The position numbers and the translations under genes were made by a program. 64,000 nt of DNA, from positions 4,528,001 through 4,592,000 of the forward strand of contig CP084613.1 of the NCBI GenBank assembly GCA_025917655.1. The letters run 5' to 3'. Position 1 is the stretch's first letter. Each line of letters opens with the position of its first letter. Shown here in pieces: positions 1 through 64,000 of the stretch. Source of the DNA: Chlorella sorokiniana. Taxonomy: Eukaryota > Chlorophyta > Trebouxiophyceae > Chlorellales > Chlorellaceae. A model generated the notes under the pieces. That model made no database searches. It was not told where the DNA came from and was given only the letters and a program-made list of their open reading frames with translations.

Positions 1-2999
1 CGCCCTGGTCACGCTGGGCGGCGCCGACGCGTTGCGAGGTGGGTGGCCGGGCCATGCGCCGTTTGTGAGTTTGCTGCCATGTGCCTGTGGAAGGGCCCTG
101 CCTGGAACAGGCGCTGTCCTGCCAGCTGTGCGGTGGGGCTGCCAGAGCTTGTCAGGAGCGGCTTGCTGGGTCCCTGAGCAGCAGCTGGCGCCGACACCTC
201 CCACGTTGCCTACAGCTCCCAACCGTCGACGCTGTCGCTCACGGGCTGTCCATCCCCCGCCTCCCTGCAAAGCCTTTCACGTTTTTGCGGTACCCCCTGC
301 CCCTCTACAGCGGTGGACCGTCCGAAGCTGCACGCCTTCCTCCTCCGCATGTGCGTCCCCCTGAGCGCGGCGGCGGCATGACCATGCACGAGGGTGCGGC
401 GACCCCTTCCACCTCCTCTGCCCCCTCGCATTTGCTGTGCTCTCCATTCGTGTGAGAGCTCCAGCGCGCTGCTCTCCGCACTGGTGCCTCTCTTGCCCCG
501 CTCGCTGGGTGGATGACTGTGGCGCCTCTCGCCCCCCTTTCCACCGCCACCATCACCCGCTCACCCCACCCACCCCCTTCTGCCTTTGGGCAGGCGGCGA
601 GGTGGACGTGCGCGGCTGCTACTGCGCCCTGGCCTCCTGCGAGATGTTGGGCCTGGACAAGGCGGCGGTGGCGGCCGCCTGCGGCATGATCGACTACATC
701 CGTCGCTGCCAGGTGAGGCCCCGCCGCTTCACAACCACCCTGTGATCCAAGCCGATGGCAGCCGCTCCACTGCCTCCCTGGTGTGGCTGCCGCGGGCGCG
801 TCTGCTGCCAAGGTTGCTTGACGACTGTGGGAGGGTTGCCTGGCGGGTGACGCGGCAGCGTCCAGCGGGTGTAAAGATGCCCAGCTGTGTCTGCCCGTTC
901 GTGCGACAGCACCCACTCGCCGTGACCCCCTCCCCCTACACCACCACATTCCACCACACACACACACACTCACTCCCCTCCTTCCCCAACCTCCCCACCA
1001 AACACCACCCCACCCATCCACCCACACCACAGTCTCACGAGGGCGGCATCGGCGGCGAGCCCTGGAACGAGGCCCACGGCGGCTACACCTTCTGCGGGCT
1101 GGCCGCCGCGCTGCTGGGCCAGGTGCGCGTCACGGCGGCGGCGGGGCGATATCGGGTCTGCACGAGGGAGGCAGCAGGGGGGGGTGCGGGGGCTGCTCTG
1201 TAAGGCACGCCGCATTGCAAGCCTTGGTGATGCACATGTCCTTTCCCTCACCCCCAAAAGCCTGGCACCGCAAACCTGGGCTGTGAGGTCCCTGAACACC
1301 ATCATCGTCTGCAAGCACCATTCATTTTCTATCTTTCTTTCCATGACCTTCTCCCCCCCATGACCTTCTCGCCCCCCTTTCCCTCCCCCAACCCCCGCAT
1401 GTAAACACAACCAGGCTCATGAGCTGGACCTGCCCCGCCTGCTGCGCTGGGCGGTGCGGTGCCAGGGCGCCGCCGAGGGCGGCTTCATGGGACGCACCAA
1501 CAAGCTGGTGGATGGCTGCTACTCGTTCTGGCAGGGTGGCGCGCTGCCGGTGCTGGCGGCGGCGCTCGCGCAGCAGGCGCAGCGTGGGGGCCGCGCGCAG
1601 GCAGGCCGCCGACACGCGGAGGCGGCAGGGCCTGGTCGCAGCGTGGGCGGCGACGCTGCTGAGGCTGCGGCGGCTGCGGCGAGGATCCTGGAGCAGCTGG
1701 CGCTGGAGGACGACGGCGAGGAGGCAGACGGGGAGGAAAGCGCGGGACGCGGCGCAGCAAGCAAGGGAAGCGCGAGCGGCGATGGAAGCAACGCCGAGTC
1801 GCTGCAGGTGTGGGTTGCGCGCCTGCCGCACCTGACGCCCGCGCAAGCGGCGGCGCGGCGGGCGGCGACGCTGCAGGGGGAGCTGGATGCCGCGGTGGAG
1901 GCTTCCCTGGAAGCTGAGGAGCGCTGGAAGGCAGCCGCTGGCAGGGCCGCGGGCGGGCCGCTGCAGCAGGAGGCGCTGGCGGCGCTGGAGAGGGCTGCGG
2001 AGCTGCAGCGCGCACTGGAGGCGGCCCAGGCGGCCGCAGCGGCGGCCAGCGGCGGCGCCGCCGCGCTGCTGGACGCGGCCACGGGCGGCGGCGTGGAGGA
2101 GGGGGCGCTCAGGCGGCCAGCGGCGCCGACCGCCTGCCGCTGCTTTACGACGCGGCGGCCCTGCAGCTCTGGCTCCTCAAGTGCTGCCAGGCGGTGAGAA
2201 GCTGCGGGGAAGGGGCCACGCGTGCCATGCCCACGCGCTGCCCATCCTGGCAAAGGGGCCCTTGCCGCCGTACCTGCGCTGACGGGCACAGCCCCCTGCC
2301 GCCAGAGCCTCTGAGCTGCCAACCCTGACTCAGCCACCCGATCCGACCCCGCTGCCGCCTCCTGTCCCTGCAAAGGCGCCGCGCGCGGCGGCATGCGAGA
2401 CAAGCCGGGCAAGCCACCCGACTACTACCACACATGCTACTGCCTCAGGCGCGTCCGCCACCACAGCTGGAGCAGCTGCAGCCTGTTAAAGCGTGGCTTC
2501 CCCAAAGGGGTCGATACAGGACTTGCGAGTGATGTTTCGCGCCTGAGGCGGGAGCTGTCTCCAGCCAGCTCCTGCAGCTCTCCAGCATGCCTGCCAGAGC
2601 CGCCAGCCTCCGGTGTGCTCAGCTGCTCCGAAGCTGCACTCTGCCCCTGCCCCCCTCGCCCTTGCAGCGGCCTGAGCAGCAGCCAGCACTACAGCGGCGT
2701 AATGCTGGGCGGGACGCAGGTGCGGACCTGAACAGCCGCATTTGCTGCGTGCGAGGCGGCCGTTGCGTCGTTGGAACAGGCCCCACTGCCCATTTACCCC
2801 CACCCCACCCTGTCCAGTGGGCGCACCCTGACCTGCCTCGCTCCTCTGCCTGCCGCCCCCGCCCCCTGCTGTGCAGAACCTGCTGGCGAAAGCAGACCCG
2901 CTCTGCAACGTTGTGGCCAGCAAGCTGCACGAGGCTCGCAGCTTCTTCCGCCAGCTGGACGGCGCTGGGCCGCAGGCTGCGGCTGCGGCAGAGCTCTGA
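1..2999 (+). CDS. FNTB: Protein farnesyltransferase beta subunit (5' truncated by window)
   Basis: This is the catalytic beta subunit that, with the alpha subunit, attaches farnesyl to CaaX-box proteins in the cytosol. Exons seen: 1-38, about 312-392, 594-712 (GGEVDVRG), 1033-1122 (GGIGGEPWNEAHGGYTFCG), 1415 onward (NKLVDGCYSFWQ), about 2113-2193 (LPLLYDAAALQLWLLKCC), 2376 onward (KPPDYYHTCYCL), about 2664-2720 and 2877-2999, ending in TGA. The zinc ligands Asp and Cys (in LVDGCYSFW) and His (in YYHTCYC) are all present. The first exons lie before the window. Frame is lost at a C5 run at 357-361 inside a conserved block, as if one C were missing. The Ala-rich stretch 1808-2112 is open but may be an intron: GTGTGG at 1808 and CAG at 2110-2112 restore the conserved frame. 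The family call is firm; several exon edges are not. Confidence 0.9.
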
Positions 3000-3495
3000 T
3001 GGCAGCCGCCTGGGGTGGTGGGTGACCGTGCGCCCAGCTGTATGATGTGACTGCGTCTGGCCTCAGCACGGCCAAGCGGTCACTTCATCAACATACTTCA
3101 GGCTCGGCGTTGCTGTTGTGTTGATTGGATGGCATCTTACGTTTGAGAGAGAGGGCCGCGCAACAGGCGGCACGCATGAAATGGATAAGGAAAGCGAGGC
3201 AAACAGAGCGGAAGAGTCATGGGCAGGGTTCGTCTCAGCCGTGGGCGCCGCCGGGACGAGAGCAAAAAGCACGTGCAGTGATCTCATCAAAACTGAGCGG
3301 ATCGAAGGGTAAGCGAAAGGGGTGGGGGTTTCTATTCGTGGTTTCTCACCACATCTGCTCTCAACCTGGGGCAGCGGCGACGGAAGCTTGCAGCGGTTCA
3401 CATCACCCCAGGGCCCCGTCTGCGGCTGCTGCCAGGCCGCGGCAGGGCTCTTGCTCAGGCAGACGCGCATCATACGGCGCATCGAATCATCGGCC
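3000..3495. other. Convergent intergenic region
   Basis: This stretch lies between the stop codons of the farnesyltransferase gene (+) and the photodecarboxylase gene (-), so it holds both 3' untranslated regions. I see no conserved coding segment, RNA gene or repeat in it. Confidence 0.6.
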
Positions 3496-8029
<4,534 letters not shown>

Positions 8030-9051
8030 CGGATTGCAGATGGCAAATGCAAGCTGCCGAAAGCGCCTGCAGGCTAGCGCACACGCAGGATAAAGTCGCT
8101 ATCCCGGGTGCCCGTTGTCGGTCCTCGCCCGACGCCGCCTGCTACTGACGACCTCGCAACTGCACGCTCTCGCAATGCCTCCGATGGCGCAAATTCGCAA
8201 TCCACAGTCGCCGTACTGCTGCTGTGTACTTGCTGTGGTGGGCAACCCTGGCGTGCCCGAGTGGGGCCTCAAAGTTCATGTTTGGATTTGGAGTATTCTC
8301 AGGCATGTTGAAATCATGTCGGAGAGCATAGGATGGTCTTAGAGCCGCCATGTGTTCTTGCACCATTGCCACGTCCACCAATCCCCCTGTAAGGCTGGGA
8401 GCACTCCTGTGCTTGGTGCTGCTGGCTGCGGCCACCACCAGCACTTCTCTGCGCTTTTTGCGGATAAGAGGCGGCGTTCAAGGACACTCTACCATCCTCT
8501 GTAGCTCAAGCCAATTTCGTGTGCCGCCCACCCGCCATTATAGCTTAGACCACGCAAGAAATACAACAATTATATCGAAGTGATAAATTAAAGATGGGCA
8601 AAAGCGCTATGCACCCGCCTTAAGCGGACTCACTGAACGAGTTTGCTCGTGTGCAGGTCAGAACTTCCCTGTGTATGCATGGAACGCTTGGAGTATTCAC
8701 ATTGATGCATAGAAAGATGAGGTGCGCATGAAAACTACAAACTCAGTCTAGGTTCTGACTTGGCCTGCCTGCTGTGGCTCCCTGCTGGCCTTAGCTGCAT
8801 GTTATGTTGGTGCTTGCTGCATGCGTTGGCATCAGGTTCGCTGCAAACACTGCCTCCTGCCTCACTCATCGTGCCGCCGCTGCGTCACGGCTGGGTCTTG
8901 GGCCGCCTGTGATGGGTTGCACCATTCCGCAGCACTGTGCCATCCAGGTTGCCTGGCACCGTCGGGCCCCGTACCTGCAACGCGCCCCGCATTAGATGAA
9001 TGAGCACGTCAGTGCCTCTCATTGCCGCCCGCCGCCAGGCACCTGTCCTAC
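8030..9051. other. Intergenic region upstream of FAP
   Basis: About 1 kb between the FAP start and the end of the transposase-like gene, both on the minus strand. It should hold the FAP promoter and 5' leader. The part from about 8270 to 8740 is clearly richer in A and T than the rest of the window. I see no coding exon or repeat. Confidence 0.5.
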
Positions 9052-11010
9052 TCATTGCCCCAATGCAGACCCAGGCCTGACCTTATTCACAGCCTTGCCC
9101 CTCTTCGCCAAGGTTGGCAGCTCATCGCAGCGGTCCTCAGGCGCCCCAGGTGGGTCCGCCTGGGGCCGCTTTCGGCGGTGCGGCAGCAGCGGCTTCACCA
9201 CTCTGTCCTCGGGGTTGCGTCCCGCCCTGCGGCGTGCCTGCTTGCCAGCTCGCACCTCAGTAGGCTGCAGCCCAGCAGCCAAGGCTACTTCTTTCGCCTC
9301 AGCCAGGAGGTCAGCTGAACGCTGCAGCAGCCCCTCCTGCGCCTTGCTGTCAGGCAGACCGGCGTAAATGCGCTGGAACTGGGCAGCGTCACTGCGCAGC
9401 TGCGCCATGCCAAAGACAGCACTGGTCCCTCGCACCCAGCCTCACCGCTGTATGAGCACGTGCAGGTCATGTCCCCCAAGACCACCATGGCGCTGCCGCT
9501 GTCGCTAGTCACACTCGCCCTGCCGCAGCTGCTGCCCTCCTCCTTGGCTACTGCCCCGCTGTTGACCAGGTGATCCACTATCCGCTGTATGCGCAGGCCC
9601 TGCTGCACCTGGTCGCTGCTGGCACGGCCCACCAGCTGCAAGGCACGCTGCTGCATGTGCCTGGAGTTCGTCGTGCCCGCCCTGGCAGCTGAGCATATGC
9701 TCCCTCACCACAAGGGCGTACAAAGGGAAGCCGTATTTGTTGGTGCCGTAGGTTGCATCCAGGAACACCAGGCTGCGCCCAAACTCGAACAGCATGCGCT
9801 GCTGGAAGGGAGTCTGCAGGATGAGGATAAGCGGCTGCGCGCCGACCTGCTGGGTTGCAGCCCTGTATGGTTGGAAGAAGGCCACATGGCCACCGCGCTG
9901 CTTGTACTCCTCCACGTGGACGGGAATGGCCTTGGCGTCGCTGGTGAGCCCGTAGCCCTGCTGCCGCTTGTACTGCTTGGCCAGCGCATACACCTGATGC
10001 AGGCTGATGCTGGCCCTGGCATTGCTGGCCTGCTGCAGGGCGCTGCTGCCCGTACCCAGCAACCCCTGCCGCAGCGCCATGTCGTTCAGCTCGCAGCACA
10101 CCTGCATGGGCTTCACCCCCAACTTGAGCAGCGTGCTGCCCATGGCTTGCAGAGTTGGGTGCATCCTCAGGCGCGCCATGTCTTCGGCACTGCCAGGGTT
10201 GTGAAACTGGTGCGTCTCCAGCTGTGTGACGGCCACGGTGCCATTGCCGTTATGCTTGAACTGGATGGAATAGGGGCAGCAGCAATCGGATGCTCGGGCG
10301 CACACGTATTTGATGCACCAGCTGCCTGCTTTCACTTTCTCCAGGGCTGCCAGAAGCCCTTCCCGCTCCTCCGCCAGCAGGGCCTGTCCTGAAGCACTGG
10401 TGAGCTTGGGGATGGTGCCTGCTGAGGTGGGGGCAGGGCGCAGAGAAGGCTGGGCAGCATGCATGGCAGCGCCTCATGCTGTTGTGAGCAATGTAGCAGT
10501 CTTGCCTTGGAGGTAGTGCAGGCTGCGCAGCTCATCGTCCAACAAGTCAGCGAGGCTGTCGCTGCCAGTCAGCATCTGGTACCAGAGCTCGCACACTGGC
10601 CGCTCCCGACGCAGGTCAACGGGCACATCTCCATCGTGCTGCAAGCCATGCAGATAGGAAGGGATCTCGTCTGCTGGCAAGCTGCCCTCAAGCAGCTTGG
10701 GCTGGAATACTGTGAGGATGGGAGCGTCAGCTGGTGGCGGCTCCATGGCATGCAGGTAGTCAGGGGGAATGACTGCCGTGCCTCCTTGCCATCCAGCAGG
10801 CAGGTCCAGCTCTGGCCAGTCTGAAGCACATGCGAGAGGTGCTGATGGGCGCCGCTGGCGCGAACCCGCCCATTGTCCCCAGCCAGCGGCACAACTCCAG
10901 TTGCACTGCCCACCAGCAATGCCTTCGTGCAAATGATGTTGATTAATGCATTGATTCACAAAGAATAAGGAGTGAAAAACAAAACCGCCTTGCAGCGCAC
11001 GACTGCTCAT
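9052..11010 (-). mobile_element. Mutator-like (MULE) transposase relic or domesticated derivative
   Basis: The longest open stretch (9505-10464) has a Cys/His cluster (CARASDCCCPYSIQF, then THQFH) resembling the WRKY/GCM1-type zinc finger at the front of MULE transposases. It is followed by a helical region and LVFLDATYGTNKYGFPLYAL, which matches the first catalytic Asp block of the MULE transposase domain. Downstream (9285-9656) a CTCSYSG segment may be the start of a SWIM zinc finger. Further open segments lie at 9052-9435 and 10474-11010. The frames do not join cleanly, so this is either a decayed copy or a gene with introns and base-call errors. No terminal inverted repeats or target-site duplication were recognised. 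A domesticated FAR1-like regulator is the main alternative. Confidence 0.55.
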
Positions 11011-11190
11011 TGCGCCTGATGCAGCCCCACAGCATCAGCGCCGCTGCCGCAGCCAGCACAGCCGCTGCAGCACCCAGCATCCCTAACACGCCAGCGCAGG
11101 CATGAATGGCCGACGAGGGCGCCTGCTGGGGCGAGGGGGCTCGCTGCAGGCATGCCAGTTGCCTGCTTGAGCGGAGCGGGACCAGGGATG

Positions 11191-12976
11191 TCATACACGC
11201 GACCGCCGTTGTCTGTGGTCGTCAGACCCCATCCGCATGGGGCCCCCATCGCCGCCCTTCTCTGGCTTGCACATATCGTAGTAATCCTCGGGGCAGGGCG
11301 CCGTGGGTGGTAGCACCGGCGAGTCACAGACGGCGGGGAACGTGGCTGCCACGTCAGCGTCGCCACACATGGCGGCAAAGCCGCTCGCTGCGCACTCGTG
11401 CATGGTGGGCATGGCTGGAAGGGGTGGGGCGGAGTGGGGTGGGGGGGGGGGCTTGAGGTTATGCAAGTTGATGTCATCAGTCAACAGCGGTTTGTGCTGA
11501 GAACAGCAGCTCCCCATACGAAAGGGGTGACCAGGCGCTATGCATGCACGTGGGCCGTGCGGGGTGGGGGGCAGCGGGCAGGGTGTGCAGCAGAGCTGCG
11601 TGGCTGAGCACTGCCGGTGCAGCGGGCGGGCATGGGGCGAGCGTCATTCGTTATTATGTCATCATTTTTTCAGCAGAAAGGGGAACCCAGCTCCCTCACC
11701 TGTGCACATGCTGGCCAGCACCGTAAGCGGGTCGGGGCAGGCGGCAAAGGTGTGCCCCGCGCCAGCGCAGTAGCATTCCATGCAGCCGTCCATGCAATGC
11801 GTGTAGCAACTAAGTTTGGGGGAGGGGGTGGGGGGTGCGGGGGGGGGGGGGCCGCACGCGCAGGATCTCGCAGGATGAAGGGCAGAGGGGCCCGTCGGCA
11901 CCGTGAAGCCCGCTGGCCTGCCCCAGCCATTAACAGCTTGGCAGTGGCAGGGAGCACGGGGGCAGCCAGGCAGGGGCTGCCTGTCCTCCCAAGGAGCGCG
12001 GCGAGAATGAGACCCTCCATCAGCATGCCGGTGCTGCACAGCGCTCACAGAGCGTCCAAAGCGTCCTTTGTGCCAAACGTTGTCAGGCCGCCAGGGATGG
12101 GGCCGGGGCAGGCGCACTGCTCCACCGCTGTGGTGTTGGAGCAGAGGGCAAGGTAGGCCTCGCAGCCCTTCATCTGCAGGCAGGGTTGGGCGGCGGGAAC
12201 GGCGGCGAGGCTGGGTGGAAGGCATCGGCGTTTGTTCGTGGATACAGGTTGGACCTTTCGCTAAGCGAGCGCCGGTCTGGCGTGTTGAGAAGACGAAGCA
12301 GGGGATCAGCAGTAGTGAGCAGAAGACGAAATGGCGGTTGGAGCGGAGCCCGTCGCCGCTCACTCGCGGCATGTCGGTGCAGGCGGCGCCCACGAGGGAT
12401 GGCAGCGCGCAGTAGGGCCCCGAGGCGGTGCCGTTGGCGCACTGCCCCCACAGGGTGCACCCCACCATGAAGGGCATGGCGGAGCACAGCTGCGACAGGT
12501 CGTCCTCCCAGTCTGCAGCGCCCGGAGGGAAAGAGCGGCAAGTCCAAGCCAAAGCAAAACGCATATTGTCGTAATTCTGTGCCAGCGGAGTGTTCATGAG
12601 TGTCGTGAACTAGCAAGAAGTGTGCAGATAAGCGGCACAAGGCCGGCCAAGGCGGGCGGCGCTCGAGCCACCTCTGTCGCTGCGCTTGAAGCCGGCGCAT
12701 GCGGCGGAGGCAGGGTCTGCATAGCACGGCCCGGTCATGTTGCGGCTGCCGCTTAACGAAACATGTGCTGCTGCCATGAACCCTGCAAGCTCAAGGGGGC
12801 TTGGGTGACAAACCAGAGATGATCAGCGCGTACCGCCGCCGCCCCTGCAGCAGTTGCAGCCAGCAAGGACTCGTGCGCACGCTGGAATCGTGCGCACCTC
12901 TTTGCTCCAACCTTCCCATTGCGTGGGCATGCCCCATCGCGCTGCCAAGCAGCAGCAGGGCAGCGAAGACATACAT
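11191..12976 (-). CDS. Secreted Cys-Met motif protein, CTR-like copper binding (copy B)
   Basis: A secreted or surface-bound copper-binding protein is inferred. The ATG at 12976 opens a hydrophobic signal peptide (MYVFAALLLLGSAMGHAHA). Exons then encode NMTGPCYADPASAACAGF (about 12673-12790), LCSAMPFMVGCTLWGQC (about 12370-12515), MKGCEAYLALCSNTTAVEQC (about 12050-12174), THCMDGCMECYC (about 11700-11810) and HECAASGFAAMCGDADV (about 11191-11415). LCSAMPFMVGCTLWGQC fits CxxMxxMxxC-x5-C, the motif described for Chlamydomonas CTR copper transporters. No three-helix CTR permease is visible. The model stops at 11191, but another frame at about 11010-11130 encodes a strongly hydrophobic segment (GVLGMLGAAAAVLAAAAAL) ending in a basic tail, so a further exon could add a membrane anchor. 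It is a tandem paralogue of the next gene, with the same exon plan. Confidence 0.7.
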
Positions 12977-13497
12977 TGCTCTCAAGCTCGCGTGAAGGCC
13001 AGTCGAACACCCCAAACGACCGGGAGATGGATCTAGTCGATTCAATGAAGGGTTGGCCCAGCCGAGTTACCGGGCTTCGAAGTTCCGATGACCGCAGCGC
13101 GTCGCAGCAGGCGACACGGGGATGCTCCCACTGAACCCACTTTCTGGCTGTCTGGCCGCACTGGTTCAAGGACCTTAAAACCGTTACCTGACCCATCAAA
13201 TCTCAATCCTCCTCTCCCCTCTTCTTAACCCATCAAATCTCAATTCTGAGAGGAAGGAGTCAGCTTGCAGGACCCGCCGCTCTTTGCCTCCCGCAACCCC
13301 CTTTGTGACGAGTTCGATGGCTATGGCGTCGCATTGTTAATTCACAACCAATGAGTGCATGCTGGGAATCAAGGGGAGGATGATGAAACCAATGCTGCTG
13401 CGCTGAAATCAAAGAATCCAGCAAGAGCCCTTCTCAGGGCCAATGCGACTCCGCCGTGTGGGGGCTCTCCAGTCAGCTGCTTCATGTGAAAGCCAGT
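12977..13497. other. Intergenic region between the two Cys-Met genes
   Basis: This holds the 3' end of copy A and the promoter of copy B, both minus strand. A 16-base direct repeat (CCCATCAAATCTCAAT) occurs at about 13192-13207 and again at about 13229-13244. Nothing coding is seen. Confidence 0.5.
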
Positions 13498-15405
13498 TCA
13501 GCAGTTGTCCGGCACAACCGGCGGCTCTGAGCAGACGAGGCCAAAGTTGGCCGCCACATCGGGGTCGGCACACATAGCAGTAAATCCGGTGCTCTGGCAT
13601 TCGGGCATGGGCATCTCTGCAGGGAGTGGGGGTGAGGTGGGATTAAAGGATGGTGTGAGGACGGCGGCAGTGGGGGCCAGGTTGGGTGGAGCGGAGCCGC
13701 CCATTTACACAGCTGCTGCCCACTGACGGTGCAGCGAGAGGCGGAGTGTCATGCTGTGGCCAACGACACAGCAGCCACAGCAGGAAGCGTCTGCCCGGGC
13801 AGACCGGTCAGGGGCCGCCGCCCGCATGCCAAGGAGCCCAGTCAAGGCGGCCCAGCAGGGAAAGCGCAGCGCTGTGCAGGGCGCCACGGTGCTGCTGCAG
13901 TGATACTATCACTGCAGCCGTACAGCGGTACGCACCGTAGCACATGCGAGCCAGCACCATGAGCGGCTCCGTGCAGGTGCGCCAGCTGGCGGAGGCGCCG
14001 CACACGTCGCAGCCCGGCATGCAGTGCGTGCCGCAGATGCCCTGCGGGACAGGGCAGTACAAGGAGAAAAAGGTGAGAGCTGGGGCCCCGGTGGGAGGGG
14101 GATGCCCAAAGGGCACCGGGGTGCGGCAGGGCAGCAGAGGTCTGCGACACACAGCTGGGAAACCCAGTGTGCAACAAGCTGCTGCGGGACTGACGGGGCG
14201 CACAAGCGGGCGGCAAGGGGGCTTGAACAAAGCGGGTGCGCACCTCAATGCCGTCGCGAACGGTGAAGGTGGTAACCGCGTCCGGGACCGGCCCCGGAGA
14301 CAGGCACTGCTCCACCGCCGTGGTGTTGGAGCACAGCGCGTTGTATGCCTCGCAGCCCTTCATCTGCACGTGAGGAGAGCGGAAAGGGGGCGCGGCAGGT
14401 GGAGCAGGGAGGCAGCCAGCCCAGCACGGGCGAAATGGCGACAAAGCAACGTGGCGCCCCCACACAGGCTCCTCACCAGCGGCATGTCGGCGCAGGTGGC
14501 GCCCACGAGGGAGGGCAGCGCGCAGTAGGGGCCCGAGGCGGTGCCGTTGATGCACTGCTCCCACAAGGTGCACCCCACCATGAAGGGCATGGCGGCGCAC
14601 AGCTGCGACAGGTCGTCCTCCCAGTCTGCAGCGCCCGGGGGGGCGGGCAAAACGGGCGCAGGGGCATCAGTGCAGCTCAGGAGCGGCAAACGGGCGCAGG
14701 CTGGCAGGGAAGCGTGGGCATGCACGGGAGGATGCACGCCGCTTGGGGCGCACACAGGCTCCGCGCCTCACCAGCATCAGTGCGGTTGAAGCCAGCGCAG
14801 GCCGCATCGGAGGGGTTGGCGTAGCAGGGGTCGTCCATGTTCACGCTGCCCGCCGGAACGCCGCTACCAGCCGGCATGTCCATGCCGTCGCTGGCTGCTA
14901 CCGCCGTCGTCGGGCGCCGCCGCCCATGCTGCTGTGGTCGTGGCCCATGCTGCTGTGGTCGTGGCCCATGCTGCTGTGGTCGTGGCCCATGGCGCTGTGG
15001 TCGTGATCCATGCTGCTGTGGTCGTGGCCCATGCTGCTGTGGTCGTGGCCCATGGCGCTGTGGTCGTGCTCCTCTGCGTAACGGGAAAGCAGGGGCGAGC
15101 AGACACATGAGCGGCGGCGGCGGCGGCAGCCACGCCCAGGGGCCTGTGTACCCGCGAGTTGCACCAGGACTCAAACCAGCTCGCGGTTCGAGTCGTGTGT
15201 GTCCAAGATTTATGGCCCAAAGCGGTGTGCGCTCGGTTTACACAACACCTCTGTGAAGCTGGGGGCGGGTGTACCAGCATGCCACAGCCGCGCGCCTGTG
15301 CGCTAAGAGCTTACGATGCAGGTGTCTTCTCGCCATCGCCGGTCCTGAGAGGCTAATGAGCAGCAGCAGCGCCGCAAAGGCCGCAGCAGACCCACTCCTG
15401 AGCAT
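13498..15405 (-). CDS. Secreted His/Met-rich Cys-Met motif protein, CTR-like copper binding (copy A)
   Basis: An extracellular copper-binding role is inferred. ATG at 15405 begins a signal peptide (MLRSGSAAAFAALLLLISL). The next exon carries seven heptads of the form HDHS(S/A)M(G/D), typical of copper-transporter N-termini. Then come NMDDPCYANPSDAACAGF, LCAAMPFMVGCTLWEQC (exactly CxxMxxMxxC-x5-C), MKGCEAYNALCSNTTAVEQC, CGTHCMPGCDVCG and PECQSTGFTAMCADPDV, ending DNC-stop at 13498. There is no membrane segment after the signal peptide and no CTR permease core, so the protein looks soluble, as reported for Chlamydomonas CTR3. Exon order and sequence parallel copy B, which lacks the His-Met repeat. 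The many Cys pairs suggest a disulfide-rich extracellular fold. Copper is inferred from motifs; another soft metal is possible. Confidence 0.78.
14925..15071 (-). repeat. 21-bp in-frame tandem repeat encoding HDHSSMG heptads
   Basis: Seven 21-base units in the second exon of the copy A Cys-Met gene. Each encodes a heptad with two His, one or two Ser and one Met; units differ by Ser/Ala and Gly/Asp changes. Being a multiple of three, copy number can change without breaking frame. Confidence 0.9.
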
Positions 15406-15692
15406 GATGCTACCGCCTCACTGTTTCAAACGACAGCACTCAATGATCAGGGATATTGTCGATTAATGACAGATGCTTGATGGGTTTTGCGGGGTGTACC
15501 ACCGAGTAAGATAGGCCGGCAGAACCAGCCCAGCGCAGCGCAGCGAGGCAGCAGCTGCTAGCGCCAGCGGCAGGTGGCTTGCACGTACGTCTCAAGGCGG
15601 CAGCATACATGAGGGTACAAGTAGCATACATGGCGCAGTGCACGGAGCCTGCTGCAAGCAATGGGCATGCAATCACTAGCAGGCAAACACGG

Positions 15693-18600
15693 TCACGCCG
15701 TGGCGCGGCCCGGGGCGCGTTGCCGCCGCGTGCTGCCGCCACGCCGCCGCTCTCAGCCGCGTGCAGCAGGCCGGACTCATACACGTTCTCCAGCAGGGCG
15801 GAGGGGTCTGCCTCGTTAACGTCGAAACACTCGCCTTCCGTGGGCGTCCTGCACGGCGTTTCAAGCCGCGGTCAGGGTCAGAAGGAACCGCAGACCGCGG
15901 AGCACTGCTGCGCTGCACCTGCACCCCCATGCAGCCCCAGCAGCCGCCCACCACACTGCAAGAGCCTGCCGTCCCGCCCTCCCGGCGGATGGCGTCTGGC
16001 AAGCCCACCTGCCGCGCTGCTGCGCCTGCGGCTTGGCGTAGTCGTGAGGGCGAGGCCGCACCCACCGCTGCGGCGCGAGAGGGGGCACGGTGCAGGCTGG
16101 GTCACTTATAATACAGTCACCCACCAGAAGCCGGCACCTCAGCTGGAAGCTGGCCCACACGGTGTGCCCCTGGGTTCATGCTGCAATGGGCTGCGGCCGC
16201 CCGTTTCCGGGCCAGCACAACTGGGCTGCCACTCCTCGCCTGAGTCAGCAGCACCGCCAGCGGGGAGGAAAGTGTGATGAGCGCCACTATCGTCCACAGC
16301 GCCCGCCCGTCGCACTCGTACCCTCCCGGTGCGGCGCTTGTGCTGCCGCCGCCGCCACCGCCGAGGCCTCGCCCCGCCAGCGCTGACAGCAAGCGGCGGC
16401 CAGGGCTGTCGGCCGCGCCAGCCTCGGTGCACTGCCCGTGGTCCGGGCAGTAGGCTTGCAGCAGCGCACCGCTGATCATCCCCGTTGGCAGCATCGCGGC
16501 AAACAGCGGCGCGGAGGCGAGGGCGGTGAAGATGCCCTCGCGGCCGTGTGGCGCCACGCCCATCGAGTAGTCGTCTGCGGCAGCGGCAGCGTAGATTCAG
16601 CCTTGGGAATACAGCATACAAGCAACACTCTTGAGCAGGCGGAGCCTGAAGTTTCACGTTTCAAGGTTCAAACACTGTCAGGTCTTGAGCACAGCGCGGC
16701 AGGCAGGCCTGCATGCGTGCGGCTGGCGGGCTGCAGGCAGCGCAGGCGCGGGGAGCCGGCCGGCTCGCAGCGCGTGCGGCTGGCCCCCCGCCGCCGCCGC
16801 CACTCACACCAGCGCGGTGACCAGATGGCCTCCCGAGGGACAGCGTGGCGACGAAGAGGGCGGTGGACCACTCTGTGGGCAGCAGCCGGGGGCAAATCGC
16901 AGATCAGGGACCCCTTGAGGATGAAAATAAGACGAGCTACGGGAAAGGTGCAATGCGCGGCGAGGATGCCCCACACGGTTCAGCTCCGATCGAGCTGCTT
17001 GCCAGAGACCCGCTCCTTCAAGGCTGCCTGCAGCTGCTGCCACGCCAGGCCATCGCCGCCCCCGCCCCGCCCCCGCCCAAAGGAGCTGGCTGCCCACCGC
17101 CAGCCCGTTTGTGCCCCAGCCAAGCGCTGGCTGCACGCCAGCCCAGCCCTGCCCCACCCGTGTCGAACGCCACGATCCAAAAGGGCGACAGCGCCGAGAT
17201 GTAGCCTCCCCAGTGGATGACGTCAAAGTGCTGGAACTCTGCGGCAGCAGGATCAGCGGCACGGCGGCCTTGGCGGAAGTGTGCGAGGGAGAGCGCGCTG
17301 CGTCTGTGTTTGCGCTTCAGCTGCTCTTGTGTTCAAGCAGCTTGCCGAGTGGCGATGTAGTATCGGCAGCTGGCTGGGTCCGTGCCAGGCCAAGCATTGA
17401 AAAGAGCGACGGTAGCGGCCAATAGACACGAGTAACAGGGCTGGCGGTGTTGGGCGGGCGCCGCGCACCTGTCAGGGCAGCGCCAAAGATGGGCACCAGC
17501 AGGATGATCATGGCGGGGCTGCGGAGGGAGGGGAACAGGTCGGCAGCGCCGCAAACTGTAAGAAAGTAAAGTGGAGGTAGTAAGCTGGCAGGGCAGCAGT
17601 GCAGTGCACAGGACGGCATGGTCCTGCCCCTGTTCCCCAGGAAAACGCCCTCCACACCCTCAGTCTCCCTGTATAACGTGTTCACTGTGCCCATTAAAAC
17701 CGCCGAAGCGGTGCTCACTTGATGGAGTAGATGAGGCCCACGGGCGAGGAGCAGCCAAAGGCGCGCAGCTGGAACTTAGGCAGCTGCGTGAATGGGGGCG
17801 GGATGGCGGATGGCGCGTGGGGGCGACGGCGAGAAGGGGCAGGCGGCTGGCCGCGTGGCAGCCGGCCCGCCAGCATTTGACCCTGAGCCCTCGGCGTCGC
17901 CTGCCTACCTTGCCCACACACAAGGCCCACCCGCCCAGCCTTTCCTAAGCCGCCCCACAAGCAGGGGCAGCGCCTCACCGTGGCATCCAGGTGGCGGAAC
18001 ACCGACTTCAGGTTGACTGCGGTACACGGGGAGGAAAGCATGGCAGCAGGGGTGTGGGCAGGTGGGGCGGGGAGGCAGCCAGGGAGCAACAAAGCCACAG
18101 CTCTGAGCCCCCCGTGCCAGCAGCGGAGCCGGGTGAATGGCGGTTAAGGCACAAAGCTGCCGGGCATGCGATGGCTGGGCAGCAGCTGCCACCGGGTTCC
18201 TGCCAACCCACCTGTGAAGATGCACATGGCCATGAACCTGCGACAGGAGGAACGGTTCAGAGGTGGGAGCGAAGTGGAAGCAGGCCAGAATTAGAAGAGA
18301 CCCGGGAGGCAGCTGCAGGCAGGCTGGGCCCGGCAGCCAGCTGGACTGAAATCCAGGCCATTGGCCATCCTGCTGCACGCGCGGCGCAGGCAAGCCGAGG
18401 CGCGCAAAAGGACTGAGCATCTGCAGCAGAAGCAGCCCACCCACCTCCAGAAACCCTTGGAGGCCAGCACCTCCCGCGCCCCCTCCAGCATGCTGCCTGG
18501 AGGCCGCACCGGCTGTGGGGCGCTCCCCAGCCCGCCATCAGCCGGCTCAGGCCCGGGTTCCGACATGGCCTGGCTGGCGCCGCCGCGGTGGCGCGCGGCT

Positions 18601-20946
18601 TGGCCGCCAGGCTGCTTCCCGCTGCTGCTGGGGCCCAGCAGCGGCGCCTCGGGCGAGGGAGCCGGCAGCTCCAGCTCGGCGGAGGAGGCGGAGCGGTGGC
18701 TGTGCACCGAGCCCTCGGGAGATCGGCGCTGTCGGCGAGCTTGGGCGCGGCTGCCGGCTGCGCCTGCTCGTTCAACAGGAAGGAAACCGCCAGGCCGGCC
18801 AGCGACGTCACGCAGCCTGCAAGCGCCAGGGAGCAGGGGGTCATGGACCCAAGAGCAGAGAGCGAGGCTGGCTGGCGCGGTGATGCGGCGGGGCGTGGAT
18901 CCCCGCGATCTTCAGCATGTGCTTTGCGAGCACGCAGAGTCGCCCCACAGACACCACGACTCCTCGAAGAATCATCAGTGCCGATGAAAATACGCGGACC
19001 AAGCAGCGGCCCGCAAGGGGCCCCTGCCTCGCCCTCACGCCCACCTGAAGCCAGGAAGAGGCGCCCGCCGTTGTTCAGCAGGGCGTGGTCCGAAAGGGAG
19101 GGGATGCGGAAGCCTCTCTTCAGACCTATGCGGAAGACATCCATCAGCATGCCCTGCAAGCCAAAGTGGCGCACTTCAAGCGACGCTGCTTCACTGCTCA
19201 AACCGCTGGAAACGCCCAGGCAGCTCAGCCAATCACCAGCTGGCCAGTGCCAGCAGGCGCCTTCCTGAGCCAGCCCCACGCCGCACTTAACCTTTCAACA
19301 GGCCCAGCCAGACCAGAGCATGCAGGCACGCACGCTCCACGCGCTCGCCGCTCTCACCTGCGTCAGCGCCGCCGCGTTCATGAGGGTGTAGAAGAGCGCA
19401 AAGGCGAAGCCGCGGTTGCGTTCATGCGTGTACCGCTTCACCCCGATCGTCATCACGGGGATGCCCAGCGCCCCCGCCACCGTGTTGGGCCCCAGCAGCA
19501 TGGCCAGCATCATGACCCTGAGAGGCCAGGCAGGGGAGGGTTGGGTTGGGGGGTTGGGGGAGGGAGGCGGCGATGTGGGGTCGGCCGCTGTGGTGCTGCC
19601 AGCCGCCGGGGCCGGCCGATGCATGGCCAAGGCAGGAGACGAAGGCGCACGATGCCGCTGGTTGGGGCTGCCGCCGTGGTAGGCGACCCAGGGTGCCGTG
19701 CTTGCCGCCTGCCCAGCTGTGTCTTAGGGCTGGCACCTCCCCACACGCATCCTCATACCCACCCACCCACCCTCCCACTCTCCCGCACCCACCAAGACCC
19801 GCCACCCACCTGGACTGCGTGGCAGCCATCACCAGGCGGCTGCAGCAGTTGAGCAGGAAGCTGAGCACCAAAGAGCGGCGGACGCCTGGGGGGGCGGGGG
19901 CGCGGGGGGAGGGCGGGCGGGCGCATGAAGGAAAAGGGCGCGGCACAGCTGGGCGTTGGGCACAGCTCTGCGCTCGGCGGCATGGCGGGTGCCACACAGG
20001 CGTGCAGCACTGCGACGCGCCCTGTCCCCGTCTCGTTGCGTTGAATTCATGGTTTGCAACAAAGCGATACAAGTGGACATGGCCAGCGCAAGTGGAACGG
20101 GGCTGGCATGCGTCGGCCCTCTCACCCAGGAAGTCGATGGCGCCCCCAGAAGGAAGCCATAGGCGGTGAGGAGGGAGCCCCACACCCCGTACCAGAAACC
20201 TGCAGCGACGGGGGCGCGGCCAGCCACACACGCTGCATGTTTCCTCCTGTTGAGTGACTGCAGGCCACATCTGTGCTTGCCTCATGTCAGCAGGCAGCCG
20301 CGCAGCAACAGTGGCAGTGACAGCGCGCAGTGGCAGTGGCAGTGACACGAGGGAGCTTGGGCTGGGGCAGCGGCCGGCTGCGACGGCGGCAGCGCCCGCG
20401 CCGCCCTGCGCACGGCCACACCCCACCTGCCCGGTAGTCTGACACCCCAAACTCTTCCGTCAGCAGCAGCGTGAGCGAGCGGGAGAGGCTGAAGTAGTTG
20501 TACGAGTCCAGCACCTTTAAGAGCAGCGGGGTGGCGGGGTCAGCGAGGGAGGCAGGGGTGGCGGCAGGTTGTGTGCCGGAGGCTGACCAGTCCCAAGGGG
20601 TTGCTGGTGGAGAGCTTTAATTGGATGCGCAAAGAGCAGCCCGCAGGGGCAGGGGCGGCGGGAAACGGCACGCAAAGCGGGAGGTACGCCCAATGCAGGT
20701 GCATCTATGCGTTCAAGGAAAAGCCTCACCTTGAGGATGAACATGATGTAGAGGTCCCTGCGTGGGCGCGTGGGGAAGGCCGCAAGCTTCTTTGGGCGCA
20801 GCTCAAACAGCGGCAATCGAGCGCCAAGCGCGCGCGACGAACATGGAGAACAGTGCAGCAGCTCACCTGGGGCTGCCGGCTAGGCTGGTGAACCCTGCCT
20901 TGGTCTGCTCCCAGGCTGCCCTGCAGGCGGACCTGAGGCCCCGCAT
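15693..20946 (-). CDS. Major facilitator superfamily transporter, substrate unknown
   Basis: A polytopic membrane carrier in many short exons. From the 5' end: WEQTKAGFTSLAGSP (start ATG at 20946), AAFPTRPRRDLYIMFILK, SLTLLLTEEFGVSDYRAG, FWYGVWGSLLTAYGFLL, VRRSLVLSFLLNCCSRLVMA, MLLGPNTVAGALGIPVMTIG with YTHERNRGFAFALFYTLMNA, a variable cytosolic loop (about 18490-18720), VNLKSVFRHLDAT, FGCSSPVGLIYSI, PAMIILLVPIFGAALTG, QHFDVIHWGGYISALSPFW, ATLSLGEAIWSPRWYDYSM, and GREGIFTALASAPLFAAML. The GxxxDRxGxRR-like loop 2-3 (DFLGVRRSL) supports MFS membership; the layout recalls a little-studied protist MFS group distantly like POT carriers. Frame slips at C5 20143-20147 inside the conserved loop. The stop is uncertain: 15693 or, without a base correction, 15440. 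Confidence 0.75.
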
Positions 20947-21438
20947 CGCTGTCCAAGCGCGCAGGGGGCGGCGGCAGCGGGCGGCGGCAGGTGGCAGCCA
21001 CAAGAAGTGGCAGCGCACGCGAGGGCCTGGGCTACTGCCTGATCCCAATCAGCTTCTACCGCCTGCTGGCCTCTAACGCCGCTCTTGCCAGGCTGTGGGC
21101 AGGGGGAGGTGGTGGGTCAGGGTGCCAGCCAAAGTGGTGCTGTCGCTACTTGGTTAAGCTGTCCCCAATAGCCGTATGGGAAACTTCACTCTATACACAG
21201 GGCTTTCGGCACGCTGCGGCTGGCAGGGTCGCACCCAACCGGCTCCCTTGGCCTCGCAATGAGCCGTGGAGACTCCCGACCACCGTTTGGCAATGTCGAA
21301 CCGCAAATGAAGCAATCGGAGCCCTCCACAGTTAAAGCCAGCCGTTGCCCTGCTGGCAGCGAAATGTCCCTTGGACCCGGCCAGCAAAACCTCTCGCCAT
21401 ATACTCGGGCTCCCGTCGCTACACGGAATAAGACTCCC
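20947..21438. promoter_or_regulatory. Divergent promoter region (MFS transporter / RING protein 1)
   Basis: About 490 bases lie between two divergently oriented start codons, so both promoters and leaders should be here. The plus strand stays open from 21259 in frame with the RING gene. I prefer the ATG at 21439, because the tandem paralogue starts two codons before its first RING cysteine. Confidence 0.5.
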
Positions 21439-22538
21439 ATGTCTACGACAGAATGCCCGATTTGTCTCGACTCTTTGACTGGGGGTTTGCGGCTCGGGTG
21501 TTGCGTGTACTCCTTCCACGCCTCCTGCCTGATTCCGTCGCTCCAAGGTGCGCAACGACGCAATTGCCGATGCTCCAAGGCCGATTCACGCCGAGACCAA
21601 AGGGGGCCTCCCCGCCTGCCATGGGTGCGGCGGCAACAGGGGACGGCGGTGAACAGGCGCTCTGCATTTCACTCTTTTGCAGATGACGCGCTGCAGCACT
21701 GGCGGTGCCCATGCTGTCGAGCCAGCATAGACCCATCTGCAGTGTCGGCAGCGTTGGAGCTGCCTGTCAGTGCGGCCAAGCCATCGGCCGACCTGGAAGC
21801 GGCGTCCAGCGCAACAGAACAGCCTACGGCCCGGCTGACGCTCTCTGCAATCAACCACTTTGCAAACATGGTAGCGAGGGCCCTACTGCAGGAGAGGGCG
21901 CAGCTGGACAAGTCGCTGCAGCATGATGCGGCGGCCTTGCTGCAGAGCGGCAGCGACAGCAGCAGCTGGGTGCTGCACAGGGTGGAGGAGCTGCTTCCGG
22001 AGTCCATCATTGTTGCTGCCGCCGCTGCGCTTGCCAGCCTGCGGTTGCAAGCATTGCTGCACCCGCACCGGCGGGGCTTGGCAGCGCACTGCGCGCGCTG
22101 GCTGGGCGGCGCAGTGCTGCTGGTGCTGGGCTGTGTTGTGATCGTGCTGCTTCTGGAGCGATACATGAGTGCGGGCATGGCCGTGCTCACGCATGTCAAC
22201 GTGGCAACCAGCCGCGCGTTTGGCCTGGGGGCGCGCTGAATCCAAGCACCCCGCCCCAGCCCTGGAGCATCGTGCTGCTGCTGTGCATCGCCACGACGAG
22301 CGCTGCCGGGCACATGCTGCTGCACCGCCACGGCAGCATGGCGTCGCTCTTCCTGCGGCTGGACCGCCAGGCCCCGGGGGTGCTGCTGCTCCTGGCCAGC
22401 CTGAGCTTCGCCCTTGCTTCCTCCATCCTCTTCGTCACCTGGATCTTCAGCCTATTCATCATCGCCGGCTCCGCCTTGCAGCAAGCGCACCAACGGGACG
22501 TGAGCAGCTTGCAAGGCGCTCTCGAGCCACCACCTTGA
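21439..22538 (+). CDS. Membrane RING-finger protein 1 (putative E3 ubiquitin ligase)
   Basis: The N-terminal RING-like zinc finger is split by an intron: exon 1 (21439-21547) gives ECPICLDSL and FHASCL, and exon 2 (from 21683) gives QHWRCPCCRAS. An acidic and helical middle leads to hydrophobic segments: GGAVLLVLGCVVIVLLLE (about 22108-22160), then two more at about 22270-22320 and 22380-22465. Frame appears to stop at 22239, but one extra G in the G5 run at 22227-22231 joins it to the downstream membrane segments up to the stop at 22538; the total then divides by three (about 321 residues). The paralogue next door confirms this plan. Substrate unknown. The predicted role is membrane-linked ubiquitin transfer. 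Confidence 0.7.
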
Positions 22539-23438
22539 CAGGAACAACGCTTTGCCCTGCCTATTGTTCCGCTCTTCTTCTTGCGCATGCGATCGTACAC
22601 ATGAGTCTTGCAGCCGCATCATTGCCATTCATGTGCCCATGATCCCTACACAATCTTCTTCCCTGCATGATGCCAGCTTTACAAGCCCGCCTGCAGCGTC
22701 TCCTCCTTCGTTTCCTGCACTCAGTTGCATTTGCAAGCCAAGTAGCAGATTCATTCGTTCCAGCATGCGCGAATGAAGCCTGACCGGCTGTGAAACTTGC
22801 AACAGCATGGATGTGTCAAACCAAACGCCCGAAGTGATTGAGGAGGTTGGGTTGCAGAAGAATGCTGCAGCCGGCAGCGCAGCGCCCATGCCCCCGGCGG
22901 CTGGCCACACCTCTTGAATTGTGGATATGAACACAGATTTCTCGTGCAAGAGACACGTGACAGAAAGCACACAGGGGCAACCCAGAGCATATGTGCATGT
23001 CGTGAAAACCGCTGGCCAGACGGCACCGCTGCCTGCGGCGACGGCAAGACACACAAGGGCGGGACCGTGACCGGCGTCGCGTCAAAACAACATTTTGGCG
23101 GTGTGGAACGACAAGAACGCGTAAACAAATACGGAAGGAGGGCCAAGTGGAGTTGCGGTTCTTTCAAAACCCGGGGTGCCGGGCTCAGAAGCGCAAGGAG
23201 TTAGCCGACTTGCACATGCTAACTGTGCACAGAGCAATGCGGCGTGCACCAAGGCAATCGGTTGGCTGCATTCGCCAGATCAGGAGGGCCGCTGCTGCCG
23301 CCGCCACAGCGTGCCAGCAGCTTGCGGCCGATCCAAGCAGTTTCCAAGACTGTTGCTCCAACTACATGCGGCCTTTTTGACAATCAATACAAGGCAGCAC
23401 CCTTGAGCAATCCCCTAAGGCCTGCACGCTTGAAGAGC
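22539..23438. other. Intergenic region between the RING paralogues
   Basis: About 900 bases with the 3' end of RING gene 1 and the promoter of RING gene 2. No conserved coding segment, repeat or RNA gene was recognised. Confidence 0.5.
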
Positions 23439-24738
23439 ATGGCTTGCTGCGCCATCTGCCTGTGCCCGCTGAGCACCGGCTGCCTGGCGCTGCACTGCGG
23501 GCACGTCTTGCATTGCTCCTGCCTGCTCACCGCCTTTGAAGGTTTGGTGAACGATATAATGCTGCTCAGCGAGCCATCGTTGCATCCCCTGACTGTGGGT
23601 CTTGCCTGGCGTCGGGCTCTCACTCACACAAGCCAGCTGGCGCTGCCGCTGCCGCATGTCCTGCAGGTGCGCCGCTGCCCCAGTGGCGCTGCCCCTGCTG
23701 CCGCGCTGTGGTCCAGCCTGCGGGCGTGGTCGCCACGTCAGGGCTGAGCGCCGCGGCCAAGCACCAAGAGTTTGTTCAACTAGCACCGTTAGATGTGGAA
23801 GGCGGCATCTTGCCGTGCGGGCCTGTGGCGGCGGTAGTTCGCTTCAGTCTGGAGGCCAGCAAGGCTCTGCAGGAGGAAAGCAGTGAGCAGGGACCAACAC
23901 CAGCAAGTGACAGCTTCGAGTGCGACAAAGGAAGCATCGCTCTGCGCATGCACCGCGCCATCGACAGCGCCCTGCCTGAGCAACTGGCGCATGCAGCGGC
24001 TGCGGCGCTGGCCGCACTGCACCTGCGCCGCCTGCTGAGACCCGGTCAGCGCCAGAGCCTGGCGGCGGCGGCCCTGGCTTGGATGCTCGGCGCTGTGCTT
24101 GTAGCCTGCGGCTGGCTCGCTTTCTTCCCCCTGCTGTCCCTCCTCATGGGGTGAGAGTGGATGGTGGCCACAGATGCATTGAACAGGAGCCCCCTCTAAA
24201 CTGCTGCAGCTCAGACTATGCCTGCACAGAGCCAACCTTCCCCTGGGATTTGCCCCTCTGCGCCGCCGCCTGCTGCCTGTGCAGGTTGGCCCATCTGGCC
24301 GGCTGCCGCGCGGTGTCTGCCCTGTCCCGAGGCCTCGGCATCCAAGCCGGGTGCCCCAGCGCTGACGAGGCTGCCCTCCCCGCCGCCCTGGTGCTGCTCG
24401 TCTACGTTTGCGGCACGGCTCTGGCAGTAGAGTGGGCCAAGCAGAGTTGCCGCCTCTGGCGAGTCACCGGGCACCTTTGCGAATGCATTGTAGCGCCCCT
24501 GCCCTGCCCAGGCATGGAAGACTCCCCGCTGCTGAAAGGCGCCGAGCCTGGCTGCCGAGCCTGCAGGCCCGTGGTGGCGCACCCTGACCGACACGCCCTC
24601 TCAGCCCTGGCGGCAAGCTGCGGGGCCTCTCTGCTGCTGGCGGCGGCCGTTCTGCTGGCGCCGCTGGGGGTGCGCGTGGCGCTGGCGCTGGCATGCTGGG
24701 CGCTCCGCAGCCTGGACAGCAGCTTGGATGGCGGTTAG
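23439..24738 (+). CDS. Membrane RING-finger protein 2 (tandem paralogue)
   Basis: Three exons close perfectly: 23439-23541, 23667-24150 and 24285-24738 (346 residues). The RING residues are CAICLCPL and CGHVLHCSCL in exon 1 and QWRCPCCRA in exon 2, matching a C3HC4-like pattern. After a variable middle come a membrane segment (WMLGAVLVACGWLAFFPLL, split by the second intron) and two more in exon 3 (ALVLLVYVCGTALAV and SLLLAAAVLLAPLGVRVAL). The apparent stop at 24152-24154 is intron read-through: the GTGAGA donor at 24151 overlaps it. Same domain order and intron position in the RING as gene 1, with strongly diverged sequence, so this is an old tandem duplication. Function inferred as a membrane E3 ligase. 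Confidence 0.75.
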
Positions 24739-24959
24739 CACCGGCAGAAACAGCGGCTGGCCCGGCGCCTGCCGTGCGTAAACCAGTGCTGCCCTGGCAG
24801 TGGCTGGCTGGCTGCGCACACCTGACTGCCACCTCGAGGACAGCGTGCACCCTCTCTTCCCGCTTCTGCAGTTGCTTTGGTTGAAGCTGTAGCACCTTGG
24901 CTTCAGCTGCGTCTGTTGCAGGTGCGCAGAGCTGCAAAGCTGTGGTCCTGGTAGCTCAC

Positions 24960-26367
24960 TCACTGATCCTCTCTGTCGCTGCCGCCGTCAACGTTAAAGC
25001 ACAGGCGCTGCAGCTCTGCCGTCGCCTGGCTGCAAGTGAGCAGCGTGGCGAAGCCGTAGCCCAGGTTCAGCAATGAGGCGGCGTGCATGTCCTGGCTGGC
25101 AGTGGTGGTGCCGTCTGTGAGGAAGAGCACGTTGAAGTTCTTGGTGAAGGCAGACCTACAGTGAGGGGGAAGGCAGGGGGCCGGGGGGGTGTACTTATAC
25201 TGGGAGCTGCACAATCGTTTGATACACACGAGCCCTGGCGCTGGCAGTTGCTTGAAGCTTGTGCCAGGTGGCGTGAGATTAAGCAGGGCAGGGCAGGGTT
25301 GACAGCGGCACAGCAAATGGAACAAATGGCGGCCATGCAGGAGCCGGCGTGATAGTGGGGGAGGCAGCACCTGACCTCGGGCAGCCCTCGACTTTGGAAG
25401 TGACGCACATTAGCAGTCTCATGCGAATGGTTTAGAGGCTGAAACACTGAAAGGGGAGGCGGCGGCCGCCGCCCTCACCGCGCGGTTGTCTCGCAGCACA
25501 GGTTGGTCATCACGCCGCCGACCAGCACCGTGTCGCAGCCAAGCCGCTGCAGCAGCTCCAGCAGCTCGGTGCCCTGCGGGAGAGGATAAGTGGCAGCTGC
25601 TGGTGCAGGTGTGTGCGAGCCGAGCAGGGCAAAGGGGGTAATGACACTTGGGTGGTGCGTGGTTGGGGTGGGGCTGAGGTGGCTGAGTGCAACCAGGCTG
25701 GATGGAAGTGAGCGTCGCAGCGGCGGCAGGATGAAAAGCATGCTTGAAGAAGGGGGAGGTGTCAGGCAAGCTGCAAAGCTGGGTTGCCAGCGGTTGCCAG
25801 CGGCTGCTTCAGTGCCAGCAGTCTGGCCCGGCGCGCGACAGCTCCACTTCACGAGTACCGCCCCGCCGGCCCGGGCTGACGCTCGCCTGGAAAGCGTCGT
25901 AGGTGCGCTTTGAGGTGATCACGTGATCCTTACGCGGGTCGATGTGCAGCTCGGGGAGCAGCTGCCACTCGGGTGAGCCGTACCTGCGAGCGAAGGAGCG
26001 GCCATGGCCAGCAGGCTCAGCTCAGCTGGAGGACGCACTGCTGGCAGCCAGGCAGCCTGATGGCTTCTGACGCCCTCACGCCTTCACTGCCTGCTTGCAC
26101 ATGCCTGCACACCCTTCAGCCTCCTTCCTGGAGGGTAAGGCCATGCCGCCCCGCTCACCGTATGCTGCCCTGCGCGGTCCACCAGCGCACCAGCACGCTG
26201 CTGCGCTCTTCCGCCGCAGGATCCGGGTGGCCGTGCTGCGTGCAGATGATGGGCAGCTGCAGCTGCCGGCAGACGTCCACCAGCGTGTTCAGTCTGTCAA
26301 CAATCAACGCGGCCATCCCATCCCGAAAGTGTTCCTGCATGTCGATCAGCAGCAGCGTGGGCTTCAT
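24960..26367 (-). CDS. Isochorismatase-like cysteine hydrolase
   Basis: Four exons (26159-26367, 25887-25983, 25479-25573, 24960-25155) total 597 bases, or 198 residues, a normal family length. The catalytic triad is visible: Asp in TLLLIDMQEHF, Lys in HVITSKRTYDAF and Cys in GVMTNLCCETTAR. No signal peptide is seen, so it is probably cytosolic. The family cleaves isochorismate, nicotinamide, N-carbamoyl compounds and other small amides; the residues here do not fix the substrate. Intron 2 begins with GC (CAG then GCGAGC), and only that donor keeps frame. It shares a 350-base divergent promoter region with the amine oxidase gene. Confidence 0.85.
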
Positions 26368-26717
26368 GGCGGCAGCGGTGGCGCCCTGCAGGAGGCGTCA
26401 GGGGGCGGGGGCAGGAGGCGGCCTTGCCGATCGTGTGCAGCTAATCGATCACTACTAATGGTAAAGAGGAAGGCCTTTCGGGTTCAGGCAGCCGGGTTCA
26501 CCTCGGGCTTGTGCCGAGAAACCGAAAGTTTTGAAGGCTTGAAGGCCGTTTATCAGGCTATGGCTGCCCCAAAAGCGCTAGAAGCAAATTGTGTTGGCGT
26601 TTAGGCGTGCAGCAAGGTAGTGAAGGCCAGCTCCACAGCCAAGTGGAAGAGCACTTTGGCGTTATGTCGCAAAACGACATCTGCTAATCTATCTCAAGTG
26701 TAATATGTCATATTGAA
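26368..26717. promoter_or_regulatory. Divergent promoter region (isochorismatase-like / amine oxidase)
   Basis: 350 bases between divergent ATG codons. The part from about 26560 to 26715 is A/T-richer than its surroundings, as expected of a promoter here. No specific factor site was recognised. Confidence 0.5.
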
Positions 26718-29633
26718 ATGAATCGACAGTCTCCCGGGGCACCGCCGCCCGTGGGGGCGTGGGCTCCCACGGTCCAAGTGTCCGTCAGCAGCGACAGCAG
26801 GTCCAAGGCAAACCCACCCTTGAGGCAGCAGCAATGGAACCCGCAGCTTAGTTGGGTAATGGGGCAGCCGATCGCCCAGGGTGACCTCCAACCTTCTGCG
26901 CCGCCGCTGCCGCCACTTCGGCCGCCGCTTCCGCAGCCCCGGCAAGAGCCGGCAGGACGGCAGGCAGCGCGTGGGTGCTGCAGACCTCGCACTTGGATCA
27001 TTGCCGGTGTTGTTGCGCTGGTGGCTGCCGTAACTGGCGGCATAGTCGCGTTTGTGCTGCTGCGGACCAGCGGCGGCGACGGAGACGGCTACTCACCGCT
27101 GCCCTACTTGCCCGACAGCGCAACAGCTCCGCCCAGGCCGCCTTTTCACAGGACCTCCACCCCCTGCTGCTGCCCAGAGAGGCTGCAGCGCTGGGGCTTG
27201 CGGCAGACGCAGACGTGATCGTTGTGGGGGCTGGCGTCGCGGGGCTGCGCGCGGCGGCTGTGCTGGCGGCTGAAGGGCTGCGCGTGCTGATTCTAGAAGC
27301 GCGGGTAAGTGAGGCTGGAGGCGCAGGCTGCCGACAGGAGAGCACTGTTTTCTCGCTGCGGTCAGCGGCCCGCCGTGTCCGCGCAGCCGTGTCTGTTGCC
27401 AGTTGCCAGCTGCAACTCCCTTCCCTCCCTTCCCCCCAAACCACTCCCGCCCATCCACACACGCCCACACACATGAGCCGACCGAGGCGCGAGCTCACTC
27501 CCGCCGCTTTCGGCCTGTGCTTCCCCGGACTTCCATGCAGGACCGTGTGGGTGGCCGCATCCGCAGCGAGCCGTTTGGCGGCATGACCGCAGAGCTAGGG
27601 GCGCAGTTCATCCTGGGCTCGGAGAGCAGCATCGACGGCGGCGGCCCAGGCAACCCCTCACGATGGTGAGGTGGGCCGTGAGGGGCGGGGTGGTGGCGAG
27701 GGGGGTCACTTCGGAGGGGGCTTGCTCGGGCACGGCGGACTGGCGCCAGCTGTGGTGCTGCTTGCTACTGACACAGGACAGCTCAAGTAACCCTTGTCTT
27801 CCCGCCACTGCCCTTCACTGCCCCGCTGCTGCAGCTGGCCAATGTGATAGGGCTCACTCGGGTGGCTGTCAGCAGCAGCACAGCCATGAGCCGCATGTAC
27901 GGCCCGGACGGCGGCCGGCTCAGCGCGGGTCGGGCGACAAACCTGGCGCACTGGAGCGGTGACTTGGCCACCCTGGCCACCGCCGCCGCCACCAACCAGT
28001 CAACTGCAGACGTACTGGCCTCGCCTGTCATGCTGGGGCGGCTGGGGGCGGCCCAGCCAACGCGGCGCTGCTGGGCGGGGCCGCGGCGGCGCGGTACGGC
28101 CGCAGGTACGGCGCCGCCCTCCCCTCCCTGTCGGCCCCCTACCACGACAACGCCACCCGCTTTGACGGCACCGACAACGTGGTGCTTGGGGGTACTCACA
28201 GCTGGCGTTGCGCCTGGCCGCTGTGCTGACGGGGCCAGGCCGCCAGGTCAGCCTGCGCCTCGCCACCCCCGTGGCCGGAATCTTGCACGGCGACAGCAAC
28301 GCCACCGTGTTCACCGCGGGCGGGGAGGCCCTGGCCGCGCAGTACGTGGTCTGTACCGCACCGCTGGGCGTGCTGCGCGGCGGCGGCCTGGCGCTGGAGC
28401 CGGCGCTGCCGGAGCAGACGGCGGCGGCGGCGGCGCGGCTGGGCGTGGGGCGGCTGGAGAAACTCTGGCTGGAGTTTGACACTGTGAGTGCGGCTGTGTG
28501 GCTGTGCGTGTGGTTGGGTGGGTGGAGGGGTGGTGGAGGGGGTGGAGGGGTGGGGGTGGAGGGGTGGGGGCCAGGCCCTGTAGCTGGCCAGCGCCCCTTT
28601 CAGCACTAAACAGCTGCAGCTGGCCAACGTCGACAGCAGCGCTGGGCAGGGGCCGCAGGCTCCAAACCTGCAAACGCAGAGGCATCAGCCCGGCCCACCC
28701 CTGGCCCCCGCCCGCCGCCGCCGCAGGCCTTCTGGGGCGGCGAGCTGTGCGGTTCCGGCGAGGCGGCGGCGCCGTGCGAGACGCTGGAATACTTTGCCCC
28801 CGCCAGCAACTCGTCCGGCTGGCGCACTTTCTTCAGCATGGCGGCCTTCACAGGGCGCCCAGTGCTGGTGGCCCTCGCGGCCGCCGACTGGGCGGCGCGA
28901 GTGCTGGAGATGGGGAGAACGCGGCGGTGGCGTCGGCCCTGGGCGACCTCGCGGCGCTCTTTCCCAGCGCCGCGCCAGCGGCGACGCTGCAGCGGCACGC
29001 GCTGAGCGACTGGGGGACGACCCCTGGGCGCTGGGCGCCTTCAGCTACTATGCAGGCGGGTGCTGGGCATGTGGTGTGTGTGTGGCGGGGGGTTGGGCCG
29101 GGGCTGATGGCGAGATGCTGCCAGTCAGGCTGCTGCGGCCTGGGAAAAGGTAATACTGCGCTGGCAGGCTGCCAACCTGGCTGGCTGCTCCCCCAGGCCT
29201 GCTGAGTTCTGCGCCCACTCCGTCTCACCACCTCCCGAGGCCCAACACAGCGGCTGCTTTCCGGGCACAAGCCGCCAGGCCGCTGCTGAATATGTGATGC
29301 TTTGCCACGCTGTCCTTCCCAAACGCAGCGGGCAGCACCCCTAGCGACCGGGCGACGCTGGCTGAGCCGCAGAGCGGGAGCCTGGTGCTGGCCGGCGAGG
29401 CAGCTTCCGTGCAGTTTCCAGGCACCGTGCACGGCGCCTACCTGTCTGGCGAGGAGGCTGCCTACCGGGTGCTGGATGCGGCCACGGAGCTGCCGCAGTG
29501 CGGCGCGGCCAGCGGGTCGGCAGACGGTGCGAGCGGCGGCGCAGCGTGCGTGCTGCCGCCGACGGATGATGGCGCGGCGCTGGTGCCGGCAGACTGCTCC
29601 TGCAGCTGGCCACCCTTCTCGACAGAGTTGTGA
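26718..29633 (+). CDS. Flavin amine oxidase (polyamine oxidase-like) with N-terminal membrane anchor
   Basis: An FAD enzyme that oxidises amines, probably polyamines. Exon 1 (26718-27304) encodes a Pro/Gln-rich tail and then a membrane segment (WIIAGVVALVAAVTGGIVAF, about residues 93-112), a likely type II anchor. The FAD dinucleotide fold follows: DVIVVGAGVAGLRAAAVLAA with LILEAR, then DRVGGRI in exon 2 (from 27541), LANVIGLTR (from 27835) and VVCTAPLGVLRGG. The C-terminal flavin-binding block GEAASVQFPGTVHGAYLSG is in the last exon (29329-29633). Frame is lost near 27110 and at G runs 28044-28048, 28189-28193, 28912-28915 and 29012-29016; each is mended by one added base. The SYYA exon probably ends at a GC donor (29056). 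The family is certain; the amine substrate is not. Confidence 0.85.
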
Positions 29634-30143
29634 AGCTCGCGTGCATCACTGACAGGATGAGGGGGAACAGAGCTATGCAGGAGGGCGCCTCCTGAAAAGC
29701 GGCGGCGGCGCGCAAGCCACGGGCGGCGCGCGCGCTGCAAGCGCTAGCATTCGCTTGGCCCTGATCAACCATACCCATTTCAATGAGTCGGTCGACACCT
29801 GAACAGAGCCAAGAGCCCTACCCAGCCGCACGGCAATGTCGTGAGCTTAGTCTCCAGCATTCATTGCAGATCGGCCAATACGCGTGCATCGATCCGACAA
29901 GATCAATGCCTCCTCACGTGATCCGCGGCTCACCACGGTCTTCCACTGTACTTCGACATTGCACTGCCGACTCCGTTCTTGGCGTGTGGCGCTGCCCAGC
30001 CCCTGCTGCGCATCCTCTTCATATTCCCATCACCCATCCAGGACAGGAGAGCATTTCTGCTGTCAGGCCCGCGGCGGTTGAGAGCAGGCCCGTGCTGCAG
30101 CCCCTGAGCAAGTGCGGTCAACCCGACAGGCCACGCAGCAGAA
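29634..30143. other. Intergenic region, promoter of the Rab gene
   Basis: 510 bases with the 3' end of the amine oxidase gene and the leader of the Rab gene, both on the plus strand. No other feature seen. Confidence 0.5.
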
Positions 30144-32238
<2,095 letters not shown>

Positions 32239-32681
32239 GCGGCGCGCGCGCGCGCGGCGGCCGCAGTGCGCTGCGGGCGGCAGCTTTCTGCAGCCGCCCT
32301 TCTGCCGCCTCTCATCCTCCGTGCTCCTTTCCTTGTCTGCATCGTTTCCCAGTGCCCCCTCCCTGCTTAACTCCAGTTCATTTGCACCAGCGACCGCAGC
32401 AAACGCACCACCACATCTTGACTCTGTGCCAGAGCAGGCCTCACTGCAGGGCGTTGCGCCCAGCAAGCGGCACATGCTTTGACGTGTAATTGGCACCGCT
32501 TCGGCTGGGCACCATTGCAAGTTTGACTTTGCTGGGCAGCAGTGAATGAAGGCAGGGGCAGGGCCGGCAGGGCAGGAGCAGTTTGCAGTGTTGAGTGAGG
32601 GTTGCCGTATCAGAGAGGAGCAGCGAGGCACAGCTGCAAAAACATGATCAGCAGCTGAAGCAGATGCGACGATCAAGCTGC
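32239..32681. other. Convergent 3' region (Rab / aquaporin)
   Basis: 443 bases between the stops of two converging genes. It contains the candidate TGTAA poly(A) signal of the Rab gene; otherwise nothing is recognised. Confidence 0.5.
32485..32489 (+). terminator. Candidate TGTAA polyadenylation signal of the Rab gene
   Basis: TGTAA lies about 245 bases after the Rab stop codon. TGTAA is the usual poly(A) signal of green algae such as Chlamydomonas; its use here is inferred. Confidence 0.45.
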
Positions 32682-34187
32682 TCAGTCGTTTTTCTTGGCC
32701 TGCCTGCCCGCCGTGCGCCGCCGCGTCTTCCGCCGCCGCTCCGCGGCAAACTGCTGATAGCCGCGGAAGGCGAAGCCGCCAAACAGGGCGGCCGCGATGG
32801 GCGCCAGCCAGAACACAAACAGGTGCTCCAGCGGGGTTTGCAGCGGGTGGACAACGATCCAGGCAAAGGTGAAGGCTGCAGGCAAGGCGGGGAGGGCGGC
32901 AGCAGAGCAGAAGAGGCTTGCACCAGTGCTGGATTGATACACCGGGCCATAGAGGCAAGCGCGTAACGAGGCGCCCTCGGTGTGCCGGCAGCGCAGAGGA
33001 ACGCACCAGGGTTGAGGGAGGGGCCTGTGGCGGCCTCGCCTGCCTTCACAGCCAGCACCGTCGCCAGCAGGGGGATCCAGAGCTTGAGGGTGCTGCACCC
33101 GGGAGCAGCGGCGGCATGCCACACATGGAGGTGCTGCGTCTTAAGCGGCGGGCTTTGTCTGGCAGAAATCGCCGTGAACGCAGTGGGGGCCTATACCCAG
33201 ATGCACTTCGGCACTTTTCCATGGGTCAGGGCCAGAGCAGCGCGCCGCCCTCACCCGCTGCGCAGCTGGGCCGACCACAGCACGACAAAGGCCAGCAGCG
33301 CCCCCAGCACAAACTCGCAGGCCGCTCCTCCCAGCAGGCCCGTCCCGGGTCGCAGGCCCAACGCGTTCCCGCTGAGGGCGCTGCAGAGGGAAGGGAGGGG
33401 CAGGCAGTGAGGGTAGGACGGGCCCGACGGGTGGGGAAAGGACAGCGGCGTTTCAGGGCTCCAGCCGTGGGCCACCTCGCTCGTCATACACAGACAGCGA
33501 CAATTACATCTTAAAAAACGCTGCGCAGCCGCCGCACCTGGTCCATGAGGACGGCAGGACTGCGTTCACAGCGAGGGCACTTGCTGCACCCCGGCCGCCT
33601 GCGCCACCTGCGACGTGGGAGCACCCGGCGGTGGTGGGGATGCGGCGGCGGCATGCGGCGTCGGCAGGGCTGGGGGTGGGCAAGCTGTTTTTGGATGAGT
33701 GGAAGGCAAGCTCCGTCGCGGGGCCCTGCAGCTCACCGTGCGCAGGGCATGTTCTCGCGCGCTGCCTTGCCCCATCGCAAAGCACAGCGCGTTGTTGCAT
33801 GGGTTGAAGAGCGCGCCCCCAGCCGTTCGCACACCGGCACGAGCCCCACCAGCAGCAGAATTGTCAGGCCAAGACTGGTGCCGCCAGGGCTCAAGCCCGC
33901 CACTGGGCTAAGCTTCCGGCCGATCTGCAGGAGCGCGGGCGTGGGGTGGCTGTCGGCACGGCAGCGGCACTGGCGGCGTGGGGAAGACCACCTGCTCGGC
34001 GTGTCGGAGGCGCGGTTACAGCTGTGTTCCTGAGTGGTGGTTGCTTCAGTCACGAGGACAGCACACGAGGGTACCACAGCAGGGCCCGCCCCACCTCAAC
34101 ACAGCAGGCTGCACAAGCGATGAAGATGGCTGTAGCTGTGGCATCCCCCAAGGCTTTGCTTCTGATGCTGACATCTTCCCTTGCCAT
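32682..34187 (-). CDS. Aquaporin, small basic intrinsic protein (SIP) type
   Basis: A membrane channel of the MIP family. Exon 1 (34095-34187) gives the first helix (GDATATAIFIACAACC). Exon 2 (33737-33924) has TILLLVG and the first pore box as NPC (GGALFNPCNNALCF). Exons 3 and 4 give ALAVNAVLPSSWT and GGAACEFVLGALLAFVVLW. Exon 5 has TGPSLNP, spliced to AFTFAW to make the second box NPA, and exon 6 has EHLFVFWLAPIAAALFGG. The tail is strongly basic and ends in KKND, a KKxx dilysine ER-retrieval signal. Altered first box, basic tail and ER signal together fit the SIP group. Frame slips at C4 runs 33844-33847 and 33589-33592, each mended by one base. Transported solute unknown. Confidence 0.82.
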
Positions 34188-34488
34188 CGCCGCTCAGCGA
34201 GCAAAACTGCTTGTTATGGCTGCAGTTGCGGACTGCCAAGTGGCAGATAGGGGATTGTCACACTGCCACAACGTATGTTCCCTGTTAATTTCACGAGAAG
34301 CGGCCGTATGCCGACTTTCGCCACGCTGACCTGGATTTTGCTGTCCTCGTTTGTCCTGCTTCAAGCCGGCCCCGCGCCACGTTACATTATTGTGATGGCA
34401 TACCATTAAGTGTTGGGCGACGCCGGCACCCCTTGCACGCGCGCTTCACGCAACCCCGATTTCGCGACACTGGCGATGCTTGCAGGCA
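34188..34488. promoter_or_regulatory. Divergent promoter region (aquaporin / CNOT11)
   Basis: About 300 bases between two divergent ATG codons. No specific motif was recognised. Confidence 0.5.
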
Positions 34489-37087
34489 ATGGAGCAGACA
34501 CACACAACATCAGACCTTCTTCGCCTGCTGGCCGCGGAGGGCCGCCCCTTCAGCGAGGTGGCAGCGGTGGTGGCGCAGCGGTTCGGCGCCGACGCTGCGA
34601 GCCTGGCGTGGCTGGGCCGCACCCTCAGCACACTGCTGCGGGTGAGTGTCAGCATATATGCTCGCCTGCCATGAGATTTTTGGGTGTCTTGCTAGCTGCA
34701 GCGCCACTCCTGCCATGTTGCCGCCCGGTGGCTGCCTCAATCTTGATGCGTCCAGCACCGCATTCATCTGCATCAGCATTCATCTGCACGCCTGGCCTGA
34801 GCTTGCAGGATGGCCTGCTGTACAGTGAAGCCGAGAAGATGAATGCAGCCTACCTGCTGCGCTTTGTAGCGACAGACACGGCGGGGGCTCGCGACGCCCT
34901 GCTGCGCCTCTCGCTTCCCGAGAGCGGTGAGCCGGCGGGCGTGCAGGCGTGGGCGGCCAGCCTGGCGACCCTGCCCACGCATGCACCGCCGTCAAGCCCC
35001 CCAGGCAACAGCACCCAGCCCCCCGTTCCAGCTGCACCAGCTGCCTGCTCAGAGTGCGCACGCCGCTGCCACGCACGACAGCCAGGAGCAACTCGGTGTT
35101 TCCGCGTCGCTGAACGCGCTGCAGCCGCACCAGTCCTGGCAGGGCCTGGTGCCAGGCGTGGCTCCTGGGGAACCCGGCGGGACGCTGCAAGGAACGTCTG
35201 CGGCTGCGACGGGTGTGTCGCTGGCGCAGCAGCCCCATCCGTGGCTCCAGCACGTCCAACAGCCTGCGCAACCACAGCCGCCGCTGCGTGGCTACCTTCC
35301 TCAGCGGGCGCCTGATGCCCAGCAGTCGCCTGCGCCGCCGCAGCAGCAGCTGGGCAGGCAGCAAGGCCACCCGCCTGAGGAGCATCTTGCAGGACAGGGC
35401 TATCAGCGCAGCCAAGGGCAGCAGCATGGGGTGTGGCCGCAACAGCAGCCCGCGAGTGCTGACCAGCAACAGCAGCCCGTGGCCCTGCTGCAGCCAGATC
35501 AGCAGGGGCAGGGGCAGCTGGAGCAGCAAGCGTCGGTGCGGCGGGAGCTCGAGGAGCGACCTGCGCTGCAGCAGCGGCCCCACCAACACGCGGAGCTGCA
35601 GCAGCAGCAGCAGGAACGGGAGCAGCTGCAGCTGGAGCGACGCCTGGCAGCAGCGGCCGCCGCACTGCAGGAGGCCACGCGCACGCCCCTCATCCCTTCG
35701 CGCCAGCAGGAGCTGGTGCAGGGCTTGCAGGGCCCTCTGGGCACCGCGCTGGCTGCACGGCTGGCGGCCGCACCGGACGGCGGCGGCGACGGCGGCATAA
35801 GGTTGCAGCCAGGCGACATGAGCGGCCTCACTGAACACAACTCCGTCCTCGCCGCTGAGGTGAGTTTGGCGCTGGGGAGGCGCAGCGCTGGGTTCCCCGC
35901 AGCAAAGCAAGGCAAAGCTTGCTGCGGCCCGCGCCCGCCCGTTCGGTGTGCAGCCTGTCTGCCCACCGCCGACGCCGCCGCTCGTGCAGCATGCGCCCCT
36001 GAGCTGCCGACTTTCTTCATTTTCATATGCACGTGTGACCCCATCCTCACGTGTCTCTTTTAGCCCCGCCCCACTGTCACTTGCAGGTGCTGCTGGCCCT
36101 GACGCGGCATGCCCCCGCCGCCGCCGCCGCCGTGTACGCGGCCGCTGTCGCGGAGCTGCCCATGAGCCAGCAGAGCGTGGAGTGCCTCTCCACTGTGGTG
36201 AGCGGCGGGCTGAGGGCGGCGGGCAGCAGGCTGCCGCGGTCCCATCTGGCGCCCTCAGCCCCCTGAACCTCTTGGCAAGAGGGCCGTGACAAAGACGCCT
36301 CCAGTTTTGCCGCCAGCCGTGCTGTGCCTCGCTGGTGCCACGCTGAGCTGTCTCGCCGCCCACCGCGCCGCACCCCGCCGCCACGCAGGTCAGCCGCGCT
36401 GAGCTGCCAGACTGGGTGCTCGCCACCCTGTTTAGCAACTGCATGCAGGCCGCCAACGCGAGCCAGGTGCGGCAGCGCGCTTTGAAGCTGGCTGCAGTGC
36501 TGCATGGCCGGCCGAGGCAGCTGGGAAGGGTCTTCCACCATGCTTTCCGCGTCTGCAAGACAGCTTGCGGAGGCTCTTGCACACTGGAAGGCTGGGAGCA
36601 GCCAGTGCCTGCTCTGTGTGCGCTGTTGGGCGGCTGTGGTGCCGCCGCCGCTCAGATGCCTGCCGCCTCCGCGTGTTGTGTGCAGGACGCGGGCCGGCAG
36701 AGCCGCCAGGTCAGGCTGCTGTGCGCTTGCGTCGCGCTCGTGTTACAGCGGCAGCCGGCCGCGCTGGCGGAGAGCCTGCCGGAGCTGCTGTCCTTCTGCA
36801 TACAGGCAAGGCGAGGGCGCTGTGGTTGCTGTGCGAATCGCCTGCTGAGCTCTGTGGTTGCTGGGCAAGCGGGTTTGCCTCCTCCACTCGAGGATTGCAG
36901 CGAGTGCGCTGCTGGGAGAGGGATTCCTAGGTGCACTTGCTCATGCGTACCGCCGCCTGGCTGCCTTCCCTCCCCCTTTCCCTCCCGAACGCTGCAGCAA
37001 TCGCGGTACAAGCCAGCTGCGGAGCTGTACAGGCAGCTGCGCGCGACTGGAGCAGGCCGTGGGATAGCTGGGGTGCACATGGGGTGA
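34489..37087 (+). CDS. CNOT11: CCR4-NOT transcription complex subunit 11
   Basis: A subunit of the CCR4-NOT deadenylase complex, which shortens mRNA poly(A) tails; in animals CNOT11 pairs with CNOT10. Exons: 34489-34641, 34809-35859, 36087-36197, 36389-36466, 36686-36805, 36998-37087. The helical N-terminal part (LLRLLAAEGRPFSEVAAVVA, then AAYLLRFVA) is followed by a long Gln-rich linker (about 35090-35700) and the conserved C-terminal domain: ELPMSQQSVECLSTVV, WVLATLFSNCMQAA, QSRQVRLLCACVALVLQ, and YKPAAELYRQLRA. The intron after 36805 begins with GC (CAG then GCAAGG). Total length is two bases short of a multiple of three; two C6 runs (34997-35002, 35019-35024) each short by one would close it at about 534 residues. 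Confidence 0.85.
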
Positions 37088-37715
37088 CGCCCGCCGATTG
37101 GGCGACACAGCCCCCAGTTCCCTGACAGCCCTCTTACCATCACTTCCAATTTTGACCGACTATATCGACGGACTTGATTCCTGTTTTGAGCGCTGGGGCA
37201 TTGAGCGGTTTCGAGCGGGCTCCTCCCACTCCTTGCCTCCTGCGCAGGCATGCCCCGGCCCCCGCCGCCCGCCCCACCCCCACCCCCCACTGCATGCAGT
37301 CTCAGTTACTTGTTGCTCCTCTGAGGTGAACCCCTACACATGTTGCCTGGTTTGTTGCCCAAGCTGAACGAACGGCAGGAGAAGTTGGCTGTGACAGCAG
37401 ACATGCGGCTTGGCTGTGCACGGCAGGCAAGCGGCAGCGCTCCTGCCATTTCCAGCTTGCTTGCAGCATCCCTGTGGCAGCCGAACACCCCCTACGTCGC
37501 CCAGTGTTCTTTGACCCAAGTGATCAGCCGATGAAATAGAATCTGCGGGGAAGGTGATGATGGATGCGCTTCTGTGGCTGGCCGAGAGGACACGTCAGCT
37601 ATCGTTCCTCCGCATGCCGATGATGTCGACTGCAGGCTGTTGGCCGCATCGATCCCCATCCCTCCGCCGTCTCCCACACTTAAGCGACATCTGCACGCCC
37701 CGGAAATCGCCCAGC
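37088..37715. other. Intergenic region, promoter of the haloperoxidase gene
   Basis: About 630 bases between two plus-strand genes. I see no coding exon or repeat. Confidence 0.5.
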
Positions 37716-40700
37716 ATGTTGGGGCCAGCAGCGAAGCTAGGACCCAAGCTCGTCCTCCTCGCCGCCCTGCTACTGTGTACCGCTGCTCCGTCACTTGCCT
37801 TGGATGATAAAGGTTAGGGCCGAGGGTGCCCGGACGACCAGCCACAACCAGGCTGGTGTGCCCGCGCCTCTGGGAGGGGCACGAAGGCGCTGTCGGCCTG
37901 TTCGCCTCGTTTCAAACAGTCTTTGGGGTGTTGAAGGGTCCGGATGGCCACAGCTCTGCGCCCTGCGAGTTACTTGAACCATTACCAGCTTCGGCGGCTG
38001 CCGCTCCGTGTGCGTGGCACCAGGCGGCTCCAGCATCACCGGCGCGACGGCAGCGCGCTGGCGCCTCTGCTGCGCCCTTGCTGCGGCCCTTGCACGCGCT
38101 GGAGCCTGGACTAGGCCTGCCAGGGGGCTTCAGGCCCTCCCTTCCATCTCCCACCCCGCCAGCTACCGCGTTGGCTCCCAGCAACCCCGCCTTCTGCGCC
38201 CCCCCCGCAGGCGGCCGCCGCACGCTGCTCTCCAGGCCCGACGGGCGCCAGCCGTGGCGCAACACCCCCGGGAACATGACAGTGGTCATCCACTTCAACC
38301 AACTGGGGCAGCTGGCGGTGCGGCAGACCAGCACCGGGCTGCAGCTGGCTGCCAAGTTCCTTGCCATGGTGGCCGGCGCGCAGCGGTCCGCCGTGCAGCG
38401 CTACCCCCGCCAGCCCGCCCTGCAGATCGCGGCTGCAGGCAAGCCCACTGGGAGGCGCGCCCTGCTTGCAGGCCTCGCTGCCGTGTCGGCTGCCATGCGG
38501 CTGCCATGCAGGCCGTGCTGTGTGTGGCTTTCGTGCAGAGCGAGCAGGGCCCCGGCCTGCCTGTGAAGCCAAGGCTGCATGAGGGATCAGCTGGCACTTG
38601 AGCGGTGTGTGGCTGAACACGGGGCCGCCTCTCCCAGGCCTGCTCATCGCGCGATGCCCCGCAACCCCCTTCCCCCTTCACCCTCTCACAAAACTGCAGC
38701 CTACGCCGGGCATGGCGTGCTCACCCGCCTCTTCCCGCTCCAGTCGGCAACCTTTGACGCCGTCATGCGCACCTACACCGACGGGCTGACCAACGTGCAG
38801 CGCGCAATCGTGGCCCGCACCGCGCAGCAGCTGGCACAGAGAATCGTGGCTGACAGGTGCGGCGCTGCTCGTGCCCAAGCCGCCGCCGCTGGCTGTCGCG
38901 CGCCGCCGCCGCCGTCCGCTGCGCGTGCCGCCGCCGTCGCCGCTGTTGCAGCTGCTTCGTTTGTGCTGTCTGACACCGCAGCCGCCTCCCCCTTACCCTC
39001 CCTCCCCCGCGACCTCATTCCTGGTGTTTCTCCCTCACCCAGCGCCTTGGCCCCAACTTGCCCACACATACCTCAATTCGCCCCCGCCTCCCGCCCGCAG
39101 CCTCACCGACGGCCTTTCCTCCTGGGCTGACTGGTACTACCCCCGATGGCACTGAAGGTCCTGGACAGTACCAATTCACCTCCCCCACCCAGACGTTTGC
39201 GCTGCTGCCGCAGCTGGCCCGCACCCGGCCCCTCGTCATTCCGGGACCCGAGCGGGTGAGCCACGCTGCCCTTCCAGCCGGCCGCCGCTCCTGCTCTGCC
39301 AGCGGCCGGCTTCTGCTGCACGCTGCCCGCCGCTTCCTGCTCTGCCAGCGGCCGGCTTCTGCTGCACGCTACCCGCCGCTTCCTGCTCTGCCAGCGGCCG
39401 GCTTCTGCTGCACGCTGCTCGCCGCCTCCTGCTCTGCCAGCGGCCGGCTTCTGCTGCACGCTGCCCGCCGCCTCCTGCTCTGCCAGCGGCCGGCTTCTGC
39501 TGCACGCTGCCCGCCGCCTCCTGCTCTGCCAGCGGCCGGCTTCTGCTGCACGCTGCCCGCCGCTTCCTGCTCTGCCAGCGGCCGGCTTCTGCTGCACGCT
39601 GCCCGCCGCTTCCTGCTCTGCCAGCCAGCGGCCGGCTTCTGCTGCACGCTGCCCGCCGCTTCCTGCTCTGCCAGCGGCCGGCTTCTGCTGCACGCTGCCC
39701 GCCGCTTCCTGCTCTGCCAGCGGCCAGCTTCTGCTGCACGCTGCCTGCCTGACGGGTGCCCCCTGCACACCCACCGATAGAAAACGTTCCCTGTGCCCGC
39801 CTGCAGTTTGACAGGGGCGGCCCGTTTGCGCTCGGGTCAGCAAACTTCACGGCCGAGCTGGAGGAGGTGCGCACTCAGGGCGGCGACGGCCTGGCACCCC
39901 CGACAACGTGCAGACCGCTCAGTTTTGGTTCAACGGCCCCAGTGAGTGTGCTGCTGCTGCCTGCGTGCTGCCGCCTGCTGGGGGCCTCGGCGGCGGCAGC
40001 TGCGCGGCATGCGTGGAAATTTCCAGGGTGGGGAATCCTAGCCGCCGCTTCCCCATCTTTGATCCCCAGCCAATTTGCTTCCCCCCTCACCCTTCAAACA
40101 AATTCAAACTAACAAAAACACACACGCCAACACCCACCCGTGTCCTCACCCAAGCCACCTGTCCCCCCGCTCACACCCGCACACTCCCTGTGCCGGCCCC
40201 ACCCCCTTGCAGACACCGCCTCCTCAGCGGGCCAGTGGAGCGACATCGCCATGTCGCTCTTCCCGCAAAACACCACCGCGTTCGAGGCGGCCGACCTGCT
40301 GTACCGCCTCAATGCCGCCATGTTTGACGCCTCGGTGGTGTGCTGGCACGCCAAGTACAAGTACAATTTCTGGCGGCCCATCACGGCGCTCAGGTGGGCT
40401 GGGGGGACAGAGTGAGATGGGCAGACCGCCTGTGACCTACGCACTTCTGGGGGCGGCGTGCTGCGTGGGGGGCCAGCATGCTGCACAGCGACTCTGTGGC
40501 GCCTTTGAAGCCCTGTCGCGCCTTTGCCACCCACCTGCTACCCCCAGCGGTGCGGGCCGTCCCAGATCCCATCCCCAGCGCGCTCGCATGGCCTCCACTC
40601 TGCGGGCTGGCCTGCTTCTCTTGAAGCCCCCGACCCTGGCCTCCCCCCCTTTCCCGACGTGAAGGTTCCAGGGCAACCAGGGCTGGAGCCCGGTGCTGCC

Positions 40701-41701
40701 CACGCCCCAGCACCCGGAGCACCCCTCGGGCCACTCGTGCGCGGGAGGCGCAGCAGGGCAGATCCTCACCAACTACTTTGGAACCGCCGCTGTGGTGGGT
40801 GGCCGCGGCTGCTGCTGGCCGTGCAGCCGCTCGCATGAAGGGCCGATGCGCAGCGACGGGTTCCCGCGTCCGGCAGCCCGCTGTGCGCAGGCCAACCTGT
40901 GGTTTGCTCGTGAAGCAGCCAGCCCTCGTCCAGCACTGGCAAGGGTGCTCGTCAGCCGGGACTCGTCTCCGTGCCACACCTGGCTGGCCAGCCGCGCCGC
41001 TTGCTCTGCGCACCGCGCGCGCCCCAACACCCTCGGTCCCTCACCCCCAGCACCCCCATCCCTCACCCCCCAACACCCCCATCCCTACCCCCTAACGCCC
41101 ATCCACCCCGCAGACCTTCACAGCCGGTTCCGAGTGGCCTACCTGGCAGAACCCCATCCTGCCAAAGCGCACCTATGCCAGCTTCTGGGAGGTGGGTGCG
41201 CCGCCGGGGCCAGGGATGCTGCTGCCGCCGCCGTTGCCCTGCAGACGCCCAGGCACGCCGGCTGCCCTTCCTCCCACCGTGCCTGGGCGGCAGGTCCCGC
41301 TGCTGGCTGCCTGCTGGCTTCTAGGAAGCCGCACGGAAGCTACTCACTCCCTCCATGCTCTCTCGATTCCTTTCTGCCAACCTGTGTCTCCCCCCGCCGC
41401 TTCCGGCCTGCAGGCAGTCCAGGAAGGGATGGACAGCCGCGTGTATGCCGGTGTGCACTTCCGCCGCGCAGTGGATGTCGGCAAGGCCATCGGCGTGTCG
41501 GTGGCGCAGTTTGTGTGGAATGCCGGCCCCCAGCCGCCACCGTCGACGACTGAGCGGTGCAGGCCCCCGCGCAGCGGCGGCGGCGCTTGTGAGCCGCCTG
41601 CCTGCCCTGCTGCGCATGCTTCGGCTGCTTTGGCGCTTCCCCGGGGCCCGCAAATGCTGCTGCGGGCACGGCCGGAAGCCCTCGGCGGCCTGGCTGTCTG
41701 A
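37716..41701 (+). CDS. Secreted vanadium-dependent haloperoxidase (PAP2 superfamily)
   Basis: This family uses vanadate and hydrogen peroxide to oxidise halides, and shares its fold with acid phosphatases. Exon 1 (37716-37812) is a signal peptide (KLVLLAALLLCTAAPSLA). Exons follow at 38211-38438, 38700-38856, 39101-39255, 39808-39941, 40213-40393, 40665 onward, 41114-41192 and 41414-41701. The whole PAP2 signature is present: K-x6-RP in KYKYNFWRPITALR, PSGH in HPEHPSGHSCAG and SRxxxxxH in SRVYAGVHFRRA. So the vanadate-binding Lys, Arg, Ser-Gly-His and final His are intact. Frame slips at C5 39897-39901; the exon 3/4 join is also unresolved. Intron 2 starts with GC (CAG then GCAAGC). Intron 4 holds a minisatellite. 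A non-halogenating phosphatase is the alternative. Confidence 0.85.
39283..39752. repeat. 46-bp minisatellite, about ten copies, inside a haloperoxidase intron
   Basis: The word GCTCTGCCAG recurs at 39293, 39339, 39385, 39431, 39477, 39523, 39569, 39615, 39665 and 39711. Spacing is exactly 46 bases except one 50-base step, where CCAG is doubled. Units are nearly identical. Lying between exons 39101-39255 and 39808-39941, it is intronic. It contains no stops in several frames, which creates long spurious reading frames on both strands. Confidence 0.93.
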
Positions 41702-42773
41702 GGAGGGCACAGCCTGCCAAGAGCTATGATACAAGTGTTTCAACCCCCAGTTTTGCTCCCAAGCCTCGTCGCATTGACAGTGCCCCCCTGCGACCTTCGA
41801 TGTCCCAACCATAGCGCAAGCCAGCATGCGCCCCACGATTGAGGTGTGGGCGTACCATCCTTCATCCCCCTTACCTGACCCAAGCTGTGTATCTGCATCT
41901 TTCAGTTTCAATGTTACGAACTTAGCTGGCTCGCAATTTATGCGGCTTACCTTCCACCCATCCTGTGTCGACCGCCGCCACTCGCCCCCGCATGCTACGG
42001 GTCTCGTCCCGCACACACCCAACCCCTGCCCATCCAACCCACGATGCCAAAACTGCGTTTTCACTTTTTCGAACTGCCGACCGTTTTCTTGGCCCCCATG
42101 CTTCTTGGGCTGCTGACAAGCTGCCCCCGCCATCTGCTACGCTGCACGATGCTGCGCTGCGGAGCTGCGCCACCACTTCCCTTCTGTAAACTGTAACCTA
42201 TGGAAGGAAGGCTCCTTCTGGAATAGTGAAAGTACCGTGGGTATCAGCATGAACGATGCGGGCTGAGGAATGCAGGGCCTCCAAGCCACGTTTGCTGTGC
42301 AGAGAGGGCAGGGGCCGGGCGGCAACCAGGCGGCAAGCATGCCAGGTCACCAGATGCCGGCTAGCCCTTTAAGCGACAGGCGACCTCCACCACCCGAAAC
42401 TCTGGTGAATGGTCTGCTGCCAATTTGACGCCCTGCCTCCCTGCTGTGCTGTGTGGAGGCGCACCTTGGCCGTGGCAATGTCCTGCTGAGCGCCCTGCAT
42501 GGGAGCGGCATTCAGCGGCAGCACAATAAAGAGATCCATGACAACTACGAGACGGCAGAGGGCGCCAAGGCGGGGAACGGCAAATGTGAGCGAAACCCTG
42601 CTGGCGAGCGCCCCTTCCGGTGGCACTGAACCGCCGCAAACTGTGTGAATTCGACGAATTCACTTGATAATTGAGGCTGCGCGGCCCTCAACGGCAGCTG
42701 AAGGGCGGCTGCCTGCCGCCGCCCCAGCCGCGCCCCACACCTTGTTGAACCAGACGAGAGCCGTTCTGACCAC
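41702..42773. other. Intergenic region upstream of DCAF11
   Basis: About 1.1 kb between two plus-strand genes. Short open frames on both strands show no recognisable domain. A palindrome lies at 42645-42663. Confidence 0.5.
42645..42663. promoter_or_regulatory. Palindrome GTGAATTC-GAC-GAATTCAC
   Basis: An eight-base perfect inverted repeat around a three-base centre, about 110 bases before the DCAF11 start codon. It could be a dimeric factor site in the promoter or leader. Function is a guess from position and symmetry. Confidence 0.35.
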
Positions 42774-45700
42774 ATGCAGGAGGACGGGGAAGCTGGTCCA
42801 GACACTTCTCTTGGCGACACAGAACAGCAGCAGCACGGTGCGCGCTCGTGGATTTTGACCACCTCCGCTCCGCTGCTCGCCTCACCTTGCCGCAGTCGCC
42901 CGCTGCCGCCGCTTGCCCCACGCCCCGCCTGTGCTGTGCAGGCGAGGCGCCTGCCGCAGTGGAGGACAGCGCCAGTGAGCGAGAGGCCGGCCCCGCCCCA
43001 CACGGTGACGGGGATGCGGAGGAGTCTGAGGAAGGGGAGGGGCAGGACGGCAGCGAGGACGAAGACTGGGAGGCGGCGGAGGAGGAGGCTGCAGACGGGG
43101 TTTGGAGCGGGGGTTCCGACGAGGAGGACGTGTACAGCCTGGTGAACCGCGCCGCTGGAGCCGCCTACGCCCGCCAGCTGGCGCAGTTCCCGCTGACGCG
43201 CGACTGGACGCCGCCGCCGATGCGGCACGAGCTAGCGGCGGAGCTGAGGTGAGGGGGTGAAGTGGGGGTGGGCTGAACAGCGTGTGGTCGTCTCTGCTGG
43301 TGCTTGGCAGCCCCGTCAGCAGCCTGTTCTGGGCCCAGCCTGTGTGTGAAGCAGATTGAAGAGAGACGCGCTTGCTGGGGTTGTTGAGGGCCAGGCTCTG
43401 CAAGCGAGCTTGCCTCCGTGCAGCGCCCAGAACAACTCTTGCCCCTCTGGCGCACGATGCGCCGCTGCTGCCGTTGGCTGAAGCCGCACTTTCCCTCCCC
43501 CTCACCCCCACCCCTGACAAACCAACCTAGCCTTCGCTGCGCGGCGGCCAGCCCCCGCGGCGGAGCACACCCTTGCTCCGCGCTGCACTGAACGAGCAGC
43601 AGGGGCCGCCGTCGAGCTGCGCCGCTGCCTCGGCAGCGTCGCCACGCGGTTCGCGGCGCCGCCCGCGCGCCTCCTCCCCGCGTCAGCCCGCGCGGGTGCT
43701 GCACGCCGTCGCCGCCGCCTCCGCTGCGCCGCCGCCTCAACCCCGCGCACGCGCTGCTGCTGCGGGAGGCGCGGCAGGGGTCCCGCGGCGGCGCCTTCCT
43801 GCCGCACCAGTGCGCCCACTTTGCTGCCGGGCACCGCCTGCCCAGCACCGCTTCCCGCGTGGTGGACCAACGCCCCTCCCGCGGCTACATCGGACAGTTC
43901 ACACCCGATGGAAACATCTTTGTCGGTGGGTTTGGGCAGGCTGCGGGTGGCACAGCGAGGTCGCTTGTTCATGTATTGTTTTGAGGTGGAAACTGCTGTG
44001 GGATGGCTGTGGGAAGGTCGGGAACCCAATGTCCAGCGTTGCGTGCCCCGGTCCTGCCTGCTATTAGGTTTAGACGCCCTGCCTGCTTGCCAAGGTAGCA
44101 TCTCCCGACTCCTGTCACCATGACTCTGCACCGCCCCCGTACTGCCCTGTACCGCAGCCGCCTTCCAGCATGAGCGCAAGATACGGCTGTACGACGTGCA
44201 CCACGGCTGGCGCCTGGTCAAGGACATTCACGCGCGCGGCCTGCAGTGGACGGTCACTGGTGCGCTTCAGACTGCGTGCTCTGCTCTGCTACTTTGTTTT
44301 AGGTGCTTGGAATGACGCGTGTGATGTAGGGCGGCCACAGCGAAGGGCAGGCAGGAGAGCAGCTTACGGTGTGGAGCTCGTTTACAGCGATTGCAAATGC
44401 GCTTGCTGCATCAACGGGGTCGGCGCGCCGCCTGCACGCCCCTGCGGCACCCATCCCACTTGAGCTGATCAGCGCCCCGCTCACCCGTTCACCTGCCATG
44501 CGCTGCAGACACCGCCCTGTCCGCCGACAACCGCTTCCTCCTGTACTCGTCCATCACCCCCGAAGTCCACCTGGTGAGGCTGAGAGCTGTTCTGAGCCGC
44601 GCTGCCGGGCGCGGTTAGCGCAGCTGCGCACTGCAAGGGGACGGCCCACGGCGGTGCCGCCAGCTGGCCGTGATGCCCAGCCTGCGCCACCCCTACCCAC
44701 CCCTTCCCGCGCCGCCGCACACGCGCGCCGCTCCTCCCATCCACCGCTCAAACTCCTGCAGGTCAACATTGAGTCCAGCTCGGGCGTGCACAGCGTGGCA
44801 AACGTGACCGACATCCACGAAACCCTCGACTTCCTCAACGGTGCGCCAGCCCCGCTGCTGCCGCTGCTGCCCCTGCCGCTGCTGGCAGCTCGCTGCCTGA
44901 TCCAGCTTGTTTGTGTGCTTGCGTAGCCGGACAGCCGACTCGCAGCGGCAGGCGGCCATAAATGGCAGATGTCGGCGCCCTCAACGCTGTGGCTCGTGCC
45001 TGCTGTGCGCAGCCAGCAGGGTTGGCACCCAGGTGGCGGCGCTCACTAACCCCCTCCCCTGCCCCACCCCCTCCCCCGCTCCTCCCAGGCGGCCGCCAGC
45101 AGCGCCTGGGCATCTGGAGCCTGGCTTGGAGCGCAGACGGGCGTGAGATCGTGGCAGGCACGAGCGACCCCGGGCTGCGCGTGTTCGACATGGGCCAGGT
45201 GGGCGAAGGCACGGAGCAATGATTGGTTGGCTGGCTGGCCAGGGGCTGGCTGGCCGGCGGCCGGCGTCTGGGATGCAGGCGCTGCTGCTGTGTGGTGCGC
45301 ATGCCCCCTCGCCTGCCTCCACATGCGTCCTCAATCACACACTGCCAAAGCAAATAGCTTGTATACATACGCACACAGTGTACATGTAGGGTACATTTAC
45401 AGACTGAATCCTTGTCCTCTCCCTCCTCCTTGCCTTGCCAACCTCAGATGAAGACGGTGGCGGCGGCGGCGGGCCACGAGGACGACGTCAACGCCGTGGC
45501 GTATGCGGAGCGCGACAAGCCCAACGTCATCTTCTCAGGATCTGATGACACGCTGGTGAAGGCAAGCGGCGGCTGCCGTCGGGGTGGAGGCGGGTCTCTG
45601 CAGGGTTCTCTGCAGGGGAGAATGCTGCGCAGCCCAGAGAATGCTGCGCAGCCCAGACGGGCAAGCCTTGGCCGCAGCGTGCCCGCGCAGCAGTGACCGC

Positions 45701-48064
45701 GGTGAAACTGCATGCCGGCTGCCAGCTGTCCCTCCAACTCTTAAGCCACTTGGAGCATCCCCCCCCTTTTATGCGGCAGGTGTGGGACCGACGCACGCTT
45801 CACGCCAACCCGGCGCGCAGCCGCTCGACGGGCGTGTTTGTGGGGCACACCGAGGGGCTCACTCACATAGACTCCAAGGCGAGGCGATGCCGCTGCCCAG
45901 CTGCTGTACGCTGCCTGTGCGCTCTTCCCCATAGCCTGCTTGCTCCCCCGCCTGCCTGCCGCCGCCCGCCGCGCGTGGGTGGCGCAGGGGGCGGTTCTGC
46001 GGAGCGAAGCACGTGGGGCCTGCTGTGGGGGCGGCCAGCTGCTCTCTCCGCAGGTGGCCCAGCGTGCAAGCCAGCCTGTGCCTGCCCGCCTGCAGGGGGA
46101 TGGGCGCTACCTGATCAGCAACGCCAAGGATCAGACCGTGAAGCTGTGGGACCTGCGGTGAGCCTGGGCACTACCCGAGGGGCGGCAGAGGCGGCTGCGG
46201 CTTGCTGTTCTCATGCATTGACCCTGGCCAGCGGCAGGGCCCTGTGTCTTGCAGCGGGTGCTGGTGCCGTCCGCGGGGCTGTGCTGGGCAGGGCAGGGGC
46301 AGGGGTGGGCTGCTGGAAGTCCTGCCGCGGCCTCCGCATGCCCCTGTGCTGCTCAGCGCAAGCGGTTGAGCCGCCACTCGCATGGTGCCCCCCCCCCCCC
46401 CCACCCCCTCTGCTGCAGCATGATGGCCAGCGAGAAGGCTGCGCGGGAGCTGACCCGACATGCACCCTCCTTCCACTGGTGAGGGCAGCGGCAAGGCCAG
46501 CCTGGGGCAAAGAAGGAGGCGGGGTCGGTTTGCAGGGCGTTGTTGTGTGAGCGGCATGCCCACCCCACAAGGCTGGGCCTCTGCTTCAAGGCACGCCCCC
46601 AGGCCACCCTTGCCTGTGCATTGCCCCCACACCCCACACCCCGCTGCCGCTTTTCTCAGCTGCCGGCCTTCCACAGCTCCGTCTCCAACCCTTCCCAATC
46701 GCCCAGTTCCCCACCCTTCTCGATTCCCCCTCCCCCAACCCCCAATCGGGCAGGGACTACCGATGGATGGACTATCCTGGACGGGGCCGCGTTGTGCAGC
46801 ACCCAAATTGCCAGGCGGTACAGACGTTCCGAGGGCACTACGTCCTGTCCACGCTCATCCGGTGAGACGCACGTGTGGTGCATGCGGGTGGGTGGGTGGG
46901 TGGGTGGGTGGAGAAGGAGCCCGGGCCGGGCAAGGGCGATTTGGGTGTTCAGCAAGGCGTCCTGCGAGGGGCAGAGGCGGCGCTGGCAGGGCGCCGCGGA
47001 TATGTGGGCTGCTGGCTGTGCAGGGGCCCTGCGGCATGCTTGGCTGTGATGTGCCGGGCCTGCTGGGCGGGGCGCTACGCTGTGGCAAGGCGCTGGCCCG
47101 GCCGCGCAGCCCTCTCGCTCCATGCCTAGCAAGCGCTCCTCACCAGACCTGTCCACCCTCCTGAAACACACCCTACCCGCGCGTCACATACAGCGCTCTG
47201 CGCACGTGCACGCTCCCACTGCGTGGCACGACGGGCGCCCCCGCGCGCGCGCCCCCCCCCACCCACCCACCCACACCCACACCCACACCCACTGCCTTTC
47301 CACCCCAATCTTCCTCCCGTCCTTCTTCCAACAGTGCCTACTGGTCTCCCGCCGCCACCACCGGCCAGCGCTTCATCTACTCTGGTTCCTACGACGGCCG
47401 CGTGCACATTTATGGTGGGGTGGCTGCTGTTGTGGCGCTGGTGCTTGAGCTGATGGGCAGCTGCATGGGGGCTGGATGGATTGGGTGTGTGTTATCATCT
47501 GTGTGTGTGGGAGGGTCATCGTGTCGTGGTGTTGACAGCGCACCCCCCTGCGCAGACGCCATCACCGCCCTGCCGGTGGCCAAGCTGGGCGGCTATCACC
47601 AGGAGTGTGTGCGGGACGCCAGCTGGCACCCTTACGAGCCCATGATGGCCACAGGTTGGCTCAAGGGAGGCAGAAATCGCGTTTGTGTGTGGGGGGGTGG
47701 GGGTTGGGGGTTGGGGGCGGGGGCCGGGCTGTCGCTGACGGCGCGAGATTGCGAAGTGCATCCCTGCTCCTCTGCACGCGGACTCGCTGTACCTGGGTAG
47801 CCAGGCTGCGCTGCTGCGCCAGAAAGGCAGGCGCTCTCCAGGCCAGCACGCGTTGTGAAGATGCACTGCCCCCGCTGCTGACCTGCAGTGTCTTTCGACG
47901 GATCTGTTGCGCTCTGGGAGCCAGAAGTGCCTGGGGAGGCGGAGGCAGCGGAGGAAGAGGCGGCGGCTGTGGCAGAGCGGCAGAGGCCGGGCAGCGGGGC
48001 GGTGGCGGGCAAGGCCAGGCGGCGTGACCTGCCGCAACCTCGCGGTGACCAGCATGCGTGGTGA
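42774..48064 (+). CDS. DCAF11: WD40 protein DCAF11 / LEC14B, CUL4-DDB1 substrate receptor
   Basis: A beta-propeller adaptor for the CUL4-DDB1 ubiquitin ligase. ATG at 42774; exon 1 ends 42837 and exon 2 (42942-43248) is acidic. Conserved blocks follow in family order: PSRGYIGQFTPDGNIFV, IRLYDVHHGWRLVKDI, DTALSADNRFLLYSS, VNIESSSGVHSVANVTDIHE, LGIWSLAWSADGREIVAGTS, GHEDDVNAVAYAE with SGSDDTLVK, VWDRRTLH, GDGRYLISNAKDQTVKLWDL, DYRWMDYPG, TFRGHYVLSTLIR, YSGSYDGRVHIY, VRDASWHPYEP and SFDGSVALWEPE. VWDRR and KLWDLR are WDxR motifs used for DDB1 binding. The C-terminus is Ala/Glu-rich and basic, stopping at 48064. Long introns carry microsatellites. Exon 3 (about 43520-43931) has uncertain frame in its first half. 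Confidence 0.9.
46886..46911 (+). repeat. (GGGT)n microsatellite near an intron 5' end
   Basis: Six GGGT units about 25 bases inside the DCAF11 intron 46862-47334. It could fold as a G-quadruplex or pair with the C-rich tract near the other end of the same intron. Confidence 0.85.
47252..47292 (+). repeat. (CCCA)n/(CCCACA)n tract near the same intron's 3' end
   Basis: A C/A tract about 45 bases before the acceptor at 47331-47334, complementary to the GGGT array at 46886-46911 in the same intron. Confidence 0.85.
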
Positions 48065-48764
48065 AGCCCGTAGCCCCTTCCACAGCTTCACCCAGCTGGC
48101 CAGTGGCAGTCGCACCCAAGCACAATCTTCAGTGCCTGACCTCATGCTGCATCCCTTTGGCCACCACAAGTGCCGCCTGGCCTGCTCGTGTTCGCACCCA
48201 CCGCCAGTCTGCCCGCGTCCTCCACGCACCAGGAGCGGGATCTGCCCCCTCAGCTTTCTTCACCTCCCTCATGCATGTGTGGCTGTTCTGTTCGGGTGCT
48301 CTAGGATCTACCCGATGCCTTGTGTGCCCATGCCAAGCCACGCGTCTTGCGGGGTAGTCTGTCCTGCATTTGCGCAACTTCCCCAGCATGTAACCTCCTG
48401 ATTTGGAGCTGTCTGTTGTGGATTTTTCAGCTACTGGCAGAGGAAGTTTCAACAAGAGTGGGGATACGGGGCCCGGTCAACAAGTAGTGGCAAGTAAGCA
48501 AAAGGGGCAGCTGGGGGACGTGGGAGAGAGGCCGCGCAAGCAATGGCGCGGACATCCAATTCCATTTGGGCAGCTGGGAAGATGTTTCTAAGTTTAGGGG
48601 TGGGAGCGCGTTGTGTTTGATTGACTGCTTGAGGGCAGAGCGGGGGCTGCAAGCCGCAGTGTCACACGGGGAATCGTCAGGCCGGCTGCTGCAGTGCCGC
48701 AAGCTGCACGGCTTTGGAGCCCAGGTGCTGACAGGCGGCTGGGGACGCGCCCTCCACTCGTAGC
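48065..48764. other. Convergent 3' region (DCAF11 / PHO4 copy 1)
   Basis: 700 bases between converging genes. No coding or structural feature recognised. Confidence 0.5.
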
Positions 48765-51700
48765 TCAGGCATCAGCAGTGAAGGTGGTGGTGTTCAGCGC
48801 GTTCATGACGGTGTTCACGCAGCCAGTGATGAAGTTGAAGCTGATCGGAGGGGTAGGCACCGCCTCGCTGTTGCACGCCGCCAGCATGATGTTTGCCTGC
48901 TCAGCCAGCACAGTGTTGCCGGTGGCAGCAGCAATCTCGGACATGTTGCCGGCAATGAAGTCTGCAGCAGAAAAAGCGGGCAGCGCAGGTTAGAAGGCAT
49001 GGCATGGCAGTGGGCAGACAGTTTGCCAGCAGCGCCTGCAAGTCGCAGGCAGCTCAGGCGCGCCAGCGGGGCAAGGAGACGCACTTGCGGTGATGTTCAG
49101 GGAGTCCGTGTCTGCCACGCGCTGGTTGGTGTCGTTGCGGTAAGGGGCGTACACGCCCTGGGCGGTGAAGGCTGCGGACAGGAGCAAGGAGGAGAGGCTT
49201 GTGCAGATCCAGCACAAGCCGGCAGGTGCAAGCCAGTGCTAGTACAACTAACGAGGCAGGAGGCATGGGCAGGCAGCTTCAGCTGCTGGTTGTGCAAGCA
49301 GCCAGCTGGCCTGTTCACCAGCAGAGGTAAGGGCAGCGACGACCAGGGTGGCCACCCAGCCGCAGAAGAACTTGACGAGCAGCAGCCAGTTGAACGCCTT
49401 GCGGCCAGTGGTGGTGGCACCCTCAGGCTTGCGGCCAGACACAGCCTCAACCAGGCCCACACCGGTCACGGCGCCGACCAGGCAGTGGGTGGTGGACAGC
49501 GGCAGGCCGTAGCGGGAGCCAACGATGATAACGGCAGCAGCAGACAGCTCCACGCAGTAGCCACGGCTGTTGGTCAAGCGAACCATCTTGACGCCCAGCA
49601 CACGCATGATCTTGTAGCCGTAAGTGGCCAGGCCAAGCACAATGCCAACACCGCCAACCACGAGAATCCTGTGGACAGGGAGTAGGAGATTAGCGGGAGT
49701 TAGTCCATTGTTGTTGACCCAGGCACACCCTTGGGTGGCATCAGGCAAAACAAATGCTCACAAGCCGCAACAGGCAGCGCACCAGACAGGAACATCAGAC
49801 TTGGAGGAGACACAGGTGCACTGCCACGCGGCGTAGATGCCAGCGAAAGGACCAATGGAGTTGGCCACATCGTTGGAGCCGTGGGCAAAAGAGTTGCACA
49901 TGGCAGTGAACACCTACAGAGGAACCAGTGGGTGGACGAGATGAGCAACGTTCCTAGTGGCAGCACACCACCGCAGCTGCCGCCTGTGGCTGTGCTGCTA
50001 GAACGCTGCTGTGCCATAGCAGCGCCCGTCGCAATGCCCATGAGCGGGCTGCCATCCCACCTGGAGGTACTTGAAGCTAAGCTCAGTCTTGCGATCGAAC
50101 CGCTCTGAGTTCTGGTGCAGCTCGTTCACAGTCTTGTCCTCGCCAACAACGCCGTGCATGTCTGCAAATTGGAGTGAAGGATTGGTGAGGAGCGCAGGCT
50201 GCCTGTTGCATGAGGCAATGCATCCTTCACAATGCTAGCATTGATGACAACAACTCCTAGCAGTGTGCATGGGCTTCACACTTGGCAGCTGAAGTGAAAC
50301 GCTGCGTTTATGTGGTTGTGGAAGCTTCTCATTGCAAGGTGCACTCGCTCACCGTAGTTGACACTCCTGCTCAACGCCTTGGATGCAGCACCAAAGATCT
50401 TGGACTTGCGCATGTCACGCAGAACGGCGGGGGTACGCTCCTCGTGGCCGGCGCCCAGGGCAGGCTTGTCGGCATCGACAGTCTCCGCGCCGTTGTCAGA
50501 GCCAGACTCCACATCAGCCTTGCCCTGCGAGTAAAACATAGCAGTGATCTCTGCACACGACCTGTACTGCATTTACACACATATGAAGCAGCCGAAGCCT
50601 CACATGCGGAACAATCAGAGGCAAGAGGTATGCATCGTAAGCGGCTTAGCAGCACCGACCAGCCCACCTGAGGCTTATCTGTCTCGCCCAGCTGCTGGAT
50701 GGTTTCAGCCTTGCTGAGCTCGTCCCACTCACGCTCCACCTTCCGCCTGATCAGAGGCACACCCACCAGGCCCGCGATGGCGCAGGCGCCAGCAGCGAAG
50801 CAGGCAGAGATCCAGGCATTCGTGGAATCAGAAACCTTGTCAGCCTGCATAAGGGAGGGTAGACAAAAAGGGCGGCTGTTGATGCTTTGCAGCAAGCACA
50901 AGGACATGCAGCCACATTTGTTATTACGCAGTCCAGCATGCACATACAGCTGCTCGTCCAGATCACCAGCTTGGGGCCCTTCTGGATGATGTAGTAGCAG
51001 CCAACGTAGACGGTCAGGAAAGCAAACAGGGGCAGCATCCACAGAGAGAGCACGTAGCTGTTCTTGCGGCGCAGCACGGCGTGGCGGGTGAACAGGAACA
51101 GGATGGCGGCACCGATGGAGGACAGCAGGGGGAGGTGAACCAGGAAATGACGATCACCGACACACCAGACAGGAACGGAAAATCGTCCTTGGACTGTGAC
51201 CAGACAACTGCATGGCGGAATGGGAGTCGAGGGAGGACTGGGCAGGGATGACATGGGGGCCGCTGGATGGCAGGCAGATGGCAGGTCAGGCACAGCGGTT
51301 GCAAGCTGCATCAAGATGAGAAGGTCAACAAGCCAGCGCTGCTCACCAGAGTCAGGCCCGGCCGCAATCATGGACATTCCAATGACGGCACCAGTGATGG
51401 AATGGGTGGTGGAGACGGGCAGCTCAAAGTAGGTGGCAATGAGGAGCCAGATGCCGGTGGCCAGCATGGCGCACAGCATGCCATACCTGCGGTGGTGGGA
51501 GAGGGGGTGGGGGCCAAACTCAGCACATGAGTTGAAGACAGGTGCACAAAGGTGGAACACACTTCAGCTGGACAATGCTGGGTCCAAAATGAAACGGAAA
51601 ATACTGGCATGGGCAGGGCGTGGGAACACAAGGTACAGCCAGCAGTTCAGCAGCAGCATTGGCAGGGCATTCACAACCAGCAGCAGGCCCCTTGATTCCA

Positions 51701-52820
51701 AGAGCTCACATGTACAGCTCCGGCTTATCCGTGTACGCCTTTGGGTCAGCAATCTTGCCACGAATCGTGTCTGTCACGCCGGCACCCAGGAGCACGGCGC
51801 CACCAAACTCGCAGACTGCCGCTACCAGAATTGCTTGCTTCATGGTGAGGGCCTTTGAGCCTGCAAAGGCAGTTGGGCATCGACCACATGTCCTGCAGTG
51901 ACTGCAATGCAGCTGCAAAATCCAGTTGCAAAAGATCAGGAGTTGCACTCAGATTGGGCAGCGCATTCGGTGGCAACAGCATACGAATACACACCGACTG
52001 AGCTGCCGAACGCGTTGGCGACATCATTCTGTATGGAAGAGGGGAGGAGAAGGGTGGGATGTGAGCGGGTGAGGACAGGCATGAATGGCGGAATGTGGCA
52101 GAACACAGGCTGCAACAGGTGCAGGCCACGGCTGACAGTTACGGAGACAGGCTGAGAAAGCAAACTGTGGGAATGTCTGGACTGCAGGTCCTTACCGCGC
52201 CGATGCCTGCGAAGAACAATAGAGCAAACAGGGTTGTGACGGGGCAGGCATTGAATTAAGGAGGTCAAGCGCAACAGCAGGACATGCTTGAAGGCCAATC
52301 ATGAGCAGGCAGGTGGCCCTACTCACCGTAGGCAACGAAGATGGAGAGCACAATGGCGCAGACAAAGATCCAGGTGAACTCCTGTGCAGTGAAGCAGGGC
52401 ACAGGTGAGGGTGTCGGGGCTGAGTCAGGGCAGAGCGGGCTGCCAGGATGGCAACTAGACGAATGGCAAAAGCAGGGAATTTTCAGCATAAAACGACGGC
52501 GAATGATAAACTGCGCCGGCCGTGGAGCTGTGCCAAAGCAAAACCCGAGCATACTGGCAATCTGCCATGCCATTCATACCGTGGCGTTGGCAGACGTCAC
52601 ACGGCACCACCAGGGTTCACCGTTGAGAAAACAGCGCGTGCATGGGGCTGAGCGAGCGCGCGGCGCAAGAAAACCCGGAACAACACAAGAAACCCTCTCT
52701 ATGCATGGCCGAGCGCCGCTTGCAGGTGCAGTCGGACCCGTGCAACATCACAACAGCAAGCTAATTTTAAGAGGCGGGGAAAATGGCGGCTCAGGCCGCA
52801 GACACTCACGAGTACACCAT
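48765..52820 (-). CDS. PHO4-family sodium/phosphate symporter, copy 1
   Basis: A plasma-membrane phosphate importer of the PiT/PHO4 family (PTB in Chlamydomonas). ATG at 52820 opens an 11-base exon (MVYS). Then come FTWIFVCAIVLSIFVAYG, NDVANAFGSSVG, KALTMKQAILVAAVCEFGGA, ELPVSTTHSITGAVIGMSMI, SIGAAILFLFTRHAVLRR, VYVGCYYIIQKGPKL, a charged central loop with GADKP-like and GHEERTP segments, then the second half repeat: HGSNDVANSIGPFAGIYA, LPLSTTHCLVGAVTGVG and NWLLLVKFFCGWVATLVVAA. It ends TFTADA-stop at 48765. Both PHO4 signatures (NDVANAFG, NDVANSIG) and both STTH motifs are intact. The exon 1/2 join has one C fewer than copy 2 (acceptor near 52382), so splicing or base calling differs there. 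Copy 2 is nearly identical, introns included. Confidence 0.92.
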
Positions 52821-54059
52821 CTTGAAGGTGTTTCCTGCGCGTGCGACTTCTGACAAGGCTCGAGCCGCTTGAGATCCGGGAGCCTCCCGCACAAGCAGAA
52901 ATCAGAAGCAGCATAGTGCCATCTTCGGGGAACTATTGTCTGAGCATCAAAGAATCCATCGGAAAGGAAAGGGCATCTTGGGAATCAGCCGAGGTGGTGG
53001 CTTCCGCGGGTGAGGTTTTGCGCTCAGCGCGCGCCATGAATCAACATATCGAGGTCCATTGCATCGAATGAAGACCTTGGAGTCGCCCTGGGTGCGTCAG
53101 CCCTGCTTCAGCCAACTGCGGCACGCCGCCGCCTGCTGCGATCGGGTTGGACGACTTGTACCATCCTGCGCATAGCCAATGACTTCCAGTTCTTCCATGG
53201 GAAGCATGTCACAGATTCTTTCCAATGATTGAAAAAAGCCAATGGCTTCCTGGGAAAGGCTCACGTCACCCACTTCACCGGCGCTGATGCCAGTGCCGCC
53301 AGTGCCGCCGTTGTTGGCGTTGCCTAGGCCTCGTGCATGGCTCAGCTTGCACATGTTTGCTGCGGCTTCAGGCGGGGTGCAGTAGTAGTAACACGCCAAA
53401 ATAATCAACATGCACAGTTGAGCGAGTGAAAAGTTGCAAACATAGGCCTTCAAAACCAAAGAGATGGCAGGCTGTGCCCGCCAACCTCCCTCTGCCGCTG
53501 GTCAGCATCCGGTCTGCTGATCTCAAATCTCAACAGGACCAGCTTTCTGACGGCTAAATCTTCGAAAAGTACCGTTCTATCCGGTCCCCGAAATAAGTAG
53601 ACGGAGCTGTTGATCCCCCGCTTCAATTCCGCTGCACAATCGACGCCGCCATCTCCCCAATGGACACCCAAAGTGGCAGACATGCTGGCGACCACCACAT
53701 CATCAGCTTGGGATTTGAAGCATTTCAATGTTCACAAGCTATGTCTAAGCTTTGACTGATGTAGAACTTCGCATAGCCCAGTAATGGTGTGGTGGATTAA
53801 CAGCAAAAGGGGCGGTACTGGAAAAGGGAAGAGCAGACGCGGGCAAGAGCGACAGCTTCCGGGGGAGGGGTTGAAAGCAGGAGGGACGGCGTTGAGTTTC
53901 AGAGGGGGAGGGGGTTATTAATCAGAACTGAAAGCAAAGGGTCCTCGAGGTTTGGTAGTTTGATTGGGAGGAAGAGGCACACCGCGATGCAGGGCGGCAG
54001 CAACGCAGTTCACCGCTCACACCAGTGGTTGTGGAGGGCAGGCGCAGTGCTCTGGAAGC
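52821..54059. other. Intergenic region between PHO4 copies 1 and 2
   Basis: 1.2 kb holding the promoter of copy 1 and the 3' end of copy 2. Its flank beside the copy 1 ATG is unlike that of copy 2. Two minus-strand open frames (53097-53459 and 53450-53728) overlap slightly, with less biased composition than typical shadow frames. I recognise no domain in them, and they may be an unknown small gene or chance. Confidence 0.4.
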
Positions 54060-57000
54060 TTAGGCATCAGCAGTGAAAGTGGTGGTGTTCAGCGCGTTCA
54101 TAACGGTGTTCACGCAGCCAGTGATGAAGTTGAAGCTAATCGGAGGGGTAGGCACCGCCTCGCTGTTGCACGCCGCCAGCATGATGTTTGCCTGCTCAGC
54201 CAGCACGGTGTTGCCGGTGGCAGCAGCAATCTCGGACATGTTGCCGGCAATGAAGTCTGCAGCAGAAAAAGCGGGCAGCGCAGGTTAGAAGGCATGGCAT
54301 GGCAGTGGGCAGACAGTTTGCCAGCAGCGCCTGCAAGTCGCAGGCAGCTCAGGCGCGCCAGCGGGGCAAGGAGACGCACTTGCGGTGATGTTCAGGGAGT
54401 CCGTGTCTGCCACGCGCTGGTTGGTGTCGTTGCGGTAGGGGCGTACACGCCCTGGGCGGTGAAGGCTGCGGACAAGAGCAAGGAGGAGAGGCTTGTGCAG
54501 ATCCAGCACAAACCGGCAGGTGCAAGCCAGTGCTGGTACAACTAACGAGGCAGGAGGCATGGGCAGGCAGCTTCAGCTGCTAGTTGTGCAAGCAGCCAGC
54601 TGGCCTGCTCACCAGCAGAGGTAAGGGCAGCGACGACCAGGGTGGCCACCCAGCCGCAGAAGAACTTGAGGAGCAGCAGCCAGTTGAACGCCTTGCGGCC
54701 AGTGGTGGTGGCACCCTCGGGCTTGCGGCCAGACACAGCCTCAACCAGGCCCACACCGGTCACGGCGCCGACCAGGCAGTGGGTGGTGGACAGCGGCAGG
54801 CCGTAGCGGGAGCCAACGATGATGATGGCAGCCGCAGACAGCTCCACGCAGTAGCCACGGCTGTTAGTCAAGCGGACCATCTTCACACCCAGCACACGCA
54901 TGATCTTGTAGCCGTAAGTGGCCAGGCCAAACACAATGCCCACACCGCCAACCACGAGAATCCTGTGGACAGGGAGTAGGAGATTAGCGGGAGTTAGTCC
55001 ATTGTTGTTGACCCAGGCACACCCTTGGGGTGGCATCAGGCAAAACAAATGCTCACAAGCCGCAACAGGCAGCGCACCAGACAGGAACATCAGACTTGGA
55101 GGAGACACAGGTGCACTGCCACGCGGCGTAGATGCCAGCGAAAGGACCAATGGAGTTGGCCACATCATTGGAGCCGTGGGCAAAAGAGTTGCACATGGCA
55201 GTGAACACCTACAGAGGAACCAGTGGGTGGACGAGATGAGCAACGTTCCTAGTGGCAGCACACCACCGCAGCTGCCGCCTGTGGCTGTGCTGCTAGAACG
55301 CTGCTGTGCCATAGCAGCGCCTGTCGCAATGCCCATGAGCGGGCTGCCATCCCACCTGGAGGTACTTGAAGCTAAGCTCAGTCTTGCGATCGAACCGCTC
55401 TGAGTTCTGGTGCAGCTCGTTCACAGTCTTGTCCTCGCCAACAACGCCGTGCATGTCTGCAAATTGGAGTGAAGGATTGGTGAGGAGCGCAGGCTGCCTG
55501 TTGCATGAGGCAATGCATCCTTCAAAATGCTAGCATTGATGACAACAACTCCTAGCAGTGTGCATGGGCTTCACACTTGGCAGCTGAAGTGAAACGCTGC
55601 GTTTATGTGGTTGTGGAAGCTTCTCATTGCAAGGTGTGCTCGCTCACCGTAGTTGAGACTCTTGTTGAACGCCTTGGATGCAGCACCAAAGATCTTCGAC
55701 TTGCGCATGTCACGCAGAGCGGCGGGGGTGCGCTCCTCGTGGCCAGCGCCAATGGCGGGCTTATCGCCATCAACGGTCTCCACGCCGTTGTCAGAGCCAG
55801 ACTCCACATCAGCCTTGCCCTGCGTGGAAGTGAGGCAGAGATCTCAGCATGCAACAAAATGCAACACCTGAACAACTCCTCAAGCAGCTCCAGAATTTTC
55901 AGTACAATGTGCTGACATGCATTGTGCTCGCATACTCCATGCAGGAGGCCACCTCGTCACCCTGCCCACCTGAGGCTTGTCGGTCTCGCCCAGCTGCTGG
56001 ATGGCCTCAGCCTTGCTGAGCTCGTCCCACTCACGCTCCACCTTCCGCCTGATCAGTGGCACGCCCACCAGGCCCGCGACGGCGCAGGCGCCAGCAGCGA
56101 AGCAGGCAGAGATCCAGGCATTCTTGGAATCAGAAACCTTGTCAGCCTGCATAAGGGAGGGTAGACAAAAGGGCGGCTGTTGCATCTTCGCATTGCATCT
56201 TCGCAGCAAGCACCAGGACATGCTGCAGCCACATTCGCAAGTACGCAGTCCAGCGTGCACAACAGCTGCTCGCCCAGCTCACCAGCTTGGGGCCCTTCTG
56301 GATGATGTAGTAGCAGCCAACGTAGACGGTCAGGAAAGCAAACAGGGGCAGCATCCACAGAGAGAGCACGTAGCTGTTCTTGCGGCGCAGCACCGCGTGG
56401 CGGGTGAACAGGAACAGGATGGCGGCTCCGATGGAGGACAGCAGGGGGAGGTGAACCAGGAGATGACGATCACAGACACACCGGACAGGAACGGAAAATC
56501 GTCCTTCGACTCCGACCAGACGACTGCGTGGTGGAATGGAAGTGGGTGGAGGACTGGGGTTTACAGGCACGGACGGCATTGGAGCAAGGGGCAGCTGGGT
56601 GGCATGCAGATGGCAGGCAAGGCACGGCCGTAGACTGTACATGCTGCACATGCTGCATTATGATGGGAAGGTCAACAAGCCAGCACTGCTCACCAGAGTC
56701 AGGCCCAGCCGCAATCATGGACATTCCAATGACGGCGCCAGTGATGGAGTGGGTGGTGGAGACGGGCAGCTCAAAGTAGGTGGCAATGAGGAGCCAGATG
56801 CCGGTGGCCAGCATGGCGCACAGCATGCCATACCTGCGGCGGTGGGATGTGTGTGTGGGGGGGGGGTGGGGTTGGGATTGGGGGGCAGGGCAGCACAGAC
56901 TCAGCGTGTGAGCGGGAGACAGGTACACAGAGGTGGAACACACCTTAGCAGAGCAATGCTGGGTGCACACTGAAACAACAATTACATGGCATGGGCAGGG

Positions 57001-58036
57001 CATGGGAACACAAGGTACAGCCAACAAGTGTCAGCAGCAGCACGGCAGGGCATAAACAACCAGCAGCAGGCTCCTTCATTCCAAAAGCTCACATGTACAG
57101 CTCCGGCTTATCCGTGTAAGCTGACGGGTCAGCAATCTTGCCACGAATCGTGTCAGTCACCCCAGCACCCAGCAGCACGGCACCACCAAACTCGCAAACT
57201 GCCGCTACCAGAACTGCTTGCTTCATTGTGAGGGCCTTCGAGCCTGCAAAGGCAAATGGGCACCAACCACGTGTGCTGTAGTAACTGCGATGCAGCTGTG
57301 GCAGATGCACAAGCACAGGAATTGCACCCCGGCCTGGGCTGCGTATGCGATAGCAACAGCATTCACGTGCGCACCGACTGAGCTGCCAAACGCGTTGGCG
57401 ACATCATTCTGGCAGGAGGGGAGGCGCGAGGGTGGGATGTGAGCGGATGTAGACAAGCATGAATGTTGCGGAAAACAGGCTGAGAAAACAAGGTGTGGGC
57501 AAGTATGGACTGCAGGTCCTTACCGCGCCAATGCCTGCGAAGGGCAACAGAGCAAACAGGGTTGCAGTGAGGGGGCAGGCACAGAATGATATCGGGCGCA
57601 GCGCAATAGCAGAGCATGCTAGTAGGCCACTCAATACTCATGCAGTGTGGTCCGATTCACCATAGGCAACGAACAGGGAGAGCACAATAGCGCAGACAAA
57701 GATCCAGGTAAACTCCCTGCATCACAAAGAGCCCAGAAGGGAGGGAGAGGGTTACAGGTGGCAGCCACTAGCAGCTTCAGCAAATGCCTGCAGCTGACAC
57801 ACGCCTCAAGCTTTAGCTGCGAATCCGTGCCAGGAAGCGAAGAGAAGCTCCCTCGCAGTGAATAGTTTTCGGTTGGTGAAAACTGGCGCGCAGCGCAGAA
57901 CGCGCACGCACAAGCCGCTTTGCATGCAATCATGCGCCCGGCGTCCACGTCCCACAGCCTCCACCCAGCCCTTAATGCATCAAGGACTTGACTGCTGCGA
58001 GCACAGCCCTATGCGCAACACTCACGAGTACACCAT
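54060..58036 (-). CDS. PHO4-family sodium/phosphate symporter, copy 2
   Basis: Same protein and exon plan as copy 1: ATG at 58036 (11-base exon MVYS), the second exon opening GEFTWIF in frame, NDVANAFGSSVG, ELPVSTTHSITGAVIGMSMI, NDVANSIGPFAGIYA, LPLSTTHCLVGAVTGVG, and the end TFTADA with stop TAA at 54060. Differences in the central loop (for example GDKPAIGAGHEE) and two Ser/Asn changes near NKSLNYG separate it from copy 1. One base is missing relative to copies 1 and 3 near 54437 (TAGGGG against TAAGGGG), which breaks frame at GVYAPYRND in the C-terminal part; this is either a real lesion or a base-call error. Most introns match copy 1 almost base for base, but intron 1 and the 5' flank differ. 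Confidence 0.9.
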
Positions 58037-58378
58037 CTTGAGTTCGCGTGTGGCTGCTACGGCTCAGAGCTCAACACCCGCAGGTAATAACCTCCGAACC
58101 TTCGCCACCCGTTATTCAACACGTGAAACAAGTGAAGTATTGTGCACACGCCGCCGCTATAATCTAACAAGCACATATTCTGGTATCTTTGCGGCAAGAA
58201 AGGGAACCTTGGGTTCACCTGCTAGGACTGTAGGAGTTGGGGCCATGGAAATGCAACATGCAGTTCACCATCTGTTGCTATTACATTTGCCATGACCAAA
58301 AGGGCGCAGAGCTCATTCAATGGGCAACACTGGCCCCTGCCTCGCGCACACGTAAGGGGGACATAAAGGTGGTCATTG
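58037..58378. other. Promoter side of PHO4 copy 2
   Basis: Upstream flank of copy 2, A/T-richer than the genes. It diverges from the flank of copy 1 within a few bases of the ATG. Confidence 0.4.
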
Positions 58379-58850
58379 TCAGGAGTAATGTTGTGGGAAG
58401 TACAAATGCAGAGTGATGGGCGTGGAAGCAGTCAGCAGCGTACCGAGCGAGTGGGATGGGAGGCTGGCTGAAGAAAACATGAAGTGTGGGGGGCCGGCAA
58501 ACAGGAGCTCAGGGCGCTCCTGGCGGGCAGCGGCATAAAGAGGGCAGTCAAAGCAAATGTGATGCACATCCTCTATGCCGAGAGCCCTCGTGTTGCAGGC
58601 AGGGTGGGCACACCCGCTCGGTGCGCTCGTGTCCTTCAAACCGTCCTCGTCCTTCAGCCCCAAGTGCGAACCCGTGCGCATCTGCGTCAGGGGCTGGCGC
58701 CACGCCATGTGGTTCAGCTTTGTCAGGCACGGCGGCAGGCCGCAGCCTTGCGGCGGAGAGCGGGCCGCTGCGCACCGACTGGAAGTAGTGCTGGATCATG
58801 TGGTGACAGAATCCCCCGACCAGCTGCCCTGACCACCCATGGTCAGGGCG
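58379..58850 (-). mobile_element. LINE (non-LTR retrotransposon) 3' fragment
   Basis: The minus strand encodes NHMAWRQPLTQMRTGSHLG and then a Cys/His knuckle: CAHPACNTRALGIEDVHHIC followed by FDCPLYAAARQERPELLF. This is the zinc-knuckle tail found after the reverse transcriptase of many LINEs (C-x3-C ... H-x4-C with CP-Y-R). No reverse transcriptase lies next to it on this strand, so it is a 5'-truncated fragment, as is common for LINE copies. No poly(A) tail or target duplication was identified. Confidence 0.6.
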
Positions 58851-60399
58851 GCGCTAGGTGCGTCACGGCCGCTGGTGCACCAACCCGAGCTGCCACACTC
58901 ACCAAGGGCCGTCAGGTTTGGTCAGATGGGCGGCGGTATGGGGGTTGGGGCGGGGGTAAAGGCAGAGAGAGGGACGCTGACGAGGGAGATGGGCAGCTCA
59001 TGAGCTGATCAAGGTGGGAGTTGGCGATCGGCTAGCGACAGCAAAATGATGGCTGCGGACAAGACAGGGTGAGAGGGGGCAGTGGCGAGAGTAGGGGCAG
59101 GGCGGAAAGGGAGGAGGGACTGGGAACAATTCAAGTGGGGCATGCGTCATGTCGTAAGCACCTGAGAGGTAGTGGGAAGGAGGAGGCAGAGCCAGTCACT
59201 GCCAGAAAAATGCTGGCATAACTACATGTTGCCCCAACAAATTGGCAAGATGCTTCATACTGCGGCTACTGAGAAGTTCCCTGCAAATATGCCGAGCGCG
59301 CCCTGCGTAAAACGCAACGCACCTAACCAATTGTTGGGCTCTCCACCATGGCGCAGGTACGCTTGCCCTGAGGCCCGCCCTCATGACAAACTGCGGGCAC
59401 AGCGAAGGAGCAAGCTCAATACACGCAGGCGTGAGACGGATGGGAGGGTAACAAAGAACATGATGTGAATCAAAAGGCTTACCTCCAATGCTGATGATGG
59501 CTGCTGGAGCAGCCGTGGGCAGGGATTTGGTGGCTGTGTTGGCAGGTTGACAAACTCGGACGCGTGCCCCGATCGCAGGGGGCTGCCTGTGCAGAGAATG
59601 CCCCGCATCCGCCCTGCTCAGAACAAGGCATGTGGCAAAGTTTAAGGACAAATGACTGTTGAGCGTCATTCCCAGCTTGGGTGGTTGCAGCCCCTGTCCA
59701 CAGGAGCAGCAGCGGCTGCCCCACCGCTTCTGGCTTACCAAGAGCGTGCGGCGGCAAAGCCGGTTACGCTGCCGCCGGCGTCATCTCGCCGGGAAAGTGT
59801 CTGCATATTGCTCTCTGAAACGTGCTGGTGTTTTCGCGGAAGTGTTTTCGCCATCTCCGACACAAGTGCAAATGCACCCTAGACGGCTTGCCAGAAAAGA
59901 ACGATTATAAATTACTGGTGGCAAAGGCACGCAAGCAAACCAGCGCGGGCAGAAGCCAAAGTCTCGATGAAGGCCTCGTGGCCACAAGCGGCCGGGCACC
60001 GCCCACTCTGGCATTTCAAAATCGCAAGAGGTAGCCCAGAAATCGGAATGATCAACCCCGCGCGGGCTGCACCGCTGGCAGCCGTGGCCCGCCTGCCCAC
60101 CCGCCACCCGTCACCCGCCACCCGTCTGCTGCTGCGCAATCCACCATCATAAGCTGAAACATGCTGGCGGGCTCCCGCGATTCCTTGCTTGGATGTTCAC
60201 TGCTCAACCATACCCAGGAACAAGCATTCAGGTCTATATGTGCACTGCTCAAACGGTGGTGATTTTGGCGGATGAGTATGCACGCCTGCAGCAGGTCAAC
60301 GGCTGCATCGCACCCACGCCCACGTAACCAGCCACCGGGCTGGCAGCCGCCTGGGCTTGCGCAGCCACATGAACCCAGCAGAGTTCCTGCTAGGCCAGC
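58851..60399. other. Intergenic region between the LINE fragments
   Basis: 1.5 kb with no recognisable gene. Short open frames on both strands show no domain. Confidence 0.4.
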
Positions 60400-62213
60400 G
60401 TGCCTGAGGGTTCGGGGATGGCCTGTCCATGTCCTTCCAGAGCAGCCAGGGCAGGCCAGCCCTGGTCTCGAGGATCTGGCAGCTCTTCGGCCCCACGCCC
60501 TGCGCTGAGATACCACGGGGTCGTACAGCCGCTCGCTGCCGTCAGTAGCAGGCTACCAGATCCATGCTGCCAGCCGGGACAGCTGCGGCGGCGTGATGAG
60601 AATATCAGCAAAACCATCCCGGCAAAGGTACGGCGCAAACGCCAGGGAGACGGCGTGCTCTGGCTGAAGCTAGACGGAGCCCTGCCTGGCTGCAAGCTCC
60701 CCGTCCTGCTTCAGCTGTGCCTTGCATACTTGCCGGGCAGCTGCGCGAGCAGCAGCAGAAATCGTAGAGCTGGTCCTTGCAGCTGGAGATCAAGACCCCG
60801 CAGCAAGCGGCACTGGGGTCCCGCTGCTCCTTGGCGACGTCAGCCCCCGCACAGCCTTCTTGCTTGGCTGGCAAGGGCATGAGGCGGAGCCTTGCCGTTG
60901 CCGTGCGGAAGCAGCTGCGGAGGAGCGCTGGTTCCTGAGGCTGGAGCTTGACATCCGCGCAGCGGCTGCACTGGCGTACCGATGCTGCTGGGCGACTGGC
61001 CTCCCTACCCGACTGGCCGGAGGACGAAGCCCAACCCTGCACGCCGCACAGCTGGGACACAGCTGCCGCATGGCGACAGCAGCAGGTGACTGTTGCAGCC
61101 GTGCCCCGATCTCGACCTCAGCATCTGCAACGGCCGCGGCGGTGGCAGTGGCGACAACAGTGGCGCCCCCAGCAACGGAGTGAGGGGCCACAAGTTTATA
61201 CCCCGCGACAAGTGGTGGTTGACTGAGCTGCAGCACGAGCTCAGCTGCCTCAGCACCACGCAGCAGGGCAGCGCGCCACACCTGAAAGCGCACGCACGAG
61301 TGCGCTGTGCCCGCAAGCCAGCACGCCGCGAAACGCAGGATCGGCTGAGCAGCAGGCGATCAACGGCCCTGCAGCCTTTGTCAAGGCCTTCAACACCAGC
61401 AGCGGCAGCCACAGCGTGTCGCAAGCCGCCCAGGACCGGCACGTGGACAAGCTGCTGGCGCCGCCGCCGCTGCTCGCCGCGCCCCAGCCTTGCCCCGATG
61501 CGGAGCCACCTAACAGCCGCCGCCCCCACCCAGCGTAAAGAAGCAGGTGCTGCTCACGGCAATGATTACCCCCTTTGCCCTCACCGAGGTGGCTGAAGCT
61601 GTGAGTTTGTGCCCCTAAGCAAATCGGTGATGGGCCCCCTTGCGCCTTGGTTCCTGCGCTCAACAGCAAGCCGCCTGGCGCCGCTGCTCGCCGCTGAGTT
61701 TGAGGCTTGGTGATGAGCGGGCTGCTTGCCTAGCTCGGACCCACGCAGCGACATCACCGACATCCCCAAACCTGGCGCCCCAGCTGGCGACCCAGCCGGC
61801 CTGCGCGGCAGTGCAGTCGGTACCCAGGCAGCGAAGCTGTGTGCTTCGCTGCTGGAACGGCGGCTCTCAGCATGGGCAGAGGGCAGCCGGGGCCGGGCAG
61901 ACGGGCAGTTTGGCTTCCGCCGGCACCGCAGCACTGCGCTGGCAGCCCTTGTCCTGAGCACGTTGCAGGACAAGTACCGCACAATAGCCAAGGCGCGCGG
62001 CGGGCAGTTGTGGGCCTGCTCCCCGATTTCAAGCAGGCCTTTGACCGCATGCCTCGCGATCGTTCGTGGCAGCAGCTACAACAGATTGGCGTCGGCAGCT
62101 GCTGGCTTGCGGCAGCAAAGGCCATCCAAACAGAGGTGCCAGTGACGGTGGCTGGCGGCCTCCACGCCATCAACACACCATCGCCCGTCGAGCAAGGCTG
62201 CCCCGCTTAGGGG
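60400..62213 (+). mobile_element. Degenerate LINE: endonuclease and reverse transcriptase remnants
   Basis: In order on the plus strand: an endonuclease-like piece (GDGVLWLKLDGALPG, then LLQLCLAYLPG) at about 60650-60740; a linker piece with RDKWWLTELQHELSCL at about 61200-61250; and reverse transcriptase blocks at 61840-62210: KLCASLLERRLSAWAE, DGQFGFRRHRSTALAAL, LPDFKQAFDRMPRDRSW, and PVTVAGGLHAINTPSPVEQG ending at GCPA-stop. The pieces lie in different frames, and the catalytic YxDD block and everything after it are missing, so the copy is broken and truncated at its 3' side. Family assignment within LINEs is open; Zepp-like elements are known from Chlorella, but I cannot tie this copy to them. 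Confidence 0.7.
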
Positions 62214-63296
62214 GTATTTGAACGTGCTGCCTGCTTCCTTCCAACACCACCGCCCTCTTTGCTTCCCTACCTTCAGCGATGGGGAGAAGTTTGTGAAGCC
62301 CACCGGAGAGCGGCTCTCCAGCAGTGAGCGCCCATACTGTTTGCTGGTCAGTCGCCCTGGGGCCGTTGTGGGGCCCCTGCTGCTTCTTGGCGCATATATA
62401 TGTGAGCTTTGCAAGGCGCTTGCGGCCCGCATACTCCTCCTGCCCAACCTGTGTCGGAGAAGCGCTGCGACGGCTGCTGGCCGGTTCCTGATACATGAAA
62501 CATATTGAGAACTGTTGTCGATGGAATGGTAAGGGGAGTGTGCCGCCGGTGATGCACAGCGGCTGGCTGCTGCCGCCGCTGCTGCTTCGCCAGGCCGCCA
62601 CAGCAGGCTCCAGCAGGCCACAGCAGGATTCAGTCACATATCTGCAGGCACAGCAAGGGATACAAACAAGGCTAAAGCCACAGATCCCCTTTATTATACT
62701 GGGTTACTGCTCTATTTTCACGAAGGCTGGACTCTCCTGCTTCTGTTTAGCAGCCCGCCCGGGTGTGCGGCCTGCCACTGCGTCACACGTATGCATGCGC
62801 ACGTCAATACCAGGAATGACTCTAATCGTACATCGCACTCGCTAAAATGCACAATGGACGTAATTTTTACAGGTATGGGCAAGTTGTTGAGGAAAACGTA
62901 TGCACAGAGTGTCCTGCAGTGAGATTCTGAAACTGCACCGGTAGGCAGCACCGCTGCCGGTGCACTGCTGCAACGCGGCAGCAGAGCTTGGGAAGGGAGG
63001 GACTCGCGAGTTACTGGATCAAGAGCACTTCGTTGTCGGACCCAAGCATGGAAGCAACCATGTAAAGATTGCGAAGATGAGGAAGATAGAGATGTAGCGG
63101 TTGCGAGATCAGAGGAGATCAGAGAAAAACACGAAAGGAAGAAAGAAAGAATCAATCACTTCACAGCATAGACAGGGTCACTTAGCATGCCTTGCCAGTG
63201 TGTGCAGGGTGACAAGCGCCTGCCATTGTGCGGCGCCTCAGGCCATGCTGGCATAGCTCCAGATGCTGCCAAGGTGGCAGTTGTTTAGCTGAGGGT
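62214..63296. other. Intergenic region downstream of PHO4 copy 3
   Basis: About 1.1 kb, A/T-richer between roughly 62660 and 63180. No gene recognised; it should include the 3' UTR of copy 3. Confidence 0.4.
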
Positions 63297-64000
63297 TCAG
63301 GCGTTGGCGGTGAAGGTGGTGGTGTTCAGCGCGTTCATAACAGTGTTCACGCAGCCAGTGATGAAGTTGAAGCTAATCGGAGGGGTAGGCACCGCCTCGC
63401 TGTTGCACGCCGCCAGCATGATGTTTGCCTGCTCAGCCAGCACGGTGTTGCCGGTGGCAGCAGCAATCTCGGACATGTTGCCGGCAATGAAGTCTGCAGC
63501 AGAAAAAGCGGGCAGCGCAGGTTAGAAGGCATGGCATGGCAGTGGGCAGACAGTTTGCCAGCAGCGCCTGCAAGTCGCAGGCAGCTCAGGTGCGCCAGCG
63601 GGGCAAGGAGACGCACTTGCGGTGATGTTCAGGGAGTCCGTGTCTGCCACGCGCTGGTTGGTGTCGTTGCGGTAAGGGGCGTACACGCCCTGGGCGGTGA
63701 ATGCTGCATGCAGGGGCAAGGAGGACAGGCTTGTGCAAATGCAGCCTGACCCGGCAGGGGCAAGCAACTGCTAGTACATCTGCTGAGGCAGGAGGGATGG
63801 GCGGGCAGCTTCAACTGCTGGTTGTGCAAGCAGCCAGCTGGCCTGTTCACCAGCAGAGGTAAGGGCAGCGATGACCAGGGTGGCCACCCAGCCGCAGAAG
63901 AACTTGGCCAGCAGCATCCAATTGAACGCCTTGCGGCCAGCTGTGTTGGCACCCTCGGGCTTGCGGCCAGAAACCGCCTCAACCAGGCCCACGCCGGTCA
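63297..64000 (-). CDS. PHO4-family sodium/phosphate symporter, copy 3 (5' part beyond window)
   Basis: Only the C-terminal exons are inside the window: VEAVSGRKPEGANTAGRKAFN and NWMLLAKFFCGWVATLVIAA, then GVYAPYRNDTNQRVADTDSL (frame intact here, unlike copy 2), and the last exon ending TFTANA with stop TGA at 63297. Exons and the last intron match copies 1 and 2 almost exactly, while the stretch 63700-63800 is clearly diverged. Substitutions such as NTA for TTT and Met for Leu show it is a distinct gene, the most divergent of the three. The start lies past 64000. Confidence 0.9.

What the first reader, a model, noticed from the sequence alone, without database searches (positions are those of the whole stretch)
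11191..15405. Tandem pair of secreted Cys-Met proteins without a CTR permease: a possible extracellular copper-capture system
Both genes have a signal peptide and the exact CxxMxxMxxC-x5-C motif reported for Chlamydomonas CTR copper transporters, embedded in a large Cys-rich ectodomain with further conserved cysteine blocks. Neither has the three CTR membrane helices. Copy A adds seven His-Met heptads. Copy B may end in a single membrane anchor. Together they look like a soluble or wall-bound metal scavenger and a surface-tethered partner, split from the transporter itself.
Basis: partly seen in the sequence, partly recalled or inferred. Interest (0 to 1): 0.8.

Follow-up and report, generated by a model that had tools for sequence, protein, structure and literature searches.

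The report
Secreted algal copper-binding protein gene pair
A green alga carries two neighbouring genes for apparently secreted, cysteine- and methionine-rich proteins that look built to grab copper outside the cell, probably handing it to a transporter encoded elsewhere; the general idea has a precedent in a related alga.

Summary
Two tandem minus-strand genes encode apparently secreted Cys/Met-rich proteins, A (13498-15405) and B (10943-12976), identical at 124 of 184 aligned core residues, with 19 of 19 aligned A cysteines conserved. The CxxMxxMxxC motif is not single: spliced B has three exact copies, spliced A two exact and one shortened; the extra copies form only across splice junctions.

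No CTR helix cluster was found nearby and neither protein matches Pfam. B probably ends in one membrane anchor, but its last junction is unsettled. A's seven HDHSxMx heptads follow a fair acceptor, but joining them to the core needs a poor 56-base intron or a one-base error; skipping them also keeps the frame.

Best reading: an extracellular copper-capture pair, like Chlamydomonas CTR3 (recalled as soluble), with functional parallels in FEA1 and Cbi1/Bim1. Metal binding, copper response and a partner transporter are untested. No homologue was found, but only viral and prokaryote contigs could be searched. The exon with the first motif looks gene-converted (dS 0.09 against 0.49 or more). New variant of a known kind.

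The parts
15315..15405 (-). Copy A exon 1: start codon and likely signal peptide (MLRSGSAAAFAALLLLISLSGPAMA...)
   Evidence: Conceptual translation and hydropathy 1.77 over 19 residues; its donor is weak, 2.0, with 78 of 189 GT sites as high
14902..15073 (-). Copy A exon 2: seven HDHSxMx heptads (14922-15068)
   Evidence: In frame and phase with exon 1; acceptor scores 6.2, reached by 13 of 208 AG sites, itself included; the 56-base intron that would follow has weak sites (donor -2.2, acceptor 1.3)
14772..14845 (-). Copy A exon 3: start of Cys-rich core (VNMDDPCY...)
   Evidence: Homologous to B exon 2; could instead begin at 14894 (acceptor 2.9) and skip the heptads in frame
14477..14625 (-). 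Copy A exon 4: first Cys-Met motif (14570-14599) and first half of the second
   Evidence: 93% DNA identity over 171 bases to B exon 3 and flanks
14244..14363 (-). Copy A exon 5: completes the second Cys-Met motif (CADMPL|MKGC)
13936..14041 (-). Copy A exon 6: further Cys block and start of third, shortened motif
13498..13616 (-). Copy A exon 7: completes shortened motif CYEMPMPEC; stop codon
12898..12976 (-). Copy B exon 1: start codon and likely signal peptide (MYVFAALLLLGSAMGHAHA...)
   Evidence: Reading of the sequence; no predictor run; below the 1.6 hydropathy cut-off over 19 residues
12672..12782 (-). Copy B exon 2: start of Cys-rich core
12364..12512 (-). Copy B exon 3: first Cys-Met motif (12457-12486) and first half of the second
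12049..12173 (-). Copy B exon 4: completes the second motif (CTDMPR|MKGC)
11700..11809 (-). Copy B exon 5: further Cys block and start of third motif
11197..11414 (-). Copy B exon 6: completes third motif CTAMPTMHEC; 3' end uncertain (11197, 11273 or 11317)
10943..11143 (-). Copy B exon 7: single hydrophobic anchor (11033-11089) and short tail; 5' end uncertain (11143, 11162, 11125 or 11122)
15496..15618 (.). Three GTAC cores upstream of copy A (15496, 15585, 15615), possible but weak copper-response elements
   Evidence: 3 in 250 bases; 2.7% of 250-base windows hold 3 or more; none in 500 bases upstream of B; the full TNCGTACAA consensus occurs nowhere in the window

Best explanation
The two genes arose by tandem duplication and encode extracellular copper-capture proteins. 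Each mature protein displays three related Cys-Met modules (C-x-x-M-P-x-M-x-x-C plus a following Cys; the third of A is one residue short) that would hold Cu(I) through thiol and thioether sulphurs. Copy A may add seven His-Met heptads able to bind Cu(II) and Cu(I). Copy A is soluble or wall-held; copy B is probably fixed in the plasma membrane by one C-terminal helix. Together they would concentrate copper next to the membrane and pass it to a CTR-type permease encoded elsewhere. Shown by sequence: homologous core exons with matching junctions, repeated motifs, no CTR helix cluster nearby, overall purifying selection. Inferred: secretion, metal binding, role in copper nutrition, hand-over.
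For: Three Cys-Met motifs in B and two plus one shortened in A, the second and third made across splice junctions shared by both copies. 19 of 19 aligned A cysteines and 10 of 11 core methionines conserved in B. dN 0.25 against dS 0.70 over 184 codons, with 68 third-position differences against 40 and 42 at the first and second. The three modules of B resemble one another more than shuffled ones (shuffle fraction 0.002 or less for each pair). Seven HDHSxMx heptads. One strongly hydrophobic segment in B. Three GTAC cores upstream of A; GTAC is the core bound by the copper regulators SPL7 and CRR1 (PMC4859090, passages). Extracellular metal capture has precedents: FEA1/FEA2 for iron (PMC3759009, passages) and Cbi1/Bim1 for copper (PMC9258870, abstract).
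Against: No direct evidence of metal binding or copper response. In an oxidising extracellular space many cysteines may be disulphide-bonded and unavailable. In A only the 1-2 module comparison is clear (1-3: 0.137; 2-3: 0.036) and its third motif is one residue short. Exon by exon, purifying selection is weak in two of five pairs (dN/dS about 0.78 for A6/B5 and 0.61 for A4/B3). GTAC cores are absent from 500 bases upstream of B, and the full TNCGTACAA consensus is absent from the window. Heptad inclusion and B's anchor rest on uncertain splice sites. No relative was found for comparison in the collections searched.
Confidence: 0.5

Rival explanations
1. Extracellular copper buffering or detoxification: the proteins bind surplus copper (or silver) at the wall and keep it out, rather than feeding uptake.
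For: His-Met heptads recall bacterial periplasmic copper-resistance proteins (recalled; a paper search on this returned only a listing that I did not read further); multiple sites suit storage. Nothing in the sequence tells uptake from buffering.
Against: The Cys-Met motif is reported in assimilatory CTRs (recalled from Page et al. 2009); GTAC cores upstream of A, though weak, fit induction by deficiency.
Confidence: 0.2
2. Disulphide-rich structural or adhesive extracellular proteins; the Cys-Met pattern is a fold signature rather than a metal site.
For: 20 and 28 cysteines, strict conservation of Cys; Pfam names no metal family.
Against: Met positions are also conserved, 10 of 11, and the His-Met heptads have no evident structural explanation.
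Confidence: 0.18
3. Truncated relics of CTR genes that lost their permease domain and are decaying.
For: No CTR helix cluster near either gene; a frame discontinuity between heptads and core in A; dN/dS near 0.8 in one exon pair.
Against: Both copies have open core exons with matching junctions, and overall dN/dS is about 0.36.
Confidence: 0.07

Closest known systems
Chlamydomonas reinhardtii CTR3 (Page et al. 2009; recalled, paper not held)
   Same: Cys-Met motif CxxMxxMxxC-x5/6-C; no CTR transmembrane domains; thought soluble; belongs to the copper-deficiency regulon (all recalled)
   Different: No sequence could be compared; the His-Met heptads, the single-helix partner and the tandem pair are not, to my recollection, described for CTR3
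Chlamydomonas CTR1 and CTR2 (assimilatory CTR transporters with Cys-Met ectodomain)
   Same: Cys-Met motif in an extracellular domain (recalled)
   Different: Neither protein here has the three CTR helices and neither matches Pfam
Chlamydomonas FEA1/FEA2
   Same: Soluble periplasmic proteins hypothesised to concentrate a metal near membrane transporters (PMC3759009, passages)
   Different: Iron rather than copper; homology not tested
Cryptococcus Cbi1/Bim1
   Same: Copper-binding protein proposed to shuttle copper from wall to Ctr1 (PMC9258870, abstract)
   Different: A histidine-brace LPMO-like fold by recollection, not a Cys-Met protein; homology not tested

Membership tests
CTR/COPT copper transporter (Pfam PF04145) | Match to the Pfam family | tested here: not met
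   0 Pfam families for A and B up to E 10; none of the 20 other ORFs of the window that I scanned matches it either
CTR/COPT copper transporter (Pfam PF04145) | Three transmembrane helices | tested here: not met
   None beyond the N-terminus in A, one in B; no three-helix group in minus-strand frames of 8000-15440 at a 1.6 cut-off; depends on the gene models
CTR/COPT copper transporter (Pfam PF04145) | MxxxM ... GxxxG in helices 2 and 3 | tested here: not met
   Six hits of a loose pattern (spacer 10-14) in the six frames of the window, the nearest at 19500 on the other strand, 4.1 kb from copy A
CrCTR3-like soluble Cys-Met protein | CxxMxxMxxC-x5/6-C (as recalled) | tested here: met
   One x5 and one x6 copy in each protein
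CrCTR3-like soluble Cys-Met protein | Sequence homology to CrCTR3 over the Cys-rich domain | not testable with these tools
   No algal protein set and no CrCTR3 sequence held; paper not held
CrCTR3-like soluble Cys-Met protein | Secreted | tested here: inconclusive
   Hydrophobic N-terminus in A; B's is short and below the cut-off; no predictor available
CrCTR3-like soluble Cys-Met protein | Induced by copper deficiency through CRR1/GTAC | tested here: inconclusive
   3 GTAC within 250 bases upstream of A, none within 500 of B; no full TNCGTACAA in the window; no expression data

The most novel reading that the evidence does not exclude
A two-part extracellular copper relay: a soluble carrier with His-Met heptads and Cys-Met modules loads copper in the wall and hands it to a membrane-tethered paralogue with the same three modules, which feeds a separate permease. 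Skipping of the heptad exon, which keeps the frame, could give the carrier a high- and a low-capacity form.
Probability: 0.18. Interest if true: 0.65.

Novelty: new variant of a known kind. Interest (0 to 1): 0.45.

Why it matters
How walled algae gather scarce copper before it reaches the permease is poorly known. A soluble and tethered pair sharing three Cys-Met modules would be a compact system in which to test whether the CTR ectodomain works as a separable copper collector.

Tried and rejected
Own-genome search was impossible. Relatives were sought with residues 1-254 of B and with the A/B alignment in viral and prokaryote contigs: 1 and 69 pattern matches in viral contigs and 31 and 137 in genome contigs, none confirmed. 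These collections are of viruses, bacteria and archaea, so this says little about absence in algae. A PDB search with B gave only chance matches, E 1.6 and 1.7. A DNA search of A's region against phages found nothing.

A hidden CTR domain was looked for on the minus strand. At a cut-off of 1.8 only B's anchor shows in 9000-11420 and nothing in 12977-13640. At 1.6 over 8000-15440, six further weak segments show (1.63-1.82), scattered in intron or downstream sequence. The loose MxxxM-GxxxG pattern hits lie elsewhere. A CTR gene outside the window cannot be excluded. Further copies of the ectodomain in the window: none, remaining tblastn matches have E 0.23 or worse.

My first choice for B's last intron (53 bases, 11197 to 11143) scored badly (donor -2.2, acceptor 3.6). 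Two others are in frame and score better: 11273 to 11162 (1.7 and 5.2; 110 bases) and 11317 to 11125 (2.1 and 4.7; 191 bases). All three lead to the same anchor; the unspliced reading stops just beyond 11191 without one. The site scores rest on nine assumed junctions and are rough: left-out donors score 1.1 to 9.4 and left-out acceptors -5.7 to 11.3.

Structure prediction of the Cys-Met exon pair (49 residues, two sequences) was poor, mean pLDDT 56.6, and is not used.

Paper searches: the motif string with copper (0 papers), Chlorella CTRs (31 papers, 10 listed) and a secreted algal copper-binding protein (37 papers, 10 listed); no listed title or abstract start describes such a pair. The library lacks most subscription journals. 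One Chlorella paper that mentions CTR1 means the ethylene-pathway kinase (PMC5915390, passages). A Naegleria copper paper gave nothing on the motif (PMC9035749, passages), nor did PMC9502191 and PMC8814560 beyond citing Page et al. (passages).
Full report
Organism and setting. The window is 57-69% GC in 4-kb blocks, its genes have introns, and no genome is held for it. The minus-strand gene at about 4-7.7 kb resembles a fatty acid photodecarboxylase: two fragments match the solved enzyme at E 3e-46 and 6e-50, and one aligned stretch is identical at 53 of 65 positions by my count from the printed alignment. That the solved enzyme is from Chlorella variabilis is recalled. A Chlorella-type green alga is therefore likely.

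Gene models. Reading all three minus-strand frames gives two seven-exon genes. Copy A: 276 residues, exons 15405-15315, 15073-14902, 14845-14772, 14625-14477, 14363-14244, 14041-13936, 13616-13498. Four core junctions of A can be compared with B: three fall at the same aligned residue with the same phase (1, 0 and 1), and the fourth lies within a residue or two with a shifted phase.

The motif is repeated. The six-frame window shows CxxMxxMxxC exactly twice, against 0.017 expected per window from 60 Markov simulations. After splicing, B has three exact copies (residues 73, 108, 190) and A two exact (122, 157) plus one shortened (236). The second and third of each protein are assembled across exon junctions, which is why a reader of genomic DNA saw only one. 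Their reappearance in both copies supports the splice models. The spacing to the next Cys is 5 in the first and 6 in the second. The three modules of B resemble each other beyond shuffled sequences (fractions 0.0005, 0.002 and 0 of 2000 shuffles); in A modules 1 and 2 do so clearly (0 of 2000), the others less (0.137 and 0.036). I chose the module boundaries by eye around the motif, so these fractions flatter the likeness.

Selection and history. Over 184 aligned core residues 124 are identical; all 19 aligned A cysteines (of 20) and 10 of 11 core methionines are kept. dN is 0.254 and dS 0.701. By exon pair, dS is 0.09 for the exon carrying the first motif and 0.49, 1.20, 1.34 and 2.82 (saturated) for the others; dN/dS is low in three pairs but about 0.61 and 0.78 in A4/B3 and A6/B5, on 48 and 32 codons. 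In DNA the first-motif exon plus a short stretch of flanking intron matches at 93% over 171 bases. Gene conversion of this exon is the simplest explanation; protein constraint alone would not hold down synonymous changes (inference).

Heptads. The seven HDHSxMx units lie in frame behind an acceptor scoring 6.2; 13 of 208 AG sites in 10940-15420 score that high, this one included. The donor of A's first exon is weak (2.0; 78 of 189 GT sites score as high). The link from heptads to core is the weak point of A. The frame runs into a stop at 14900 unless a 56-base intron (donor -2.2, acceptor 1.3) is removed, or one base is missing in the assembly. Skipping the heptads by joining exon 1 to 14894 (acceptor 2.9) also keeps the frame, with the same entry phase as in B. 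I think the heptads are coding because they make metal-binding sense in that frame, but this is inference.

Membrane. A has no hydrophobic stretch beyond the N-terminus; B has one, followed by a basic tail. In all six frames of the window 13 segments reach 2.25, B's own included; two lie in the phosphate-transporter region and its copy, and two are antisense to the heptads. By my arithmetic that is about 0.009 expected in a single 279-base frame. Several in-frame splice choices reach this segment; the unspliced reading gives a soluble protein. The tail of about 25 residues after the helix speaks against a GPI signal (inference).

Regulation. Three GTAC cores lie within 250 bases upstream of A; 2.7% of 250-base windows hold three or more. 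B has none in 500 bases. GTAC is the core bound by CRR1/SPL7, within TNCGTACAA (PMC4859090, passages), but that full consensus occurs nowhere in the window on either strand. This is weak evidence.

Families. No Pfam family for A or B, no PDB relative of B, no relative in viral or prokaryote contigs. The closest known kind is Chlamydomonas CTR3. The held papers I looked at show that CTR1-3 group together among CTR proteins (PMC3103425, passages) and that CTR3 protein or transcript is measured and listed as a copper transporter (PMC11094752, passages; PMC3248568, passages). That CTR3 lacks the helices and may be soluble is recalled from the abstract of Page et al. 2009, which is not held; against it, PMC3103425 says in general that all COPT/Ctr proteins have three putative transmembrane regions. 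Functional parallels are FEA1/FEA2 (PMC3759009, passages) and Cbi1/Bim1 (PMC9258870, abstract).

Verdict. The pair is a new variant of a known kind: a CTR3-like Cys-Met protein duplicated in tandem, with heptads probably added in one copy and a single anchor probably in the other. By the tests run here it is not a CTR transporter.

Noticed in passing
48741-52382, 54036-57716 and 63297-64000: Repeated region holding a PHO4-type phosphate transporter (Pfam matches in the first copy): 88% identical over 3.7 kb, with a third partial copy (93-94% over about 700 bases) cut by the window end.
   Followed up: partly
3832-7717, minus strand: Gene closely similar to the solved fatty acid photodecarboxylase, in several exons; the C-terminal Pfam match at 3832-4356 is weak (E 0.046).
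   Followed up: partly
9508-10473, minus strand: MULE/ZSWIM-like transposase remnant directly downstream of copy B; Pfam matches are below the curated cut-offs.
   Followed up: no
12359-12529 and 14472-14642: The exon with the first Cys-Met motif looks gene-converted between the two copies (dS 0.09 against 0.49 or more in the other exon pairs).
   Followed up: yes
39282-39749: Direct repeat array with a period of about 92 bases, units about 95% alike.
   Followed up: no
15443-19723, minus strand: Upstream neighbour of copy A has several hydrophobic exon-like frames and may be a multi-helix transporter; no Pfam match to the five pieces tested.
   Followed up: partly
30697-31566, plus strand: Ras-family small GTPase exon; a prenyltransferase-repeat exon lies at 1364-2194 plus strand.
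   Followed up: no
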